Assembly: GCA_036226585.1 (NCBI GenBank)
Contig: CP108997.1
Location: 6,634,001 to 6,698,000, forward strand
Direction of reading: 5' to 3'
Source of the DNA: Streptomyces sp. NBC_00708
GTDB lineage: Bacteria; Actinomycetota; Actinomycetes; Streptomycetales; Streptomycetaceae
Length of the DNA stretch: 64,000 bases
The translations under genes and the position numbers were made by a program. Each line of letters starts with the position of its first letter. Position 1 is the first letter of the stretch. The notes under the pieces were generated by a model, which was given only the letters and a program-made list of their open reading frames with translations, did no database searches and was not told the origin of the DNA. Shown here one piece after another: positions 1 to 64,000 of the stretch.

Positions 1-870
1 CCCACCGACGAGGCCCTGGTCCGGGACATCGAGCTGGCCATGGAGGCCGGCTTCAACGGGGCCCGGCTGCACCAGAAGGTGTTCGAGGAGCGCTTCCTCT
101 ATCACGCGGACCGGCTCGGCTACCTGGTCTGGGGCGAGTTCGGCGACTGGGGCTGCGAGACCGGCGGTTCCTCCGGCGACAACCAGCGGCCCGACGCGTC
201 CTTCGTCGCCCAGTGGCTCGAAGCCGTGGAACGCGACTACTCCCACCCCTCGATCGTCGGCTGGTGCCCGCTCAACGAGACGTATCAGAAGCTCCACGAC
301 CGGATCACCCAGCTCGACGACGTGACCCGGGCGATGTTCCTCGCCACCAAGGCCCTGGACACCTCCCGCCCGGTGATCGACGCCTCCGGTTACTCCCACC
401 GGGTGCTGGAGACCGACATCTACGACTCCCACACCTACGAGCAGGACCCGGCCGCCTTCCGGCAGCTGGTCTCCGGGCTCGCCAAGGGGGAGCCGTTCGT
501 CAACGCCTACGAGAACGGCGCCGCGTACTCGCAGCCGTACCGGGGGCAGCCGTACTTCGTCAGCGAGTTCGGCGGGGTCTGGTGGGACCCGGCGGCCGCG
601 GCGGACCAGTCCGGCAACGACCCCGCGGTCTCCTGGGGCTACGGCGACCGGGTGCGCACCGAGGACGAGTTCCACGAGCGGTTCGCCGGTCTGACCGGGG
701 CGCTGCTGGAGGACCCGGACATGTTCGGCTACTGCTACACCCAGCTGACCGACGTCTTCCAGGAGCAGAACGGCGTCTACCGCTTCGACCGGGGCACCAA
801 GCTGGACATCGCCCGCATCCGGGAGGCCCAGCTGCGGCCCGCCGCGATCGAGGGGCAGGACGCAGGCTGA
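1..870 (+). CDS. Glycoside hydrolase family 2 protein, C-terminal part (5' end outside window)
   Basis: The frame is open from base 1, so this is the 3' part of a longer gene. The peptide shows the GH2 (beta-galactosidase/beta-glucuronidase clan) TIM-barrel hallmarks: a GFNGARLHQ strand, then GWCPLNET with the Asn-Glu pair that carries the acid/base, and YFVSEFGG carrying the nucleophile Glu near residue 190 of the visible part. It should hydrolyse a beta-linked sugar from an oligosaccharide. The end has no obvious extra binding domain. Its stop lies just before a strong hairpin shared with the convergent secreted glycosidase. Together with the GntR and Gfo/Idh genes it suggests a sugar-catabolism group. 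The substrate cannot be told from this fragment. Confidence 0.85.
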   Translation, partial: PTDEALVRDIELAMEAGFNGARLHQKVFEERFLYHADRLGYLVWGEFGDWGCETGGSSGDNQRPDASFVAQWLEAVERDYSHPSIVGWCPLNETYQKLHDRITQLDDVTRAMFLATKALDTSRPVIDASGYSHRVLETDIYDSHTYEQDPAAFRQLVSGLAKGEPFVNAYENGAAYSQPYRGQPYFVSEFGGVWWDPAAAADQSGNDPAVSWGYGDRVRTEDEFHERFAGLTGALLEDPDMFGYCYTQLTDVFQEQNGVYRFDRGTKLDIARIREAQLRPAAIEGQDAG

Positions 871-880
871 CGACCGCACA

Positions 881-926
881 CGCCGGTGCCCGCCCCCTCC
901 CGGCAAGGAGGGGGCGGGCACCGGCG
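881..926. terminator. Bidirectional hairpin terminator between convergent glycosidase genes
   Basis: Positions 881-900 and 907-926 form a perfect 20-bp inverted repeat with a 6-base loop CGGCAA. It lies between the stop at 870 (plus strand) and the stop at 931 (minus strand), so it can end both transcripts. There is no T-run, as is usual in high-GC actinomycetes. Confidence 0.85.
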
Positions 927-930
927 GTGG

Positions 931-2679
931 TCAGAGGCGTTCGAGCCGCCAGAGCTGTGGCTGCTGGCCGTTGCACGTCCACTGCTGGACGTTGGCCCCC
1001 GCCGTCCGGGACCCCTGCGAGACGTCCAGACACTGCCCGGAGGACTTCACCACCAGGCGGTAGTAGCCACGCCCGGCGTTCTGCATGCGCCAGTCCTGGG
1101 CCGCTGCCGCGTTGCAGTACCACTGCCGGACGTTGGCGCCGGGTGTGGCGGAGCCGTTCTCCACGTCCAGGCAGAAGCCGCTGTTGACACCGGCGAGCGT
1201 GAAGGCGTCGCCGTGTGCCCGCAGCGTCCACGCCTGCGGACCGAGGCCGTTGCAGGTCCACTGCTGTACGTTGCCGCCGGCGGCCCGTGAGTCGGCGGCC
1301 ACGTCCAGGCAGTGGCCGCTGTTGGCGTTCACCAGGCGGTACCGTGCTCCGTCCACGACCCCGGCGGCGTCACCGCTGCCGGTGACCGGTCCGGTGGCCA
1401 CGTACGGGCGGCAGACCCCGCCGTCCCAGTCCGTCGCGATCTCCAGCACGGTGCGGCCGTCCGCCGAGGGCAGCAGCGGGGAGCTGTAGTTCGGGCAGTA
1501 AGTGGCGGTCGGCGCCGCGACGCGTACGGGTGCCTCGATCTCGTACCAGGGGCCGGTGCCGTTCTCCGTGTTGGCGAGGATCGTGCGCCCGCTGTCGGCG
1601 GCGGGGGTGCCGTCGCGGTTCAGGAGCTGCTGGCCGATGAGGAGGAGCCGGCCGTTCGCCCCGCCGCCCGGCGCGGGGGCCCAGGCGATGGTGGGCGCGG
1701 CGCGGAAGTACTTGCCGTCCACGGTCTCGGGACGGTAGCCGAGCGAGGCGGGGTCGCCCCAGTTCCAGCCGTCCGGTGAGGTCCGGTAGTGCACGACGCA
1801 CTGGTACTGGCCGCCCGGATTGCAGATCTCGTAGCTCATGAAGTACGTGCCGTCGGGCAGCCGGCGCACCATCGGCATGCCCGGCCGGTCGGGCTCCCAG
1901 GAACTGGCGACCGTGTTGCGGCGGTCCTGCCAGGTGACCCCGTCGTAACTGCGGGCGGCGGCGAGCTTCTGGTTGTGCGCGGGGTCCGTCTCGTCGGCGT
2001 AGTGGCAGACGAGCGCCCCGTCGGCGGCGACGGAGAACTCCGGCTCCCAGAGACCGCCCGTACCGTTCGCGGTGGCGCAGGTGGAAAGGTAGGACCAGGT
2101 CCGGCCCACGTCGTTGCTCCGCCAGACGCGCAGGGCCATGCGCCGGTTCTGCTCGTCCGCACCGGAGGAGGCGGCCCACAGCAGGGTCCCGGGCGCCAAC
2201 GCGCCGACCTGCCGCGGCAGTTCGAACAGGGTGGAGCAGCACAGGCCCTGTCCGCCCGCCGACTCCGGGTCGGCCACGCCGCCCACCTGGCGGAAGGTCG
2301 CTCCACCGTCGGTGCTCTCGTGGATGGCGCCGATGCCGTTGTTGCCGTTGAAGGTCACGACGCTCGCGAGCACCCGGCCGTTGGCGGCGCCGTTGTGCTC
2401 CAGCCGGATGGCCCGGGGGTAGAGGCCGGTCCCGCTGCCCAGCGGCGTGCCGTTGGCCAGGATGCCGACGGTGGCTGACGCGGTGGTGGCGGAGGGCGCG
2501 GTCGGTGAGGCGGGCGCGGCCGAAGCCAGGGTGAAGGTCAGGCCGATGGCCGCGGCCAGGACCGGCGCGGCGGCACGCGCCGCCCAGCGGGCGAGGCGGC
2601 GGGACGGTGCGGGGGAGCGGTGACATGCGGGTCTGAGTGGTCGGCGCAAGGAGAGCACAGGCTTCCTTCCTCGGGGCAC
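931..2679 (-). CDS. Secreted BNR-repeat beta-propeller glycosidase with C-terminal ricin-type (CBM13) domain
   Basis: 582 aa. A basic N-terminus followed by a hydrophobic Ala/Leu stretch (about residues 30-55) looks like a signal peptide. Asp-box (BNR) motifs such as STDGGATF and SNDVGRTW mark a six-bladed propeller of the sialidase/GH93 type. The classical sialidase FRIP motif is not seen; instead there is YPRAIRL near residue 87, so a GH93-like exo-arabinanase or related exo-enzyme is as likely as a sialidase. The last 130 residues contain three QxW repeats (QAW, QDW, QLW) of a beta-trefoil carbohydrate-binding module. It probably acts outside the cell on a polysaccharide. A palindrome at 2737-2748 sits just upstream. 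Fold call is firm; substrate is not. Confidence 0.8.
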   Translation of the reverse strand: MPRGRKPVLSLRRPLRPACHRSPAPSRRLARWAARAAAPVLAAAIGLTFTLASAAPASPTAPSATTASATVGILANGTPLGSGTGLYPRAIRLEHNGAANGRVLASVVTFNGNNGIGAIHESTDGGATFRQVGGVADPESAGGQGLCCSTLFELPRQVGALAPGTLLWAASSGADEQNRRMALRVWRSNDVGRTWSYLSTCATANGTGGLWEPEFSVAADGALVCHYADETDPAHNQKLAAARSYDGVTWQDRRNTVASSWEPDRPGMPMVRRLPDGTYFMSYEICNPGGQYQCVVHYRTSPDGWNWGDPASLGYRPETVDGKYFRAAPTIAWAPAPGGGANGRLLLIGQQLLNRDGTPAADSGRTILANTENGTGPWYEIEAPVRVAAPTATYCPNYSSPLLPSADGRTVLEIATDWDGGVCRPYVATGPVTGSGDAAGVVDGARYRLVNANSGHCLDVAADSRAAGGNVQQWTCNGLGPQAWTLRAHGDAFTLAGVNSGFCLDVENGSATPGANVRQWYCNAAAAQDWRMQNAGRGYYRLVVKSSGQCLDVSQGSRTAGANVQQWTCNGQQPQLWRLERL

Positions 2680-2736
2680 GGAGGCGTGGGGGGTGGCCGA
2701 GTGGGGCTGCTGACGGCGAAACAGTAGAGCCGCATG

Positions 2737-2748
2737 TACATCGATGTA
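2737..2748. promoter_or_regulatory. 12-bp palindrome, candidate LacI-type operator of the secreted glycosidase
   Basis: TACATCGATGTA is a perfect palindrome with a central CG step, located 58 bases upstream of the minus-strand glycosidase start at 2679. LacI-family operators in actinomycetes are typically short, AT-flanked palindromes centred on CG. No LacI gene is visible nearby, so the regulator would lie elsewhere. Confidence 0.4.
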
Positions 2749-2802
2749 AACAGGCGTGCAGGCTTCCGCTTCAATGCACGTGTCCGGTGAGCCCGGCCCG
2801 GA

Positions 2803-3591
2803 TCAGGAGGCCGTCAGCGTCATCTCGAAGGAGTACCGGGACGCCCGGTAGAGGTGGGAGCCGCATTCCACCGGGCGGCCCCCGTCGCCCAGGACCGTGC
2901 GCTCCATGGTGAGCAGGGTGCCACCGCGCGCCTCCGCCAGCAGGCGGGACTCGGCCGCCGTGGCCCGGCGCGCGCCGATGGTCTGCTCGGCGGAGCGCAG
3001 GGTGACCCCGGCCCGGCGGAGCAGGGTGTAGAGGCCGTGCGCGACCAGATCCTCCTCGGTCGGGTCCAGCAGCCCGGCCGGCAGATGGTTCTCCAGGAGC
3101 GCCACCGGCTCGTCGTCCGCGTACCGCAGCCTGCGCAACACCACGGTGTCCGTGCCCGGTTCGAGCCGCAGGGCGGAGGCGATCCGCCCCTCGGCCGGCC
3201 GGGTGCGCATCGACAGGACCTCGGTGCGCGGGTGGCGCCCCTCGCGTCGCAGATCCTCGTGGAGGCTGGTCAGCTCCCCCTGCCGGCGGACCCGGTCGGT
3301 GATGACCCGGGTGCCCACCCCGCGCTTGCGCGACAGCAGGCCCTTGTCCACCAGATGCTGCATGGCCTGACGCATCGTCGGGCGGGAGAGCCCGAAGCGG
3401 TCCGCCAGGGAGATCTCGTTCTCCAGGCGGGTTCCGGGCGTCAACACCCCCGATTCGATGAGGTGTTGGAGCTGCTGCGCGAACTGGAAGTACAGCGGGA
3501 CGGGGCTGGACCGGTCGATGGTGATCAGCCTGGTGAGCGGTTCCACGTCGGGCTCCTCGGAACGTCGTGCCACGCGCTCAGTATGCCGCAC
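2803..3591 (-). CDS. GntR-family regulator, HutC subfamily (UTRA domain)
   Basis: 262 aa. The N-terminal winged helix-turn-helix spans about residues 25-95, with the recognition region ENEISLADRFGLSRPTMRQA. The rest is a UTRA ligand-binding domain (about residues 110-255), which usually binds a sugar phosphate or similar effector. It is transcribed divergently from the Gfo/Idh dehydrogenase at 3714, and an inverted repeat sits in the shared promoter. Likely a repressor of the dehydrogenase and perhaps of the two glycosidases. A shorter start at an internal GTG (reading VEPLTRLIT) is possible. Confidence 0.85.
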   Translation of the reverse strand: MRHTERVARRSEEPDVEPLTRLITIDRSSPVPLYFQFAQQLQHLIESGVLTPGTRLENEISLADRFGLSRPTMRQAMQHLVDKGLLSRKRGVGTRVITDRVRRQGELTSLHEDLRREGRHPRTEVLSMRTRPAEGRIASALRLEPGTDTVVLRRLRYADDEPVALLENHLPAGLLDPTEEDLVAHGLYTLLRRAGVTLRSAEQTIGARRATAAESRLLAEARGGTLLTMERTVLGDGGRPVECGSHLYRASRYSFEMTLTAS

Positions 3592-3615
3592 CCCCGGGTC
3601 AAGCTCAGTACGTCT

Positions 3616-3663
3616 ATATGTCCCGACAAATGCTTGACCCTCTGTGATCGGCGAGGATACAAA
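3616..3663 (+). promoter_or_regulatory. Promoter of the Gfo/Idh gene with adjoining inverted-repeat operator
   Basis: An imperfect inverted repeat ATATGTC-cc-GACAAAT occupies 3616-3631 (6 of 7 positions paired). Immediately downstream is TTGACC (3634-3639), then 18 bases, then TACAAA (3658-3663), a plausible sigma-70-like promoter for the gene starting at 3714. The repeat touches the -35 hexamer and lies between the divergent GntR gene and its likely target, as expected for GntR/UTRA repression. Confidence 0.5.
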
Positions 3664-3713
3664 GACGAAGATCAGGGGCGCCCGGCCCCCTTCCGACCCG
3701 GAGGCACCCGCGC

Positions 3714-4703
3714 ATGCGCATCGGACTCATCGGAACCGGCCGGATCGGCGCGTTCCACGCCGGTACCCTCGCCGCCCTGCCCGCGGTCGACCGGCTCGTC
3801 CTGCACGACGCCGCCGAGCGGCAGGCCCGCGAGCTGGCCGGGAAGCTCGGTGCCGACTGGGCGGGGGATGTGGACGGGCTGCTCGGCTCAGGGCTGGACG
3901 GTGTCGTGATCGCCGCCCCCACCGCCGTCCACGACACGCTCCTGCGCGCGGCGGCCGCCGCGGGGGTGCCCGTCTTCTGCGAGAAACCGATCGCCGCCAC
4001 CCTTGAAGGGACGCGGGCCCTGCTTGCCGAGCTCGCCGGTTCAGGTGTGCCGCTCCAGGTCGGCTTCCAGCGCCGGTTCGACGCCGGCTACACCGCCCTG
4101 CGCGACGCGGTCGCCGCCGGTGACTTGGGCTGGCTGCACACCGTACGGGCCTGCACCGCCGACCCCGCGCCGCCGCCGGCCGGGTACCTTCCGCTGTCCG
4201 GCGGGATCTTCCGCGACTGCGCCGTGCACGACTTCGACAGCGTGCGGTGGGTCACCGGACGCGAGGTCGTCGAGGTCAGTGCCACCGGCGCCAACCGGGG
4301 CGACTCCGCGTTCGCCGCGGCGGGTGACGTGGACACCGCCGTCACCGTCCTCACGCTCGACGACTCCACCCTGGTCAGCTGCACCGCCACCCGCTACAAC
4401 GGCGCCGGCTACGACGTACGCATGGAGGTCGCCGGCTCCCGGTCCACCCTGGCCACCGGGTACGGCGACCGCTCCCCGCTGCGGACCACCACCGGCGGGC
4501 AGCCCTCGCCCGCCGCCCCGTACGACGGATTCCTCAGCCGCTTCCACGATGCGTACGTGGGCGAGATGGCCGCGTTCACCGAGGTGGCGGCCGGGCTGCG
4601 GCCCAGTCCCTGCACGGGCGACGATGCCCTGGCCGCGCTGCTGATCGCCGAGGCCGCCGACCGCTCGATGCGTACGGGACGGCCGGTCCGCGTCGAGGGG
4701 TGA
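3714..4703 (+). CDS. Gfo/Idh/MocA-family NAD(P)-dependent dehydrogenase (inositol 2-dehydrogenase-like)
   Basis: 329 aa. The N-terminus has a Rossmann glycine motif GTGRIG (residues 7-12) and the family signature EKP at residues 90-92 (FCEKPIAAT). The C-terminal alpha/beta domain binds substrate. Length fits the family. It probably oxidises a sugar or cyclitol, for example myo-inositol or a sugar released by the nearby glycosidases. It is divergent from a UTRA-type GntR regulator, with a candidate operator between them. The exact substrate cannot be read from the sequence. Confidence 0.85.
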   Translation: MRIGLIGTGRIGAFHAGTLAALPAVDRLVLHDAAERQARELAGKLGADWAGDVDGLLGSGLDGVVIAAPTAVHDTLLRAAAAAGVPVFCEKPIAATLEGTRALLAELAGSGVPLQVGFQRRFDAGYTALRDAVAAGDLGWLHTVRACTADPAPPPAGYLPLSGGIFRDCAVHDFDSVRWVTGREVVEVSATGANRGDSAFAAAGDVDTAVTVLTLDDSTLVSCTATRYNGAGYDVRMEVAGSRSTLATGYGDRSPLRTTTGGQPSPAAPYDGFLSRFHDAYVGEMAAFTEVAAGLRPSPCTGDDALAALLIAEAADRSMRTGRPVRVEG

Positions 4704-4784
4704 GGGCGAACGGCCGGACCGGGTGAGTGCTCGAATGAAGGTCCGGTTACCATATGAGCGCCGCCTAGCTCGAAAGATAAACCT

Positions 4785-6230
4785 GTGACTGTCAATGACG
4801 ACGCGTTCACCAACTGGAAAAACCGCGAGGAAATCGCGGAGTCGATGATTCCGATCATCGGCAAGCTGCACCGCGAGCGGGACGTCACCGTCCTCCTGCA
4901 CAGCCGCTCGCTGGTGAACAAATCGGTGGTGAGCATCCTCAAGACCCACCGATTCGCCCGGCAGATCGACGGCGCGGAGCTCTCGGTCACCGAGACCCTG
5001 CCCTTCCTGCAGGCCCTCACCACGCTGGACCTGGGCCCCTCCCAGATCGACATCGGCATGCTCGCCGCCCTGCACAAGGCCGACGACCGCGGACTCACCG
5101 CCGCCGAGTTCACCGCGGAGGCCGTCGCCGGCGCCACGGGGGACAGCAAGATCGAGCGCCGCGAGGCGCGCGACGTCGTGCTCTACGGATTCGGCCGCAT
5201 CGGCCGCCTCCTGGCCCGGCTGCTCATCGAGAAGGCGGGTTCCGGCAACGGCCTGCGACTGCGCGCCATCGTGGTCCGCAAGGGCGCGGGCCAGGACATC
5301 GTCAAGCGTGCCTCGCTGCTGCGCCGCGACTCCATCCACGGCCAGTTCCAGGGCACGATCACCGTGGACGAGGCCAACAACCGGATCGTCGCCAACGGCA
5401 ACGAGATCCAGGTCATCTACTCGGACGACCCGACCTCGGTCGACTACACCGCGTACGGCATCGACGACGCCATTCTCATCGACAACACCGGCAAGTGGCG
5501 CGACCGCGAGGGGCTTTCGAAGCACCTGCGGCCGGGCATCGCCAAGGTCGTCCTGACCGCGCCCGGCAAGGGCGACGTCCTCAACGTCGTGCACGGCGTC
5601 AACCACGACATGATCAAGCCGGACGAGCAGATCATCTCCTGCGCCTCCTGCACCACCAACGCGATCGTGCCGCCGCTGAAGGCGATGGCCGACGAGTACG
5701 GGGTGCTGCGCGGACACGTGGAGACCATCCACTCGTTCACCAACGACCAGAACCTGCTGGACAATTACCACGGCTCCGACCGCCGTGGCCGCTCCGCGCC
5801 GCTCAACATGGTCATCACCGAGACGGGTGCCGCCTCCGCCGTCGCGAAGGCGCTGCCCGACCTGGAGGCGACGATCACGGGCAGCTCGATCCGCGTCCCG
5901 GTGCCGGACGTCTCGATCGCGATCCTCAGCCTGAAGCTGGGCCGCGAGGCCACCCGCGAAGAGGTCCTCGACTACCTCCGCGAGGTGTCGCTCACCTCTC
6001 CGCTGAAGCGACAGATCGACTTCACGACCGCCCCGGACGCGGTGTCGAGCGACTTCATCGGCTCGCGCCACGCCTCCATCGTCGACGCAGGACCCACCCA
6101 GGTCGACGGCGACAACGCGATCCTCTACCTCTGGTACGACAACGAGTTCGGCTACTCGTGCCAGGTCATCCGGGTCGTGCAGTACGTCTCCGGCGTCGAG
6201 TACCCGACCTTCCCGGTCCCGGTCGCCTGA
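4785..6230 (+). CDS. gap: Glyceraldehyde-3-phosphate dehydrogenase, long form with N-terminal extension
   Basis: 481 aa, GTG start. Ordinary GAPDH is about 335 aa; this one has about 125 extra N-terminal residues before the Rossmann motif GFGRIGR. The catalytic loop SCASCTTN is present with the catalytic Cys at residue 289, and the C-terminal WYDNEFGYS signature is intact. The extension is helical-looking and not low-complexity. It should catalyse NAD(P)-dependent oxidation of glyceraldehyde 3-phosphate in central metabolism. It stands alone; the terminator at 6250-6282 separates it from the convergent EF-G gene. The long form is known in Streptomyces as a second GAPDH beside the glycolytic one. 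Confidence 0.92.
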   Translation: MTVNDDAFTNWKNREEIAESMIPIIGKLHRERDVTVLLHSRSLVNKSVVSILKTHRFARQIDGAELSVTETLPFLQALTTLDLGPSQIDIGMLAALHKADDRGLTAAEFTAEAVAGATGDSKIERREARDVVLYGFGRIGRLLARLLIEKAGSGNGLRLRAIVVRKGAGQDIVKRASLLRRDSIHGQFQGTITVDEANNRIVANGNEIQVIYSDDPTSVDYTAYGIDDAILIDNTGKWRDREGLSKHLRPGIAKVVLTAPGKGDVLNVVHGVNHDMIKPDEQIISCASCTTNAIVPPLKAMADEYGVLRGHVETIHSFTNDQNLLDNYHGSDRRGRSAPLNMVITETGAASAVAKALPDLEATITGSSIRVPVPDVSIAILSLKLGREATREEVLDYLREVSLTSPLKRQIDFTTAPDAVSSDFIGSRHASIVDAGPTQVDGDNAILYLWYDNEFGYSCQVIRVVQYVSGVEYPTFPVPVA

Positions 6231-6249
6231 CCCCGGCCCCGACGACGAC

Positions 6250-6282
6250 AGGTCCCGCCCGCCGCGATGGCGGGCGGGACCT
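6250..6282. terminator. Bidirectional terminator between GAPDH and EF-G paralogue
   Basis: AGGTCCCGCCCGCC pairs with GGCGGGCGGGACCT across a 5-base loop (14 bp, perfect), followed by TTT on the plus strand. The genes converge with stops at 6230 and 6288. Confidence 0.88.
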
Positions 6283-6287
6283 TTCCG

Positions 6288-8369
6288 TCAGCCGGTGGAG
6301 GCCGTGACGGCCGGCGCCGGAGCGTACCCCGTGGCCCGGGTGGTGAACGTCCCCCGGCCCTGCGTACGGCTCCGCAGCCGCGTCGCGTAACCGAACAGCT
6401 CGGCCAGCGGCACGGTCGCCGTCACCACCGCCGCGCCGCCCCGCGTGGTGGAGCCGGAGACCCGGCCGCGCCGGGCGGCCAGATCGCCGAGCACCCCGCC
6501 GACCGCGTCACCGGGCACGGTGACCGTGACCTCGACGACCGGCTCCAGCAGCACCATCGCACTCGCCCGCAGCGCCTCGCGCAGCGCGAACCGCCCGGCC
6601 GTGCGGAACGCCATCTCCGAGGAGTCCTTGGGATGAGTGGCGCCATCGGTCAGCGTCACCCGCACCCCGGTCACCGGATGCCCGCCGAGCGGACCCTCCG
6701 CCAGCGCGTCCCGGCAGCCCGCCTCGACCGCACGGACGTACTCCTGCGGCACCCGGCCGCCGACGACCGCCGAACGGAACGCGAACTCCGCCGCTTCCTC
6801 CTCCCCGCCTGCCTCCAGCGGTTCGACGTCGATGACGACGTGCGCGAACTGCCCGGCCCCGCCGTCCTGTTTGACGTGCCGGTAGACCAGCCCCGACACC
6901 CCGCGCACCAGCGTCTCCCGGTGCGCGACCTGCGGCCGGCCGACCCGTACGTCCAGACCGTGGTCACGGCGGATCTTCTCCGCGGCCACCTCCAGATGCA
7001 GTTCGCCCATGCCCGAAAGAACGGTCTGACCGGTCTCGGGGTCCGTACGCACCACGAGCGACGGGTCCTCCTCGGCCAGCCGGACCAGAGCCGCCATCAG
7101 CCGTTCCGTGTCCGTGCCCCGTTTCGCCTCCACCGCCACCGACACGACCGGTTCGGCCACCGAGGGCGGTTCGAGGACCAGCGGGGCATCGGGCGCGCAC
7201 AGGGTGGCGCCCGGACGGACGGTCTTGGGGCCGATGACCGCCACGATGTCGCCGGCCACCGCCGTGTCCACATCCACATGCCGGTCCGCCTGGACCCGCA
7301 GGATGCGGCCGACGCGCTCACTGCGCCGGGTGGTCGCGTCCAGCACGGTCTCCCCCTTCCCGAGCGTTCCCGCATACACACGCAGATACGTCAGCCGGCC
7401 CGTCGCGGTCGCGTTCACCTTGAACGCCAGCGCGGCGAACGGCCCCGCCGGATCGGCGGCCCGCTCCTGCACCGCCCCGTCGAGCGTGCCCCGTACCGGC
7501 GGCACATCGAGCGGCGAGGGCAGGTACGCGACGACCGCCTCCAGCAACGGTTCGACACCCCGGTTGCGGTACGCCGAACCGCACAGCACCACGACCCCCT
7601 CACCGGTGCGCGTCAGATCGCGCAGCGCCCCGGCCAGGGTCTCCTCCGAGAGTTCGGAGCGTACGCAGAACTCCTCCAGTGCCATCGGGTGCAACTCCGC
7701 CACCGCCTCCTCCAGTTGACGGCGGCGCCGGGCCGCCTCCTGCCGCAGCCCGCTGGGCACCTCGCCCTCCTCGTACGCGTCGGCGCCGTCCGCCCACACC
7801 AGGGCGCGCATGCGCACCAGGTCGACCACCCCGCGGAAGGCGTCCTCCGCGCCGATGGGGAGCTGGACCACGAGCGGGACGGTGTGCAGCCGGTCGCGGA
7901 TCGAGGCGACCGCGGTGTCCAGGTCGGCGCCCGCCCGGTCCAGCTTGTTGACGAAGGCGATGCGCGGGACGGAGTGCCGGTCCGCCTGGTGCCACACCGA
8001 CTCGCTCTGCGGCTCCACCCCGGCCACCGCGTCGAACACCGCGATCGCGCCGTCGAGCACCCGCAGCGAGCGCTCGACCTCGTCGGCGAAGTCGACGTGC
8101 CCCGGGGTGTCGATGAGGTTGATCCGGTGACCGTCCCAGGCGCAGCTGACGGCCGCGGCGAAGATGGTGATGCCCCGGTCGCGTTCCTGGGAGTCGAAGT
8201 CCGTGATGGTCGTACCGTCGTGCACCTCACCGCGCTTGTGGGTGGTGCCGGTGGTGAAGAGGATCCGTTCGGTGACGGTGGTCTTGCCGGCGTCGACGTG
8301 GGCGAGGATGCCCAGGTTGCGGACGGTGTCGAGCGCGGCGACGGGGGAGTGGTGCTGGTGGGTACGCAC
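6288..8369 (-). CDS. Elongation factor G-like translational GTPase (EF-G paralogue)
   Basis: 693 aa, full EF-G length. All GTPase motifs are visible: AHVDAGKTT (residues 23-31), [12 protein letters not shown] and NKLD. Domains II-V follow. It is not in the usual str operon (rpsL-rpsG-fusA-tuf), so it is a secondary EF-G, as found in many Streptomyces. It could act in translocation under stress, ribosome recycling or ribosome protection. A Tet(M)-like protection protein is the main alternative, but the overall pattern is closer to EF-G. It is monocistronic, with a roughly 700-base poorly coding region upstream. An EF-G-binding-type FBP protein is encoded at 58615, far away in the same window. 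Confidence 0.88.
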
Positions 8370-8499
8370 GGCCGGTGGCCTTTCGGGATGATCCGGAAGA
8401 AGACGGCGCGATACCCCCGGACGAAACGGCCCGGACGCGGGCCTGCGGGCCCAACCGACATGACGTGATGTCAGAAAACGTGCGGGGCCCGGGTGTTCG

Positions 8500-8604
8500 T
8501 CACGGGGTCCGGGGCCGGCCGCGCAGCCGGCTCCGGGCGGCGCGAGACACCAGGATCACCTCGAACCGCGACGGGGGGACGACGACGGCGGTGCGCTCAC
8601 GCAC
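8500..8604 (-). CDS. Possible 34-residue leader peptide upstream of the EF-G paralogue
   Basis: A GTG-started ORF of 34 codons, reading [20 protein letters not shown] and then an Arg-rich tail, is preceded by GGGGAG at a suitable distance. It ends 130 bases before the EF-G start. Small ORFs upstream of translation factors can act as attenuators, but nothing here proves translation. Treat as speculative. Confidence 0.2.
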
Positions 8605-8671
8605 GGCGGTCTCCCCTCAACGGTCACGGCGGACGCGCCGGCGGAGGGCCGGCGCGCGGTGTGGGGCGAGT

Positions 8672-8986
8672 CTAGGGAAGGCGGGGCGCGCGGGGGAACC
8701 GGTTTTCCGGTCGGGTGTGTCCCGGACCCGGCAGGACACCCCCCAGGGGCCGGCAGGCGCTGCGGCACCGGCGAAGGGCGCTCCGGCCGCAGCCGCGCCA
8801 CTCGGCGGGCGACGGACCCACACCCCGGCCACCCCGGGTGATCAGGGCGTTCACCGGTGTGTGCGGGTCCAGTGCCATCGTGCGCGCGAACAGCACGCCG
8901 AGCACGAGCGGGGCGAGCGAGAGGGCCAGAGAGGTGCCGGCACTGGTGACGTGCCGCACGCGGAGGCGCTTCGGGTCGGGAGCCAT
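8672..8986 (-). CDS. Doubtful small ORF with one predicted membrane segment
   Basis: 104 codons. Residues 16-38 form a plausible membrane helix (TSLALSLAPLVLGVLFA) after a basic start. From about residue 50 the composition turns to Gly/Arg/Pro-rich text typical of non-coding high-GC DNA, and the ribosome site is poor (GGGG only 2-3 bases from the ATG). Either a short membrane protein whose 3' part is degraded, or noise. Confidence 0.25.
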   Translation of the reverse strand: MAPDPKRLRVRHVTSAGTSLALSLAPLVLGVLFARTMALDPHTPVNALITRGGRGVGPSPAEWRGCGRSALRRCRSACRPLGGVLPGPGHTRPENRFPRAPRLP

Positions 8987-9038
8987 GACCCCATTTCAGC
9001 GGCGGCGCCCCGGCCCGGGATCGGGGAACGTACTCAGA

Positions 9039-9072
9039 CCGCACGGCCCGGATACTCACCCGGACCGTGCGG
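9039..9072 (-). terminator. Hairpin terminator of the DUF2510 gene
   Basis: CCGCACGG at 9039-9046 pairs with CCGTGCGG at 9065-9072, extended inward by three pairs after one mismatch, with a 10-base loop. It lies directly after the minus-strand stop at 9090. Confidence 0.65.
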
Positions 9073-9089
9073 CGCGCCCCGCCGGACGA

Positions 9090-10007
9090 TCAGGCGTTGG
9101 TGCCGGAGCCCCCGCCCGACGCCGCCTTGATGCCCTTGGTGATCTCGTCCAGGACGGACAGCGCAGGGGCCTTGGCGTTGATGTCGAAGCCGGAGCGGAC
9201 CACGATCAGTGTGTCCTTGGCGAGCGGGGACGGGAAGGCCAGCGACTCGACATAGCCGTCGTCGCCGTTCTTCGTCACCACCTTCCAGCGCACCCGGTAG
9301 CCCTGCTGCCCGGCCACCGTGACCGCCTCGGACTTCAGCTCCTCGTGCGAGGTGATGCCGCCGTAGATCTTCTCGCCGTAGGACTCGTTGGCGTTGGTCC
9401 CGATGTCCTTCTCGGCGGTGGCTTTCGCCGTCTTGGTGGTCAGCTTCAGCGCCTCGGCCGGGGCGGAGAACACCCCGCCGCGCACGCACTTCTGCTCGGT
9501 GTCACCGGGGCAGGCGTAGGACCCGGTGGTCACCCCGGCGCCCATGCCCGACTCGCCCTTCCAGCCGTCGGGGACCGGGATGCTGATGCCGCTGGCCAGG
9601 TCCGTCGCGTACCCGTCCTCGATCTGCGGCTGACCCTGCTCCGGCTGCTCGCTGCCGCCACCGCTGCCGCCGTTGTTCCCGCTGCCGCCGTTTCCGCCGG
9701 TGTCACCGTTTCCGCCGCGTTGCCGGTCGGGTCCGGGGGTGGGGGTCGCGGACGGGGTGGAGGCCGTGGTGTCGCTCTTGCCGCCCGAGTCGTCCGCCAG
9801 CAGATAGACACCGCCTCCGACGGCGGCCAGCACCACGACGGCGGCGGTGATGCCGGCGCCGACGCGTATGCGTCTGCTGCGGGCGGCCGCCGGCGGTACG
9901 CGCAGGTGGTCGGTCCACTGGGTGCCGTCCCACCAGCGCTCCTGGCGGGGGCCAAATCCTGTATACCCGGGGTCTGGATGCCAGCCGGGCGGGCTCGTCT
10001 GGGTCAC
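9090..10007 (-). CDS. DUF2510-domain membrane-anchored protein
   Basis: 305 aa. The N-terminal 38 residues are a DUF2510 module (PGWHPDPGYTG then RWWDGTQWTDH). A single membrane helix follows (about residues 50-72, AGITAAVVVLAAVGGGVYLL), then a low-complexity Gly/Asn/Ser/Pro linker (about residues 80-125), then an extracytoplasmic domain containing two cysteines (CPGDTEQKC). Topology is most likely N-in, C-out. DUF2510 proteins are abundant in actinomycetes; their function is not defined. The C-terminal domain resembles no enzyme I can name. It is divergent from the methyltransferase at 10197. Confidence 0.75.
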   Translation of the reverse strand: MTQTSPPGWHPDPGYTGFGPRQERWWDGTQWTDHLRVPPAAARSRRIRVGAGITAAVVVLAAVGGGVYLLADDSGGKSDTTASTPSATPTPGPDRQRGGNGDTGGNGGSGNNGGSGGGSEQPEQGQPQIEDGYATDLASGISIPVPDGWKGESGMGAGVTTGSYACPGDTEQKCVRGGVFSAPAEALKLTTKTAKATAEKDIGTNANESYGEKIYGGITSHEELKSEAVTVAGQQGYRVRWKVVTKNGDDGYVESLAFPSPLAKDTLIVVRSGFDINAKAPALSVLDEITKGIKAASGGGSGTNA

Positions 10008-10093
10008 GCCGACACCGTAGCCGGATTGCCTGAGAATCCTATGAACTGGGTGGCCCGACTTTCGTGGATGCGCGCGCGGCGGCTGATGTCATC

Positions 10094-10129
10094 GCTGGTC
10101 TAGACAACTGGTGGGGTGGTCGCTAGCAT
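10094..10129 (+). promoter_or_regulatory. DasR-like operator overlapping the promoter of the methyltransferase gene
   Basis: GCTGGTCTAGACAACT (10094-10109) matches the published DasR-responsive element ACTGGTCTAGACCACT at 14 of 16 positions. TAGACA (10101-10106) within it, 17 bases, then TAGCAT (10124-10129) form a plausible promoter, so a bound repressor would cover the -35. The gene start is at 10197. DasR responds to amino-sugar phosphates, so the gene would be induced on GlcNAc-type substrates if the site is real. Confidence 0.5.
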
Positions 10130-10196
10130 CCGCCGACGAAGGCGCGGCGCCCTTGTCGGCCCGCCGTCCGCCCGATCGCGCCAGAAGTGAGGGCCC

Positions 10197-10937
10197 ATGG
10201 AAGCGACCGCTCCCGACCGTCGTTTCGCCGAGGACTACCGCCTCGCCCGGGAGATCCCACGCGACGGGCTGACCGCATGGCGTGCCGCCGTCGCCGCCGA
10301 GGTGGACCTCGCACCCGGCGCCACCGTCCTGGACGTGGGCGCCGGCACGGGTGCCTTCGCCTCGGCGTTCGCCGACTGGTTCGGCGTCCGGGTGCTGGCC
10401 GTGGAACCGGCCCCCGCCATGCGGGCGCTGATCCCCCGGACCCGGCTGATCGAGGCGCTGGACGGACGGGCCGAGCAACTGCCGGTGCCGGACGGCTGCG
10501 CGGACGCGGCCTGGCTGGGCTCGGTCATCCACCACATCGGTGATCTGCCCGCCGCAGCACGGGAGTTGGGCAGGGCGCTGAAGCCCGGGGCCCCGGTGTT
10601 CATCCGCAACTCGTTCCCGGGGCGGTGCGCGCGGGACCTGCGGGTCCGCTTCTTCCCCGGCGCCGAGCGCATCGTCAACGGCTACCCGACCGTGGAGCAG
10701 ACCTGCGACGCGTTCGCCGGGGCCGGTTTCACCCGCGTCGCGCTGCATGCGGTGCCGCAGGAGAGCGCGCCGAGCCTCGCCGCGTTCGCCGACCGGATCA
10801 GACGGGACACCGACGCGAAGCTGCGCGGCCTCGGCGACGACGAGTTCGAGCGCGGGATGCACCGGCTGCGTACGGCGGCGGAACAGGAGCCGGACCGGCC
10901 CGCCGTGAGCTGGATGGACCTGCTCGTCCTGGCCTGA
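10197..10937 (+). CDS. Class I SAM-dependent methyltransferase
   Basis: 246 aa. Motif I VLDVGAGTGAFA (residues 42-53) binds S-adenosylmethionine; the acidic end of the next strand (VLAVEPAPAM) and the later LGSVIHHIGD segment fit a methyltransferase-11-type Rossmann fold. The C-terminal third is helical and probably forms the substrate lid. The substrate is unknown; small-molecule rather than DNA or rRNA methylation is likely. It leads a short plus-strand run with the NTF2-like protein (33-base gap) and the S66 peptidase (10-base gap). A DasR-like box overlaps its promoter. Confidence 0.85.
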   Translation: MEATAPDRRFAEDYRLAREIPRDGLTAWRAAVAAEVDLAPGATVLDVGAGTGAFASAFADWFGVRVLAVEPAPAMRALIPRTRLIEALDGRAEQLPVPDGCADAAWLGSVIHHIGDLPAAARELGRALKPGAPVFIRNSFPGRCARDLRVRFFPGAERIVNGYPTVEQTCDAFAGAGFTRVALHAVPQESAPSLAAFADRIRRDTDAKLRGLGDDEFERGMHRLRTAAEQEPDRPAVSWMDLLVLA

Positions 10938-10969
10938 CCGCGCGCCCCGCCGACGTAAGGTCGGTCCGT

Positions 10970-11389
10970 ATGAAGCTCAGCGACGAGGAAGGGCGGGCCG
11001 TACGGGCCGCCATGGCGGGTGAAATGCGGCTGCTCGACCCGGCCGTACGGGCATCGCCCGAGGCGGTGACGGAGCTGCTCGACCCCCAATTCGCCGAGTT
11101 CGGCGCGTCCGGACGCCGCTACGACCGCGCCTCCATCCTCGCCGTCACGTCCGCCGTGGAGGACTACGGCCCCGGCCCGGATGTCACAGATCTGTCCGGC
11201 ACGCTGCTCGCCCCGGACCTCGTCCACCTGGCGTACGTCACCGAGCGCAACGGCTCGCTGTTCCGGCGCAGTTCGCTGTGGCGCAGGACCGGCGGGCAGT
11301 GGCGGCTGTACTTCCACCAGGGCACCCCGGCCGGTCCCGCACGGCCCACCGGCGCATATCCGGCGGACAGTCCCGACGGCGCTGCATAG
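10970..11389 (+). CDS. NTF2-like (DUF4440/SnoaL-type) small protein
   Basis: 139 aa. ATG at 10970 is preceded by TAAGG at 10956-10960. An N-terminal helix (DEEGRAVRAAMAGEMRLL) is followed by strands ending in the typical SSLWRRTGGQWRLYFHQGTPA, which is the closing sheet of cone-shaped NTF2/DUF4440 folds. The longer open frame starting at 10625 lies inside the methyltransferase gene in another frame and is not used. Such proteins are ligand-binding folds or small enzymes; no catalytic residue set is recognised. Confidence 0.8.
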   Translation: MKLSDEEGRAVRAAMAGEMRLLDPAVRASPEAVTELLDPQFAEFGASGRRYDRASILAVTSAVEDYGPGPDVTDLSGTLLAPDLVHLAYVTERNGSLFRRSSLWRRTGGQWRLYFHQGTPAGPARPTGAYPADSPDGAA

Positions 11390-11398
11390 GCTCATCCG

Positions 11399-12442
11399 AT
11401 GACACCTTCCCGCTACCCGTCCAAGCCCCGGACCGGCGACCGCGTCGCCGTGCTCTCACCCTCCTCCGGTCTGCCCGGAATCCTGCCGCTGCCCTACGAG
11501 TTGGGTCTGCGCAGGCTCCGCGAGGACTTCGGCCTGGAGCCGGTGGAGTATCCCTGCACCCGGAAGATGGGCTCCACCCCGCAGGAGCGCGCCGCCGACC
11601 TCCACGCGGCGTTCGCCGACCCGGAGATCAAGGCGGTCATAGCCAGCATCGGCGGCGACGACCAGATCACCGTGCTGCCCCACCTGGACCGCGAACTGCT
11701 GCGCGCCAACCCCAAGCCGTTCTTCGGCTACAGCGACAACACCAACCTGCTGGTCCTGCTCGACAACCTCGGCATCGTCGGCTACCACGGCGGTTCGCTC
11801 ATGGTCGAGTTCGGCCGGCCCGGCGCACTGCACCCGCAGACGGCCGATTCCCTGCGGGCCGCGCTCTTCACCCACGGCGCGTACGAGTTGGCGCCCGCGA
11901 AGGAGAGCGGCAGCGTCAACCGGGACTGGAAGGACCCGCACACCTTCGAGCAGGAGCCCGGCCTGCTCCCCGCCGACGGCTGGATCTGGCACCACGCGGA
12001 CCGGGTGGTCGAGGGGGCGAGCTGGGGCGGCAACCTGGAGATCCTGGCCTGGATGCTGATGGCCGACCGGGAGATCCTGCCCCCGGAGGCTTACGAGGGC
12101 CGGGTGCTGTTCCTGGAAACCTCCGAGGAGCTGCCGAGCGCCGACGAGGTGTACCGCATCCTGCGCAACATGGGGGAGCGGGGACTGCTGCGGCGCTTCC
12201 CCGCCCTGCTGATGGCGCGCGCCAAGAATTGGTCCTTCGAGCAGCCGCTCGACGCCGATGCCGGTGCGCTGTACGGGAGGCGGCAGCGGGAGGCGGTGCT
12301 GCGGGCCCTCGCGGAGTACGCCCCCGACACCATGGCCGTCTTCGACGTCGACTGCGGCCACACGGACCCGCAGGTGATCATCCCGTTCGGCGGCCGGATC
12401 CGGGTGGACGGCGAGGCCCGGCGTATCACCGTCACCTACTGA
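11399..12442 (+). CDS. S66-family serine peptidase, MccF-like (LD-carboxypeptidase family)
   Basis: 347 aa. The nucleophile elbow GYSDNTNL places the catalytic Ser at residue 112. Glu in VLFLETSEE and His in DCGHTDP complete the Ser-Glu-His triad of family S66. The MccF branch cleaves acyl-sulfamoyl or aminoacyl-nucleotide antibiotics of the microcin C type; the other branch trims LD bonds in peptidoglycan tetrapeptides. The sequence looks nearer to the MccF branch. It has no signal peptide, so it is cytoplasmic, which fits detoxification or muropeptide recycling. It is probably co-transcribed with the two genes before it. Confidence 0.85.
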   Translation: MTPSRYPSKPRTGDRVAVLSPSSGLPGILPLPYELGLRRLREDFGLEPVEYPCTRKMGSTPQERAADLHAAFADPEIKAVIASIGGDDQITVLPHLDRELLRANPKPFFGYSDNTNLLVLLDNLGIVGYHGGSLMVEFGRPGALHPQTADSLRAALFTHGAYELAPAKESGSVNRDWKDPHTFEQEPGLLPADGWIWHHADRVVEGASWGGNLEILAWMLMADREILPPEAYEGRVLFLETSEELPSADEVYRILRNMGERGLLRRFPALLMARAKNWSFEQPLDADAGALYGRRQREAVLRALAEYAPDTMAVFDVDCGHTDPQVIIPFGGRIRVDGEARRITVTY

Positions 12443-12462
12443 GCGGGCGGGCTCCCCGTTTG

Positions 12463-12473
12463 CGGTCCGACCA
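12463..12473. promoter_or_regulatory. FadR/LldR-type operator upstream of the lactate regulator gene
   Basis: CGGTCCGACCA (TGGTCGGACCG on the other strand) lies 62 bases before the regulator start at 12535. It is one of three copies of the same box in the lactate region (see 15068-15078 and 15159-15169) and fits the FadR-family pattern TGGTC-n-GACCA, suggesting autoregulation. Confidence 0.7.
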
Positions 12474-12534
12474 CATGGCGTGTGTGACATAGTCGGGATG
12501 TACGCATACGCCCGAACGGGGAGTGGAGAAGCGG

Positions 12535-13284
12535 ATGCCTGTCGAGTGGCAGCCCGTGCGGCAGGCCCGGACCCATGAACTGGTGCTCCAGAGCATCGAG
12601 GAGCAGGTCTTCGCCGGGAAGCTGAGGGCCGGGGACCGGCTGCCGCCCGAGCGCGAGCTCGCCCCCGTGTTCGGGGTGAGCCGGTCCGCGCTCCGGGAGG
12701 CGCTGCGGGTGCTGGAGACGATCGGCGTGCTGGTCGCGCAGCCCGGCCGGGGGCACGACTCCGGGGCCCGGATCGTGCGCAACCCCGACGACGCGCTCGG
12801 CCGGCTGCTGCGCCTGCACTTCGCCCTCGGCAGCTACAGCCTCCACGATGTGATGGAGGCCCGGGTCGCCCTGGAGCGCTCCAGCTTCGCGGCCGCCGCG
12901 GAGCACGCGTCCGACGAGGACCTGGACGCGGCGGGTGCCGTGGTCCACCGGATGTCGCGGGAGGGCATCGGGCCGGAGGAGTTCAACGAGCTCGACACGC
13001 AGTTCCACGTCAAGGTGGCGACCAGCTCGGGCAATGCGCTCACCTCCACCCTGACCGCCGCCGTGCGGGAGTCCGTACGGCCCCTCATCCTGCGGGCCCT
13101 CGAAGACGTGGACGACTGGCCCGCGACGCAGGCCCGGCTGAACGCCGAGCACACGGAGATGCTGAGGCTGGTGCGCACCGGTCACGGCGAGGAGGCGGCC
13201 GACCTCGCCGAGAGCCACATCCGCGGCTTCCACGGCACGCTGGTCGACGAGGACCGGACCGACGCCGGCGGGGGCGCCGAGTAG
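12535..13284 (+). CDS. FadR-subfamily GntR regulator (FCD domain), probable lactate-responsive repressor
   Basis: 249 aa. ATG at 12535 has GGAG six bases upstream and is preferred over the GTG at 12523, whose purine run is too close. The winged HTH (about residues 10-75, with ELAPVFGVSRSALREALRVLE) is followed by an all-helical FCD effector domain with the metal-binding pattern of Asp/His residues (DTQFH, later H in NAEHTEML and ESHIRGFH). It lies next to the lactate permease and lutABC, and three identical operator cores occur upstream of itself, the permease and lutA. It is therefore most likely the local LldR, released by lactate. Confidence 0.85.
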   Translation: MPVEWQPVRQARTHELVLQSIEEQVFAGKLRAGDRLPPERELAPVFGVSRSALREALRVLETIGVLVAQPGRGHDSGARIVRNPDDALGRLLRLHFALGSYSLHDVMEARVALERSSFAAAAEHASDEDLDAAGAVVHRMSREGIGPEEFNELDTQFHVKVATSSGNALTSTLTAAVRESVRPLILRALEDVDDWPATQARLNAEHTEMLRLVRTGHGEEAADLAESHIRGFHGTLVDEDRTDAGGGAE

Positions 13285-13318
13285 CGGCCCCCGCCCCACC
13301 CGGTGCCGCGCGGTTGCG

Positions 13319-14995
13319 TCAGGGCAGCATCCAGGAGAGCGCCGACGTGGACTGGAGGTAGACCAGGACACAGAGGACGGCCAGCATGGCCACGCTGTAT
13401 CCGGCGACCTTGCGCAGCAGGATGCGTTCCGAGCCCGGCATCGCGACCGCGGTGGCGACGATGGTCAGGTTCTGCGGGCTCACCAGCTTGGCGACCACAC
13501 CGCCGGAGGTGTTCGCGGCGACGAGCAGGGTCGGGTCTATGCCGGCGGTCTGACCCGCCGTCTGCTGGAGGTTGGCGAACAGCGCGTTGGCCGACGTGTC
13601 GGAACCGGTCACGGCGGTGCCCAGCCAGCCGAGCACCGGCGAGAGCAGGGCGAAGAGACCGCCCGCCGTCGCCAGCCAGGTGCCGATGGCAACGGTCTGA
13701 CCGGACTGGTTCATGACGTAGCTCAGCGCGAGCACCGTGGCGACCGTCGCGATGGCGGTCCGCATGTTCTTCAGGGTCCGGCCCGCCGCCGAGAGTGCCA
13801 TGCCACCGGTCATCGGATAGACGTCATGGTCCTTGGCGAAGCGGTAGATCAGCGTGACCAGGATGCCCGAGAGGATCAGCAGGGTGCCCGGGTTGCCCAG
13901 GACCTCCAGCGTGTAGACGGCGCTGGACGACGGCGTTCCGCTGGTGGTGAGCAGTTCACCGTGGAGGCCCGGCCACTCGATCTTCAGGTTGGCGCGGCCC
14001 AGCACCTCGGGCATGTCCAGACCGCCCACGTTCAGCTTGGCGATGCCGAAGATCGCGATGACCAGGATGTACGGGAGGACGGCGTAGGTGACGCGGTGCC
14101 GGGTGAGCGGCTCGTTCTCCACCTGGGAGCGCTGGTCGTCCGGGGTGCGCGGCTTCCAGAAGCGCAGCATCAGCACGGCGACACCGAATCCGACGAGCGA
14201 GGCGACCACGTCGGTCAGCTCGTACGCGAAGTGGTTGGCGCACCAGAACTGGGTCAGGGCGAAGACACCGCCGGTGACCAGCGCGATCGGCCACAGCTGA
14301 CGGATGCCCCGGGTGCCGTCCACGACGAACAGCAGCAGCAGCGGCACGAAGATCGCGAGCAGGGGCGACTGGCGGCCGATGACCGAGGCGATGTCCTCGG
14401 CGGGGATGCCGGTGAGGTTGCCCGCGGTGGTGACGGGGATGGCCATGGCGCCGAACGCGACCGGCGCGGTGTTGGCCAGGAGTACGGTGACCGCTGCCTT
14501 GACCGGGGGCAGGCCGAGGGCCAGCAGCATCACGGCCGTGATGGCGACGGGCGCGCCGAAGCCGGCCAGCGCCTCCAGCAGGCCGCCGAAGCAGAACGCG
14601 ATGAGCATCGCCTGCACGCGCAGGTCGCCCCGGCCGACGGCGCTGAATGACCGGCGCAGGTCCTCGAACCGGCCGCTGACGACCGTGAGTTCGTAGAACC
14701 AGATGGCCGCGACGACGATCAGCATCACCGGGAACAGGCCGAAGACGAGCCCCTGGGACGCCGAGAGCAGCCCCAGGCCGACCGGCATCCCGAACCCGAT
14801 CACCGCGACGAGCAGAGCCGTGACGACCGAGCCCAGCGCGGACACCAGCGCCGAGCGCTTGGCCGCCATCAGGAGCACGAAGAACACAGCGAGCGGGATC
14901 AGGCTCACCAGCGCGGTCGCCAGGAGGCTGCCCCCGATGGCGTGAACATCCGGCGTGTACGAAGCCAGCACGGTGGCGGGTGGTGCGGAAGCCAC
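13319..14995 (-). CDS. lldP: L-lactate permease (LctP family)
   Basis: 558 aa, GTG start with GAGGAG seven bases upstream. The protein is almost wholly hydrophobic, with about 12-14 membrane segments. LctP-family stretches such as FCFGGLLEALAGFGAPVAIT and NTAPVAFGAMAIPV are present. It imports lactate (or glycolate) with protons. It is divergent from lutABC and convergent with the FadR-type regulator, with an operator next to its promoter. On its own strand TTGACA (15060-15065) is the probable -35, about 65 bases upstream of the start. Confidence 0.93.
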   Translation of the reverse strand: MASAPPATVLASYTPDVHAIGGSLLATALVSLIPLAVFFVLLMAAKRSALVSALGSVVTALLVAVIGFGMPVGLGLLSASQGLVFGLFPVMLIVVAAIWFYELTVVSGRFEDLRRSFSAVGRGDLRVQAMLIAFCFGGLLEALAGFGAPVAITAVMLLALGLPPVKAAVTVLLANTAPVAFGAMAIPVTTAGNLTGIPAEDIASVIGRQSPLLAIFVPLLLLFVVDGTRGIRQLWPIALVTGGVFALTQFWCANHFAYELTDVVASLVGFGVAVLMLRFWKPRTPDDQRSQVENEPLTRHRVTYAVLPYILVIAIFGIAKLNVGGLDMPEVLGRANLKIEWPGLHGELLTTSGTPSSSAVYTLEVLGNPGTLLILSGILVTLIYRFAKDHDVYPMTGGMALSAAGRTLKNMRTAIATVATVLALSYVMNQSGQTVAIGTWLATAGGLFALLSPVLGWLGTAVTGSDTSANALFANLQQTAGQTAGIDPTLLVAANTSGGVVAKLVSPQNLTIVATAVAMPGSERILLRKVAGYSVAMLAVLCVLVYLQSTSALSWMLP

Positions 14996-15059
14996 GGATT
15001 TACTCCTCGCTGAGTGACACAGCTGATTCAGCGATCAGTAGGACACCGCAGATGTCGTA

Positions 15060-15078
15060 TGTCAATAAGGTCGGACCA
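15060..15078 (-). promoter_or_regulatory. Lactate permease promoter -35 with adjoining FadR/LldR-type operator
   Basis: AGGTCGGACCA at 15068-15078 is the second copy of the operator. On the minus strand TTGACA (15060-15065) follows two bases later and is a good -35; a -10 like TACTGA lies about 19 bases downstream. The operator abuts the upstream edge of the -35. Confidence 0.65.
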
Positions 15079-15158
15079 AATGCTGGCCAGGTCACTTCGC
15101 GCCAGGGAGGCCTCGGAGTGCGTGTGTGCACCCTGCCCCAATCGGCCGGAGGGTAGTA

Positions 15159-15169
15159 TGGTCGGACCA
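15159..15169 (+). promoter_or_regulatory. FadR/LldR-type operator at the lutABC promoter
   Basis: TGGTCGGACCA is the best of the three copies: perfect 5-base arms TGGTC/GACCA around a single G. TAGTAT just before it (15154-15159) is a possible -10, so the box would overlap the transcription start, 24 bases before the lutA ATG. Confidence 0.75.
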
Positions 15170-15192
15170 CAACTTGCGATCGGGGAGGTCCC

Positions 15193-15960
15193 ATGCGTAT
15201 CGGACTCTTCGCCACCTGTCTGGGAGACACGCTCTTCCCCGAGGCGGTGAAATCCACCGCGGTGCTGCTGGCCCGCCTGGGCCACGACGTGGTGTTCCCG
15301 CCGGGCCAGACCTGCTGCGGCCAGATGCACGTCAACACCGGATACCAGCGCGAGCCGGTCCCGCTGGTGCGCAACTTCGCCGAACAGTTCGGTGACGCCT
15401 CCATCGACGCCGTCGTCATGCCGTCGGGCTCCTGCGCCGGCTCGGTCCGCCATCAGCACGAGCTCATCGCCGAGCGGTACGGCGACGCCGCCCTGCGCGC
15501 CGGCGTCGCCACCGTCAAGGCGAAGACGTACGAACTCTCCGAGCTGCTGGTCGACGTGCTGGACGTGACCGAGGTCGGCGCCTACTTCCCGCACCGGGTC
15601 ACGTACCACCCCACCTGCCACTCGCTGCGCATGCTCCGGGTCGGCGACAAGCCCCTGCGGCTGCTGCGGGCCGTCGACTCGATCGACCTCGTCGAGCTGC
15701 CCGAGGCGGACTCCTGCTGCGGGTTCGGCGGCACCTTCGCCGTGAAGAACGCCGATACCTCCACGGCGATGCTCCAGGACAAGATGCGCCACGTCACCGC
15801 CACCGGCGCCGCCGTGTGCACCGCGGGCGACTCGTCCTGTCTGATGCACATCGGCGGCGGGCTCTCCCGCATCAAGGCCGGTACGCGCACCCTGCACCTG
15901 GCCCAGATCCTCTCCTCCACCCGCACCTCGCCGCACGTCCTGACGGAGGCCGCCCGATGA
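15193..15960 (+). CDS. lutA: Lactate utilisation protein LutA (CCG-domain Fe-S oxidoreductase)
   Basis: 255 aa. Two cysteine-rich CCG motifs, TCCGQMH near residue 38 and DSCCGFGG near residue 177, define the LutA/YkgE and GlpC/HdrB-type fold that holds an Fe-S cofactor. With LutB and LutC it forms the non-flavin L-lactate dehydrogenase complex that oxidises lactate to pyruvate. GGGGAGG lies just upstream of the ATG. Its stop overlaps the lutB start (ATGA). A FadR-type box sits at its promoter. Confidence 0.93.
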   Translation: MRIGLFATCLGDTLFPEAVKSTAVLLARLGHDVVFPPGQTCCGQMHVNTGYQREPVPLVRNFAEQFGDASIDAVVMPSGSCAGSVRHQHELIAERYGDAALRAGVATVKAKTYELSELLVDVLDVTEVGAYFPHRVTYHPTCHSLRMLRVGDKPLRLLRAVDSIDLVELPEADSCCGFGGTFAVKNADTSTAMLQDKMRHVTATGAAVCTAGDSSCLMHIGGGLSRIKAGTRTLHLAQILSSTRTSPHVLTEAAR

Positions 15961-17495
15961 GCGCGACGTTTCTCGGCATGCCCGCGACCCCGCCGCGCTC
16001 CCCGTACGGCACGGGCAACCTGCGCGGCGACCGGAAGTTCCCCGCCGCCGCCCACGACGAACTGCGCAACGAGCAGCTGCGCGGCAACCTCGGCCGCGCC
16101 ACGCACACCATCCGCGCCAAGCGCCTGCACGTCACCGGCGAACTGCCCGACTGGGAGCAGCTGCGCGACGCCGGGTCGGCCATCAAGACCGACACCATGA
16201 ACCGGCTCCCCGAACTCCTGGAGGAGCTGGAGCGCAACGTCACCGCGCGCGGCGGCACCGTCCACTGGGCGCGCGACGGCGTCGAGGCCAACGAGATCGT
16301 CGGCCGGCTGGTCCGGGAGACGGGCAGCGAGGAGGTCATCAAGGTCAAGTCGATGGCCACCCAGGAGATCGGCCTCAACGAGCACCTGGAATCCCTCGGC
16401 ATCACCGCGCACGAGACCGACCTCGCCGAGCTGATCGTGCAGCTCGCCCATGACAAGCCCTCGCACATCCTGGTCCCCGCGATCCACCGCAACCGGGACG
16501 AGATCCGGGAGATCTTCCTCAAGGAGATCCCGGGCGTCGACCCGTCCCTGGACAACGTCCCCGCGCACCTGGCCGCCGCCGCCCGCGCCTACCTGCGCGA
16601 GAAGTTCATGACCACCAAGGTGGCCGTGTCCGGGGCCAACTTCGGTATCGCCGAGACCGGCACACTCTCCGTCGTCGAGTCCGAGGGCAACGGCCGCATG
16701 TGTCTGACCCTCCCCGACACACTCATCACCGTCATGGGCATCGAGAAGGTCCTCCCGCGCTACCAGGACCTGGAGGTCTTCCTCCAGCTCCTGCCGCGCT
16801 CCTCCACGGGCGAGCGGATGAACCCGTACACCTCGATGTGGACCGGTGTCACCCCCGGGGACGGACCGCAGACCTTCCACCTGGTCCTTCTCGACAACGG
16901 TCGGACCGCGGCTCTCGCGGACCGCATCGGCCGCGAGGCGCTCAACTGCATCCGCTGCTCGGCCTGCCTCAACGTCTGCCCGGTGTACGAGCGGGCCGGC
17001 GGCCACGCCTACGGATCCACGTATCCCGGACCGATCGGGGCCGTGCTCACCCCGCAGCTCGCGGGTATGCACGCCGCCAAGGACGACCCCAACAGCTCGC
17101 TGCCGTACGCCTCCAGTCTCTGCGGCGCCTGCTTCGACGCCTGCCCCGTCAAGATCGACATCCCGTCGCTGCTGGTCGAGCTGCGCCACCAGCACACCGA
17201 GCAGTCCGGCACGACGGCCGAGAAGCTGGCGATGAAAGCGGCGGGCGCGGTGATGAGCCGGCCCAAGGTGTACACGGCCGCGCAGAAGGCCTCGCGGCTC
17301 GGCCGGGTCCTGGCCCGGGACGGAAAGCTCCCCCCGCTGCCGCCCCCGCTCAACGGCTGGAGCGACAGCCGCGACACCCCCGCCCCGCCGAAGCAGACCT
17401 TCCGCGCCTGGCTCGCCTCGTCCGAGGGCGCGGCGGCCATGCGCGAGGCGTCCGCCGAGCACACCCGCGACCAGCAGCAGGAGGACGGCAAGTGA
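15957..17495 (+). CDS. lutB: Lactate utilisation protein LutB (ferredoxin-type Fe-S protein)
   Basis: 512 aa with the start at 15957 overlapping the lutA stop. The N-terminal two thirds is the LUD domain. Two ferredoxin clusters follow: CIRCSACLNVCP near residue 325 and CGACFDACPV near residue 390, each with the CxxCxxCxxxC(P) pattern for a [4Fe-4S] centre. The C-terminal tail has helical segments as in YkgF. It passes electrons from lactate oxidation. It overlaps lutC by 4 bases (GTGA). The open frame extends further upstream inside lutA, but the overlap start is the natural one. Confidence 0.93.
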   Translation: MSATFLGMPATPPRSPYGTGNLRGDRKFPAAAHDELRNEQLRGNLGRATHTIRAKRLHVTGELPDWEQLRDAGSAIKTDTMNRLPELLEELERNVTARGGTVHWARDGVEANEIVGRLVRETGSEEVIKVKSMATQEIGLNEHLESLGITAHETDLAELIVQLAHDKPSHILVPAIHRNRDEIREIFLKEIPGVDPSLDNVPAHLAAAARAYLREKFMTTKVAVSGANFGIAETGTLSVVESEGNGRMCLTLPDTLITVMGIEKVLPRYQDLEVFLQLLPRSSTGERMNPYTSMWTGVTPGDGPQTFHLVLLDNGRTAALADRIGREALNCIRCSACLNVCPVYERAGGHAYGSTYPGPIGAVLTPQLAGMHAAKDDPNSSLPYASSLCGACFDACPVKIDIPSLLVELRHQHTEQSGTTAEKLAMKAAGAVMSRPKVYTAAQKASRLGRVLARDGKLPPLPPPLNGWSDSRDTPAPPKQTFRAWLASSEGAAAMREASAEHTRDQQQEDGK

Positions 17496-18124
17496 CGACC
17501 GCCCGTGAGACCGTGCTCGGCCGCATCCGGGACGCGCTCGCCCTCGCACCCGCCGGCGACACCCCCGTACCGCGCGCCTACCGCACCGGACGCACCCTCC
17601 CCGACGAGGAACGCCTCGCGCTGTTCACCGACCGCCTCGTCGACTACAAGGCGCGGGTCCATCCCTGCAGCGCCGACCGGACCGCCGAGGTCGTCGCCGA
17701 AGTGCTGCGGGAGCAGGGCGCCGCGCGGATCGGTGTGCCCCAGGGGCTCGATCCGCGGTGGCTGACCGCGTACGACGGCGAGGTGCGGCAGGACTCGGCC
17801 GGCATTCCGGCGCCGCGCCTGGACGCCCTCGACGGCGTCGTCACCGCCTCGGCCGTCAGCTGCGCCGAGACCGGCACCATCTTCCTGGACGGCTCGCCCG
17901 ACCAGGGGCGCCGGGCGCTCTCCCTGGTGCCCGACCTCCATGTGTGCGTCGTCGATCTGTCGAGCGTGGAGGTGGGCGTACCGGAGGCGGTGGCCCGGCT
18001 GGTGCCGGAGCGCCCCACCACCCTGATCAGCGGTCCCTCGGCCACCTCCGACATCGAACTGGAACGGGTCGAGGGGGTCCACGGCCCGCGCACGCTGGTT
18101 GTCGTCATCCGCACGGACGTATAG
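17492..18124 (+). CDS. lutC: Lactate utilisation protein LutC (LUD domain)
   Basis: 210 aa, GTG start overlapping the lutB stop. It is a small LUD-domain protein (YkgG type) with the conserved segments IGVPQGLDPRW, SAVSCAETGTIFLDGS and STTLISGPS-like (PTTLISGPSATSDIE) with the final ERVEGVHGP. It completes the LutABC lactate dehydrogenase. A very strong palindrome follows the stop. Confidence 0.92.
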   Translation: MTTARETVLGRIRDALALAPAGDTPVPRAYRTGRTLPDEERLALFTDRLVDYKARVHPCSADRTAEVVAEVLREQGAARIGVPQGLDPRWLTAYDGEVRQDSAGIPAPRLDALDGVVTASAVSCAETGTIFLDGSPDQGRRALSLVPDLHVCVVDLSSVEVGVPEAVARLVPERPTTLISGPSATSDIELERVEGVHGPRTLVVVIRTDV

Positions 18125-18132
18125 AGGCGCAC

Positions 18133-18180
18133 GACGCGCGCGGCCCCTCCGGACAGCTGTCCGGAGGGGCCGCGCGCGTC
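18133..18180. terminator. 48-bp perfect palindrome, bidirectional terminator
   Basis: Positions 18133-18156 are exactly complementary to 18157-18180 with no spacer (24-bp arms meeting at AGCT). It sits between the lutC stop (18124) and the stop of the convergent APC permease (18191), with only about 10 bases on either side. Confidence 0.85.
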
Positions 18181-18190
18181 GGGGCGGGCG

Positions 18191-19720
18191 TCAGATGATG
18201 CCCTCCTCGATCTCCGCCTGCTCGCGCGCGTTCCCGTACGCCGACGGCGTGCCGTACGAGCGTCGCGCGACGAACCACCAGACGGTGGCCAGGACCAGCA
18301 CCGCGACCAGGGCGATCGACGCGTAGTTCATCGAGTCGATGGTCACCGGGGACGACTGCGGCAGCAGGAACAGCACGGTCACGATCGCCACCCACACCAC
18401 GGCGATCCAGCCGACCGGCTTCGACCAGCGGCCCAGGTGCCACGGCCCGCGCTGGAACCGGCTTCCCGCGCGCAGCTTCAGGAAGATCGGTATCGCGTAC
18501 GCGGGCGTGATGCCGATGACGTTGATCGCGGTCACCGCGCCGTACGCGGTCGCCGAGTACAGCGACGGCAGGGCGAGCATCCCGGCGACGATCACCGACA
18601 GCCACACGGCGGGCACCGGTGTCTGGGTCCGGGCGCTGACCTTGCGCCAGAGCGACGAGCCGGGCAGCGCGTTGTCCCGGCTGAAGGCGAACACCATCCG
18701 GCTGGCGGCGGCGACCTCGGCGTTGCCGCAGAACAGCTGCGCCGCGATCACGATCAGCAGCATCGCCGTGGCGCCCGAGGTGCCGAGCGCGTCGATCAGG
18801 ATCTGGGCGGGCGGCACACCGGTGGCGCTCTTCTGCGTACCCACGTAGTCCTGGATGGCGAAGGTGAGTCCCGCGAGCAGTACGAAACCGGCCACCCACG
18901 ACACCCAGATCGCCCGGACGATGCCGCGCGCCGCCGACACCGAGGCGTTCGAGGTCTCCTCCGACAGGTGCGCGGAGGCGTCGTAGCCGCAGAACGTGTA
19001 CTGGGCGAGGAGCAGCCCGATCGCCGCCACGTACAACGGGTTGTGCCAGCCGGTGTCGTTGACGAACTCGGTGAAGACGAACGAGGGCGACTGGTGGTGC
19101 GAGGGCACGATCGCCAGTACGGAGACGATCACCGCGACACCGGCCAGGTGCCACCACACGCTGATGGAGTTGAGGATGCTGACGAGCCGCACACCGAACA
19201 GGTTGAGCACGGCGTGCAGCAGCAGGATGCAGGCGAAGATGATCATCGTCTTGCCGGGGGTGGGTGTGAAGCCCCACTGGAGGTTCATCAGCGCGCCCGT
19301 GAACAGCGCGGCGCCGTAGTCGATGCCCGCGATCGCGCCGAGCAGTCCGAGCAGATTCAGCCAGCCGGTGTACCAGCCCCATTTCCGGCCGCCGAGCCGG
19401 TCCGCCATGTAGTACAGCGCCCCGGACGTCGGGTACGCGCTCGTCACCTCGGCCAGCGCCATGCCGACGCAGAGCACGAACAGGCCGACCCCGGCCCAGC
19501 CCCACAGCATCACGGCCGGCCCGCCCGTCGACATGCCGAACCCGTACAGGGTCATGCACCCGGACAGGATCGAGATGACGGAGAAGCTGATGGCGAAGTT
19601 GCCGAACCCGCCCATGCGGCGGGCCAGGACCGGTTGGTAGCCGAGTTCGCGGAGCCGTTGCTCCTCGTCCTTCGGTGCGGGGGTCTCGGCACCCTTCCGG
19701 GGCGAGGTGGACACGGACAT
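18191..19720 (-). CDS. APC-superfamily amino acid permease
   Basis: 509 aa. The ATG at 19720 has a perfect AGGAGG upstream; the frame stays open further upstream but only through unrelated text. About 12 membrane segments are visible. The N-terminal ELGYQPVLARRMGGFGNFAISFS and the FCGYDASAHLSEETSNA motif in the middle are typical of the amino acid/choline (ACT) branch of the APC family. The substrate may be an amino acid, GABA, choline or a similar amine. It is monocistronic, convergent with lutC. Confidence 0.88.
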   Translation of the reverse strand: MSVSTSPRKGAETPAPKDEEQRLRELGYQPVLARRMGGFGNFAISFSVISILSGCMTLYGFGMSTGGPAVMLWGWAGVGLFVLCVGMALAEVTSAYPTSGALYYMADRLGGRKWGWYTGWLNLLGLLGAIAGIDYGAALFTGALMNLQWGFTPTPGKTMIIFACILLLHAVLNLFGVRLVSILNSISVWWHLAGVAVIVSVLAIVPSHHQSPSFVFTEFVNDTGWHNPLYVAAIGLLLAQYTFCGYDASAHLSEETSNASVSAARGIVRAIWVSWVAGFVLLAGLTFAIQDYVGTQKSATGVPPAQILIDALGTSGATAMLLIVIAAQLFCGNAEVAAASRMVFAFSRDNALPGSSLWRKVSARTQTPVPAVWLSVIVAGMLALPSLYSATAYGAVTAINVIGITPAYAIPIFLKLRAGSRFQRGPWHLGRWSKPVGWIAVVWVAIVTVLFLLPQSSPVTIDSMNYASIALVAVLVLATVWWFVARRSYGTPSAYGNAREQAEIEEGII

Positions 19721-19778
19721 GGGGGACCTCCTGGGGGGGTGGGTGGACAAGAGCGAAAGACGTCGGCCGGGGGCCTGT

Positions 19779-20765
19779 TCAGCCCGGATCGGCCGCCAGC
19801 GCGCGGGCGCGGGCACGCACGAACACTTCCTCGGCGCCGCCGGGGTCGTCCGGCGTACGGGAGCGGCTGGCCCAGGGCAGCGAGGTGAAATAAGGGCCCA
19901 GCTCCCTGAACACCGCGGCGGCCTCCACGAATCGGAGCGCCCCCCACAGCGCGTGCGCCAGGTGGTTGAGGTCGGGCAGGGCGCGGGTGACGGCGGGGGC
20001 GCGCCGGTACCAGATCTCCAGTGCGCGCAGGGCCTCGCGCTCCGCGTCCTCGGTGACCCAGTGCAGGTCGAGGGCCTTGTCGTGGTCGTGCTCACGGCGG
20101 TAGCGCTCGACCCGGACGTACAGCGGGAGCACATGGAGGGCGGAGCCCTCGGGGGCCGTGGAGGACGCCCACTGGACGAAGTTGACCGCCTCGGAGAGCA
20201 CGCTGCCGGCCTTGCGGGCGTACACGAACTGCAGCATCCGGTGGTAGGCCTCGCGGTTGTGCGGGTCGCGCCGGTCGGCCTCGGCCAGCAGCCCCCAGGG
20301 GCCGGGGAACAGCATCGGTCCGGGCGGCGGCAGCCGGTGCTCGGCGAGGTGCTGGTCCTGGTCGAGCTGGGACAGGGCCAGCAGGCACACCCAGGGCACC
20401 GGGTCGGCCGGCGCGGCGTGGGCCGCCGACCGGCAGGCCTCCCAGGCCTCCTGCCAGAGTTCCCGGCCGCTGGGGTGTCCCGCGCGGTTGGCCCGTACCG
20501 CCCGCTCCACAGCGACCCGGGCGTGCATGACGAGGGCGGCGGGGCTCCCCGGTTCCTCGGTCAGCCAGGCCCGTACCGCATCCGATCCCGCGGCGACCGC
20601 GCCGAGCACCTGGGTGCGCTGGGTCCACAGCGCCCAGTCCGGGGTGCCGGCCAGCAGGTCGCGCATGGCGAGCCAGCGGCCGGTGCGTAAGTCCTGTAAC
20701 GCCGCTCGCAGTTCATTGTCGTGGCCGGCCGGATGGTAGACCGGCCGGAATTCACCGTTGGCCAT
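19779..20765 (-). CDS. Protein of unknown function, helical repeat (TPR-like) type
   Basis: 328 aa. No signal peptide or membrane segment. The sequence is rich in Ala, Leu, Trp and Arg, with repeated helix-pair patterns such as DPVPWVCLLALSQLD, NREAYHRMLQFVYAR and EREALRALEIWYRRAP, which look like degenerate tetratricopeptide repeats. I recognise no catalytic motif. It lies upstream of and in line with the APC permease (58-base gap), so co-transcription is possible, but a functional link is not evident. Confidence 0.7.
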   Translation of the reverse strand: MANGEFRPVYHPAGHDNELRAALQDLRTGRWLAMRDLLAGTPDWALWTQRTQVLGAVAAGSDAVRAWLTEEPGSPAALVMHARVAVERAVRANRAGHPSGRELWQEAWEACRSAAHAAPADPVPWVCLLALSQLDQDQHLAEHRLPPPGPMLFPGPWGLLAEADRRDPHNREAYHRMLQFVYARKAGSVLSEAVNFVQWASSTAPEGSALHVLPLYVRVERYRREHDHDKALDLHWVTEDAEREALRALEIWYRRAPAVTRALPDLNHLAHALWGALRFVEAAAVFRELGPYFTSLPWASRSRTPDDPGGAEEVFVRARARALAADPG

Positions 20766-21095
20766 GGACGCGCTCGGGACTGGCTGCTGAATTCATCGAT
20801 CCTCAGGAGTATTGCTGCGGAGAAACTGTTGAAGTGCGAACTGCTTTTCCGCGTCCGGTTGCTGCTCGGCGGTGAGTGTAGAGCCCTTTACGCGGAACTC
20901 TCGAACGAATCATTGATTCTCCCCAAGTCGCTTGTCAGCGACTTGTGTTGATGCTGCGCAGAAGGCTTCGAAAGGTTCCGGACACATGGCCGGTGAACGC
21001 TTGACGTATCCGCTGGGCTGCACCACTCTGGGTGGCCGCGACCGAAGATCACGATTCCGTTCAGGCCCCAGGGCCCGCGTACCGCTGGAGAACCG
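20766..21095. other. Divergent promoter region with an 8-bp hairpin
   Basis: This region separates the unknown protein (minus) from the FGGY kinase (plus) and is clearly lower in GC than its surroundings. CAAGTCGC (20924-20931) and GCGACTTG (20938-20945) form a perfect inverted repeat around TTGTCA, a candidate operator or small hairpin. TTGACG at 21001-21006 is a possible -35 for the kinase. No gene is convincing here; a 76-codon plus-strand ORF at 20721 is not typical in composition. Confidence 0.5.
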
Positions 21096-22529
21096 ATGAC
21101 AGGCCCGGTGCTGGCGATCGACCAGGGCACATCGGGAACCAAAGCACTGGTGATCTGCCCCGAGCGCGGCGTGATCGGTTCCGGTTCCGCCCCCGTGCGG
21201 CCCCGGTACGGTCCCGCCGGAGCCGTGGAGACGGACCCGGCCGAATTACTCGCTTCGGTCCTCGAAGCCGGGCAAAGGGCGCTGGCCGAATCGGGCGGCA
21301 CCGTCGATGCCGTCGGGCTCGCCAACCAGGGCGAGACCGTACTCGCCTGGGACCCGGACACCGGGCGCCCGCTCACACCGGCGATCGTCTGGCAGGACCG
21401 CCGCGCCGCCGGCCTGTGCGCGGAACTCGCGCACCGCGGCGACGAGTTGAAACAGCTCACCGGGCTTCCCGTCGACCCGTACTTCGCCGCCCCGAAAATG
21501 GCGTGGATCCGCCGCGAACTGACCCGGGAAGGCGTCGTCACCACCAGCGACACCTGGCTCGTCCACCAGCTCACCGGCGCCTTCGTCACGGACGCCGCGA
21601 CCGCCGGACGCACCCAGCTCCTCGACCTGGACCGCGTCGCCTGGTCACCGGCCGCGCTGGACGTCTACGGCCTCGGCGACGAGCGGCTGCCCGACGTGGT
21701 CGACGCCGCCGGTGACTTCGGCACGACGGGCGCGTTCGGCGGCGGCCTCCCGCTCACCGGCCTCCTCGTCGACCAGCAGGCGGCCCTGCTCGCCCAGAGC
21801 GCCCTCGACCCGTCCGTCGCCAAGTGCACCTACGGGACGGGCGCGTTCCTCCTCGCCGGTACGGGCGCCACACCCTGCCGGGGCGCCGGCGGACTCGTCA
21901 GCTGCGTGGCCTGGCGGCTCGGCGGGCACACCAGCTACTGCCTGGACGGTCAGGTCTACACGGCGGCCTCCGCGGTGCGCTGGCTCACCGACCTCGGGGT
22001 CATCTCCGGGGCCGCCGACCTCGACCCGGTCGGCGCCACCGTCCCCGACGCCGGCGGCGTCACCTTCGTCCCCGCGCTCGCCGGCCTCGCCGCCCCCTGG
22101 TGGCGCGGCGACCTGCGCGGCTCGGTCACCGGACTCGGCCTGGACACCTCGGCCGGCCACCTGGTGCGCGCCCTGTGCGAGGGGATCGCCGCCCAGGTCG
22201 TCGAGCTGGCCGACGCGGTCGCCGCCGACCGGGGCGCGCCGCTGTCCGTCCTGCGCGTCGACGGCGGCCTGACCCGCTCCGCCCTCCTCATGCAGACCCA
22301 GGCCGACCTGCTGCAACGACCCGTCGAGGTGTCCGCACTGCCCGATGTCACCGCGCTCGGCGTCGGCGCGGTGGCCCGCATGGGCGCCGACCCCGCACTC
22401 CCGCTCGACCGGGCCGTCCCCGACTGGAAACCGGCCGCCGTCTACGAACCCCGTATCGGTCCTGCCGAGGCGGCCGACCGCCTCGGCGTCTTCCGCGCGG
22501 CGGTGCGCACCCTGCTGGAGCGGTCGTGA
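21096..22529 (+). CDS. FGGY-family carbohydrate kinase (glycerol kinase-like)
   Basis: 477 aa. DQGTSGTKALV at residues 8-18 is the phosphate-1 loop of the actin-like FGGY fold; IVWQDRRAA, TYGTGAFLLA and the late LRVDGGLTRSALLMQTQADLL adenosine motif follow in order. Length matches the family (about 480-500). It should phosphorylate glycerol, a tetritol, a pentitol or a related polyol. It is followed seven bases later by a GlpA-like flavoprotein and then a GlpB/HcnB-like one, so the likely route is polyol to polyol phosphate to ketose phosphate. Substrate specificity cannot be read by eye. Confidence 0.87.
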   Translation: MTGPVLAIDQGTSGTKALVICPERGVIGSGSAPVRPRYGPAGAVETDPAELLASVLEAGQRALAESGGTVDAVGLANQGETVLAWDPDTGRPLTPAIVWQDRRAAGLCAELAHRGDELKQLTGLPVDPYFAAPKMAWIRRELTREGVVTTSDTWLVHQLTGAFVTDAATAGRTQLLDLDRVAWSPAALDVYGLGDERLPDVVDAAGDFGTTGAFGGGLPLTGLLVDQQAALLAQSALDPSVAKCTYGTGAFLLAGTGATPCRGAGGLVSCVAWRLGGHTSYCLDGQVYTAASAVRWLTDLGVISGAADLDPVGATVPDAGGVTFVPALAGLAAPWWRGDLRGSVTGLGLDTSAGHLVRALCEGIAAQVVELADAVAADRGAPLSVLRVDGGLTRSALLMQTQADLLQRPVEVSALPDVTALGVGAVARMGADPALPLDRAVPDWKPAAVYEPRIGPAEAADRLGVFRAAVRTLLERS

Positions 22530-22536
22530 GCCCCGC

Positions 22537-23961
22537 GTGGTAGCCGCGACGACACCCACCGTCACCCGCGCCGGACACCCGCTGCCCGACGGCCCGCCGT
22601 ACGACGTCACCGTCATCGGCGCCGGGGTCGTCGGCACCGCCCTCGCCCGCGAACTGGCCCGCCACCCCCTGCGTACCGCCCTCGTCGAGGCCACCGACGA
22701 CATCGCCAACGGCACCTCCAAGGCCAACACCGCGATCCTGCACACCGGCTTCGACGCCGTCCCCGGCACCCTGGAGGCCCGCCTCGTCCGCGAGGGGCAG
22801 CGGCTGCTCTCCGGATACGCCGCCCGCACGGGCATCCCCGTCGAACGCGTCGGCGCCCTCCTCGTCGCCTGGGACCGCGAACAACTCGACGCCCTGCCCT
22901 CCCTGCTGGCCAAGGCCGAACGCAACGGCTACCACGCGGCCCGGCTCCTCGACGCCGAGGAGACCGCCGCACGCGAACCCCACCTCGGTCCCGGTGCGCT
23001 CGGCGCTCTGGAGATCCCCGACGAGTCCGTGATCTGCCCCTGGACCACCCCGCTCGCCTACGCCACCGAAGCGGTCCGGGCCGGAGTCCACCTCCACCTG
23101 GACTGTCCCGTCCAGGACCTCACGTACGCCGACGGCCTGCACACCCTCACCACCGGCCGGGGCACCCTGCGCAGCCGGCTGCTGATCAACGCCGCCGGGC
23201 TGCACGCCGACGCGATCGACCGTCTGCTGGGCCTCGACACCTTCACCGTGCGCCCGCGCCGCGGTCAGCTCATCGTCTTCGACAAGCTCGCCCGCGACCT
23301 GGTCCGCCACATCCTGCTGCCCGTGCCCACCGCCGCCGGCAAGGGCGTCCTGGTGGCACCGACCGTCTTCGGCAACGTCCTCCTCGGCCCCACCGCCGAG
23401 GACCTCGACGACAAGGACGCCACCGAGTCCACCGCGGAAGGGCTCGCCCTGCTGCGCGAGAAGGGCCGCCGCATCATGCCCCGGCTGCTCGACGAGGAGG
23501 TCACCGCCGTCTACGCCGGTCTGCGGGCGGCCACCGGCCAGGAGGACTACCGGATCACGGCCCACCCGGACCGGGGCCTCATCACCGTCGGCGGCATCCG
23601 CTCCACCGGGCTCACCGCCTCCCTGGCCATCGCCGGGTACGTGGTCTCCCTCCTGCCCGACGCCGGACTGGACCCGGGGGAGCCCATGGAACCGGCCCCG
23701 CTCACCATGCCGAACCTCGGCGAGTCGGCCGGCCGCCCGTATCTCGACGCCGAGTCGATCGCCCGCGACCCCGCCTACGGCACCGTGGTCTGCCACTGCG
23801 AACGCGTCACGGACGGCGAGATCCGCGACGCCTTCGCCTCGGTGCTCCCGCCCCGCTCGGCCGAAGGGCTCGCCCGCAGGACCCGCGCGGGCAACGGGCG
23901 CTGCCAGGGGTTCCACTGCGGGGCCGCGCTCCGGTCCCGCATCGAGGAGGCCTGCCCATGA
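22537..23961 (+). CDS. GlpA-like FAD-dependent dehydrogenase with C-terminal BFD-like [2Fe-2S] domain
   Basis: 474 aa from GTG at 22537. The N-terminal dinucleotide motif is GAGVVGTALARELA. The DAO fold spans about residues 20-370 (NGTSKANTAILHTGFD is the substrate-side motif of GlpA/LhgO types). The last 90 residues hold a bacterioferredoxin-associated [2Fe-2S] domain: CHCERV, then GNGRCQGFHC, that is CxC and CxxxxC. This arrangement is seen in anaerobic glycerol-3-phosphate dehydrogenase A. It overlaps the next gene by 4 bases. It should oxidise the product of the FGGY kinase and pass electrons to its partner flavoprotein. Confidence 0.87.
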   Translation: MVAATTPTVTRAGHPLPDGPPYDVTVIGAGVVGTALARELARHPLRTALVEATDDIANGTSKANTAILHTGFDAVPGTLEARLVREGQRLLSGYAARTGIPVERVGALLVAWDREQLDALPSLLAKAERNGYHAARLLDAEETAAREPHLGPGALGALEIPDESVICPWTTPLAYATEAVRAGVHLHLDCPVQDLTYADGLHTLTTGRGTLRSRLLINAAGLHADAIDRLLGLDTFTVRPRRGQLIVFDKLARDLVRHILLPVPTAAGKGVLVAPTVFGNVLLGPTAEDLDDKDATESTAEGLALLREKGRRIMPRLLDEEVTAVYAGLRAATGQEDYRITAHPDRGLITVGGIRSTGLTASLAIAGYVVSLLPDAGLDPGEPMEPAPLTMPNLGESAGRPYLDAESIARDPAYGTVVCHCERVTDGEIRDAFASVLPPRSAEGLARRTRAGNGRCQGFHCGAALRSRIEEACP

Positions 23962-25169
23962 CCCGCCGCGAACGCCGCCTCGACGTACTCGTCGTCGGCG
24001 CCGGACCGGCCGGACTCGCCGCGGCCGCGGGCCTCGCCGCCGCGGGTGTGCCGGACGTGGAGGTCCTGGAGCGCGATCAGGAGGCGGGCGGCATCCCGAG
24101 GCACTGCGCCCACGGCGGATTCGGAACGCGCCGGACCGGCGACCTCGGCGGACCCGCATACGCACGGCACTGCGCGGCCGAGGCCACCAAGGCCGGCGCC
24201 ACCCTCCGTACCGGCGTCACCGTCACCGGCTGGGCGGGGCCCCGCACCCTCGACCTCACCGGCCCCGGCGGCCTCGAACGCGTCACCGCCCGCGCCGTCG
24301 TCCTCGCCACCGGCGCCCGCGAACGCCCCCGCGCCGCGCGGCTCGTCCCCGGTACCCGGCCGGCCGGCGTCTACACCACCGGAGAACTCCAGCAGGCCGT
24401 CCACCTCCACCACCAGCACATCGGCACCCGCGCGGTGGTCGTCGGCGACGAGCCGGTCTCCCTCGCGGCGGCCGACACCCTGCGCACCGCCGGAGTCCAC
24501 CTCGTCGCCCGCGTCACGGAGCATCCGCCCCGCCCCTTCGCGACCCTGCGGCCGGCCGGGGGCGCGCCCCTGCTCACCGGGACCACCGTCACCGCCCTGA
24601 CCGGCCGCCCCCGTCTCACGGGCGTCCGGGTGCGCCACGAGGACGGCCGTACCACCACACTGGCCTGCGACACCGTGGTGTTCACGGCCGACTGGATCCC
24701 GGACCACGAACTCGCCCGGCGCGGCGGCCTGCCCCTGGACCCCGGCACCGGAGGACCCGCCCACGACCCCGCGTACCGCACCGGGCGGCCGGGGGTCTTC
24801 GCCGTCGGGAACCTCCTGCACGGCGGGGAGAGCGCGGCCACCGCCGCCCGCGAGGGCCGGGCCGTCACGGGACCCGTCCTGGGCCACCTGGCCTCCGGTG
24901 CCTGGCCCGCGGGCGGACCGCCCCTCACCGTCGCGGCACCGCTGGAATGGATCGCACCCAACCTCACGGGGCCCCACGGCGGCCGTTTCCTGCTGCGGGC
25001 GGGCCGACGGCTGACGGCACCCCGCCTCGTCGTCAGCCAGGACGGGGCGCTGCTGCACCGCCGGCGCCTGGCACGCTCGGTCCCGCCCGGCAGTTCCTTC
25101 ACCCTCACCGCCCACTGGCTGGAGGGGGTCGACCCGGAGGGCGGCGCGGTGCGCATCCGGGTCGCGTGA
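23958..25169 (+). CDS. GlpB/HcnB-like FAD-dependent pyridine nucleotide-disulfide-type oxidoreductase
   Basis: 403 aa, start overlapping the upstream stop (ATGA). GAGPAGLAAAAGLAAAG is the FAD motif near residue 13; GGIPRHCAHGGFG is typical of HcnB/opine-oxidase-type subunits and carries a cysteine; VVLATGARERP and VFAVGNLLHGGESAATAAREGRAV are the second FAD-binding motifs. There is no redox CxxC, so it is not a thioredoxin reductase. It probably forms a heteromer with the GlpA-like protein. No GlpC membrane subunit is encoded next to it. Confidence 0.85.
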   Translation: MTRRERRLDVLVVGAGPAGLAAAAGLAAAGVPDVEVLERDQEAGGIPRHCAHGGFGTRRTGDLGGPAYARHCAAEATKAGATLRTGVTVTGWAGPRTLDLTGPGGLERVTARAVVLATGARERPRAARLVPGTRPAGVYTTGELQQAVHLHHQHIGTRAVVVGDEPVSLAAADTLRTAGVHLVARVTEHPPRPFATLRPAGGAPLLTGTTVTALTGRPRLTGVRVRHEDGRTTTLACDTVVFTADWIPDHELARRGGLPLDPGTGGPAHDPAYRTGRPGVFAVGNLLHGGESAATAAREGRAVTGPVLGHLASGAWPAGGPPLTVAAPLEWIAPNLTGPHGGRFLLRAGRRLTAPRLVVSQDGALLHRRRLARSVPPGSSFTLTAHWLEGVDPEGGAVRIRVA

Positions 25170-25181
25170 CTCCCGTACCGC

Positions 25182-25577
25182 TCAGGGAATGAGCAGCCAG
25201 TCCGAGCCGATCGCGGCGACGAGCCCGATGGCCAGCAGCCAGCTGCCCAGCCGGGTGCGGCCGTTCCGGCTCAGCTCGATCACGATCCCGCAGAGGATCA
25301 GCGCCAGCCCGTACACCCCGACCACCAGGACGGACGCGCGGCTCGCGAGCCGCAGCCCGAGCACCACGGCCATCGCCACCATCCCGGCCGAGGAGAGGAC
25401 GATGCGCAGCCGTCTCGCCTGGCGCGGGGTCAGCCGCCGCTCGCCGGTGTCCTCACCCTCCGCGAGGTCATCCGCGAGGCTGTCCGTCATGTCCTCGGCC
25501 GTTGCCCCGGCCGTGTCCTCGTCGGAGTCTTCGGCTATCGGTGCGTCCGGGGCCCGGTCCTGGTCAGAAGTGCTCAT
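25182..25577 (-). CDS. Small integral membrane protein of unknown function
   Basis: 131 aa from ATG at 25577 (reading MSTSDQDRAPDAP); an ORF start 18 codons upstream is less natural. The first 60 residues are acidic and disordered (AEDSDEDTAGATAEDMTDSL and on). Three hydrophobic segments follow: IVLSSAGMVAMAVVLGL, VLVVGVYGLALILCGIVI, GSWLLAIGLVAAIGSDWLLI. It ends 12 bases from the convergent flavoprotein gene. No homologous function is recognised. Confidence 0.75.
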   Translation of the reverse strand: MSTSDQDRAPDAPIAEDSDEDTAGATAEDMTDSLADDLAEGEDTGERRLTPRQARRLRIVLSSAGMVAMAVVLGLRLASRASVLVVGVYGLALILCGIVIELSRNGRTRLGSWLLAIGLVAAIGSDWLLIP

Positions 25578-25664
25578 GACGCCGGATCGTAATGGCTCCG
25601 CACCGGCCTGTTCGCCGTTGTCAACCAACACCGTCGAAACCAGGCCGAGTTCGACGTCCCCGAA

Positions 25665-26153
25665 TCAGCCCTCCCGGAGCCTCGGTGCCTCCGCCGCCGC
25701 GTCGACCGGTCCCGCGTCCGGACGCTCGACCCGTGCCGCCAGCTCCCGCGCCCAGCCGGCCAGCTCCCCGAGGCCCATCCCGTGCGCCTCACCCGCCCCG
25801 TACGCCTCCAGCGCCACCGCGCCCCGCCGCAGCAGCCGCGCCCCGCCCGTCGCATTGCCCCGGGCGGAGTGCGTCAGGCCCACGGCCAGCTGGGCCAGCC
25901 CGCGCCACAACTCCCTTTCCCCGTCCGGGCCGGACTTCCAGGCGTCCTCGAAGACCTCGTGCGCGTGGAACGGCATCCCCGCGTCCAGCAGCCGCTGCGC
26001 CTCGCGGACGGTCTCCCCGGGAGTGCGCTCGACGCCCTCCGGCTGCCGCTCCACCCCGGGCGCCCCGTACGGCAAGGGGCGTCCCAGCCCGTCACGGGGG
26101 CGCGCGTTGTGCGCCCGTCCCTCGGAATCCCGGTCCCTGCGTGTCTCGTTCAC
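25665..26153 (-). CDS. DUF309-domain protein
   Basis: 162 aa from a GTG at 26153; longer starts run into text that overlaps the divergent ATPase gene. The core LLDAGMPFHAHEVFEDAWKSGP followed by ERELWRGLAQLAVGLTHSARGN is the DUF309 signature (HAHEVFE then W and a second helix with Q and H). DUF309 folds as a small helical bundle with conserved His and Glu that could bind a metal; its role is not known. It stands alone. Confidence 0.75.
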   Translation of the reverse strand: MNETRRDRDSEGRAHNARPRDGLGRPLPYGAPGVERQPEGVERTPGETVREAQRLLDAGMPFHAHEVFEDAWKSGPDGERELWRGLAQLAVGLTHSARGNATGGARLLRRGAVALEAYGAGEAHGMGLGELAGWARELAARVERPDAGPVDAAAEAPRLREG

Positions 26154-26263
26154 ACCCCCGATTGTGCCCCGCACCTGCGGCGAACTGTCCGAACCCCTGT
26201 CCGTGGAACGCCGCGCGCGACTAGGCTCGACCACCATGGTCACCACTTTGGGGGAGGGTAGGC

Positions 26264-28897
26264 ATGAAGCCGTCCCGGCCGCTTTATGAGCGCGAACCGG
26301 AACTCGCCACTGCCGCACAAGCCATCGACGCGCTCTGCGGGGCGCAGGCCACCGGCGGGCTGCTCATCTACAGCGGCGAGGCAGGCATCGGCAAGACCGC
26401 ACTCCTGGACGAGATCCGGGCCATGGCGGCGGACCGGTGCACCATCTGGTCGGCGCGCGGCGGTGAGACGGTCACCTCGGTGCCGTTCCACGTCGTACGG
26501 CAGTTGCTCCAGCCCGCGCTGAACCAGTTCCCGCCGGACGACGTACGGGCCCTGTTCGGCCCCTGGTTCGACATCACCGCCCCGGCCCTCGGCCTCGCCG
26601 AACCCTCCGGCCCGCAAACCGATCCGCAGGGCGTGCGCGACGGACTCGACCACGTCGTCAAGCGGCTCGCCTCCCGGCTGAGCCACCGCCCGCTGCTCCT
26701 CATCATCGACGACGCCCACTGGGCCGACGGCGAATCCCTCGCCTGGCTCTCCTCGTTCACCGCCCGCCTCGGCGACCTGCGCGTCCTCGTCGTCCAGGCC
26801 CACCGCCCCGAGGAACTCGCCGCCCGCGAGGCCGCGCGCAACGCGGCGGGCGGCCACCCCGCGCAGATCCGCGTCGCCCTGCGCGCCCTGACCCCCGACG
26901 CCACCGCCGAACTGGTCCGCGCCACGCTCGGCGAGCACGCCGACGACCCGTTCTGCCGCGAGGTGTGGGCCGTCACCGGCGGCAACCCGTACGAGGCGGT
27001 CGAGCTGGTCGCCAAGGTCCAGGACAAGGAGCTGGTCCCGCTGGAGGAGTCCGCCGGGCTCCTGCGCGAACTCGGCGCCTCCGCCCGGGGCAGCGGCCTC
27101 GTCGCCCGCCTGGAACGGCTCGGCACGAACGCCAACCGCTTCGCGTGGGCGGCGGCCGTCCTCGGCACCGACATCTCCCAGGACCTCGCCGCGACCCTGG
27201 CCGGGATGAGTTCCGCCGAGGCGGCGGACTGCACCGCCCGGCTGCGCGAGGCCCGTATCGTCAGCGGCTTCGACCCGCTGGAGTTCGTGCACCCGCTGAT
27301 CGCCTCCGCCATCTACCGCTCCATCCCGCCCGCCACCCGCACCGCCATGCACGGGCGGGCCGCCTGGGCCATCACCAACGCCGGGCTCGGCCCCGCCGCG
27401 GCCTCCCGCCACCTGCTCGAAGTGCACCCGGACGACGACCAGGAACTCGTCGCGCAACTGCGGGCCGCCGCCAAGCAGCACCTCGCCGTCGGCGCCCCGG
27501 AGGCCGCCCGGCGCTGCCTGGAGCGCGCGCTCGACGAGCCGCCGCGCCACGACGTGCGCGCCACCCTGCTGTACGAGCTGGGCTGCGCGACGCTGCTCAG
27601 CTCCCCGGCGACCACCGTGCAGCACCTGCGGGCCGCCCTGGACATGCCCGGCCTCGCCGACGAGCTGCGGGTCGACGCCACGTTCCGGCTCGCCGCCGCG
27701 CTGTCCCACAACAACCAGCTCAAGGAGGCGGCCCTGGCCCTCGCGGCCGAGGCCGAACGCACGGCGCCGGGGCCCGGCCTGATGCGCCTGCAGGCCGCCC
27801 ACTTCCTCTGGGAGGGCATGCAGGCCACCGAGGAGGACGGACCGGGGCGCTCGCGCCGGCTCGCCGCCAACGCCGACCATCTCACCGGCCGGGACAACGC
27901 CGAACGCGCCCTGCTCACCCTGCGCGCCTTCGACGCCATGCTCCGCGGCGAGAACGCCGAGGTCATCGTCGACCTCTGCGAGCGCGCCCTGGTCGACGGT
28001 CACCCCGCGCGCGGACTCGGCTGGACCGACACCGAATGGGGCTTCGAGCTCCCCACCCTGCTCGGCATCACCTACGCCTTCACGGACCGGCTCGACCGGG
28101 CCGAGGAGCTTTTCGGCGAGGCCGTCCGCGCCTTCGAGATCTCCGGCTGGAGCGGCGCCCACCTGGCGTTCGCCCACACCCTCCTCGGCCTGGTCCACCG
28201 CCGCCGGGGCCGTCTCGCCGAGGCGGAGGGCTTCCTGCGCGAGGGACTGCGCCTCGCGGACCGCGTCGGCAGCGGACTCCCCGTCCACTGGGACGCGGCC
28301 TGCCTGCTCATCGACACCCTGCTGGCGCGGGGCCGGGTCCCCGAGGCCCGCAAGGTCGCCGACCAGTACGACTTCGGTCTGCCGTACCCGAGCGCCATGG
28401 TGCTGCCGGACGCGCCGTGCGTCCGGGGCCGCCTGCTCCTGGCCGAAGGCCGTACGAAGGAAGCCATCACCGAGCTGGAGGCCGCCGGGCGGTCGCTGGA
28501 ACCGCGCGGCAGGTTCAACGGCATCTGGGGTCCCTGGGCCGGCGACCTGGCACGCGCCCTGGCCGACGAGGACCCGGGCCGCGCCGCCCAGCTCGCCAAC
28601 ACCGCCCGGGTCCACGCGGAGCGGTTCGGCACGGAGACCGCCATAGGCGAGGCCCTGCGCTGCGTGGCCCTCTTCGCCCGCCGGGAGGAGGCCGTACACC
28701 TCCTCGGCGAGGCGGTCCGCCACCTGGAGGCATCGCCCTCCGGCTACGAGTTCGCCCAGGCGCTCGTCGACTACGGCATCGCCATCCGCTCGCCCCGCGA
28801 ACTGGCCAGGGCGCACAAACTGGCCACGGCCTGCGGTGCGGAAGGACTGGCCGCCCGCGCCCAGCAGGCACGCGCGTCGATCCGGTCCACCGAGTGA
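26264..28897 (+). CDS. LAL-type STAND ATPase with TPR-like region but no LuxR DNA-binding domain
   Basis: 877 aa. GGAGGG lies upstream of the ATG. Walker A GEAGIGKT is at residues 38-45 and Walker B LLLIIDDAHWAD near residues 144-155, as in MalT/LAL regulators. The C-terminal half is a run of helix pairs (TPR-like, for example LLGLVHRRRGRLAEAEGFLREGLRLADRVG). Ordinary LAL proteins end in a LuxR helix-turn-helix; this one stops after ...LAARAQQARASIRSTE, only 52 bases before a tRNA gene, so there is no room for a lost domain by frameshift. It may regulate through partner proteins or have another signalling role. The gene appears intact. Confidence 0.82.
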   Translation: MKPSRPLYEREPELATAAQAIDALCGAQATGGLLIYSGEAGIGKTALLDEIRAMAADRCTIWSARGGETVTSVPFHVVRQLLQPALNQFPPDDVRALFGPWFDITAPALGLAEPSGPQTDPQGVRDGLDHVVKRLASRLSHRPLLLIIDDAHWADGESLAWLSSFTARLGDLRVLVVQAHRPEELAAREAARNAAGGHPAQIRVALRALTPDATAELVRATLGEHADDPFCREVWAVTGGNPYEAVELVAKVQDKELVPLEESAGLLRELGASARGSGLVARLERLGTNANRFAWAAAVLGTDISQDLAATLAGMSSAEAADCTARLREARIVSGFDPLEFVHPLIASAIYRSIPPATRTAMHGRAAWAITNAGLGPAAASRHLLEVHPDDDQELVAQLRAAAKQHLAVGAPEAARRCLERALDEPPRHDVRATLLYELGCATLLSSPATTVQHLRAALDMPGLADELRVDATFRLAAALSHNNQLKEAALALAAEAERTAPGPGLMRLQAAHFLWEGMQATEEDGPGRSRRLAANADHLTGRDNAERALLTLRAFDAMLRGENAEVIVDLCERALVDGHPARGLGWTDTEWGFELPTLLGITYAFTDRLDRAEELFGEAVRAFEISGWSGAHLAFAHTLLGLVHRRRGRLAEAEGFLREGLRLADRVGSGLPVHWDAACLLIDTLLARGRVPEARKVADQYDFGLPYPSAMVLPDAPCVRGRLLLAEGRTKEAITELEAAGRSLEPRGRFNGIWGPWAGDLARALADEDPGRAAQLANTARVHAERFGTETAIGEALRCVALFARREEAVHLLGEAVRHLEASPSGYEFAQALVDYGIAIRSPRELARAHKLATACGAEGLAARAQQARASIRSTE

Positions 28898-28899
28898 GG

Positions 28900-28940
28900 T
28901 AATGTTTGTCCTGCAGCCGCCACCCGGCCCGACCGGGTGG
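28900..28940 (+). promoter_or_regulatory. Possible tRNA promoter -10 and leader hairpin
   Basis: TAATGT at 28900-28905 is a good -10, with TCGATC (28877-28882) 17 bases earlier as a weak -35. CCACCCGG (28920-28927) pairs with CCGGGTGG (28933-28940) over a 5-base loop. The hairpin may be the 5' leader structure of the pre-tRNA or the terminator of the ATPase gene; both readings fit the position. Confidence 0.5.
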
Positions 28941-28949
28941 ACGTGGCAG

Positions 28950-29023
<74 letters not shown>

Positions 29024-29042
29024 CTGGAGACAGTCGCAGATC

Positions 29043-29076
29043 AGGGCCGGTATCGGAGACATCCGATACCGGCCCT
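29043..29076 (+). terminator. Terminator of the tRNA-Pro gene
   Basis: Perfect 14-bp inverted repeat (29043-29056 with 29063-29076) around the loop AGACAT, 20 bases after the mature tRNA end. Confidence 0.85.
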
Positions 29077-29126
29077 CGGTCATTCCCGCGCGCCGGCCGG
29101 GCATCCCGCGCCGCTATTCTCGGCGC

Positions 29127-29759
29127 ATGCGTGGACAGTTCACCGGATGGCCCGAACAGGCCCTGGACGTGTTGTGGCAGCTCCAGGGCGAACCGGGCGC
29201 GGCGACCAGGGAGCGCTGCCGTGCGGACCGCGAACGCCTGGTCCGGCAGCCGATGACCGACCTGCTCAACGAGGTCGCGGACAGCGATCCCCGGTACGAG
29301 GACTTCTCCGTCTGGCACTACCGCACCGGCTCCTGGTGGTGGCAGAACCAGAGCGCGGTGATCCGGCTCGGCCGCAAGGTCGAGATCGGTCTCCGGTTCT
29401 CCCTGGACGGCCTGCGGATCCAGGGAGCCTGGTGGTATCCCGACCCCGGCCAGGTGGATGCCTTCCGCAGGGCCGTGGCGTCCGAGGGGAGCGGCCGCGA
29501 ACTGTCCGCGCTGGTCGAGGAGGTGCGGCGCAAGGGCTACGACGTCTCCGGGGACGTGATGAAACGCCCGCCGCGCGGCTTTCCGGCGGACCATGCCCGC
29601 GCGGAGCTGCTGCGCCACCGTTCGCTGATCGCGGCCCGTTCCCTCGGCTGCGAGGAGTGGCTGCACACTCCTGAAGCGGTCGGGCACGTACGGTCGGCCG
29701 CCGCCGATCTGGACGCTCTGCTGAGCTGGCTGGTCCGCCACGTCGGGCGGGCCGCCTGA
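29127..29759 (+). CDS. DUF2461-family protein
   Basis: 210 aa with ATG at 29127. The opening FTGWPEQALDVLWQL and later FSVWHYRTGSWWWQ, LRIQGAWWYPDPGQVDAFRRAV and GFPADHARAELLRHRSLIAARSL fit the DUF2461 (TIGR02453) pattern, although residues are somewhat divergent. Function of the family is not established. Several Trp and Tyr residues cluster in the central sheet. It is alone on its strand and converges on a lipoprotein gene. Confidence 0.75.
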   Translation: MRGQFTGWPEQALDVLWQLQGEPGAATRERCRADRERLVRQPMTDLLNEVADSDPRYEDFSVWHYRTGSWWWQNQSAVIRLGRKVEIGLRFSLDGLRIQGAWWYPDPGQVDAFRRAVASEGSGRELSALVEEVRRKGYDVSGDVMKRPPRGFPADHARAELLRHRSLIAARSLGCEEWLHTPEAVGHVRSAAADLDALLSWLVRHVGRAA

Positions 29760-29810
29760 TGCCGTCGCCGTGCCCCGCTGCCGGCCGGCGCGGAGCAGCC
29801 GTACACCGGT

Positions 29811-29836
29811 GCGCCCGGGGCCGTGGTCCCGGGCGC
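29811..29836. terminator. Hairpin between DUF2461 gene and lipoprotein gene
   Basis: GCGCCCGGG (29811-29819) pairs with CCCGGGCGC (29828-29836) over an 8-base loop; flanking CACCG/CGGTG can extend it with a bulge. Located between convergent stops at 29759 and 29863. Confidence 0.65.
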
Positions 29837-29862
29837 GGTGCGAGGAGGCGTCGGAGGGTGCC

Positions 29863-30471
29863 TCAGACGCTCCAGATCTCCTTGATCGTCTTCACTTCGC
29901 CCTTGCCGTTGAGGGTGATCTCGTACACGTTGCCGAAGCAGCCGAAGGGCGGCTCCACCTTCGGGTAGTCCGTGGCACCGGCCTCCATGGCGTGGCAGCG
30001 GTCGATGTGCAGCGCCAGCTGTTCGTGGTCGACCTTCTTCCACTGGCCGGGGCCGTCCATCAGGGCCAGCCGGGCGTCGACGCTCTCGGGGAGCACGTAG
30101 TGCTTGGTCGGGTCGGTCTCGTCCGCCCCGTAGATCCAGTCGTTGGGCGTGCAGTGGGGCTTGGCCACCGCGGCCTCGAAGCCGGCCGCGTCACGCATCA
30201 ACGTGATCTTCACCCGGGTGTGTCCGGCGGGCAGGGCCGGGGGCTTGCCGCAGTCCCCGCCCTGGCCGTCGTCGTCGACGTCGTCGGTGGGTCCGTCGCT
30301 CGCGGTTCCGTCGGAGTCCGGTGCCCCGGAAGCCGTTGCCGACGGCGAGGCGCTGCTGTCGGAACCGCCGGTCGCGCCTTCGGCGCCGGTGTCCTCCGGG
30401 CCGCAGGCGGCGATGCCGCTCAGAGCGGCGAGCAGCGCGATCGCGCTGAGGGCGCGGCGAGTTGAAGTCAT
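29863..30471 (-). CDS. Secreted lipoprotein of unknown function
   Basis: 202 aa. A short basic start and hydrophobic stretch lead to a lipobox LSGIAAC with the lipid-modified Cys at residue 23. A low-complexity Ser/Gly/Asp/Ala linker (about residues 25-75) precedes a compact domain with cysteines in GDCGKPP, PHCTPND, DRCHAME and FGCFGN, probably two disulfides. The ending VYEITLNGKGEVKTIKEIWSV resembles a beta hairpin. It is anchored outside the membrane. No enzyme motif is seen. Confidence 0.78.
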   Translation of the reverse strand: MTSTRRALSAIALLAALSGIAACGPEDTGAEGATGGSDSSASPSATASGAPDSDGTASDGPTDDVDDDGQGGDCGKPPALPAGHTRVKITLMRDAAGFEAAVAKPHCTPNDWIYGADETDPTKHYVLPESVDARLALMDGPGQWKKVDHEQLALHIDRCHAMEAGATDYPKVEPPFGCFGNVYEITLNGKGEVKTIKEIWSV

Positions 30472-30867
30472 GTTCTTTGCCCCGTTTGAGATGGTTCAGT
30501 GAAGTGATCATGCGAGGTCCCAGGTCCCGGAAGGGACTGGTGCTGTCGCATGGTGGGTGGGACGAGCATCGTCGCTCTGCGGACGCAGCGGCGCCGGACC
30601 CGCGTACGCGGATCACGTGCATGGCGGTGTCGCTCGCTGCCCCAGCGATGAGGATGCCAAGGGTCCGCGCGGAGAAGTCGGCATCGCGCGCAGGAATTCT
30701 TGACAGTGCGCGCGGTCGTGCGGGGCGCGCTCTTCGGCCGGGGCGGGACCGTCACGCGCGCCCTGTCCTGTCCCTCGCTCCGCCCAGACGCAGCGCTGCC
30801 CCGACAGGGACCGTCAGCATGCGCTGACGGCCTGCCGGGGCAGTACGTCCCGAGGGTGGGACGGGGC
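30472..30867. other. Intergenic region with a long near-perfect stem
   Basis: No convincing gene is present. The notable element is at 30796-30843: CTGCCCCGACAGG pairs with CCTGCCGGGGCAG (12 of 13), and inside it CCGTCAGC pairs with GCTGACGG around ATGC. This makes a stem of about 20 bp with a 2-base bulge. It could be a second terminator after the oligopeptide operon, a small RNA or a leader of the lipoprotein mRNA. The lipoprotein promoter must lie in this region. Confidence 0.5.
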
Positions 30868-30902
30868 CCCGGGGTTCCGCGTCGGTGCCGCGGAACCCCG
30901 GG
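30868..30902 (-). terminator. Terminator of the oligopeptide transporter operon
   Basis: CCCGGGGTTCCGC (30868-30880) pairs with GCGGAACCCCGGG (30890-30902), 13 bp perfect with a 9-base loop, six bases after the binding-protein stop. Confidence 0.85.
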
Positions 30903-30908
30903 AGGGTG

Positions 30909-32606
30909 CTACTTCTGCCAGCCGATGAGCTCCGGGGCGCCCATGTTGCCGTAGCTGCCGTAGAACTGGGCGGCGCCGAAGTTGGAGAGGCCCTTCTTCA
31001 CGGCCCAGATGGTGGGGCCGTTGTGGAGCGGCATGATGCCGTAGGTCTCCATGGCCTTCTTCTCGACCTCGTTACCGGCCTTGATCTGCTCGTCCAGGGT
31101 CGGCAGGTTGGTGACGGCCTTGGTCTCCTCGTCCAGGCTCTTCGGGACCGAGCGCGAGACGTTCAGCGTCGAGTCAGAGCAGTACATCTGGCAGATGTAG
31201 AGCATGCCGTTCGGGTCGCTGGAGATGAAGCCCATGCCGAAGATGTCGAAGGCGCGCTTGGTGAACACCTTGTTGAAGTCGGCGGACGGGTGCGCCTCGA
31301 TGTTCACCTTGACGCCGATGTTCTTCATCATCTGGGCGATCGCGGTGGCACGGGCCTTGACGGTGGAGCTGTCACCGATGGTCGGGAAGCTCAGCTCCAG
31401 CTTCTTGCCGTCCTTGGCGCGGATGCCGTCCGAGCCGGCCTTCCAGCCGGCGGCGTCCAGCTCCTTCTTCGCGTTGTCGGCGTTGAACTTCACCAGGCTG
31501 CCGAAGGTGTCCTGGTACCCCTTCTGGAAGGGGAAGAGGGTGAAGGAGCCGGGCAGGGGCTCGGTGTAGCCCATCCCCTGGAAGGTGATCTTCGCGAGCT
31601 GGGAGCGGTCGATGCCCTCCATGACGGCCTTGCGCACCGCCACGTCCTTGAACTGCGGGGAGGTGCTGTTGAAGACCAGGAGGTTGTTCGAGGTGGTCGT
31701 GCCGCGGCGCAGCTCGGTGCCCTTCACGCCCTTGACCTGGTTGAGCTCCTCGGCGTTGGCCGCCGAGACCCCGTCGATCTGGCCGTTCTTGAACGCGTTG
31801 ATGCTGGCGCTCGACTCCATCTGGACGAAGGTGAGCTCGTCCAGGTGCGCCTTCTCGCCCCACCACTTGGGGTTGGGCTTGTAGGTGACCGTGCCACCCT
31901 TGGCGTCGAACTTGGCGATGGTGTACGGACCGGCGCCCCACTCGGCGTGCGGCTTGCTCACGTACGCCTTGTTGAAGTCCGAGGCCTTGGCGATGTGCGG
32001 GTTGACGAGCGTGTAGAAGAGCGACTTCCAGTAGACGAACGTGCCCTTGTAGGTGACGACCGCCTGCTTGGCGTCCTTGCCCTGCTTCACCGCGGTGATG
32101 CTGGAGTACCCGTCGGTCGAACCGACGTTGTACTCCTTGTTCGTCCCGCTCTGCGCGGTCCAGGTGTCACGGAAGGACGTCCAGTCGATGTCCTTGCCGT
32201 CGTTCCACTTGGCCTTCGGGCTGATGGTGTACGTGACCTGGGTGTTGCCACCCACCGTCTCCTGCTTGACGTCGGTCAGGTAGTCCTTGTTGAAGGTGAT
32301 GTTGCCCTTCGGGTCGTTGAAGGACAGCTGCGGCATGTAGAACCACGCGAGCTTCGACGTGTAGAGGGACGCGTCACCGTTCAGCGCGTTGAGCTGGTCG
32401 GGAATCTCCACGATGGGGAGCGTCAGCTTGCCGCCCTGCTTCAGGTTGCTCGCAGGCTGCGGGTTGTACGAGGTCAGGACGTCCTTCTCCGAGGTGGCGC
32501 CCTTCGACTTCGGCTCCTTGGAGTCGTTGGAGTCGCTGCTGCACCCGGTGAGGACGAGAGACGAGGCGGCGGCGAGCACCACCAGGCTGAGAGAGATCTT
32601 TCTCAT
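30909..32606 (-). CDS. oppA: Oligopeptide ABC transporter substrate-binding lipoprotein (SBP_bac_5)
   Basis: 565 aa. Signal peptide with lipobox LVLTGCSS, lipid-modified Cys at residue 22. The mature part is a family-5 extracellular solute-binding protein (Dpp/Opp type), with segments such as ISPKAKWNDGKDIDWTSF, GPYTIAKFDAKGGTVTYKPNPKWWG and FKNGQIDGV. It captures peptides (or another family-5 ligand such as a siderophore or nickel complex) outside the cell. It is the last gene of the oppBC-DF-A operon and has a strong terminator. Codon use is that of a well-expressed gene. Confidence 0.92.
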   Translation of the reverse strand: MRKISLSLVVLAAASSLVLTGCSSDSNDSKEPKSKGATSEKDVLTSYNPQPASNLKQGGKLTLPIVEIPDQLNALNGDASLYTSKLAWFYMPQLSFNDPKGNITFNKDYLTDVKQETVGGNTQVTYTISPKAKWNDGKDIDWTSFRDTWTAQSGTNKEYNVGSTDGYSSITAVKQGKDAKQAVVTYKGTFVYWKSLFYTLVNPHIAKASDFNKAYVSKPHAEWGAGPYTIAKFDAKGGTVTYKPNPKWWGEKAHLDELTFVQMESSASINAFKNGQIDGVSAANAEELNQVKGVKGTELRRGTTTSNNLLVFNSTSPQFKDVAVRKAVMEGIDRSQLAKITFQGMGYTEPLPGSFTLFPFQKGYQDTFGSLVKFNADNAKKELDAAGWKAGSDGIRAKDGKKLELSFPTIGDSSTVKARATAIAQMMKNIGVKVNIEAHPSADFNKVFTKRAFDIFGMGFISSDPNGMLYICQMYCSDSTLNVSRSVPKSLDEETKAVTNLPTLDEQIKAGNEVEKKAMETYGIMPLHNGPTIWAVKKGLSNFGAAQFYGSYGNMGAPELIGWQK

Positions 32607-32631
32607 GACGGCCTTGGCCTTTCTGGCTGGG

Positions 32632-34758
32632 TTAGTTGTCGACAGACGTGGTCGTGCCCGCGAAGTGGCATGCGTCGCGGTGGTCCGGGTCGCCCCTGTC
32701 GGTGAGGAGGGGGGTGACCCCGCGACACCGTTCCTTCTGGGGCTCCGACAGTGTGGTGTGGAGTGGGCACCTGGAGACGAACCGGCAGCCCGGCGTCTCG
32801 TCGGTGGGACTGGGAAGGTCGCCCTCCAGGAGGACGCGTTCCCGGGTGCGCTCCGCCACCGGGTCGGGCAGCGGGATCGCGGAGAGGAGTGCCTGTGTGT
32901 ACGGGTGCCTGGGGTTGTCGAAGACGGCGTCGGTGGCGCCGATCTCGACGATCCGGCCCAGGTACATCACCGCCACCCGGTCGGAGATGTGGCACACCAC
33001 CGACAGGTCGTGGGCGACGAAGAGGTAGGACAGGCCCAGCTCGGCCTTGAGGTCGTTGAGCAGGTTGATGACACCGGCCTGTACCGACACGTCGAGCGCC
33101 GAGACCGGCTCGTCGAGCACCAGCAGCTGGGGTTTGGTGGAGAGCGCCCGCGCGATGCCGATGCGCTGCCGTTGCCCGCCCGAGAAGGCCGAGGGGAAGC
33201 GGTCGCGGTGCTCGGGGTCGAGCCCCACCAGCTCCATGAGATCCGCGACCTTGGTGGTGAGCACCTTCTTGTCGCGTTCGCCGATCGCGCGAAGGGGCTC
33301 CGCGAGGATGTCGAAGACCGTCATGCGGGGGTCGAGCGCGCCCATGGGGTCCTGGAACACCATCTGGATGCCGCGGCGGACGGCGTTGATGTCCTGCTTC
33401 CGCTTCAGGCCTGCCGTGTCCTGGCCGCAGACCGAGATGCTGCCCTGCTCCGGCGGCTTCAGCCCCATGATCTCCAGCAGGGTGGTGGTCTTCCCGCACC
33501 CCGACTCGCCGACCAGACCGAGCGTCTCGCCCTCGCGGATGTCCAGGTCGATGCCGTTGACGGCGAAGACCGTGCCCACCTTGCGCTTGAGCAGGCCGCC
33601 CTTGGTCAGCGGGAAGGTCTTGGTGACCCCGGAGAGCTCCAGGACCTTGGGCCGGTCCTCACGGGGGACCTCCGCGGCGCGGTCCTCCCGCACGGCGGGG
33701 ACGGGGAAGATCGGCTCGCCGCCGATGGCGCCGTCCTCGATCTCCCCGGCGCGCCGGCAGGCGGTGGAGTGCGCGGCGCCGGTGCCGGCCTTGCCGATGG
33801 TCAGCAGCGGCGGCTCGGCCTCCCGGCAGGCGTCCTCGACCGCGGGGCAGCGTGCCGCGAAGGGACAGGCGTCGGGCAGGTTCACCAGCAGCGGGGGAGT
33901 GCCCGGAACCGGCGTCAGGGCCTCCCGGTCGCGGTCGTCCAGGCGGGGGATCGCGCCCATCAGACCGATGGTGTACGGCATCCGGGGCTGCGCGAAGAGC
34001 TCGTCCACCCCGGCGTGCTCGACCGGGCGTCCGGCGTACATCACCATGACGTCGTCGGCGGAGCCGGCCACCACCCCGAGGTCGTGGGTGATCATGATGA
34101 CCGCGGCGCCGGTCTCCCGCTGGGCCGTCTTGAGGACGTCCAGGATCTGCGCCTGCACGGTGACGTCCAGGGCGGTCGTCGGTTCGTCGGCGATGATCAG
34201 GTCGGGGTTGTTCGCGATGGCCATGGCGATCACGGCCCGCTGCCGCATACCGCCCGAGAACTCGTGCGGGAATCCCTTGGCCCGGCGGTCCGGGTTGGGG
34301 ATGCCGACCAGGTCGAGCAGCTCGACGGCCCGCTTCCAGGCGGCCGCGGACGAGATGTCCTGGTGGATCTGGAGGGACTCGACGATCTGGGCACCGATGC
34401 TGAAGATCGGGGTGAGCGACGAGAGCGGGTCCTGGAAGATCATGCCGATCTGCCGGCCGCGGACCTTGGACATCCTGCGGTCGTCCAGGTCGAGGAGGTT
34501 CTTCCCGTCGAGCATGATCTCGCCGGTGACCGACGCGTACTCGGGAAGCAGCCCCATGACGGCCATCGACGTGACCGACTTGCCCGAACCCGACTCGCCC
34601 ACGATGCCGAGGGTCTTGCCGCGGTGCAGGTCGAAGGAGACACCGCGTACGGCGTCCACCCGGCCGGCCTCCGAGGGGAAGGCGACCTTCAGGTCACGCA
34701 CGGACAGCAGGGCCCGCTGCGTGCCGGGCTCGGTAGTGACAGCGCGCTGCTCGATCAT
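32632..34758 (-). CDS. Fused oligopeptide ABC transporter ATPase (OppD-OppF in one chain)
   Basis: 708 aa containing two complete ABC domains. Domain 1 (about residues 15-290): Walker A GESGSGKS, signature SGGMRQR, Walker B LIIADEPTTALD, and a C-terminal oligopeptide-type extension with a four-Cys cluster (ACPFAARCP, DACREAE, TACRR). Domain 2 (about residues 375-700): Walker A GESGCGKT, signature SGGQRQR, Walker B LLVLDEPVSALD, and a second Cys-rich tail (GCRFVSRCPLH, KERC, DACHF). The Cys clusters may bind an Fe-S centre as in Dpp/Opp ATPases. It energises the OppBC permease. Its start overlaps the oppC stop by 4 bases. Confidence 0.93.
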   Translation of the reverse strand: MIEQRAVTTEPGTQRALLSVRDLKVAFPSEAGRVDAVRGVSFDLHRGKTLGIVGESGSGKSVTSMAVMGLLPEYASVTGEIMLDGKNLLDLDDRRMSKVRGRQIGMIFQDPLSSLTPIFSIGAQIVESLQIHQDISSAAAWKRAVELLDLVGIPNPDRRAKGFPHEFSGGMRQRAVIAMAIANNPDLIIADEPTTALDVTVQAQILDVLKTAQRETGAAVIMITHDLGVVAGSADDVMVMYAGRPVEHAGVDELFAQPRMPYTIGLMGAIPRLDDRDREALTPVPGTPPLLVNLPDACPFAARCPAVEDACREAEPPLLTIGKAGTGAAHSTACRRAGEIEDGAIGGEPIFPVPAVREDRAAEVPREDRPKVLELSGVTKTFPLTKGGLLKRKVGTVFAVNGIDLDIREGETLGLVGESGCGKTTTLLEIMGLKPPEQGSISVCGQDTAGLKRKQDINAVRRGIQMVFQDPMGALDPRMTVFDILAEPLRAIGERDKKVLTTKVADLMELVGLDPEHRDRFPSAFSGGQRQRIGIARALSTKPQLLVLDEPVSALDVSVQAGVINLLNDLKAELGLSYLFVAHDLSVVCHISDRVAVMYLGRIVEIGATDAVFDNPRHPYTQALLSAIPLPDPVAERTRERVLLEGDLPSPTDETPGCRFVSRCPLHTTLSEPQKERCRGVTPLLTDRGDPDHRDACHFAGTTTSVDN

Positions 34759-35702
34759 GCGCGGCCTCCAGACTGCGAAGTGGGGTCCAGGGCGTCGCGC
34801 AGACCGTCACCGATGAGGGCCATGGCCACGGTGAGCAGGACCACCAGGGCCGCCGGCATGTAGAACAGCCAGGGAGCGGTGGACAGGGTGCTCTGCCCGT
34901 CGGCCAGCATGGAACCGAGGGACACGTCGGGCTGCTTGACGCCGAACCCGATGAAGGAGAGTGCCGTCTCGGACTGCACGGTCGAGGCGACACCGAGGGT
35001 GAACGTCACGATCAGCAGGGAGCCGATGTTGGGCACCAGGTGGCGGACGATGGTCCGGAGCGCGCCGACACCCATGAAGCGGGCCGCCATCACATACTCG
35101 CGCTCGCGGAGGGACGTGGCCAGGGACCAGATCACCCGGGCGGTCAGCATCCAGCCGAACAGAGTGAGCACCACGACCAGGATCTTCCACTCACCGCGGT
35201 AGTGCGTACCGACCAGCGCGATGATGAGGAACGAGGGCAGGATGAGCAGGAAGTGCACGAAGCCGAGCATCGCCCGCTCGATCTTGCCGCCGAAGTAGGC
35301 GGCGGTGGTACCGAACAGACCGGCGATGGCCGTGGTCAGGAGCGACACGGTCACGGCGATGATCAGCGACCTGCCGAGGCCGTGCACGAGCTGGGCGTAG
35401 ACGTCGTTGCCCGCGCTGTTGGTGCCCAGGAGGTGGCCGTCGACCCCGGGGGCGACGGAGAGAGCGGCGAAGTCCGCCTCCTCGTAGTTCCAGTGCGTCA
35501 GGTACTTGCCGAACACGGAGAAGAGCACCAGCAGGACGAACAGGATCATTCCGCCGAGCGCGGGCTTGTTGCGCGCGAAGCGGCGCACGTAGAGCCTGGT
35601 CGGGGACAGGCGCTTGCCGCCGGTCGCACCGGGCTCCAGGACTTCGGCGATCTCCGGGGCCTCTTCGGGGGCGGTTCCGGCGCCGGGCATGTTGATGGCC
35701 AC
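34755..35702 (-). CDS. oppC: Oligopeptide ABC transporter permease (OppC type)
   Basis: 315 aa, GTG start. An N-terminal cytoplasmic part with a conserved OppC-N segment (RRFARNKPALGGMILF) leads into six membrane segments. The EAA loop for ATPase contact reads YVMAARFMGVGALRTIVRHLVPN. It forms the membrane channel with OppB. It lies one base after the oppB stop and overlaps the ATPase gene, so the four genes are one transcript. Confidence 0.92.
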   Translation of the reverse strand: MAINMPGAGTAPEEAPEIAEVLEPGATGGKRLSPTRLYVRRFARNKPALGGMILFVLLVLFSVFGKYLTHWNYEEADFAALSVAPGVDGHLLGTNSAGNDVYAQLVHGLGRSLIIAVTVSLLTTAIAGLFGTTAAYFGGKIERAMLGFVHFLLILPSFLIIALVGTHYRGEWKILVVVLTLFGWMLTARVIWSLATSLREREYVMAARFMGVGALRTIVRHLVPNIGSLLIVTFTLGVASTVQSETALSFIGFGVKQPDVSLGSMLADGQSTLSTAPWLFYMPAALVVLLTVAMALIGDGLRDALDPTSQSGGRA

Positions 35703-35703
35703 G

Positions 35704-36687
35704 TCAGCTCACCCTGATCCTGGGGTCGAGGGCCACGACGACGAGGTCGGCCAGGATCGCGCCGATGGCCGTCATGAGGGCACCGAAGGCCGCGACGGCG
35801 ACGGCACCGTGCACATCGTTCGTGCTGATGGTCTTGGTGAAGTACTCACCCATGCCGTGCCACGCGAAGACCGTTTCCGTGATGACCGCGCCGGTGAAGA
35901 GAGCGGGCATCGCGAAGGCGACCTGGGTGGCGACGGGAATGATCGAAGTCCGCAGTCCGTGCCGGTAGATGGCCTGCTTCCGGGTCAGCCCCTTGGACCG
36001 TGCGGTGCGCACGTAGTCGGAGTTGATGTTGTCCAGCAGGAGTGAGCGCTGCAACAGGTGGTATCCGGCGTACGAGATGAACGTCAGCGAGATCGTGGGA
36101 AGGATCGCGTGCATCACTCTCGACCCCAGAACCGGCCAGAACCCGGCGACTTCGGGGCTCTGCGCTCCGGCGACGGGCAGCAGCGTGTTGCCGAGGGACT
36201 GGTTGAGCCAGATCGCCGCGAGCACCACGCCGAGCGAGGCCACGGCGGAGGGCGTGTTGAAGGAGATCACGGAGATGCCCTGCCACACCCGGTCGCCGGC
36301 CTTGTACTGGCGCGAGGCGGTGTACACACCCAGCCCGACGCCGATGACGATGGAGAGGATCGTCGAGGCGATGACCAGCTGGCCGCTGACGAAGATCCGG
36401 TAGGCGACCTGGTCGTTGACACTGCCCCCGGTCGGCGACTGACCCCAGTCGAAGTGGGTCACGATCCCGGAGATCCAGTCCCACCACCGATCCATGATCG
36501 GTTTGTCTGGATTGAGATTGAATTGCGCCAGTGATCGGTTGATCTGGGCTGGAGTTCGAGGCGGTCGCAACGCGGTGTAGTTCGACGCGGGCTTAAGAAA
36601 TGCATTGGCGAGGAAGTACGTCAGGTTGGTTGCGACTGCGATCATCAAAAACCAGCCGACTGCTTTGCGGGCGATATAACGCAGCAC
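35704..36687 (-). CDS. oppB: Oligopeptide ABC transporter permease (OppB type)
   Basis: 327 aa from GTG at 36687, with AAAGG about ten bases upstream; the open frame runs on for 104 codons of non-homologous text, which I exclude. Six membrane segments and the EAA-type loop DYVRTARSKGLTRKQAIYRHGLR are visible. It is the first gene of the operon. About 770 bases separate it from the divergent Ro60 gene. Confidence 0.9.
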   Translation of the reverse strand: MLRYIARKAVGWFLMIAVATNLTYFLANAFLKPASNYTALRPPRTPAQINRSLAQFNLNPDKPIMDRWWDWISGIVTHFDWGQSPTGGSVNDQVAYRIFVSGQLVIASTILSIVIGVGLGVYTASRQYKAGDRVWQGISVISFNTPSAVASLGVVLAAIWLNQSLGNTLLPVAGAQSPEVAGFWPVLGSRVMHAILPTISLTFISYAGYHLLQRSLLLDNINSDYVRTARSKGLTRKQAIYRHGLRTSIIPVATQVAFAMPALFTGAVITETVFAWHGMGEYFTKTISTNDVHGAVAVAAFGALMTAIGAILADLVVVALDPRIRVS

Positions 36688-37461
36688 TGTGAGCCGACCT
36701 TTCTTCAAAGTGGGGCCCGCAGATCCGGTGGGTGACTGGACGCTTGGCCGCGTTGACCGGGCACCGGGTTGCGAGCGCTCGGACAGGACGTGCGGACTCT
36801 CGAGGTCAGAAAATGGGTGGTGCGAAGGCGTTCCGATGAGGGAGGCTGCTGTGTGCCGGCGGTGCTGCACGGGCAGGTGGAGCGGGAGTGAGCAGTGCGC
36901 CGGGCATGAAGCGACAACCTTGCGTCGGAATGAGCCGATTCGTAGCGGCTGCCCGATTCGGCAGCGCCTGTGCTGACGATTCCAACTGCCCGTGATCACG
37001 TCAAGGTTGGCCAGGTCGCGATACGGTTAAGTCGAAGCCGCATACCGGTCATACGGTGCATAAATTCTCAACGCCGTGGTGGACGCGCGGAGAGTGGCGG
37101 TGCACCCGGCCTCCATAAGGTGCATAGGCCACCTTCCTTGCGCATACTCCCCATTCCGGGCCTGCCGCCCGGGGTTCCGTCCCTTCTCGGCCGGCTCGGC
37201 CACCCGGTCGCGCAGCGGCAGTTACGCAAGTCTGCGTGGCGGACCGTAATTCGCTGGTGCGCCCGCCGGCGGCTCTTGTACGTTGTCATCGCGCCCGCGC
37301 CCGGCGATGCGCCCGGCTGCGGCTACTTCCTTCTGACACTCCAAGTGATGCCGCCGCCCAGATTTCTGATCCCGTCGGGCGCGTGCGCCTTCCAAGTTCC
37401 TTGAATCCGGGGGGATTCCCTGTCTTTTCACGCTCGACGCGTCTCCAAGGTCTGGTCCGAG
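36688..37461. other. 774-base intergenic region between the opp operon and the Ro60 gene
   Basis: No convincing protein gene; the 144-codon plus-strand ORF at 36970 lacks a ribosome site and coding-type composition. Structural elements seen: a 10-bp palindrome CGTGATCACG (36991-37000) next to TTGACG on the minus strand (36999-37004), probably opp control; AT-richer sequence at 37021-37075 with two GTGCATA copies (second near 37120); a 6-bp stem with 7-base loop at 37117-37135 (AAGGTG/CACCTT); and a GAATCC-GGGG-GGATTC hairpin at 37403-37418. Because Ro60 proteins bind Y RNAs usually encoded beside them, a small RNA gene here is possible, but I could not trace a complete Y-RNA fold. Confidence 0.45.
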
Positions 37462-39054
37462 ATGCTGGTGGCCCCGCATGTCTCGGCAGGCGCCCGCCAT
37501 CTCGCCGCCACCCGGCCCGTGCCCGGTTCGACCGCACGGAACCTCCTTACGTACGAGGGCGGCCCGGCCTACGTCCGGGAGCCCCGCGAGGAACTCTTCC
37601 TGCTCGCCGTCGCCCACTTCGTCTCCCAGGACACCTTCTACGAGAGCGGCGCGTACCGCGACGACCGGTACACCGCCCTCGTCGCCCGGCTCGCCGTCGA
37701 GCACCCCGCGTGGACGGCCGGCCTGCTGCGCTGGCTGCGCACCGAGGGCAACATGCGCACCGCGTCCCTGGCCGGCGCCGCCGCATACGTACGCGCCCGG
37801 CTCGCGGCCGGGACCTGCGAGGGGCCCTCCAACCGGTCCGTCGTCGACTCGGTGCTCCAGCGCGCCGACGAGCCCGGCGAACTGCTCGCTCACTGGACCG
37901 CGACGTACGGGCGCACGATCCCGCAGCCCGTGAAGCGGGGCGTCGCCGATGCCGTACGCAGGCTCTACACCTCCCGCTCTCTGCTGAAGTACGACACCCC
38001 GTCCAAGGACTTCCGCTTCGGTGACGTGCTCAACCTGGTCCACGCCTCGCCCGACCCGGCCAAGCCCTGGCAGGGGCCGCTCTTCCGGTACGCCCTGGAC
38101 CGCCGCCACCACCCGGAGCGGGCCGAGGCCCCGGCCGGTGACCGGCTGCTGACCGCCCAGCGCGCGCTCCTGGGCACCCCGGCGGACGAACGGCGGGCCC
38201 TGATCACCGGGCCCGGCGGCGCGGAACGCCTCGCCGCGGCCGGCATGACCTGGGAGTCCGTGGCGGGCTGGCTGCACGGGCCCGTGGACGCCGCCGTCTG
38301 GGAGGCGCTGATCCCCGTCATGGGGCCCATGGCGCTCCTGCGGAACCTGCGCAACTTCGACGAGGCCGGGGTCGCGGACGCGGTCGCGCAGCGGGTCGCC
38401 GCGCGCATCGCCGACCCCGGGGAGGTGGCCCGCTCCCGGCAGTTCCCCTTCCGCTACCTCGCCGCCCACCAGCACGCAGGGCCGCGCTGGGCCGACGCGC
38501 TGGAAGCGGCACTGGGCCACAGCCTGGCGAATGTACCGGCCCTGCCCGGCCGGACGCTGGTCCTGGTCGACCGGTCCGACTCGATGTTCTGGGACACCTT
38601 CTCCGAGCGGTCCACGCTCAGCCGGGCCGACGCGGCCGCCGTGTTCGGCACCGCGCTGGCCCTGCGCGCCGAGCAGGCGGACCTGGTGGAGTTCGGCTGG
38701 CGCAGCACCCCCGTGCCGTACGCGCCCGGCGAACCGGTCCTCGACGTGCTGAAGCGGTTCCACAGGCTCGGCGGAACCGACACCACGAAGGCGCTGCGCA
38801 CCCACTACCGGGACCACGACCGGGTGCTGATCGTCACCGACGAACAGGCCCTGCCCTACGGGCCCCAGGGGCCCGACCCGGTGCCGCGTCAGGTCCCGGT
38901 CCACACCTGGAACCTCGCCGGATACCGGCCGGCCCACGGCCCCACCGGCCCGAACCGGCACACCTTCGGCGGCCTCACCGACGCGGCGTTCCGGATGGCC
39001 GTCCTCGTCGAGAACGGCCGCCGGGCCACCTGGCCGTGGGCCGCCGGGGAATGA
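37462..39054 (+). CDS. rsr: Ro60-like TROVE-domain RNA-binding protein (Rsr type)
   Basis: 530 aa. The TROVE HEAT-like ring begins with LTYEGGPAYVREPREELFLLAVAHFVSQ and contains TEGNMRTASLAGAAAYVRARL, LQRADEPGELLAHW, PVKRGVADAVRRLYT and LLKYDTPSKDFRFGDVLNLVH. The C-terminal von Willebrand A-like domain starts near residue 365 and has an intact MIDAS DxSxS (VDRSDSM). Bacterial Ro proteins bind Y RNAs and assist RNA degradation or quality control, sometimes with PNPase. No RtcB or nuclease gene is adjacent. The ATG at 37462 gives a slightly short N-terminus and a weak ribosome site; the in-frame stop at 37402 limits alternatives. It converges on cytX, with stops two bases apart. Confidence 0.92.
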   Translation: MLVAPHVSAGARHLAATRPVPGSTARNLLTYEGGPAYVREPREELFLLAVAHFVSQDTFYESGAYRDDRYTALVARLAVEHPAWTAGLLRWLRTEGNMRTASLAGAAAYVRARLAAGTCEGPSNRSVVDSVLQRADEPGELLAHWTATYGRTIPQPVKRGVADAVRRLYTSRSLLKYDTPSKDFRFGDVLNLVHASPDPAKPWQGPLFRYALDRRHHPERAEAPAGDRLLTAQRALLGTPADERRALITGPGGAERLAAAGMTWESVAGWLHGPVDAAVWEALIPVMGPMALLRNLRNFDEAGVADAVAQRVAARIADPGEVARSRQFPFRYLAAHQHAGPRWADALEAALGHSLANVPALPGRTLVLVDRSDSMFWDTFSERSTLSRADAAAVFGTALALRAEQADLVEFGWRSTPVPYAPGEPVLDVLKRFHRLGGTDTTKALRTHYRDHDRVLIVTDEQALPYGPQGPDPVPRQVPVHTWNLAGYRPAHGPTGPNRHTFGGLTDAAFRMAVLVENGRRATWPWAAGE

Positions 39055-39055
39055 G

Positions 39056-40438
39056 TCAGCGGGCCCGGCGCATCCGCAGCGGGGCGTAGACCACCAGAGC
39101 CGCGAGGAAGGCGACCCCGTATGCCAGGTCCGCCCCGTGCAGCGCCTCGGCCACCGGGCCCACGTACAGGCCGGTGCTCATGAACGGCACCGCCGCCGCG
39201 AAGGCCGCGGCGAACGCGGCGAGCGCCGGCCACCACGGGCGCGGCCGTGCGTGCTCGGCGGCGAGGTCGACGGGGGCGCCGCGCCGGGCCCTCGCCCGGA
39301 CCAGCCAGTCCACGGACACGATCGCCACGAAGCCGGGGATCCAGTAGCCGACGAGGAGCAGCACGTTCTGGAAGCGGGCCGTCGTGTCCGCCGCGTGCAT
39401 CCACAGCACCAGCGGGAAGCCCAGGGCGGCGGCGAGCGCCGCGGCGACCGGGCGGGGCACACGTACACCCATGGTCTGCAGCGCCAGCGAACCGCTGTAG
39501 TCGTTCATCGCATTGCTGCACAGCGCCGCCAGCGCCACCGCGAGCAGCCCGAACGCCCCGAGCGCGCCCCCGCCGAGCAAGGTGTCGACGCCACGCGCGG
39601 TCTGGTCCGTGAAGACCGAGGCGCCCCACAGCCCGATCGTCTGGACCGCCACGAAGGAGGTGCTGATCCCGCCCAGCGTGCACCAGAACATCCGCGGCCG
39701 GGACGTCTCGCGCGGCAGATAGCGGCTGAAGTCACTGGCGTACGGGGCCCAGGACAGCGCCAGACTCAGCGCGATGGTGCAGGTCAGGACGAAGGCACCG
39801 GCCCGGTCAGCGCCGTGCACGGAACCGCTGGTCACCGGGTCGACACCGTTCAGGAGCTTCGTCGCGAGGACGGCGAAGGCGGCGGCCAGCGCGAACGTCA
39901 TCACGGTCTGGAGCCGGTGGATCACCTCGTAGCCCAGCACACCGAGCGCGCCCTGCGCGGCCATCATGACCAGGACCCCCAGCCAGAACGGCCAGCCGCA
40001 CAGCTGCGCCAGCGCGTCCCCGCCGAACAGTCCGATCAGTGCGTCCCAGGCGATCGACGACAGCCACTGGAGCGCGCCCGGCAGCACCACACCCGGCCCG
40101 AACGCCAGCCGTGCGAGCGGCAGTTGGCCGGACCCGGTCCGGCTGCCCCAGGTGCCGAGATACGCGGTGGGCGCGGCGCCGAGCAGGGTGCCGAGCACGA
40201 CGGCGGCCAGGGCGGTCGCGAAGTCCAGGCCCAGCGCGATGCCGACGGTGCCGGTGAAGACACCGGTCATGGTCAGGTTGGGCGCGAACCAGACGGTGAA
40301 CAGCCGCCCGGCGCCGCCGTAGCGCCGGTCCTCGGGGACCGGGGCTATCCCGTGCGCCTCGACGCGCAGATCGCCGGGTGCGGTGGGCATGCGCCCGCCG
40401 AAAGCGGCGCGCTCGTCCCGGGCATGCGACAACGACAT
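39056..40438 (-). CDS. cytX: NCS1-family permease, probable hydroxymethylpyrimidine transporter (CytX)
   Basis: 460 aa, about 12 membrane segments. The opening PVPEDRRYGGAGRLFTVWFAPNLTMTG and the later LSWAPYASDFSRYLP and SNAMNDYSGSLALQT segments are NCS1 (cytosine/allantoin/thiamine precursor) signatures. A TPP riboswitch ends five bases upstream of its start, which points to uptake of the thiamine pyrimidine moiety rather than cytosine or purines. It is monocistronic. Confidence 0.9.
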   Translation of the reverse strand: MSLSHARDERAAFGGRMPTAPGDLRVEAHGIAPVPEDRRYGGAGRLFTVWFAPNLTMTGVFTGTVGIALGLDFATALAAVVLGTLLGAAPTAYLGTWGSRTGSGQLPLARLAFGPGVVLPGALQWLSSIAWDALIGLFGGDALAQLCGWPFWLGVLVMMAAQGALGVLGYEVIHRLQTVMTFALAAAFAVLATKLLNGVDPVTSGSVHGADRAGAFVLTCTIALSLALSWAPYASDFSRYLPRETSRPRMFWCTLGGISTSFVAVQTIGLWGASVFTDQTARGVDTLLGGGALGAFGLLAVALAALCSNAMNDYSGSLALQTMGVRVPRPVAAALAAALGFPLVLWMHAADTTARFQNVLLLVGYWIPGFVAIVSVDWLVRARARRGAPVDLAAEHARPRPWWPALAAFAAAFAAAVPFMSTGLYVGPVAEALHGADLAYGVAFLAALVVYAPLRMRRAR

Positions 40439-40442
40439 GAAG

Positions 40443-40520
40443 ACATCCCTCCGCCAGTGCTAACTGGTTCAGGTTCGACGGGTGTGATCTCAGCCCCTGT
40501 GCGGGGCACCCCGTGTCCGG
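40443..40520 (-). promoter_or_regulatory. TPP riboswitch (THI box) with embedded Shine-Dalgarno
   Basis: On the minus strand the leader reads GGGGTGCCCC, then GGGGCTGAGATCACACCC (CTGAGA at 40489-40494), then GAACCTGAACC (40467-40475 region), CAGTTAGCACTGGCGGAGGGA and a closing GATGTC. These are the conserved P2, pyrimidine-binding and pyrophosphate-binding parts of the thiamine pyrophosphate aptamer; P1 can form between GACA (from 40518) and TGTC (to 40443). GGAGGG (40448-40453) is inside the aptamer and is also the ribosome site of cytX, nine bases before the ATG. Ligand binding should therefore block translation directly. Confidence 0.95.
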
Positions 40521-40578
40521 TGTGGCGGCCAGGATAGCCGGAGGGATGTGCGGACCGGACCGGGGGTCCGCCGCGGTT

Positions 40579-41547
40579 TCAGAGCGGGAGCGCGCAGCGG
40601 AAACCGCCGTGACCTGTGCTGCTGTCGGGAGTGTTGGACGTACGGGCGGCGACCCGGTAGCGGTTGCAGTACGAGCGGTGGCACAGGTGCGAGCCGCCGC
40701 GCAGCACCCGGTTGCCGCCCTCGGCCGGCCCGGCCGGATCGATCCGCGTCTCCGGGCGGTCCGGTACGTGCCAGTCGGCGCTGAACCGGTCGGCGCACCA
40801 CTCCCACACGTTGCCCGACACGTTGTACAGGCCATAGCCGTTGGGGGCGTACGCCTTCACGGGCGCGGTGCCCGCGTAGCCGTCCTCCCGGGTGTTGCGG
40901 ACCGGGAAGTCGCCCTGCCAGATGTTGCAGCGGTGCCGCCCTTTCGGGGTCAGCTCGTCGCCCCAGGGGAAGCGGGCCCGGACCAGCCCGCCCCGCGCCG
41001 CCTTCTCCCACTCGGCCTCGGTGGGCAGCCGCTTCCCGGCCCAGCGGGCGTAGGCGGTGGCGTCGTTCCACGACACATGGACCACCGGGTGGTCCCGGCG
41101 GTCGCCGATCGTGGTGCCGGGCCCCTCGGGCGCCCGCCAGCAGGCCCCGGCCACCGCGCTCCACCAGGGCGCGCCCGGAACCGTCCCCGGGAGTACGGCG
41201 TGGCGCGCCTCGCGGGGGACGAAGGCGCCGAACACGTAGGACCAGCCGATGAGTTCGGCCTCGGTGCGGTAGCCGGTGGCCTTCACGAAGCGGGCGAACC
41301 CGGCGTTGGTCACACAGGCCACGTCGATCCGGAACGGGGCGAGCACCACCTCCCGGACGGGCCCCTCCCCGTCGGCGGGGAACGCGTCCGGGTCGGCGCC
41401 GCCCATCAGGAACGGCCCGCCCGGCACGACGACCGTGCCGCGCAGCAGGTCGGCGGTGCTCCACTCGGGCACGGCGAAGTCCGCCGGGGGAGTGGTGGTG
41501 GCGGTGGCGGCGGCGCTCTCGCGGCCCGGCCCGCAGCAGGCGCTCAT
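40579..41547 (-). CDS. Formylglycine-generating enzyme (sulfatase-activating enzyme)
   Basis: 322 aa from ATG at 41547, overlapping the ROK gene by 4 bases. It has the FGE-sulfatase fold: VVVPGGPFLMGG near the start, HPVVHVSWNDATAYARWAGKRLPTEAEWEKAARGG in the middle, GLYNVSGNVWEWCADRF, and the active-site motif SHLCHRSYCNRYRV, with Cys289 and Cys294 (CxxxxC) that bind copper and activate oxygen. It converts the Cys of CxPxR in sulfatases to formylglycine in the cytoplasm. Its target is almost surely the divergent sulfatase at 42978. Closely similar to the enzyme known from S. coelicolor. Confidence 0.94.
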   Translation of the reverse strand: MSACCGPGRESAAATATTTPPADFAVPEWSTADLLRGTVVVPGGPFLMGGADPDAFPADGEGPVREVVLAPFRIDVACVTNAGFARFVKATGYRTEAELIGWSYVFGAFVPREARHAVLPGTVPGAPWWSAVAGACWRAPEGPGTTIGDRRDHPVVHVSWNDATAYARWAGKRLPTEAEWEKAARGGLVRARFPWGDELTPKGRHRCNIWQGDFPVRNTREDGYAGTAPVKAYAPNGYGLYNVSGNVWEWCADRFSADWHVPDRPETRIDPAGPAEGGNRVLRGGSHLCHRSYCNRYRVAARTSNTPDSSTGHGGFRCALPL

Positions 41548-42773
41548 CGGGATGTCCCCTCGTTGCCGTCGGCGGCTTCCGGCGCCCGTCGGTCGAGCAG
41601 TTCCGCCAGGTCCTGGCCCGTGGTGCGCAGCAGCAGCGCCACACCGCCGAGCGCGGCGGCGTCCCCGCCGAGGGTGGAGCCGCGCACCTCGATGGAGCGC
41701 GGGGCGGACGGCAGCGAGAGCGTGGCGATCTGTTCCCTGATCGGGGCGAGGACGAGGTCGTCGAGCACGGCCGGCTCCCCGTAGACGACGACGCACTCCG
41801 GATCGACCTGGGCGGCGAGCGCGGCGAGCACCCGGCCGGCGGCGACGGCCGCGCCGCGCAGGACGTCGGCCACCTCCGGCCGGCCCTCGGCGGCGAGGCC
41901 GATCAGCTCGTCGGCGTCCCGGACGCCCACGCCGCGCTCGGCGCAGGAGGCGAGCAGGGCCGGGACGGAGATCAGCCCCTCCAGGCAGCCCCGGCCCCCG
42001 CAGTGGCAGGGCTTGCCCTCGGGGTCGCAGCTGGTGTGCCCGATCTCGCCGGCCGCGCCGTGGGCGCCGTGCACCAGCGAGCCGTTGACGACGAGTCCGC
42101 CGCCGACGCCCTGGGACCAGCGCAGGTAGACAGCGTTGTCGAAGCCCCGTGCCGCCCCCCAGGTGACCTCGGCGAGCGCGGCCAGCCGCGAGTTGTTGTC
42201 GGTGAGCACGGGGGCGCCGAAGCGCCGGCCGAGTTCCGCGGCGACGTGCCCGGCGAACGGCGTCATCGTGTGCCGGTCGGCGGACGCCGGATTCTGCACG
42301 AAGCCGGGCAGGCCGAGGCCGATGCCCTGGACCGGGGCGAGGCTGATGCTCTCGCGCCGCACCAGCTCCTCCACGGCGCGGATCGCCTGCGCGGCGCGCT
42401 CGGCGGCCTGGCTGTCCGCCGGGACCGGGGCGCTGTACCGGCCGACGATCTCGTGGGCGCAGTTGGCGACGACCACGTGGATGTGGTGGCGCTGGAGGTC
42501 GATGCCGATCAGTTCGGCGCCGCGCGAGTTGAGCGCGATCTCCAGGGCCGGCCGGCCGCGCCCCCTCGGCTGCCCGGGATCGGGGGCCGGATGCTCCACG
42601 ACGGCGTTGCGTTCCAGCAGGTCGGACACGATCGCGAACAGGGTCGTACGGGACAGCCCGACCCGGTCCTTGAGCTCGCCCCGGCTGAGCGCCCCCGACC
42701 TGCGCAGCTCGCCCAGTACGGCGGCTTCATTGGCTCTGCGCAGGCGCTGGAGGGCATCGGTGCGTTCGGTCAT
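41544..42773 (-). CDS. ROK-family transcriptional repressor
   Basis: 409 aa. N-terminal winged HTH (about residues 10-65, with GALSRGELKDRVGLSRTTLFAIVSDLLE), then the ROK sugar-kinase-like fold: IGIDLQRHHIHVVVAN, QGVGGGLVVNGSLVHGAHGAAGEIGH and the zinc motif CHCGGRGCLEG. ROK repressors (NagC, Mlc, XylR) respond to sugars or sugar phosphates. It is divergent from the sulfatase operon and coupled to the FGE gene, so it probably controls both, with a saccharide as signal. Confidence 0.9.
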   Translation of the reverse strand: MTERTDALQRLRRANEAAVLGELRRSGALSRGELKDRVGLSRTTLFAIVSDLLERNAVVEHPAPDPGQPRGRGRPALEIALNSRGAELIGIDLQRHHIHVVVANCAHEIVGRYSAPVPADSQAAERAAQAIRAVEELVRRESISLAPVQGIGLGLPGFVQNPASADRHTMTPFAGHVAAELGRRFGAPVLTDNNSRLAALAEVTWGAARGFDNAVYLRWSQGVGGGLVVNGSLVHGAHGAAGEIGHTSCDPEGKPCHCGGRGCLEGLISVPALLASCAERGVGVRDADELIGLAAEGRPEVADVLRGAAVAAGRVLAALAAQVDPECVVVYGEPAVLDDLVLAPIREQIATLSLPSAPRSIEVRGSTLGGDAAALGGVALLLRTTGQDLAELLDRRAPEAADGNEGTSR

Positions 42774-42819
42774 GGACGCATGGTCGATCGGTCAAGGGCT
42801 TTCTGTCAACGTGCCGGAC

Positions 42820-42877
42820 GAATTCACACAATGTTTATTCCGGAGGGTTGACGTAAAAAAGTGGGCCTCCCTACAGT
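42820..42877 (+). promoter_or_regulatory. Sulfatase operon promoter and AT-rich operator candidate
   Basis: TTGACG (42848-42853), 18 bases containing an A6 tract, then TACAGT (42872-42877) make a good promoter for the gene at 42978. The AT-rich stretch just upstream (about 42820-42838, AATTCACACAATGTTTATT) is a loose inverted repeat and the likeliest ROK operator. TTGACA occurs on the minus strand near 42805-42810 for the ROK/FGE genes. Confidence 0.55.
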
Positions 42878-42977
42878 TCCCGTCAATCGCCGGAGCCGGA
42901 ACGCGTCGAGCACCCCGCACCTGCCCGGCCGGCTCCCGTCACCACCCCTGAGCACGACCACCGAAAGGGCGGCCCGA

Positions 42978-44465
42978 GTGGCTCCGCGCAACGTCCTGTT
43001 CCTGATGACCGACCAGCACCGGACCGACACCCTGGGCTGTTACGGCAACCCGCTCGTCGAGACCCCCGCCCTGGACGCCCTCGCGGCCGAGGGCACCCGC
43101 TTCGACCGCTTCTACACCCCGACCGCGATCTGCACCCCCGCCCGCGCCTCCCTGGCCACCGGCCTCCACCCGTTCCGCCACGGCATGCTCAACAACCCCG
43201 AGCGCAACGGCGGCAGCAAGGACGAGCTGTCCGACGAAACCCCCATGCTGTGGCGTCAGCTGACGGGCCAGGGGTACGCCGTCGGTCACGTCGGCAAATG
43301 GCACATCGGCCGCGAGCGCGGCCCCGAGTTCTACGGCCTGGACGGCGAACACCTGCCCGGCGCGCTCAACCCCGTCCACCACCCCTCCTACGAGAAGTGG
43401 CTCGACGAGAACGGCTTCCCGCCGTTCGCGGTGCGCGAGCCCGTCTTCGGGACCGCCGCCAACGGCACCGGGCGCGGCCACCTCATCGCCGGCCGTCTCC
43501 AGCAGCCCGCCGAGGCCACCGTCGAGGCGTACCTCACCGACCGCACCCTCGCCCTGCTGGACCGCTACGCCGCCGGCTGGAAGGCGACCGGCAAGCCGTT
43601 CATGCTGTCCTGCCACTGGTACGGCCCGCACCTGCCGTACCTGATCCCCGACGCCTACTACGACCTGTACGACCCCGACGACGTACCGCTGCCCGCCTCC
43701 ATGGCCGAGACCTTCGCCGGGAAGCCCGAGGTGCAGCGCCAGTACAGCGCGTACTGGTCCTCCGACGACTTCGACGCCGCCGCCTGGCGCAAGCTGATCG
43801 CCGTCTACTGGGGCTACGTCACGATGATCGACCACCAGGTCGGACGCATCGTCGAGGCGCTCAGGGGCCACGGGCTGTGGGACGACACCGCGGTCTTCTT
43901 CACCGCCGACCACGGCGAGTTCACGGGCGCCCACCGGCTCAACGACAAGGGCCCGGCGATGTACGAGGACATCTACCACATCCCCGGCATCGCCCGCGTC
44001 CCCGGCGCCCCCGCCCAGGTCAACGACGACTTCGCCACCCTCGTCGACCTCAACCCGACCATCCTGGAACTCGCCGGCGCGCCCGTGCCCGACCTCTGCG
44101 ACGGCACCAGCCTGCTGCCCCTGCTCCACGGCGGGAGGGCCGACGCCACCCGCGACCAGGTCGTCACCGAATTCCACGGCCACCACTTCCCGTACTCCCA
44201 GCGCATGATCCGCGACCGGCGCCACAAGCTGGTCCACAACCCGGAGAGCGTGCACGAGCTGTACGACCTGGAGGCCGACCCGCACGAACTGCGCAACGTC
44301 TACGAGGCGCCCGCCTACGCGGAGGTCCGCCGCGACCTCACCGTCCGGCTCTATCGCGAGCTGCTGCGCCGGGGCGACCCCGCCTACACCTGGATGAGCT
44401 ACATGGCCGACATCGGCGGCGGCCGGGCGGCCGACGTCGACGGGGTCGCGGAGGAAGTGGCATGA
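42978..44465 (+). CDS. Type I sulfatase (formylglycine-dependent), cytoplasmic
   Basis: 495 aa from GTG at 42978 (AAAGGG eight bases upstream). The start leads straight into [20 protein letters not shown], with metal ligands Asp12 and Gln13. The sulfatase signature CTPAR has Cys52, the residue converted to formylglycine; GHVGKWHIG and [11 protein letters not shown] supply further active-site residues. There is no signal peptide, so it works inside the cell on imported sulfate esters. It heads an operon with a sulfonate-type ABC importer, each gene overlapping the next. The overall pattern is like choline-sulfatase and glycan sulfatases; the substrate is not certain. Confidence 0.93.
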
Positions 44466-45313
44466 ACGTGCAGGACAAGCCCCGCGCACCGCACCGGGCG
44501 AAACCCCCGGGCCCGCCGGCCGTCCCCGAACGCGCCGCCAGGAAGCCGAAGAAGAAGCGCGGCACCGGCCGGCTCACCTCCGTACTCCTCGGCCTCGCCT
44601 CCGCCGCGCTCGGACTCCTCGCCTGGACCGCCCTCGCCGGCAGCGGCATCAACGGCTTCCCCGGGCCCGTCGTCGTGGCCCGCAGGGCGGGTGAACTCAT
44701 CGCGGACGGCACGCTGTTCGAGGACGCGGGCGCCAGCCTGAAGCGCGTCCTCACCGGCTATGTGCTCGGCGTCGCCCTCGCGATCCCCGTCGGCTTCGTC
44801 ATGGGCTGGTACCCGGTCGTCCGCCGGCTCATCGAGCCCTGGCTCCAGTTCTTCCGCATGGTGCCGCCGCTCGCGATCATCCCGCTCGCCATCGTGCTCA
44901 TGGGCATCGACGAGACCCCGAAGATCTTCGTGATCTTCCTGGCCGCGTTCCTGTCCTGCGTCGTCTCCACCTTCCAGGGCGTCGTCGCCGTCGACGTCAC
45001 CCTCGTCAACGCGGCCCGCGTCCTCGGCGCCCGCGACCCCCAGGTCTTCCTCGGCGTCGTCGTGCCCGCGTCCACCCCGTTCATCCTGGTCGGCATGCGC
45101 ATCGGCCTCGGCGCCTCCTGGGCCACCGTCGTCGCCGCCGAACTCATCGCCGCCCAGGGCGGACTCGGCTACCGGATGCAGCAGGCGCAGGTCTACTACG
45201 ACCTGCCGACCATCTTCGTCCAGCTCATCGCGATCGGCGCGATCGGACTCGCCATGGACCGGCTGCTGCTCCTCGCCGAGCGCCGGCTCACCCACTGGCA
45301 GGAACGGCGGTAA
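44462..45313 (+). CDS. ABC transporter permease, SsuC/TauC type
   Basis: 283 aa, start overlapping the sulfatase stop (ATGA). A basic, Pro/Lys-rich N-terminus (about 40 residues) precedes six membrane segments. The ATPase-contact loop reads [30 protein letters not shown], as in sulfonate, taurine, nitrate and thiamine-precursor importers. It should carry the substrate that the sulfatase hydrolyses. Confidence 0.9.
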
Positions 45314-45316
45314 CCC

Positions 45317-46099
45317 ATGCCCAGCATCAACTTCCACGACGTGACCATGGACTTCGCGGTCAAGGACGGCGGATTCCTCGCCCTGGACCACGTCGGCCTG
45401 GACATCGAGGACGGCGAGTTCGTCACCGTCGTCGGCCCCTCCGGCTGCGGCAAGAGCACCCTGATGAACATCGCCGCGGGACTCCTCGACGCCACCGGCG
45501 GCGAAGTCCTCGTCAACGGCGCACCCGTCAGCGGCCCCGCACCCGAACGCGGCGTCATCTTCCAGCAGTACGCCCTCTTCCCCTGGATGACCGTCGCCGC
45601 CAACGTCGAGTACGGCCTCAAGGTCGCCGGGGTCAAGAAGCGGGAACGCCGTCGCCGGGCCCGCGAGGTCATCGAGCTCGTCGGCCTCACCGACTTCGCC
45701 GACGCCCTGCCCAAGACCCTCTCCGGCGGCATGAAACAGCGCTGCGCCATCGCCCGCGCCTACGCCGTCGACCCCAAGGTGCTCCTGATGGACGAGCCCT
45801 TCGGCGCCCTCGACTCCCTCACCCGGGTCCGCATGCAGGAATCGCTCCTGGACACCTGGGGCCGCGACCGGCGCACCGTCATGTTCATCACCCACGACGT
45901 CGACGAGGCGGTCTTCCTCGCCAACCGCGTCGTCGTCATGGCGGCCCGCCCCGGCCGCGTCCACACCGTCGTCCCGGTCACGCTGCCCTACCCGCGCACC
46001 GAGGAACACCGTCTGTCGCCCGAGTTCGCCGCACTGCGCACCCAGGTGTGGCACGCCGTGCACCACCAGCCCGCCCCGCTCGAAGGAATCGCGTCATGA
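45317..46099 (+). CDS. ABC transporter ATP-binding protein, SsuB/TauB type
   Basis: 260 aa. Walker A GPSGCGKS (about residues 40-47), Q-loop FQQYALFPWMTV, signature LSGGMKQR, Walker B VLLMDEPFGALD and the His of FITHDVDEA are all intact. It pairs with the SsuC-like permease three bases upstream and overlaps the binding-protein gene by 4 bases. Confidence 0.93.
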   Translation: MPSINFHDVTMDFAVKDGGFLALDHVGLDIEDGEFVTVVGPSGCGKSTLMNIAAGLLDATGGEVLVNGAPVSGPAPERGVIFQQYALFPWMTVAANVEYGLKVAGVKKRERRRRAREVIELVGLTDFADALPKTLSGGMKQRCAIARAYAVDPKVLLMDEPFGALDSLTRVRMQESLLDTWGRDRRTVMFITHDVDEAVFLANRVVVMAARPGRVHTVVPVTLPYPRTEEHRLSPEFAALRTQVWHAVHHQPAPLEGIAS

Positions 46100-47124
46100 A
46101 GCCGATCCGTGCCGTCCGCCGCCGCGCGGCGGGCCTGTTCCTCGCCCTGGCACTCGTCTCCACCGCCGCCGGCTGCGGGGACGACTCCTCGTCCGACACG
46201 GCCGGCGGCCCGGAGAAGGTGACCTTCGGGTACATCGCCGACTACAGCGGCGCCGTCGCCCTCGCGGTCGCCCGGAAGCAGGGCCTCTGGAAGAAGGCCG
46301 GAGTCACCCCCGAACTCAAGGTCTTCACCAACGGACCCCTCCAGGTGCAGGCCCTGGGCACCGGTGACCTGGACTTCGGCTACCTCGGCCCCGGCGCCCT
46401 CTGGCTGCCCGCCTCCGGCCGCGCCTCCATCGTCTCCGTCAACATGCTGGGCCTCGCCGACCGGGTCATCGCCCGCCCCGGCTCCGGCATCGACGGGCCC
46501 GCCGACCTCAAGGGCAAGAAGGTGGCCGTCGCCGAGGGCACCTCCGGCGACATGATCCTCAACCTCGCGCTCGCCGAGGCCGGACTGAAGCCCGACGACA
46601 TCACCAAGGTCGCCATGGACGCCTCGACTGTCGTCACGGCGTTCTCCTCCGGCCAGGTCGACGCGGCCGCCACCTGGTACCCGCTGATCGACACCATGAA
46701 GAAGAAGGTCCCCGGCCTCAAGGAGATCAGCAGGACCGAGGACTACTACCCGAAGCTCACCTTCCCCAATGTCTTCGTCACCCAGCCGAAGCTGGCCTCC
46801 TCCGACCCCGCGCTCGTCAAGAAGGTGACCGGAGTCCTCAAGGCGGCCGGTGACTGGATCGCGGCCCACCCCGAGGAATCGGAGTCGGTCACCGCCGACT
46901 TCCTGAAGCTCCCGGCCGGGCAGCTCAAGGGCGCCACGAAGTACGTCAAGATCCTGCCTTCCGACGAGCTGACGAAGCTCACCCGGGACGGCACGGTCGA
47001 CGGCTGGTTCGACGAACTGGCCGCCACCTTCCACCGGATGGGCAAGCTGCCCGACCCGGGCAAGGCCCAGGACTACTACCTCGGCGACCTCTACACCGCA
47101 GCCCGAAAGGCGGACCGCTCATGA
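46096..47124 (+). CDS. ABC transporter substrate-binding lipoprotein, SsuA/NMT1 type
   Basis: 342 aa. Signal peptide with lipobox STAAGC, lipid-modified Cys at residue 27. The mature protein has the SsuA/THI5-like type II binding fold: VTFGYIADYSGAVALAVARKQGLWKKAGV, LGTGDLDFGYLGPG, LKGKKVAVAEGTSGDMIL and FSSGQVDAAATWYP. Family ligands include alkanesulfonates, taurine, aryl sulfates and pyrimidines; next to a cytoplasmic sulfatase a sulfate ester is the best guess. It overlaps both neighbours by 4 bases. Confidence 0.9.
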   Translation: MKPIRAVRRRAAGLFLALALVSTAAGCGDDSSSDTAGGPEKVTFGYIADYSGAVALAVARKQGLWKKAGVTPELKVFTNGPLQVQALGTGDLDFGYLGPGALWLPASGRASIVSVNMLGLADRVIARPGSGIDGPADLKGKKVAVAEGTSGDMILNLALAEAGLKPDDITKVAMDASTVVTAFSSGQVDAAATWYPLIDTMKKKVPGLKEISRTEDYYPKLTFPNVFVTQPKLASSDPALVKKVTGVLKAAGDWIAAHPEESESVTADFLKLPAGQLKGATKYVKILPSDELTKLTRDGTVDGWFDELAATFHRMGKLPDPGKAQDYYLGDLYTAARKADRS

Positions 47125-49373
47125 ACGACTCGCCGCACCACGACACCACCGCACCCGACGGGGTGGGACGACGCGGCTTCCTCGTCGGAGCCGCGGGGCT
47201 CGCCGGGGCCGCCCTCCTGGCCGGGACCACCACGACGGGGGCCGCCGCGGCCGGCGGACCGCTCCGGGTCACCTCCGGCGGCCGGGCCCGCGCCTCCATC
47301 CTGTGGTGGGGCGACGGCAGCGCCGCGTTCGCCGCCGCCGAGCTGCGCGACTACCTCCGCGCGATCACCGGCGTCCGCCTCCCGCTGCGCACCGCCCCCG
47401 CACCCGCCGGCCCGCCCGAAGGCGTCACCGGCCTGGTCGCCCTGCACACCGGCACCGGCGGCGGCCGCATCCCCGCGGACCGCCTCGCCGACGCCGGACG
47501 GGAACTCGCCGGCGCCCCCGAGGACTCCTTCACCCTGCTCGGCGACGACACCTGGCTGCTGCTGACGGGGCACGGCGACCGGGCCCCGCTGTACGCGGTG
47601 TACGCCCTCCTGGAACGGGCCGGTGTCCGCTTCTTCGCCCCCGCCTTCCCCGCGTACGAGGGCCACCACGAACACGTACCGCACACCCGCGACCTCGCCC
47701 TGCCGCCCGTACGCCACACCGACCGGCCCGCCACCGGGCTGCGGCGGCAGTACGCCGAGGAGGGGTTCAGCCACACCGCCGCCAGCCTGCCGCCGCTGCT
47801 CGACTGGATGGCCAAGAACCGGCTCAACACCTTCGTGTACCCGACCGACTACCTGGGCCTCGGCGTCACCGCGTACGACAAGGTGCGCGACGTACTGGCC
47901 CGCGAGGCCGGCCGGCGCGGCCTGCGGATCGAGACCGGCGGCCACGGCTACGACAGCTTCCTGCCCAGGGCCGACTACCCGCAGTACTACGAGTCGGGTG
48001 GCCCGGTCTTCGACCTCTACAACCCCGAGGCGCTCGACGCCTATGTGGGCAAGGTCGTCGCCTTCCTCCGCGAGCGCCCCGAGATCACGGTCTTCGACTG
48101 CTGGCCCCCGGACGTCGGCGCCTTCCAGAAGCCGGTCCTCGACCGGTACGGCACCGCCTCCAACGCCGAGTCGGTCGTCGTCAACGAACTGGCCCGGGTG
48201 CTGCGCCGGGAGCTGCCCGGCGTCCGCGTCGAACGCATCGCGTACGCGTCCACCGTGCGCCCGCCCGACGCGGAGCACGCGAGCGACCCCGACGTCATCG
48301 TGGACTTCGCCGCCTACTCCCGCACCTACGACGGCCACCTCGGCGACCCGGCCGTCAAGCCCAACGTCCCCTTCGCGGACGCGCTGCGCGCCTGGCGGGC
48401 CACGCACACCGGCCCGCTCGCCATGTACGAGTACTACCGGCGCTACCGCTGGCGCAGCCTGCCCGTGCACCCGCTGACGACCATCGCGGGCGACCTCGCG
48501 TTCGAGGCCGGGCTCGGTCTCGACGGGATCGGCATGTACAGCGAACCCGGCGACTGGATCACGTACGAACATGTGCAGAGCCTGGTCGCCGCGCTGGCCT
48601 GGGACAGCTCCCTGGACGGGGACGCGTTCCTCGACGGCTATCTGCACGCCCGCTTCGGCGAGGGAGCGGTGCCCGCGATGCGCCGCTACTACGACCTGAC
48701 GCGCCTGGACCCGGACACGCACACCCCCGCCGCGCTCACCACCGCGTACGGACAGGCCCGTGCGGCGCTGGGGGAGGCGGCCGGGCAGGTGACGGACGCG
48801 GCGCCGCGCACGGTCCTGGACCGGCTGACCCGCAACGCAGACCTCGCGCTCGCCGACATGCGCATCGGCCTGGCACCGGCCGGCAGCGCCGAACTCGACG
48901 CCGCCCGCCGGGAGTACCGCGCGCTGGTCCACCGCAACCGGTTCAACGGGATCTGCCTGCCGAACATGCAGGCGTGGTGGCGCTGGAACGGGCCGCAGAG
49001 CCAGGCCCCGTACGACGACGCGACGATCCGGCAGGCCGTCGTCGACACCTACGCGAGCCCCGCCGCCGGGTTCGGCGACCCGGGGATCGTCGTGCTGGAA
49101 CGCGGCGGCGACACGGTGCGGCTCGACGTGGAGGCCCAGGACGTCGACTTCACCGGCCACACCGTGCTCTGGACGGCCACCGCACCGGACGGCGTCCGCG
49201 TGGAGCCGTCCCACGGCACGCTGCGGGTGCGCGGCACGCGCGGCGACGCCCAGCGGGTCGCGGTCGGCGCGACGGCGGAGGCGGCGGCCGGCACCGGCCT
49301 GATCACCCTGGAGTTCCGGCTCGCGGACGGCACACCCCTCGTCGCGTCCCAGGTGGTGACCGACATCCGCTGA
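47121..49373 (+). CDS. Tat-exported DUF4838-domain protein, putative glycosidase-like
   Basis: 750 aa. A twin-arginine signal (GRRGFLVGAAGLAGAALLAG) ends near residue 45. A GH20-like N-terminal sandwich (about residues 60-190, with FAAAELRDYLRAITG and APLYAVYALLERAGVRFFAP) is followed by the DUF4838 barrel-like core (MAKNRLNTFVYP, VTVFDCWPPDVG-like ITVFDCWPPDVGAF, YEYYRRYRWRSLPVHPLTTIAGDLAF). Several Asp, Glu and Trp residues could form a saccharide site, but the DUF4838 catalytic residues are not established. Being in a sulfatase/GH35 operon and exported, it probably acts on a glycan outside the cell. Confidence 0.85.
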   Translation: MNDSPHHDTTAPDGVGRRGFLVGAAGLAGAALLAGTTTTGAAAAGGPLRVTSGGRARASILWWGDGSAAFAAAELRDYLRAITGVRLPLRTAPAPAGPPEGVTGLVALHTGTGGGRIPADRLADAGRELAGAPEDSFTLLGDDTWLLLTGHGDRAPLYAVYALLERAGVRFFAPAFPAYEGHHEHVPHTRDLALPPVRHTDRPATGLRRQYAEEGFSHTAASLPPLLDWMAKNRLNTFVYPTDYLGLGVTAYDKVRDVLAREAGRRGLRIETGGHGYDSFLPRADYPQYYESGGPVFDLYNPEALDAYVGKVVAFLRERPEITVFDCWPPDVGAFQKPVLDRYGTASNAESVVVNELARVLRRELPGVRVERIAYASTVRPPDAEHASDPDVIVDFAAYSRTYDGHLGDPAVKPNVPFADALRAWRATHTGPLAMYEYYRRYRWRSLPVHPLTTIAGDLAFEAGLGLDGIGMYSEPGDWITYEHVQSLVAALAWDSSLDGDAFLDGYLHARFGEGAVPAMRRYYDLTRLDPDTHTPAALTTAYGQARAALGEAAGQVTDAAPRTVLDRLTRNADLALADMRIGLAPAGSAELDAARREYRALVHRNRFNGICLPNMQAWWRWNGPQSQAPYDDATIRQAVVDTYASPAAGFGDPGIVVLERGGDTVRLDVEAQDVDFTGHTVLWTATAPDGVRVEPSHGTLRVRGTRGDAQRVAVGATAEAAAGTGLITLEFRLADGTPLVASQVVTDIR

Positions 49374-49474
49374 CCGCCACCCGAACACCGGCATCCACCG
49401 ACCCGCACGGCCCAGCACGACCGGCTCCACGGACCACGGAAACGCACCATGAGCACACCAGCGAAAGGGCGTCC

Positions 49475-52400
49475 ATGACCCACCACCCCCACCGGCCGCG
49501 CACGCGGTCGCGCCTCTTACGGCGGCGCGCGGTCGTCGCCTCTCTGGCCACCGGACTCGCACTGTCCCTGTTCTCCCCGACCCCGGTCTCCGCGCACCCC
49601 GCGCGGCAGGCCGGGCCGGCGGCCGGGACCACCACGCACCGCTTTCCGGGCAACGACCACCGCCCGCACACCGTCACCTGGGACGAGAAGTCGCTCAGGA
49701 TCGACGGCGAGCGGCTGGTCGTGTGGTCCGGTGAGTTCCACTACTGGCGGCTGCCCAGTCCCGACCAGTGGCGCGACGTCCTGCAGAAGCTCAAGGCCTC
49801 CGGCTTCAACGCCGTCTCGCTCTACTTCTTCTGGGGCTACCACTCCTCGAAGCCCGGCTCGTACGACTTCAGCGGCGTCCGCGACATCGACCGGCTGCTG
49901 ACCATGGCCGAACAGGAGGGCCTGTACGTCATCGCCCGCCCCGGCCCGTACATCAACGCCGAAGTGAGCATGGGCGGGCTTCCCCCGTACATGAGCACCT
50001 ACGGCGGCGAGCAGCGCACCGCCGACCCGCAGAACCTCGCGGCCGACCTGGAGTGGCTCAAGGCCGTCAACGGCATCATCGGGCGGCACCAGATCACCGA
50101 CGGGGGCGGCAGCGTCATCGCGTACCAGGTGGAGAACGAGCAGATCGACAACTCGGCCGCGCACATCGACTACATCGAGAAGCTGCAGAGCGCCGTCGTC
50201 GGCCAGGGCATCACCGTGCCGCTGTTCCACAACGACTACGGCAACGGTCACGGCTGGAACGCCCCCGGCGGCCCCGGCGGTTCCAAGCTCGGCCTCTACG
50301 CCTTCGACACCTATCCGCTGGGCTTCGACTGCGCAGGGGCCCGGAAGAAGCTGAGCGACTACGAGTCCCGGGTGCGCGGCTATTCGCCCGGCACCCCGGT
50401 CTTCGTCGCGGAGGGGCAGGGCGGCGCGTTCACCGCGTGGGGCCGCGACTTCCAGACGAGCGAGTGCGCGAAGTTCGCCGACGAGGCGTTCACCCGCCAG
50501 TTCGCCGTGCACAACCTCGCCAACGGGGCCACCCTCTCCAACACCTACATGGAGTACGGCGGCACCAACTGGGGCTGGACCGGCGACCCCGGCTCCGGCT
50601 TCACCTCCTACGACTACGGGGCGGCGATCGCCGAGAACCGCGCGATCACCCCGAAGCTCGCCGTGCAGAAGGAGTTCGGCTACCTCCAGAACGCCGTCCG
50701 GCCGATCGCCTCCGCCGTGCCCGACACCGCCCCCGAGGTCACCGTCACGGGCGGCGGCCCGGTCAAGGCCCAGCAGCGCCGCTCCACCGAGCAGGCGGAC
50801 GAGACCTCGGTGTCCGGCAACGGCATGCGGCTCATCACGCTGCGCCACCCCGACTCCAACGACACCACGACCAGCCGTGTCACCTTCCCCCTGGACCTGG
50901 GTTCCGGCGCCGCGTACGCACGGGTTCCGCAGAAGCCGGACACCGCCGTCACGGTGGACGGGAGGGACGCCACCGTCCTCGTGGCGGACTACGCCTTCGA
51001 CACGCACCGACTTGTCTACTCCACCTCGCAAGTGCTCACCCGGCTGACCGCCGGACGCGATCTGCTCGTCCTCGACGGAGCGAAGGGCACGGACGGCGAA
51101 ACCGTCCTGCGGTACGCGAAGCGGCCCCGGGTCACCACCGTGGACGGCGACCCGGTGGAGACCACCTGGGACCCCGTACGCAAGGACCTGCGGCTGAACT
51201 ACGCGCACGGAGCCGCCAGGACCGTACGCATCACGGGCGGCGGAGGCCGGGACCTCACCGTTCTGATCGGCGACCGGGAAGCCGTGGCGACGATCTGGCA
51301 GCTCGACGCGAGCGGCGGCCAGGTCCTGGTCACCGGCCCGGAACTCGCCCGCACCGCCCGGGTGTCGGGAAGCCGGCTCGACCTCACCGGGGACACCCGT
51401 GAGGCCGGCCCGGTGCGGGTCTTCGCCCCCGCCGGGGTGCGGACCCTGACCTGGAACGGCCGGACCGTAACGGTGCGGCGCGACGCCGCCGGGGCGCTCA
51501 CCGGCAGCCTGCCGGGCCCGGCCGAGGCCGAGGTACCCACCCTGGACACCTGGCGCACCTCCGCCTCCGACCCCGAGCGCACGCCGGACTTCGACGACTC
51601 CACGTGGGTCCGGGCGGACCGCACCGCCGCCGCCAACACCCGGCACGGGCCCGGCGCGGCCTCCGGAGTCGTCCTGGACACGGACGAGTACGGCTTCCAC
51701 GAGGGCGACACCTGGTACCGGGGCCACTACACGCCCACCGAGGCGGGCAGCACCGTCGAGGTGACGGTCAGGACGGGGACCGCCGGCCACGCCCTGGTCT
51801 GGCTCGACGGCCACTACCTGGGCGCGCAGGGCGACGGCAGCGCCACGTACACCGTCCCCGCGGGCCTGGCCGAACCCGGCAAGCCCGCCGTACTGGCGAT
51901 CCTGGTACGGAACATGGGCCAGTACGAGGACTGGAGCTCCGACGGCCGCTCCAAGGGCGGACGCGGTCTGGCCGATGTCGACATCGCCGGCGCCGGGAAG
52001 ACCGAGTGGCGGATCCAGGGCGCCGAGGGCAGCGACCGGCCCGCCGACACCGCACGCGGGCTCTACAACAACGGCGGCCTGTACGGGGAACGCCTCGGCT
52101 GGCATCTGCCGGGTGCGCCGGACGCGTCATGGGCGCGCACCGCCTCGCTCAAGAGCGACCGGCCGGGCGTGCGGTGGTACCGCACCACGGCCCGGCTCGA
52201 CCTGCCCGGGGGCGCCGACACCGCGCTCGGACTGCGCATCGAGGACGCCGGGGGACGGACGGACAAGTACCGTGTCCAGATCTTCGTCAACGGCTGGAAC
52301 ACCGGGCAGTACGTCAACAACGTGGGCCCACAGCAGGAGTTCGTCATCCCGTCCGGCTTCCTGGATCCGCACGGCGAGAACACCGTCGCGCTCGCGGTCA

Positions 52401-52534
52401 CCGCGGAGCAGAGCGGCGCAGGTCCCGATGCGGTAGCGCTGGTGAACCAGGGCACGGTCCTCGGCGGTGTCCCGGCCGGGCAGAACGCCGCACCGGGCTA
52501 CGCGGCGGTGCGCGACAGGCGTACGGGCCGGTAG
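49475..52534 (+). CDS. Secreted GH35 beta-galactosidase
   Basis: 1019 aa from ATG at 49475 (AAAGGG upstream). The frame is open for another 2 kb upstream, but that text is the shadow of the DUF4838 gene. A signal peptide with Arg-rich start (LLRRRAVVASLATG...SAHP, Tat-like) covers about 41 residues. GH35 hallmarks: VVWSGEFHYWRLP, FNAVSLYFFWGYHSSKPGSYDF, YQVENEQ with acid/base Glu222, and VFVAEGQGG with nucleophile Glu313. Two or more beta-sandwich domains follow (about residues 400-1000). It removes non-reducing beta-galactosyl residues. A 100-base gap separates it from the DUF4838 gene. A galactose-containing sulfated glycan is a plausible substrate for the whole locus. Confidence 0.92.
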   Translation: MTHHPHRPRTRSRLLRRRAVVASLATGLALSLFSPTPVSAHPARQAGPAAGTTTHRFPGNDHRPHTVTWDEKSLRIDGERLVVWSGEFHYWRLPSPDQWRDVLQKLKASGFNAVSLYFFWGYHSSKPGSYDFSGVRDIDRLLTMAEQEGLYVIARPGPYINAEVSMGGLPPYMSTYGGEQRTADPQNLAADLEWLKAVNGIIGRHQITDGGGSVIAYQVENEQIDNSAAHIDYIEKLQSAVVGQGITVPLFHNDYGNGHGWNAPGGPGGSKLGLYAFDTYPLGFDCAGARKKLSDYESRVRGYSPGTPVFVAEGQGGAFTAWGRDFQTSECAKFADEAFTRQFAVHNLANGATLSNTYMEYGGTNWGWTGDPGSGFTSYDYGAAIAENRAITPKLAVQKEFGYLQNAVRPIASAVPDTAPEVTVTGGGPVKAQQRRSTEQADETSVSGNGMRLITLRHPDSNDTTTSRVTFPLDLGSGAAYARVPQKPDTAVTVDGRDATVLVADYAFDTHRLVYSTSQVLTRLTAGRDLLVLDGAKGTDGETVLRYAKRPRVTTVDGDPVETTWDPVRKDLRLNYAHGAARTVRITGGGGRDLTVLIGDREAVATIWQLDASGGQVLVTGPELARTARVSGSRLDLTGDTREAGPVRVFAPAGVRTLTWNGRTVTVRRDAAGALTGSLPGPAEAEVPTLDTWRTSASDPERTPDFDDSTWVRADRTAAANTRHGPGAASGVVLDTDEYGFHEGDTWYRGHYTPTEAGSTVEVTVRTGTAGHALVWLDGHYLGAQGDGSATYTVPAGLAEPGKPAVLAILVRNMGQYEDWSSDGRSKGGRGLADVDIAGAGKTEWRIQGAEGSDRPADTARGLYNNGGLYGERLGWHLPGAPDASWARTASLKSDRPGVRWYRTTARLDLPGGADTALGLRIEDAGGRTDKYRVQIFVNGWNTGQYVNNVGPQQEFVIPSGFLDPHGENTVALAVTAEQSGAGPDAVALVNQGTVLGGVPAGQNAAPGYAAVRDRRTGR

Positions 52535-52549
52535 CTGGACACCCGAGCG

Positions 52550-52583
52550 GCCGCGCCCCCTGCTGGACCGCTGGGGGCGCGGC
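52550..52583. terminator. Bidirectional terminator after the GH35 gene
   Basis: GCCGCGCCCCC (52550-52560) pairs with GGGGGCGCGGC (52573-52583), 11 bp perfect with a 12-base loop, between the GH35 stop (52534) and the convergent gene ending at 52634. Confidence 0.75.
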
Positions 52584-52633
52584 TGTGGCCCGACCCGTTC
52601 ATCGGCGCATGCGAGAACAGCGACACCGGGGTG

Positions 52634-53563
52634 TCAAAGCTCCTTCCTCAGATCCGGGCCCCGCTCCCGGCTCCGTCCCTGATCCCTGCGGGGCGGCTGA
52701 CTGTCGCCGGCCCGACCACGCGCGGAGCGAGCTGCCGAGGCTGGAGGGAATCCCAATGCCGCGGTGCGGGCACGATCGAGGGCCGCCTCATCGGATCGTT
52801 GCTCCGGCTCGGAGGGGTCGTCGGCTGTCCGGGCACGCTCCGTCGGCTCAGCGGCCGTTGGGGCGCGTTCCGTCGTAGGTGCGGCCTCTCCGCGGGAGGC
52901 ACCTACGTCGGCCTGCGCCCTGCGCGCCGCATCGATCTGGCTTGCTCTGAGCATGTTGAGCCGGTGACCGAGTTCGGCGTCAGGTCGCAGGGCATACGGC
53001 GGGATCGCCTTCATGGGCCCTTCCTTCGGATCGTCCGGATCCACATCCGAGTCGTCCTTGCGGGGTTGCTCGGGAGGTGCACCACTGCCGGACGCGGCGT
53101 CGTCCCGCACACCGGCCGGGATGTCTGCGGCGGCGTGGTCGTCTTCCGGCCGGGGGTCCTCCCGGCCTTCGGCGGATTCCGTTGTCCCGGTGGGTGCCGC
53201 GTCCGTGGAGTCCGTGGACCAGGGATCTACCGGCGCATCCTGATCCTGGTCCTCGGCCCCCGTTTCTGCCAGCGCATCGTTCGCGGTGTGTGGGGTGTTG
53301 TCTTCGGTGGGGTCGTCAGCAGCAGGTGGATGTTCGTCGTTCTGGTGGTTCTCGTCGGGGGCGTCGAACCGCACGTCTTCCGCTGTGGCCCCGGTGGACG
53401 AAACATCCGGATCGCCCAAGGACTCCACGGTGGCAGGGCCTTCCTCGGGAGCGTCGAATGCCACGTCCTCCGCCCCGTCCACCGCGCCGTCCGAGCCCTC
53501 CCCGCTTTCCGCCCGGTGCGGTGTCTCGGATCCGGAGTCCGCGCCGAAACTGCCGTCGATCAC
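52634..53563 (-). CDS. Acidic, intrinsically disordered protein of unknown function (third gene of HerA operon)
   Basis: 309 aa, GTG at 53563 with GGGAGGA five bases upstream and overlapping the HerA-like stop by 4 bases. The first 170 residues are highly acidic and low-complexity, with two copies of a short motif (AEDVAFDAPEE and AEDVRFDAPDE). A short ordered-looking piece follows (MKAIPPYALRPDAELGHRLNMLRASQIDAARRAQ, shown here only as landmarks MKAIPPY and RLNMLRASQI), and the C-terminus is basic (Arg-rich, ending GPDLRKEL). No domain is recognised. The charge polarity suggests a linker, chaperone or adaptor for the ATPase or for nucleic acid. An internal ATG in front of the MKAIPPY segment could start a shorter product. 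Confidence 0.7.
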   Translation of the reverse strand: MIDGSFGADSGSETPHRAESGEGSDGAVDGAEDVAFDAPEEGPATVESLGDPDVSSTGATAEDVRFDAPDENHQNDEHPPAADDPTEDNTPHTANDALAETGAEDQDQDAPVDPWSTDSTDAAPTGTTESAEGREDPRPEDDHAAADIPAGVRDDAASGSGAPPEQPRKDDSDVDPDDPKEGPMKAIPPYALRPDAELGHRLNMLRASQIDAARRAQADVGASRGEAAPTTERAPTAAEPTERARTADDPSEPEQRSDEAALDRARTAALGFPPASAARSARGRAGDSQPPRRDQGRSRERGPDLRKEL

Positions 53564-56559
53564 TGTTTCCTCCCGGTGGCATGCGCGCATTGAGTGGTGA
53601 CGCGTGCGGCGAGGTAGTGCAGAAGGGTGTCGAGCCCCGGGCCTGTGCAGGCCGTACGGAAGGCGCGTTCGACATGGGCCTGGGTGGTGCCGCCGCTCAA
53701 GGACAGGATCGCCTCCCGCAGGCCGCTGCGTGTGACGTCCCCGATGTTGCCGTGCTTCACGGCGGTCGCGTAACGCGGGAGACGCTGGATCTCCTCGCGC
53801 TGGCCGGCGAGTGTGTTCGCTGTGAGGACGAGGCCGCGTGCGGCCCAGTCGGTGCTTTCCGGGAGCGTGCGGGGGATGTGGCCGGGCGTGCTCCGCTCGG
53901 CTGTGTGGATGGCGAGCAGCGCGTCGCGCCAACGGTAGTTGGCGTAAGTGAAACGACTGGCGTCGACCGGTTCGGGTGCGGGGCCGCGGCCGAGGCGGTG
54001 CGTGAGGACCGCGCGCAGGCGGGCGGCGAAGTCGGCGGGGTCGATGTCGTGCCGCATGTGGGATTCGCGTGCGCCGACGGCACGTTCGACGGCGTAGCCG
54101 AGCACGCAGTCGTGGTCCCGGTCGGACAGGGCCAGGAGCCGCTGTCGCAGGGCCTCGGCCGGACCGGGAGGCTTCTGGAGCATGGCGTGGGCGCAGGCGA
54201 CGGCCTCGACCCAGACAAGGAGGTCCGGGGCGTCCGCGGCGTGGTGGGCGTCGTTCATCGCGCGCAGGGTGCAGGGCCGGTCCTGGCACCGTGTTCCGCA
54301 CAGGGCGCTGCGACGGCCCAGCAGGGGCGGGGCGGTGTGGGCCTCGTCGGCGCTCTCGCAGTGTTCGTCGTGCGGTACAGACAGCAGGACGGGGGCGTCC
54401 ATCCCGTCCGCCGTCACCGCCGCCCGGCCGGGCGGGAGCGCGACGACGTACTCGCTCTGATCCTCCTGGAGGTTCATGGTCGCGCCGACCGCGTTCCGGT
54501 CGTCGGCGGCGGGCAGCCGGTGCATCACCTTCAGGGCACTGTTCTTGACCACGTCGGGGAGGATCTTGCTGGGGATCTGCTCGACGATGACGACCCCTTC
54601 GCCGTATGCCCGGATCTCGGCGAGGAGTGAGGCGAACAGTTCGACGGCTGCGGCAGCCGCGCCGTCCTCGACATTCTTCAGCAGCCGGTGTGCTTCCTCC
54701 ACCACCAGCACATGGCGCAGCGGCACTCCCCCCGCGCCGTGGTGGATGCGCAGATGCTCGACGATCCGGATGAGCACGGTGCCGATGAGGAAGGCCTTGT
54801 CCTGGTCGTTCGTGACCGCTTCCAGTTCGAGGACCACGTTCCCGGCCAGCAGAGCCGCGATGTCCAGGGGATGGCCGCCCTCGAAGAACCGGCCCGGCGT
54901 ACCCTCCCGGAGGGAGCCGATGCGGACATCGATGAACCCGCTCACGTCGGCGGCGACTTCGGCGCCGTATCCGATCTGCCGCACGACCTGGCGGGCGGTT
55001 TCCTGAAGGTCGCCCAGAGTCGGATAGACGGCGCTGCGAGGTTCGTCCGGTTCCGTCAGGACGAACTTCGGCTTGTGCACCGGACGTGGCTCGCCGGTGA
55101 CGAGGTCCCATCCGCCGGCCGTGTAGCACTGGGACAGGGCTCGGGCCAGCACCTGCGGGAAGGGTTCGTGCCCCTCGAAGGCGGCGAGGAAGAGGGCGCG
55201 TACCAGGTCGGCATGGCTCTGCAGCGGGAAGCCCGGCTCCGGCTCCAGCGGGTTGAGCGAGGCGGGCGCGGTGTCGACGTCTCCCGGCCGGATCACGGTG
55301 ACCCGTCGCGCGTCCTTCGGCCCGCGCGCTGATGCCAGCCGGCCGGCCATGCGCGCGTACTCGGCCTTCGCCGGTTCGATCACGAGCCAGGGGACCGGTC
55401 GTTCGTGCGAGGACAGAGCGGTGAGCAGGCTTCGCACGGTCTGGGACTTGCCCGAACCGGTGGCCCCGCAGACGAACGCGTGCCTGTTGAGTGTGGAGCG
55501 CGAGACATGGAAGCGGTCGGAGGCGGCGAGGGACTCGTCGAGAATGTCGCCGACGAGGAAGCCGTCGGCATCCGCCTCGGTGTCGTCAGCGGTGACGTCG
55601 AAAGGATGGGGAGCCACGGCCCGGATCCCCGGCAGCTCCCGTTTGGGCGGCCGGGCGAGTGCTGCGACCAGTTCCGCGGGAGCCGTGAACGGACTTGCCC
55701 CCGGGGGCCCGGCGGAGACCGGGGTGACGGTGGCCAGCGCATCGGCGAGGGACAGGGGGTGCCTTCCGGGTACGAGCACGTACGGCAGTTGGTCCAGGTC
55801 GCCCGAGCCGCACAGCAGCGCCGCCGACGCCTGCGCGGCATCGGGCCGTTCGGCTCCGACCAGGACGCGCACGCTCCACATCCCGGTGGCCAGCGCCCGC
55901 GTGAGCTCGCGATAGCGGGCCTCGCACCGTTCCGCGGCCATCCGGTCGGCTGCGGAGTTCTCCCGCTGGCGCAGCCGGGGCAGCTGTACGGACAGCGTCG
56001 CGCGCTCGTGCTCCAGCTCCTCGTACGGCACGGGTTCGGCCAGGACCAGCCACGCGAAGGCGTCCGGAAGGTGGGCCACCATGTCGTCGAAGGAGCCACG
56101 GCGCTCGGCCGGCAGGACCCGCTCGTCGTCGCCCAGGCGCAGGGCGTCGTGAGATCCGAGACAGGGCAGCCAGTGATCCATGCGGGTCAGTAGTCCGGCG
56201 GCTTCGCCCGGCGGGACATCGCGGGCCGTGGCTCCGGGCGGGAAGCGCAGTGGACGCTCCGCACCGCCGCCCTCGGGCTCGTCCCCGGCGAGCGGGAAGA
56301 AGGGAGCTCCACCTACGAGGAAGTGCATCGGCCGGTGTCTGCCGGGACGTACCCACGCCACGGCGATGCCGGACGCGTCCGTCCGCGCATGGTGGGTGAG
56401 CATCGCGTGGGCAGCTGTCACCGCCGCGGCCAGCCGCGCGGCCGTACGGTCGTCGTCATGGGGGCCTCCGGGCCGGCGGGGCACGGTGACCAGGCGGTGG
56501 AACCGGTAGGCGGCGAATTCCGGAGCCGTTGGGAGGCGGCCGCGGGCGTCCGCGCTCAC
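53560..56559 (-). CDS. HerA/DUF87-type ATPase with C-terminal Cys-rich and helical domains
   Basis: 999 aa from GTG at 56559, overlapping the upstream membrane-protein stop (GTGA). The first 340 residues have no clear domain. Walker A GATGSGKS (about residues 365-372), with a HerA-type start LNRHAFVCGATGSGKSQT, and Walker B HVLVVEEAHRLL (about residue 616) define a HerA/FtsK-like motor; EQIPSKILPDVVKNSALKVMHRL is the DUF87 late motif. A Cys cluster CGTRCQDRPC (about residue 750) may bind zinc. The last 200 residues are helical. HerA motors translocate DNA or other polymers as hexamers. No NurA nuclease, SIR2 or DUF4297 partner lies beside it; the partners are a membrane protein and a disordered protein. 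Confidence 0.85.
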   Translation of the reverse strand: MSADARGRLPTAPEFAAYRFHRLVTVPRRPGGPHDDDRTAARLAAAVTAAHAMLTHHARTDASGIAVAWVRPGRHRPMHFLVGGAPFFPLAGDEPEGGGAERPLRFPPGATARDVPPGEAAGLLTRMDHWLPCLGSHDALRLGDDERVLPAERRGSFDDMVAHLPDAFAWLVLAEPVPYEELEHERATLSVQLPRLRQRENSAADRMAAERCEARYRELTRALATGMWSVRVLVGAERPDAAQASAALLCGSGDLDQLPYVLVPGRHPLSLADALATVTPVSAGPPGASPFTAPAELVAALARPPKRELPGIRAVAPHPFDVTADDTEADADGFLVGDILDESLAASDRFHVSRSTLNRHAFVCGATGSGKSQTVRSLLTALSSHERPVPWLVIEPAKAEYARMAGRLASARGPKDARRVTVIRPGDVDTAPASLNPLEPEPGFPLQSHADLVRALFLAAFEGHEPFPQVLARALSQCYTAGGWDLVTGEPRPVHKPKFVLTEPDEPRSAVYPTLGDLQETARQVVRQIGYGAEVAADVSGFIDVRIGSLREGTPGRFFEGGHPLDIAALLAGNVVLELEAVTNDQDKAFLIGTVLIRIVEHLRIHHGAGGVPLRHVLVVEEAHRLLKNVEDGAAAAAVELFASLLAEIRAYGEGVVIVEQIPSKILPDVVKNSALKVMHRLPAADDRNAVGATMNLQEDQSEYVVALPPGRAAVTADGMDAPVLLSVPHDEHCESADEAHTAPPLLGRRSALCGTRCQDRPCTLRAMNDAHHAADAPDLLVWVEAVACAHAMLQKPPGPAEALRQRLLALSDRDHDCVLGYAVERAVGARESHMRHDIDPADFAARLRAVLTHRLGRGPAPEPVDASRFTYANYRWRDALLAIHTAERSTPGHIPRTLPESTDWAARGLVLTANTLAGQREEIQRLPRYATAVKHGNIGDVTRSGLREAILSLSGGTTQAHVERAFRTACTGPGLDTLLHYLAARVTTQCAHATGRKQ

Positions 56560-58364
56560 GTCCGGCCCGCGCGTGGTCCCGCCGACACCCGCGGCAGGAA
56601 GTTGATGGTCGGGCTGCAGTCGCCCCACACGACGCGTCGTCCGTCCGGGCCCGTCTCGACCAGGATCAGTCCGGTCACCGGCAGGGCCTGCAATTGCGTG
56701 GGCTCGACGGTGAACTCGTAGATCCGGCTGAGGTTCTCGCCCGTCGTCGTCGAACGGGCGGTGGAGGTGTTGGTGGAATCCTGCCAGCTGCGCGACAGGG
56801 AGGTCGAGGAGGAGCGCGAGCCCCCCTGGCCGAAGGAGAAGGTGTCCGCGTTCGAGACGCCGGCCTGGCCGCCGTAGCTGCTGTCGCGGCCCTCCGTGAG
56901 GGTCTCCCCGGTCTGCCGGCTCAGCTGGTTCACGATGAACTTGTGTTCCTGCCCGATGAACTGTGCCGCGGCTCTGGCCTCCTCGCCGTTGCCCATGCGC
57001 ATGAACACGGTCGCGCTGCCCGATCCGCCGGCCACCTGAACGGCGGCCTCCCGCAGATGCTCCATGAGGAGAACGAGCCGGACTCCGGCGTTCCGTGCCA
57101 CGCGTGCCATCGATTCGAGAGCCTCCCGGCCCAGGTGATCGGCTCCCGCGATGACCAGCGTGCTGGTTCCGGGGGCGACCGCTCGTTTGCGCAGAGTGTG
57201 GACGAGCAGGAAGAAGACGAAGCGGTCGGTGAGGTCCTTGCGGCGGTTGACGGGGTCCTCGCTCGTGACGACTGTCAGGCCGCCGGGCTGCCACCAGTCC
57301 GTCGCGCGGGCGCCGGGGCAGGCGGTGGCCGCCGCCTTCGTGAGCATTTCCATCTGGGCGCGTACGTAACGGAGTTCGTTGTGGACACGTTCGCTCTGCC
57401 CCACGAGATCGATGGCCAGGGTGAGGGACTCGACCTCGGCGTGACTGAGCGGTCCCGGCCGGTCGGCGTCGTATATACGCAGCAGCACGCGGAGACCGGC
57501 AGCGAGCCGGGCGAAGGTGACCGGACCTTCGAGCAGCTCCGCAACGGTCTGGAGCACGTCCACGTCGATCGTGTGCAGATCGACGTCCGTGCCGGGCGGG
57601 CGCATCGTCCCCAGCGACTCCGCCAGTGCCTCGGCCAGTTCCTCGGGTGTGAACTCCCCACGCAGATCGGCTCCGAGCAGGGCTCCGGGCATGGGCACAT
57701 GGCCGACCGGGATGTTGCGTCGAGTGGCGAGCTCCGCCAGTTCCAGGGCCACCGCCTGCTGAGTGAGATCCAGGACGACGACCGCGTGGCCGTCTGTGAG
57801 GGGCGGCCCGCCGACCGTGGCGAGCAGACTCGCCCAGCCATTGGCGACGCCGCCGAATACGTCGATCCGGTGGGGCCGGGACGTGAGAGACAGCGGATAC
57901 CAGACATCCAGCGTGTCGTTGTGGCGCAGATGTGCCGCCCGGTGTGCGGCGATCCGGCGCTCCCAGTCGCGCGTACGGGCCTCGTGATCACGGTGCGCGT
58001 CGGCCCGCGCGGCCTGAAGACGGCGTTCGGCCGCCGACAGCCTGGCCTGCGGCGAGGTGCTGACCATCAGGGCGACTACGAGAGCGACGACGGTCAACGC
58101 GACGAAGACGCCGCCCGCGAAGAACAGCACGATGGCCACGATCACGGTCAGGCACCCGGCGCAGGAGGTGTTCCTCCCGCTCATGGCCCGCACCGACAGG
58201 GCGCGCACCTCGGCGTCCGAGGGCTCGGAGTACGCGGGCGGCCTGTGGGCATCGCGATGCTCCGGCGGTTCCGGAGGCTGGACGAACTCCCAGCCCCAGC
58301 GTTCACCTCCACTGAACACGCGCAGTGCCAGTTCCGCCCCGGCCCCGGTCTCGGATCCGCTCAT
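56556..58364 (-). CDS. Membrane-anchored protein with T4CP/TraG-like cytosolic region, Walker A apparently lost
   Basis: 602 aa from ATG at 58364 (GGGGG upstream). A hydrophobic stretch at about residues 72-101 can form one or two tight membrane helices, followed by a coiled coil (about residues 105-145). The cytosolic part has IDVFGGVANGWASLLATVG and VVVLDLTQQAVALELAEL, then FVFFLLVHTLRKR, TLVIAGADHLGREALESMARVARNAGVRLVLLMEHL (landmarks TLVIAGADHL and LVLLMEHL) and MRMGNGEEARAAAQFIGQEHK. This order recalls VirD4/TraG coupling ATPases with Walker B and sensor regions but no visible GxxxxGK[ST]. A Ser/Thr-rich stretch is near residues 525-565. Coupled to the HerA gene, it may anchor the motor to the membrane. 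Confidence 0.65.
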   Translation of the reverse strand: MSGSETGAGAELALRVFSGGERWGWEFVQPPEPPEHRDAHRPPAYSEPSDAEVRALSVRAMSGRNTSCAGCLTVIVAIVLFFAGGVFVALTVVALVVALMVSTSPQARLSAAERRLQAARADAHRDHEARTRDWERRIAAHRAAHLRHNDTLDVWYPLSLTSRPHRIDVFGGVANGWASLLATVGGPPLTDGHAVVVLDLTQQAVALELAELATRRNIPVGHVPMPGALLGADLRGEFTPEELAEALAESLGTMRPPGTDVDLHTIDVDVLQTVAELLEGPVTFARLAAGLRVLLRIYDADRPGPLSHAEVESLTLAIDLVGQSERVHNELRYVRAQMEMLTKAAATACPGARATDWWQPGGLTVVTSEDPVNRRKDLTDRFVFFLLVHTLRKRAVAPGTSTLVIAGADHLGREALESMARVARNAGVRLVLLMEHLREAAVQVAGGSGSATVFMRMGNGEEARAAAQFIGQEHKFIVNQLSRQTGETLTEGRDSSYGGQAGVSNADTFSFGQGGSRSSSTSLSRSWQDSTNTSTARSTTTGENLSRIYEFTVEPTQLQALPVTGLILVETGPDGRRVVWGDCSPTINFLPRVSAGPRAGRT

Positions 58365-58614
58365 CAGGCCCCCGTTCTGTGGTGGAGCACCGTTCCCTCT
58401 GCTGATGAAGGTCACCACCCGGCCCTGCGTGTGCATATGCGGTGGCGTGAACTGGCTTAAAAATGACCGAAGTTGAGGAGTGCTTCGGGTTGCGGTCGGG
58501 CTCCGCCGCGTCGCTTCGTCCGCCATGTGCCGTCGACGGGTGGAAGTGTCCGAACTCCTCCGGCCGGCAGTCCCGCCACGCCTCGCACGAGGGCGCTGCG
58601 GCGGGTGCGCCCGC

Positions 58615-59109
58615 TCAGCTGAAGAGCTTCGTCACGAACCCGGAGAGGTTCGCCACCGTACGGGCGATCTGCTCCTCGGTGGTCAGGCTCTCCTTGAAGC
58701 GGGCGCCGGAGTCCACCGCCTTCTTCCCGCGCACGTACAGCGAGCAGGCCAGGTCGGTGCACATGTACAGGCCGACCGAGTTGCCCTCGCGCCCGGCGGG
58801 ACCGGTCTTGCGGGCGGTCATCAGGGAGACCCCGCTGCCCGGGTGCGTGGTCAGGCAGAGCGAGCACATGCTCCGGTGCAGGAAGCCGCGCTGCTGGGAC
58901 GGGAAGCGCAGCGAGATCCCGGCGAGCTCGCCCGCGTGCTCGGTGACGATGTAGCTGCGTCCCGGCGCGGACAGATCGCGCCAGCCCAGGAAGTCGAGGT
59001 CGTCCCAGGGCAGCTCCTCGAAGTCCCTGGGCAGCGGCAGGCGCTTGGCTTCCCCCTTGGAGCAATTCACGAACGATGAGCGGATGTCCTGCTCGGTCAC
59101 GGCCTTCAT
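58615..59109 (-). CDS. FBP-domain (EF-G-binding, treble-clef zinc finger) protein
   Basis: 164 aa from ATG at 59109. Four cysteines in two pairs, CSLC (MCSLCLTTHPGSGVSLM) and CTDLAC (GLYMCTDLACSLYVRGKK), make a treble-clef zinc site as in FusB/FusC-type proteins, which bind EF-G and rescue it from fusidic acid. The N-terminal half (EQDIRSSFVNCSKGEAKRLPLP and the PWDDLDFLGWRD strand) matches the family in actinomycetes. It probably modulates EF-G on the ribosome. A lower-GC promoter region lies upstream (59110-59165). Confidence 0.85.
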   Translation of the reverse strand: MKAVTEQDIRSSFVNCSKGEAKRLPLPRDFEELPWDDLDFLGWRDLSAPGRSYIVTEHAGELAGISLRFPSQQRGFLHRSMCSLCLTTHPGSGVSLMTARKTGPAGREGNSVGLYMCTDLACSLYVRGKKAVDSGARFKESLTTEEQIARTVANLSGFVTKLFS

Positions 59110-59159
59110 ACCCACGAAGTTAACGCCGCCTATGACTCCTAGGCAAACGATTAATTTGT

Positions 59160-59666
59160 TTAGGGGTTCACCTGGTGCTTCTCGGCCGCGAGGGCGAGCC
59201 GGTGCACGGGCGGATGCGGGATGCGGAGGTCCGGGCGCCAGGTCGCGAGGATCTGCGCCGACGGGTCGAAGAGCGGCGACGGGAGCGCGTCGAGCGGGGT
59301 CCACTCCCAGGTGCTGATCAGATGCGGCTCGGTCACCCGCGCGGTACCGGAGTCCACCCGCACCAGGGCGGCCATCGTCACACGGTTGATCCCGCCGAGG
59401 GCGTCGTGCAGCATCGCGAAGACGGTGACCTCGTCCTCGGGGACCGTCAGCCCGGTCTCCTCGCGCAGCTCGCGCACGGCCGCCGCCGCCACGGACTCGG
59501 GCAGCGGGTCGACCTTGCCGCCGGGCAGCTCCCAGGTGCCGCTGTGGTGCCGGCCGAGCAGCACCCGGCCCCGCGCGTCCTGCACGATCACCCCGACTCC
59601 CAGCGCCGCCTGGGCCTTGGGGGGCTGAGTGTTGCGGGAGGGGGCGAGGGGGTTCTCGGTGGCCAT
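59160..59666 (-). CDS. Nudix hydrolase
   Basis: 168 aa. The Nudix box [10 protein letters not shown]...RELREETGL is at residues 49-73; it fits GX5EX7REUXEEXGU except that one extra residue lies between Gly50 and Glu57. The strand [27 protein letters not shown] before it is typical of MutT/ADP-ribose-type members. It should cleave a nucleoside diphosphate linked to some moiety X. It ends 51 bases from the FBP gene and lies about 110 bases after the NAD-kinase-like gene on the same strand. Confidence 0.9.
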
Positions 59667-59773
59667 GGTGCTCCTCTGGCGGGGGCGGTCCGGTTCGGGC
59701 GTCGAGCCTACGGGGATGCCCGGCCCTGCCCCGCCGGACGGGCGCTACGGGGGCGCCGCGCGCACCGCCGCGC

Positions 59774-60673
59774 TCACACCGCCAGCCGCAGCGAGGTCTC
59801 CGAGACACCGAGCCGTACGCTCTGCCCCCACGTCAGCTCCAGCGCGTCCGTCTCCATGCCGTCGCCGAACACCACCACCCGGTCCGACTCCACGGTCAGC
59901 CGCAGCCCCTGCCCGGGCCCCAGCTCGCCCGAGACGAACGAGGTGCCGGTCGACGGCGACGGCCACGCCTCCCGGACGAACCAGAGCAGCCGGGGATCGG
60001 CGGGTCCGGGCAGCGCAAGGGCGCTGCTGCGCTCCTGCCACAGCGAGCGCAGCCAGCCGGTGGCCCCGGTGCCCGTGCCGACCAGGACCCCGGAGGACGC
60101 CTGCGGCTCGGCGGGGGAGTCCACCGCGTCGGGCCCCAGCCGGTAGCGGGCCGTCTGGTGGCCGGGCGGGCCGAGGTAGATCTCGTTGAGGGCGAGCAGC
60201 CGCTGCGTGTCGTCGGCCACCGCCTCCACCATCGTCAGCGCGTCGGCCCGCCCGCCGGGCGCCACGGCCGCCCGCATGAGCGCCCCCGCGTCGGCCGGCC
60301 GGTGGCGCACCAGGACGCCGGGGTTGCGGCCCGGGTCGGTGTCGATGCCGACGACCGGCTGGCCGGAGAGGTACTTCGCGGCGTTGGCGACCAGGCCGTC
60401 CTGCCCGACGACCACCACCACGTCCTCGGGCGCGAACAGGAACCGGTCCAGGTCCGCCCGCTCCACCCGGCAGTGGCGCCACTGGAGCGGCACGGCCGCC
60501 GCCACATCGGCCAGCGCCTGCCGGGTCCGCTGGTGCCTGCGGGCCACCTCGTCGATGGACCGGCCGCGCGCGGCGAGGACGAACGCGGCCTGGCCGTGCG
60601 TGCCGTGCCGGGCGAGCAGTTCCTCGTACTCGGTGGTGCGGTGGACCAGCACCGCCCTCGGTGCGAGGCTCAC
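59774..60673 (-). CDS. NAD-kinase-like (NADK/DAGK-fold) protein
   Basis: 299 aa from GTG at 60673, overlapping the SPFH stop (GTGA). The domain VVVVVGQDGLVANAAKYLSGQPVVGIDTDPGRNPGVLV (landmarks VVVVVGQDGLVANAA) replaces the usual GGDG of NAD kinases with GQDG; the second motif GTGTGATGW, as in NADK GSTAY regions, is intact. The N-terminal 60 residues (RTTEYEELLARHGTHGQAAFVLAARG) are helical, as in family members. It may phosphorylate NAD(H) or a different small molecule; the altered GGDG makes activity uncertain. It is coupled to a membrane-scaffold-type SPFH protein. Confidence 0.7.
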   Translation of the reverse strand: MSLAPRAVLVHRTTEYEELLARHGTHGQAAFVLAARGRSIDEVARRHQRTRQALADVAAAVPLQWRHCRVERADLDRFLFAPEDVVVVVGQDGLVANAAKYLSGQPVVGIDTDPGRNPGVLVRHRPADAGALMRAAVAPGGRADALTMVEAVADDTQRLLALNEIYLGPPGHQTARYRLGPDAVDSPAEPQASSGVLVGTGTGATGWLRSLWQERSSALALPGPADPRLLWFVREAWPSPSTGTSFVSGELGPGQGLRLTVESDRVVVFGDGMETDALELTWGQSVRLGVSETSLRLAV

Positions 60674-61677
60674 GCCCCGGCCTCCGGCCGGCCGAGCTTG
60701 CTGAGCAGGCCGGTGAGGACATCGGGCGACAGGGTGAGGCTGTCGATGTGCGGCAGATTCTCGGCGAGCCGGGTGGCCGCCAGCGCGTGCAGGGTCGCGG
60801 CCTCCACCTCGCCGTGCGCCCGCAGCCAGGCCGCCTGGGCCTCGGCGCGCGCCGCGCCCACCGTGCGGGCCGCCTCGGCCTCGGCCCCGGCCAGCCGCAC
60901 CGTGCGGGCCGCCTCCGCCTCGGCGCGCACCCCGTCGGCCGCGGCGCCCTCCTCGGCCTCGCGGCGGGCGTTGGTGCCGCGCTGCTCGACCAGCTGTTCC
61001 TCGCGCCGGGCGAGCTCGATCTGGCTGGCGAGCTCGTTCTCGGCGATGGTCCGCTCGCGCTCGACGGCCACGGCGCGCCGCTCGTACGTGGCCCGGTCGG
61101 CCTCCTGCTGGATCTGCTCGCGGGCGGGGGTGCGCAGGGCGCGCTCCACCTCGGCCTCGGGGCGGATGGCGACGACGCGCACGGCGACCACGTCGATGCC
61201 GGTGGCGGGCAGCCTGGGCTCGGCGGCGAGACCGGCCGCCACCCGCTCGCGGACGGCGGCGACCCCGTCGACCAGGGCGGCGGCCAGCGGGGTGCGGGCC
61301 AGGACGTCCAGGGTGTGCTGCTGGGCGGTCTCGGTGAGGAGGGTGGCGATCTGTTCGAGGGGTGCGCCGCGCCAGGCGCCGGTGTCCGGGTCGACGGAGA
61401 AGTCCAGGCGGGCGGCGGCCTCGGCCGGGTCGCTGATGCGGTAGGTCACGGTGGCCTGCACCGTGACGTCCTGGAAGTCGGAGGTGCGTGCGTGGAACGC
61501 CATGGCCAGCTCGCGGTCGTTGACCGGCACCTCGGAGAGTGCGGCGCTCAGCGACCGGTACCAGAAGCTCAGCCCGGTCCCGTCGTGGGCGAGCCGGCCG
61601 CGCTTGTGGTGGCGGATGTGCGCGGTGGGCGCGGAGCGGAGATGGCGCCAGCCGAAGCGGCGGGTGATGTCGGCCAT
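60670..61677 (-). CDS. SPFH/band-7 domain protein
   Basis: 335 aa. The SPFH core runs from about residue 20 to 200 (NDRELAMAFHARTSDFQDVTVQATVTYRISDP and ATGIDVVAVRVVAIRPEAEVERALRTPAREQIQQEADRA, given as landmarks VTVQATVTYRISDP and VVAIRPEAEVERAL). A long Ala/Glu/Arg-rich coiled coil (about residues 200-300) has two near repeats of AEAEAARTV. There is no N-terminal membrane helix, which is unusual for SPFH scaffolds and suggests peripheral attachment. It is driven by the repeat-containing promoter at 61699-61746 and coupled to the NADK-like gene. Confidence 0.85.
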   Translation of the reverse strand: MADITRRFGWRHLRSAPTAHIRHHKRGRLAHDGTGLSFWYRSLSAALSEVPVNDRELAMAFHARTSDFQDVTVQATVTYRISDPAEAAARLDFSVDPDTGAWRGAPLEQIATLLTETAQQHTLDVLARTPLAAALVDGVAAVRERVAAGLAAEPRLPATGIDVVAVRVVAIRPEAEVERALRTPAREQIQQEADRATYERRAVAVERERTIAENELASQIELARREEQLVEQRGTNARREAEEGAAADGVRAEAEAARTVRLAGAEAEAARTVGAARAEAQAAWLRAHGEVEAATLHALAATRLAENLPHIDSLTLSPDVLTGLLSKLGRPEAGA

Positions 61678-61698
61678 GGGGACCCCCTCGATTTGTTT

Positions 61699-61746
61699 TC
61701 GTCAAGGCGACGATAAAGGAGTCGGCCCTTATCGTCAAGAGGACGA
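61699..61746 (-). promoter_or_regulatory. SPFH operon promoter with two identical operator half-pairs
   Basis: Two copies of TCGTC-N5-GACGA occur at 61699-61713 and 61732-61746, centres 33 bp apart (about three helix turns). On the minus strand TTGACG (61733-61738) and TATCGT (61710-61715) form a promoter with 17-bp spacing; the upstream operator overlaps the -35 and the downstream one overlaps the -10. This is the layout of a tightly repressed promoter. The regulator is unknown. Confidence 0.65.
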
Positions 61747-61767
61747 ATAAAGAGGGATCCGGGTACG

Positions 61768-61806
61768 CGAACGGCCGGTGACTTCGGAGAAGTCACCGGC
61801 CGTTCG
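61768..61806 (-). terminator. Terminator of the TetR gene
   Basis: Perfect 18-bp inverted repeat (61768-61785 with 61789-61806) with loop GGA, 78 bases after the TetR stop and upstream of the SPFH promoter. Confidence 0.85.
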
Positions 61807-61883
61807 GGTTGCGCGCCGCCCCCGTCCCCACGGTGCGGCGCGGGCGGGCCGTCGTCATCCGCTGGGACGACGGCCCACGTCTG

Positions 61884-62513
61884 TCAGGACCCGGACGCCG
61901 GAGCGTCCAGGCCGAGTGCGGGAAGGACGGCGCCCTTCACGAAACGGACGAGGTAGCTCTCGTCCGCGTACGCCCCCGCGAGCATCGGTCGGGCGCGCAT
62001 CACGCCGAGCAGCTGCGCGGAGACGAACTCCGCCGCGGGGTTGTCCGCCGCCACCTCGCCGCGCTCCACGCCGCGCCGTACGAGCGCGTCGATCGCCGCC
62101 AGTTCGGGCAGGATCAGCGACTCGCGCAGGGCGCACAGCAGCTCCGGGCTCTGGAGCGCCGCGTGACTCAGCGCCAGCATCAGGGACGTGTCACGCCCCG
62201 AACCCTCGCCGATCGCCCGCGCCGCCTCCAGCAGGTCGCCCGCCAGTGATCCGGTGTCGATCTTCCGCAGTGCGCCGCGCCGGGTGCCGTTCAGGGCGGC
62301 CACCACCAGCTCGGGCTTCGACCCCCACTGGCGGTAGAGCGTGGACTTGCCGCAGCGGGAACGGGCGGCGACCCCCTCCATGGTCAGCGACTCGTAGCCG
62401 CTCTCCCTCAGCGTGTCGAGCACGGCGGTGTAGAGCTCCTGGGCCCGCTCCGGCGTGATCTTCGACCGGCGCTGCGCGGGGGGCTGCTCCTGCTCGGTCT
62501 GCTGCGGCGACAT
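61884..62513 (-). CDS. TetR-family transcriptional regulator
   Basis: 209 aa from ATG at 62513; longer frames would run through the operator array and are excluded. The N-terminal HTH (about residues 20-67) reads YESLTMEGVAARSRCGKSTLYRQWGSKPEL, a typical TetR motif. The C-terminal helical domain should bind a ligand. It is divergent from the PAP2 phosphatase, with a dense array of palindromic repeats between them, almost certainly its own operator. Confidence 0.88.
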   Translation of the reverse strand: MSPQQTEQEQPPAQRRSKITPERAQELYTAVLDTLRESGYESLTMEGVAARSRCGKSTLYRQWGSKPELVVAALNGTRRGALRKIDTGSLAGDLLEAARAIGEGSGRDTSLMLALSHAALQSPELLCALRESLILPELAAIDALVRRGVERGEVAADNPAAEFVSAQLLGVMRARPMLAGAYADESYLVRFVKGAVLPALGLDAPASGS

Positions 62514-62548
62514 GTGCCTTCCCTCTCTGCGACTCTGCGACGAGGTCC

Positions 62549-62618
62549 ATCGATACGCCAGTGTACCGATACGCGAGTGTTCCGATACGCCTCCGTATCG
62601 GTACACTGGCGTATCGAT
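62549..62618. promoter_or_regulatory. Operator array: 24-bp perfect inverted repeat with nested 16-bp direct repeats
   Basis: Positions 62549-62572 are the exact reverse complement of 62595-62618. Inside, CGATACGCCAGTGTAC (62551-62566) and CGATACGCGAGTGTTC (62567-62582) are tandem 16-bp repeats, followed by CGATACGC at 62583-62590; CCGATACG-cctc-CGTATCGG (62582-62601) is a central palindrome. In all, at least five CGATACG half-sites occur in 70 bases. The array fills the region between the TetR start and the PAP2 start and fits several TetR dimers. Confidence 0.85.
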
Positions 62619-62666
62619 AAGGGCGGAGAGTCGCCGCCAGCCGCATCGTCAGCAAAGGGGCACCGG

Positions 62667-63485
62667 GTGAAGTACGCCGGTAACAAGCCCGTAGACCCGG
62701 AGTCCCCGGACACCACTGCCCGCCCGCCCCTGGTCCGCGAGCTTCTTCTCGTCGTCGGGCTCTTCCTCGTCTACAAGCTCGGCCGCCAGGCCGCCAACGG
62801 TCATATGGACGAGGCGTTCCACAACGGCGACCGCGTCTGGGACCTGGAGCGCGCCGTGCACCTGCCCGGCGAGGGCACCGTGCAGCGGCTGCTCCTGCAC
62901 GACGAGACGCTGATCCACCTGGCGAACACCTACTACGCGACCGTGCACTTCCCGGCCACGGTGCTCTTTCTCGCCTGGCTGTACTGGCGCCGCCCCCGCC
63001 ACTACGTGTGGTCCCGCCGCGTCCTCGCCGTGCTCACCGGTGCCGCGCTCGCCCTGCACCTGCTCTTCCCGCTCGCCCCGCCGCGGCTGCTCGCCGCCGC
63101 CCATCTCGTCGACACCGGCCGGGTCTACGGACCGTCGGTGTACGGGGCCCGGCCGGCCGCCGACTCCATGGCCAACCAGTTCGCCGCGATGCCCTCGCTG
63201 CACTTCGGCTGGGCCGTCATGGTCGGCGTCGGCCTCGTCGTCGCCACGCGCTCTCGCCGGCGCTGGCTCTGGCTGCTGCACCCGGCGATCACCCTGCTCG
63301 TCATCGTCGGCACCGCCAACCACTACTGGCTCGACTCCATCGTGGTGGCCGCCCTGCTCGCGGTGATCCTCGCGGCCCTGCCGCTCCGCCGCGCCGAACC
63401 CGTCCGCCCGCCGCTGCCGTGGCCGTCCGTCGTGCCCCAGCGGGAGCACTCCACGGTGTACGCCGCCACCGGGGCGCGCCGGTGA
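62667..63485 (+). CDS. PAP2-superfamily membrane phosphatase/phosphotransferase
   Basis: 272 aa from GTG at 62667 (AAAGGGG six bases upstream). Six membrane segments are visible. The phosphatase motifs are MPSLHFGW (His179) and NHYWLDS (His219, Asp223), with the basic motif KLGRQA near the start. This is the PAP2_3 type, like inositol phosphorylceramide synthases and related lipid phosphotransferases. It may act on a phospholipid or prenyl phosphate at the outer face of the membrane. The upstream operator array suggests TetR control. It overlaps the next gene by 4 bases. Confidence 0.87.
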   Translation: MKYAGNKPVDPESPDTTARPPLVRELLLVVGLFLVYKLGRQAANGHMDEAFHNGDRVWDLERAVHLPGEGTVQRLLLHDETLIHLANTYYATVHFPATVLFLAWLYWRRPRHYVWSRRVLAVLTGAALALHLLFPLAPPRLLAAAHLVDTGRVYGPSVYGARPAADSMANQFAAMPSLHFGWAVMVGVGLVVATRSRRRWLWLLHPAITLLVIVGTANHYWLDSIVVAALLAVILAALPLRRAEPVRPPLPWPSVVPQREHSTVYAATGARR

Positions 63486-64000
63486 ACGCCACCCTGGCAG
63501 CCGTCGCGCTGTCCCTCGTCTCCGCCGCCGCGTACGCCGCCGCAGCGGTGGCCCAGGCCCGGCTGGCCGAACGCACCGCACCCGGCACCGGAACGCTCCG
63601 GATGCTCGGGCGCGGCGCCTGGTGGTGCGCGGTCGGCATGAACGCGGGCGGGGCGCTGCTGCACGTGGCCGCCCTGAAGTACGGGCCGCTCACCCTCGTC
63701 CAGCCGCTCGGCGCACTGACCCTGGTGGCGGCGGTCCCGCTGGGCGCCCGTGCCGCCGGCCGCCGGGTCACCCTCACCGAGTGGCGCGGCACCCTGCTCA
63801 CGCTGCTCGGCCTCGGCGCCCTGCTCCTGACGGCGGGCGGATCCGCCCCGCACGAGACGCTCACCCTGCCCGAGGCGCTGGCCGTGGGCGCGGGGACCAT
63901 GGCCCTCGTCGCCGGCCTCAGCCGCCCCGGCGCCCGCCCCGGACTCCGGCACGCGGCGGCCTCCGGCATCACCTCGGGTGTCGCCTCCGCACTCACCCAG
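63482..64000 (+). CDS. DMT-superfamily (EamA/NIPA-like) transporter, truncated by window end
   Basis: 173 codons visible, GTG start overlapping the PAP2 stop (GTGA); no stop before base 64000. Five hydrophobic segments are seen, including LAAVALSLVSAAAYAAAAVAQ, GPLTLVQPLGALTLVAAVPLGA (landmark LTLVQPLGALTLV) and GTLLTLLGLGALLLTAGG. LTLVQPLG is typical of drug/metabolite transporters. It is likely co-transcribed with the PAP2 gene under the TetR-type regulator. Confidence 0.8.
   Translation, partial: MNATLAAVALSLVSAAAYAAAAVAQARLAERTAPGTGTLRMLGRGAWWCAVGMNAGGALLHVAALKYGPLTLVQPLGALTLVAAVPLGARAAGRRVTLTEWRGTLLTLLGLGALLLTAGGSAPHETLTLPEALAVGAGTMALVAGLSRPGARPGLRHAAASGITSGVASALTQ

Follow-up and report, generated by a model that had tools for sequence, protein, structure and literature searches.

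The locus at 40579..52534 of the window, the whole 64,000-nt stretch of Streptomyces sp. NBC_00708 contig CP108997.1 that was analysed, probably encodes the release, import and desulfation of a sulfated N-acetylhexosamine, for which GlcNAc-6-sulfate, or a small saccharide of 6-sulfated GlcNAc, is the leading candidate. We make this proposal because the glycosidase partners of the locus in its relatives fall into classes that track the trees of the sulfatase and the binding protein, and because the GH20 enzymes linked to it elsewhere carry a motif of the BbhII type. The sequence itself shows which genes are present and in what order, that the sulfatase has no leader while the glycosidases do, and that importer and sulfatase are conserved together. 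In the scenario that we put forward, the substrate, the position of its sulfate, the direction of transport and the regulation are all predictions. Outside the cell, the GH35 enzyme could take off a capping galactose, and the DUF4838/GH163 enzyme would cut off GlcNAc, or a short fragment, that still bears its sulfate. The SsuA/TauA-type lipoprotein would capture the sulfated sugar, which the permease and ATPase would bring in. Once activated by the FGE encoded nearby, the cytosolic sulfatase would then yield sulfate and GlcNAc for metabolism, and repression of the operon by the divergent ROK protein would be lifted by the sugar or one of its products.

Pfam and NCBIfam profile searches confirmed all eight genes in their places, and with them the gene content of the preliminary description (FGE, ROK, CTPAR sulfatase, importer, DUF4838 and GH35). 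The features are as follows.

40579..41547, minus strand: FGE-type sulfatase-activating enzyme, 322 aa, CHRSYC, PF03781 (E 1e-80)
41544..42773, minus strand: ROK-family repressor (Mlc/NagC-like), 409 aa, PF00480 (E 2.9e-47), ATGA overlap with FGE
42848..42877, plus strand: promoter-like element TTGACG-N18-TACAGT between the ROK and sulfatase genes, conserved in a 10-locus alignment
42978..44465, plus strand: cytosolic S1-type sulfatase, 495 aa, CTPAR at residues 52-56, PF00884 (E 2.7e-49) and PF16347
44462..45313, plus strand: ABC permease, TauC/SsuC/SaoP-like, 283 aa, PF00528 (BPD_transp_1, E 2.2e-23) and NCBIfam matches, scored on a longer frame with the same stop codon
45317..46099, plus strand: ABC ATPase, TauB/SaoA-like, 260 aa, PF00005 (ABC_tran, E 1.4e-32) and NCBIfam matches
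46096..47124, plus strand: substrate-binding lipoprotein, SsuA/TauA family, 342 aa, SsuA_fam TIGR01728
47121..49373, plus strand: secreted DUF4838 (GH163-type) glycosidase, 750 aa, DUF4838 Pfam match
49475..52534, plus strand: secreted GH35 beta-galactosidase, accessory, 1019 aa, PF01301 (E 8e-75), PDB 1tg7 (E 1.9e-139)

These coordinates include the refined starts (FGE 41547, ROK 42773, sulfatase 42978, permease 44462, ATPase 45317, binding protein 46096, DUF4838 47121 and GH35 49475). The sulfatase start is a GTG, and two relatives (L014 and L017) have ATG at the same place, which supports it. ATGA overlaps occur at the ROK/FGE, sulfatase/permease, ATPase/binding protein and binding protein/DUF4838 junctions. 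GH35 is set off from DUF4838 by 101 bp. The element at 42848..42877 may serve as the promoter; a palindrome scan between the ROK and sulfatase genes found no near-perfect operator palindrome.

The sulfatase belongs to the S1 (formylglycine) type by its C/S-x-P-x-R motif and Sulfatase domain, the second domain match being SGSH_C, and its N-terminus read from 42978 (15 residues) is without a leader. The FGE carries its CHRSYC at residue 289 and, with the FGE-sulfatase domain and both active-site cysteines, is of the aerobic kind. It had been called the sulfatase's own activating enzyme, but the genome has three FGE-domain genes, so that it is not the only such enzyme there. The ROK protein matches the NCBIfam Mlc/NagC model below its cut-off. 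Read by eye, the DUF4838 protein, a member of that Pfam family by 53.8 bits against a cut-off of 26.6, has an RR (Tat-like) leader, the GH35 protein has a leader too, and the binding protein has a lipobox-like ...VSTAAGC.

We then asked how far this arrangement is kept in other genomes, by comparing 66 distinct loci that carry a gene for this binding protein and scoring presence by tblastn (threshold 70 bits) within the stretch examined. Two loci taken as duplicates because their contigs were equally long (L130 of L012, L132 of L011) and one own-genome sulfatase region lacking the binding protein (L104) were dropped before counting, and three loci on short contigs (L095, L105, L165) are included in the count. 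In 64 of the 66 loci the binding-protein gene has a sulfatase gene no more than 6 kb away, and 60 have a ROK gene, so that importer and sulfatase form a conserved unit, hereafter the cassette; FGE is present in 41. The pairing is not due to chance, since searches with the binding protein alone gave 45 distinct places (two duplicates dropped), 44 of them with a sulfatase. As a control, the window's genome has seven SsuA_fam and six sulfatase matches, of which only the pair in the locus is close, all other pairs being more than 100 kb apart. The cassette is spread over several actinobacterial families and one Paenibacillus. An importer for a sulfated saccharide, as suggested earlier, is the best reading of this linkage between importer, formylglycine sulfatase and secreted glycosidases across taxa. 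A glycosidase stands beside it in 61/66 loci, namely GH163 in 17, a motif-bearing GH20 in eight and GH43 in 36. GH35 is confined to nine loci, all of close Streptomyces (the window and eight near relatives). Conversely, the importer was seen at 15 of 47 DUF4838 loci, some of which lie on short contigs (L016 begins inside its DUF4838 gene); this figure counts against our proposal. It also led us to reject the view that DUF4838 genes are always accompanied by this importer.

The cassettes fall into two classes, one with beta-N-acetylhexosaminidases (GH163, that is DUF4838, or GH20) and one with GH43. Partner labels change five times on the sulfatase tree (56 rows; shuffled mean 22.9) and six times on the binding-protein tree (58 rows; shuffled mean 24.5), values as low being reached in 0/200 shuffles for either tree; near-copies help this result, and eight loci added later, each with the sulfatase, are outside both trees. 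Cassettes of the window's class are accompanied by GH163 or GH20, L131 having a GH84 and L015 a GH20 besides; all of these are N-acetylhexosaminidase families, and this constancy makes GlcNAc the more likely sulfated sugar. The sulfatases beside seven of the motif GH20s are 77-80% identical to that of the window and the eighth (L098) 62%, with 56-62% for the GH43 class; at 39 class-split positions the L098 sulfatase agrees with the hexosaminidase class at 20 and with the GH43 class at seven. Examples of class-split positions in the window's sulfatase are H64, H104, H168, Y259 and N322. One locus, L019, is an exception that speaks against the proposal: its neighbour is a GH163, but its sulfatase and binding protein lie on the GH43 side of the trees, the sulfatase having the GH43-type residue at 28/39 positions and the hexosaminidase type at three. 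The binding protein itself has only four class-split positions, which also weakens the case. GH92, a mannosidase family, adjoins GH163 in L014, L016 and L017, which suits an N-glycan substrate.

The second line of evidence comes from the GH20 enzymes. In the 6-sulfo-GlcNAcase BbhII, the Q and W of a YFPQ(X10)WAC motif recognise the sulfate, according to the portion of PMC11659886 used here, which names GH20 members for the release of sulfated GlcNAc. The cassette-adjoining GH20s of eight loci carry a BbhII-type motif, YxPQ...WAC. In L094 and L098 it reads YVPQ(X11)WAC, and its Q and W align with those of PDB chain 7wdt, which has YFPQ(X10)WAC. The plain hexosaminidase 1hp4 shares the W with these sequences but lacks both the PQ and the C, and it is therefore the Q and C that set the motif enzymes apart, the W not being specific. 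Nine further YxPQ(X11)WAC enzymes came from a GH20 search, six beside the cassette, two not and one at a contig end. Q614, W626 and the catalytic D535-E536 pair are invariant in eight aligned GH20s, six cassette-linked with the X11 spacing (L094, L098, L149, L151, L154, L155) and two unlinked (L156, L158); those of L147, L148, L150, L152 and L153 were identified by motif only. Moreover, in four cassette genomes (G323, G174, G783, G675) the motif occurs in four of 18 GH20 genes (22 matches, with pieces merged by hand), exactly the four beside the cassette. The cassette relatives thus share motif residues with the GH20 6-sulfo-beta-GlcNAcases BbhII, SGL and Bt4394, but their spacing is X11 instead of X10, and in the window DUF4838/GH163 takes that place. 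Against the proposal stand this spacing, the W in 1hp4, the motif GH20s without a cassette (none within about 10 kb of L150 and L152) and the lack of the motif in all six GH20s of the window's own genome. The GH20 relatives L156 (YLDQ...WAC), L157 and L158 (YLPQ(X9)WAC) likewise have no cassette within that distance, and two other GH20s, GH20c (L015) and GH20d (L027), are without the motif.

The role of DUF4838 must be considered in this context. The preliminary description set out to offer it a role, but the family already has a CAZy name, being listed as GH163 in a table of PMC9870897, and the enzyme of Bacteroides thetaiotaomicron is described in the text available from PMC10154615 as an endo-beta-N-acetylglucosaminidase that cuts GlcNAc-beta-1,2-Man in the LacNAc antennae of N-glycans. 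That text reports no action on sulfated GlcNAc, and the DUF4838 protein of the locus resembles the enzyme at the level of a Pfam match. The fold of the GH163 model is near GH84 and GH20, with GH115 and GH67 scoring almost as high. That the GH163 of the window may accept sulfated GlcNAc is deduced from the GH163/GH20 swap between loci, which we count against the proposal.

The same machinery could instead serve a sulfated galactose or galactose disaccharide, with GH35 and DUF4838 trimming a galactan. GH35 does follow DUF4838 in the window and its eight near relatives, and the top PDB match of the sulfatase is an exo-2S-iota-carrageenan sulfatase (6pt4, E 1.2e-61), ahead of the GlcNAc-6-sulfatase 5g2v (E 4e-43), which is also a point against GlcNAc-6-sulfate. 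However, no GH35 was found in the examined stretches of 57/66 loci, the same sulfatase clade repeatedly has hexosaminidase-family partners, and the GH163 assignment and activity cited above, in so far as those sources go, point the same way. We therefore hold this alternative to be unlikely; galactan was dropped as the main reading, and the galactose-containing glycan proposed earlier, which depends on GH35, gives way to the constant hexosaminidase-family partner.

A similarly low probability goes to general sulfur scavenging, in which the importer would carry aryl or alkyl sulfate esters or sulfonates, the sulfatase would free sulfate and the glycosidases would be bystanders. Sequence and fold both place the binding protein in the SsuA/TauA family (TIGR01728, 202 bits against a cut-off of 163.5), and canonical members of this family carry sulfonates. 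The permease and ATPase have SaoP/TauC and SaoA/TauB as best NCBIfam matches, below the cut-offs of those models. All three components are of the same families as SsuABC/TauABC, but here their partners are a sulfatase and glycosidases. Glycosidases from a small number of families are found again and again next to the cassette, in step with its phylogeny, the frequency of ROK speaks against this alternative as well, and the eight SsuD-family matches in the window's genome are all below cut-off, with none near the locus. Database records name binding proteins of this branch 'aliphatic sulfonate' binding. The atsRBC system of Pseudomonas aeruginosa reportedly combines an SsuABC-like importer with a sulfatase for aryl and alkyl sulfates, without glycosidases or ROK; the present locus is alike in the first two and adds the others. 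A 'sulfate ester transport system' is also listed in the part of PMC12369383 used here. Finally, import of thiamin pyrimidine (THI5/NMT1-like) with an accidental sulfatase linkage is most improbable and was rejected: there is an NMT1 domain match, pyrimidine-binding folds are among the fold matches and a TPP riboswitch (40429-40523) lies next to FGE, but it points away.

For the GlcNAc-6-sulfate module that we favour, a functional parallel exists. Bifidobacterium breve UCC2003 grows on GlcNAc-6-S with a cluster for a transport protein, a sulfatase and an activating enzyme (Bbr_0851-0853; PMC6045583), and ats1 and ats2 are described with a transport system and regulator (PMC9239261), in the sections of these papers drawn on here. 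There the transporter, known by its annotated name, is a 'glucose/fructose transport protein' and the activator an anSME, whereas the locus has an SsuABC-type importer and an FGE, and no radical-SAM (anSME) match among its eight genes scanned with Pfam; it would work like such a cluster but is not a member. Searches of an open-licence literature library turned up no description of this gene set, which does not prove it unpublished. If correct, the proposal would give a substrate class to the binding-protein branch with the sulfonate name, a defined GlcNAc-6-sulfate route from sulfated glycans to soil actinobacteria, and an actinobacterial GH163 clade predicted to cut sulfated GlcNAc, a task for which the part of PMC11659886 used here names GH20 members.

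More tentatively, and with a little less than even confidence, we speculate that among the SsuABC/TauABC-like importers there is an entire family devoted to sulfated monosaccharides and paired with a cytosolic sulfatase. The secreted glycosidase would be swapped according to the sugar, GH163 or GH20 for 6-sulfo-GlcNAc and GH43 where the sugar is a sulfated pentose or something like it, and the DUF4838/GH163 clade of actinobacteria would represent sulfoglycosidases that do not belong to GH20. Of the GH43 enzymes beside the cassette, the large type is similar to arabinanases and the small type has a marginal match to an arabinofuranosidase.

We read the locus at 40579-52534 as a utilisation module for a sulfated GlcNAc, a reading we hold with somewhat better than even confidence; that the substrate is some sulfated saccharide is, in our judgement, quite probable. 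The glycosidase would release the sulfated GlcNAc, the importer would take it up and the sulfatase would desulfate it. The genes lie in the places and on the strands given in the preliminary description, and Pfam and NCBIfam agree on their identities: FGE, ROK, sulfatase, permease, ATPase, SsuA-family binding protein, DUF4838 and GH35. The 7.65-Mb genome that holds the locus has Streptomyces as its closest named relatives. Five starts were refined:
41547, start of the FGE gene
42978, start of the sulfatase gene (GTG; ATG at the same place in the related loci L014 and L017)
44462, start of the permease gene
46096, start of the binding-protein gene
49475, start of the GH35 gene
Several of the locus genes are joined by ATGA overlaps. 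The sulfatase, with CTPAR at residues 52-56, appears by eye to lack a leader. Between ROK and the sulfatase lies a TTGACG-N18-TACAGT element, and the surrounding stretch is conserved across 10 aligned loci.

Sulfatase and importer form a conserved unit. The binding-protein search (E <= 1e-60) matched 10 of 394 class genomes and 37 of 295 genus genomes, the window's genome counted in both, and relatives' loci were also reached through a DUF4838 search (47 loci) and later a GH20 search; expanding all binding-protein places to neighbourhoods and dropping two duplicates left 66 distinct loci that carry the binding protein, 58 from the first rounds and 8 added last. The unit is evident because a sulfatase is present in 64 of these (44 of 45 when places from the binding-protein search alone are counted), and because the window's genome, with seven SsuA_fam and six sulfatase matches, has its only SsuA_fam match near a sulfatase at this locus. 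The midpoints of binding protein and sulfatase are at most 6.0 kb apart; no sulfatase was found at L027, where the stretch starts at the importer, or at L103. The grouping sought in other genomes is thus kept for importer and sulfatase. ROK accompanies them in 60 of the 66 loci, FGE in 41, GH43 in 36, GH163 (the family to which a table in PMC9870897 assigns DUF4838) in 17 and a motif-bearing GH20 in eight, while five show none of the sought glycosidases. The preliminary description had DUF4838 and GH35 trimming a galactose-containing glycan, with a sulfated product imported and desulfated inside. This interpretation is supported in part and has been sharpened: import with desulfation inside remains the best reading, GH163 is one of several partners, other loci having GH20 or GH43, and GH35 is accessory (9/66). 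Against our reading counts that only 15 of the 47 DUF4838 loci show the importer. A second sulfatase region of the window's genome (L104, G000:C1:6955501-6975500) has an MFS transporter and a separate FGE that shares 59% identity with the one at our locus.

The sulfatase tree (56 rows) and the binding-protein tree (58 rows), both built before the last 8 loci were added, sort by glycosidase partner into a GH163-or-GH20 clade and a GH43 clade. Partner labels change 5 and 6 times, respectively, where shuffling gave 22.9 and 24.5 changes on average, a contrast exaggerated by closely related rows. L020, a GH163 locus, falls in the GH20 clade of the sulfatase tree with moderate support (87/75), and in Paenibacillus the importer stands with GH163 at one locus (L021) and with GH20 plus GH163 at another (L027). 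An extra GH84 sits between GH163 and GH35 in L131, and an extra GH20 downstream of GH163 in L015. GH163, GH20 and GH84 are N-acetylhexosaminidase families, and the common sugar is therefore GlcNAc or GalNAc. L019 speaks against this reading, since its GH163 is paired with a GH43-type sulfatase (GH43 type at 28 of the 39 positions that separate the two classes). The long branch of L098 in both trees also counts against it, as does the small number of binding-protein positions that tell the classes apart. The sister class, which on our best reading handles another sulfated sugar, likely a different one from that of the window's class, comprises L096, L097, L099-L102, L105-L127, L129, L163 and L166-L170; its large GH43 enzyme is arabinanase-like, and GH2 is sometimes added.

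The GH20 partners point to the sulfated sugar itself. BbhII, a GH20 enzyme, recognises 6-sulfo-GlcNAc via YFPQ(X10)WAC, the Q and W recognising the sulfate (2024, PMC11659886). YVPQ(X11)WAC occurs in the cassette-adjoining GH20s of L094 and L098. When a profile of eight such GH20s was compared with solved structures, the 7wdt chain, which carries YFPQ(X10)WAC, ranked first, with Q and W both aligned. The plain hexosaminidase 1hp4 keeps the W without PQ or C; it is therefore the Q, along with the C, that makes the motif distinctive. Searching the family of genome G323 for GH20s (matches in 11 of 180 genomes) gave, besides L094, nine more YxPQ(X11)WAC enzymes, six of which adjoin the cassette (L147, L148, L149, L151, L154 and L155). 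No cassette was found within about 10 kb at L150 and L152, or on the one side covered at L153, which lies at a contig end; a scan of ten neighbour genes around these three found no sulfatase and no importer. A ROK gene lies near the GH20 of L152, and an AraC-type regulator instead at L150. As a control, four cassette genomes carry the motif in 4 of 18 GH20 genes (from 22 matches, after fragments had been joined manually), precisely the four adjoining the cassette. None of the six GH20 matches in the window's genome has the motif, which counts against our reading. L158, from a 2.3-Mb genome (G263), holds a related sulfate-motif GH20 with YLPQ(X9)WAC, the cassette being absent.

With the window's sulfatase, those from GH20 cassettes share 77-80% identity (62% for L098), equal to or higher than the 56-62% of the GH43 class. 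Together with the motif-bearing GH20 partners, these identities suggest that GlcNAc-6-sulfate is the substrate of the window's sulfatase too, with GH163 taking the place of GH20 as the releasing enzyme. On the other side, the closest solved relative of the sulfatase is an exo-2S-iota-carrageenan sulfatase.

The principle of taking up a sulfated sugar and then removing its sulfate is probably not novel, because B. breve can grow on GlcNAc-6-S and possesses a cluster that encodes a transport protein, a sulfatase and an anSME (PMC6045583, PMC9239261). The window's cassette differs in transporter family, FGE, actinobacterial spread, glycosidase swapping and GH163 use, and we found no description of this gene set in the open-licence library searched. 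A GH163 of B. thetaiotaomicron strips LacNAc antennae off N-glycans (PMC10154615), an action that the GH92 adjoining GH163 in L014, L016 and L017 would suit.

Several further features lie outside the sulfatase locus:
30909-36999, minus strand, peptide-type ABC operon (SBP_bac_5, fused double ATPase, two permeases)
37462-39054, plus strand, TROVE-domain (Ro60-like) protein, adjoining the next gene
39056-40438, NCS1/CytX-like permease
40429-40523, minus strand, TPP riboswitch (72.5 bits), just beyond the locus edge and reading into that permease
53560-57294, minus strand, 1244-aa frame downstream of GH35 that weakly matches HerA/FtsK ATPase and SGNH
58615-59808 and 60670-61677, minus strand, FBP_C zinc-finger protein and Band 7 protein, downstream
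L007 likewise has a Band 7 gene downstream.
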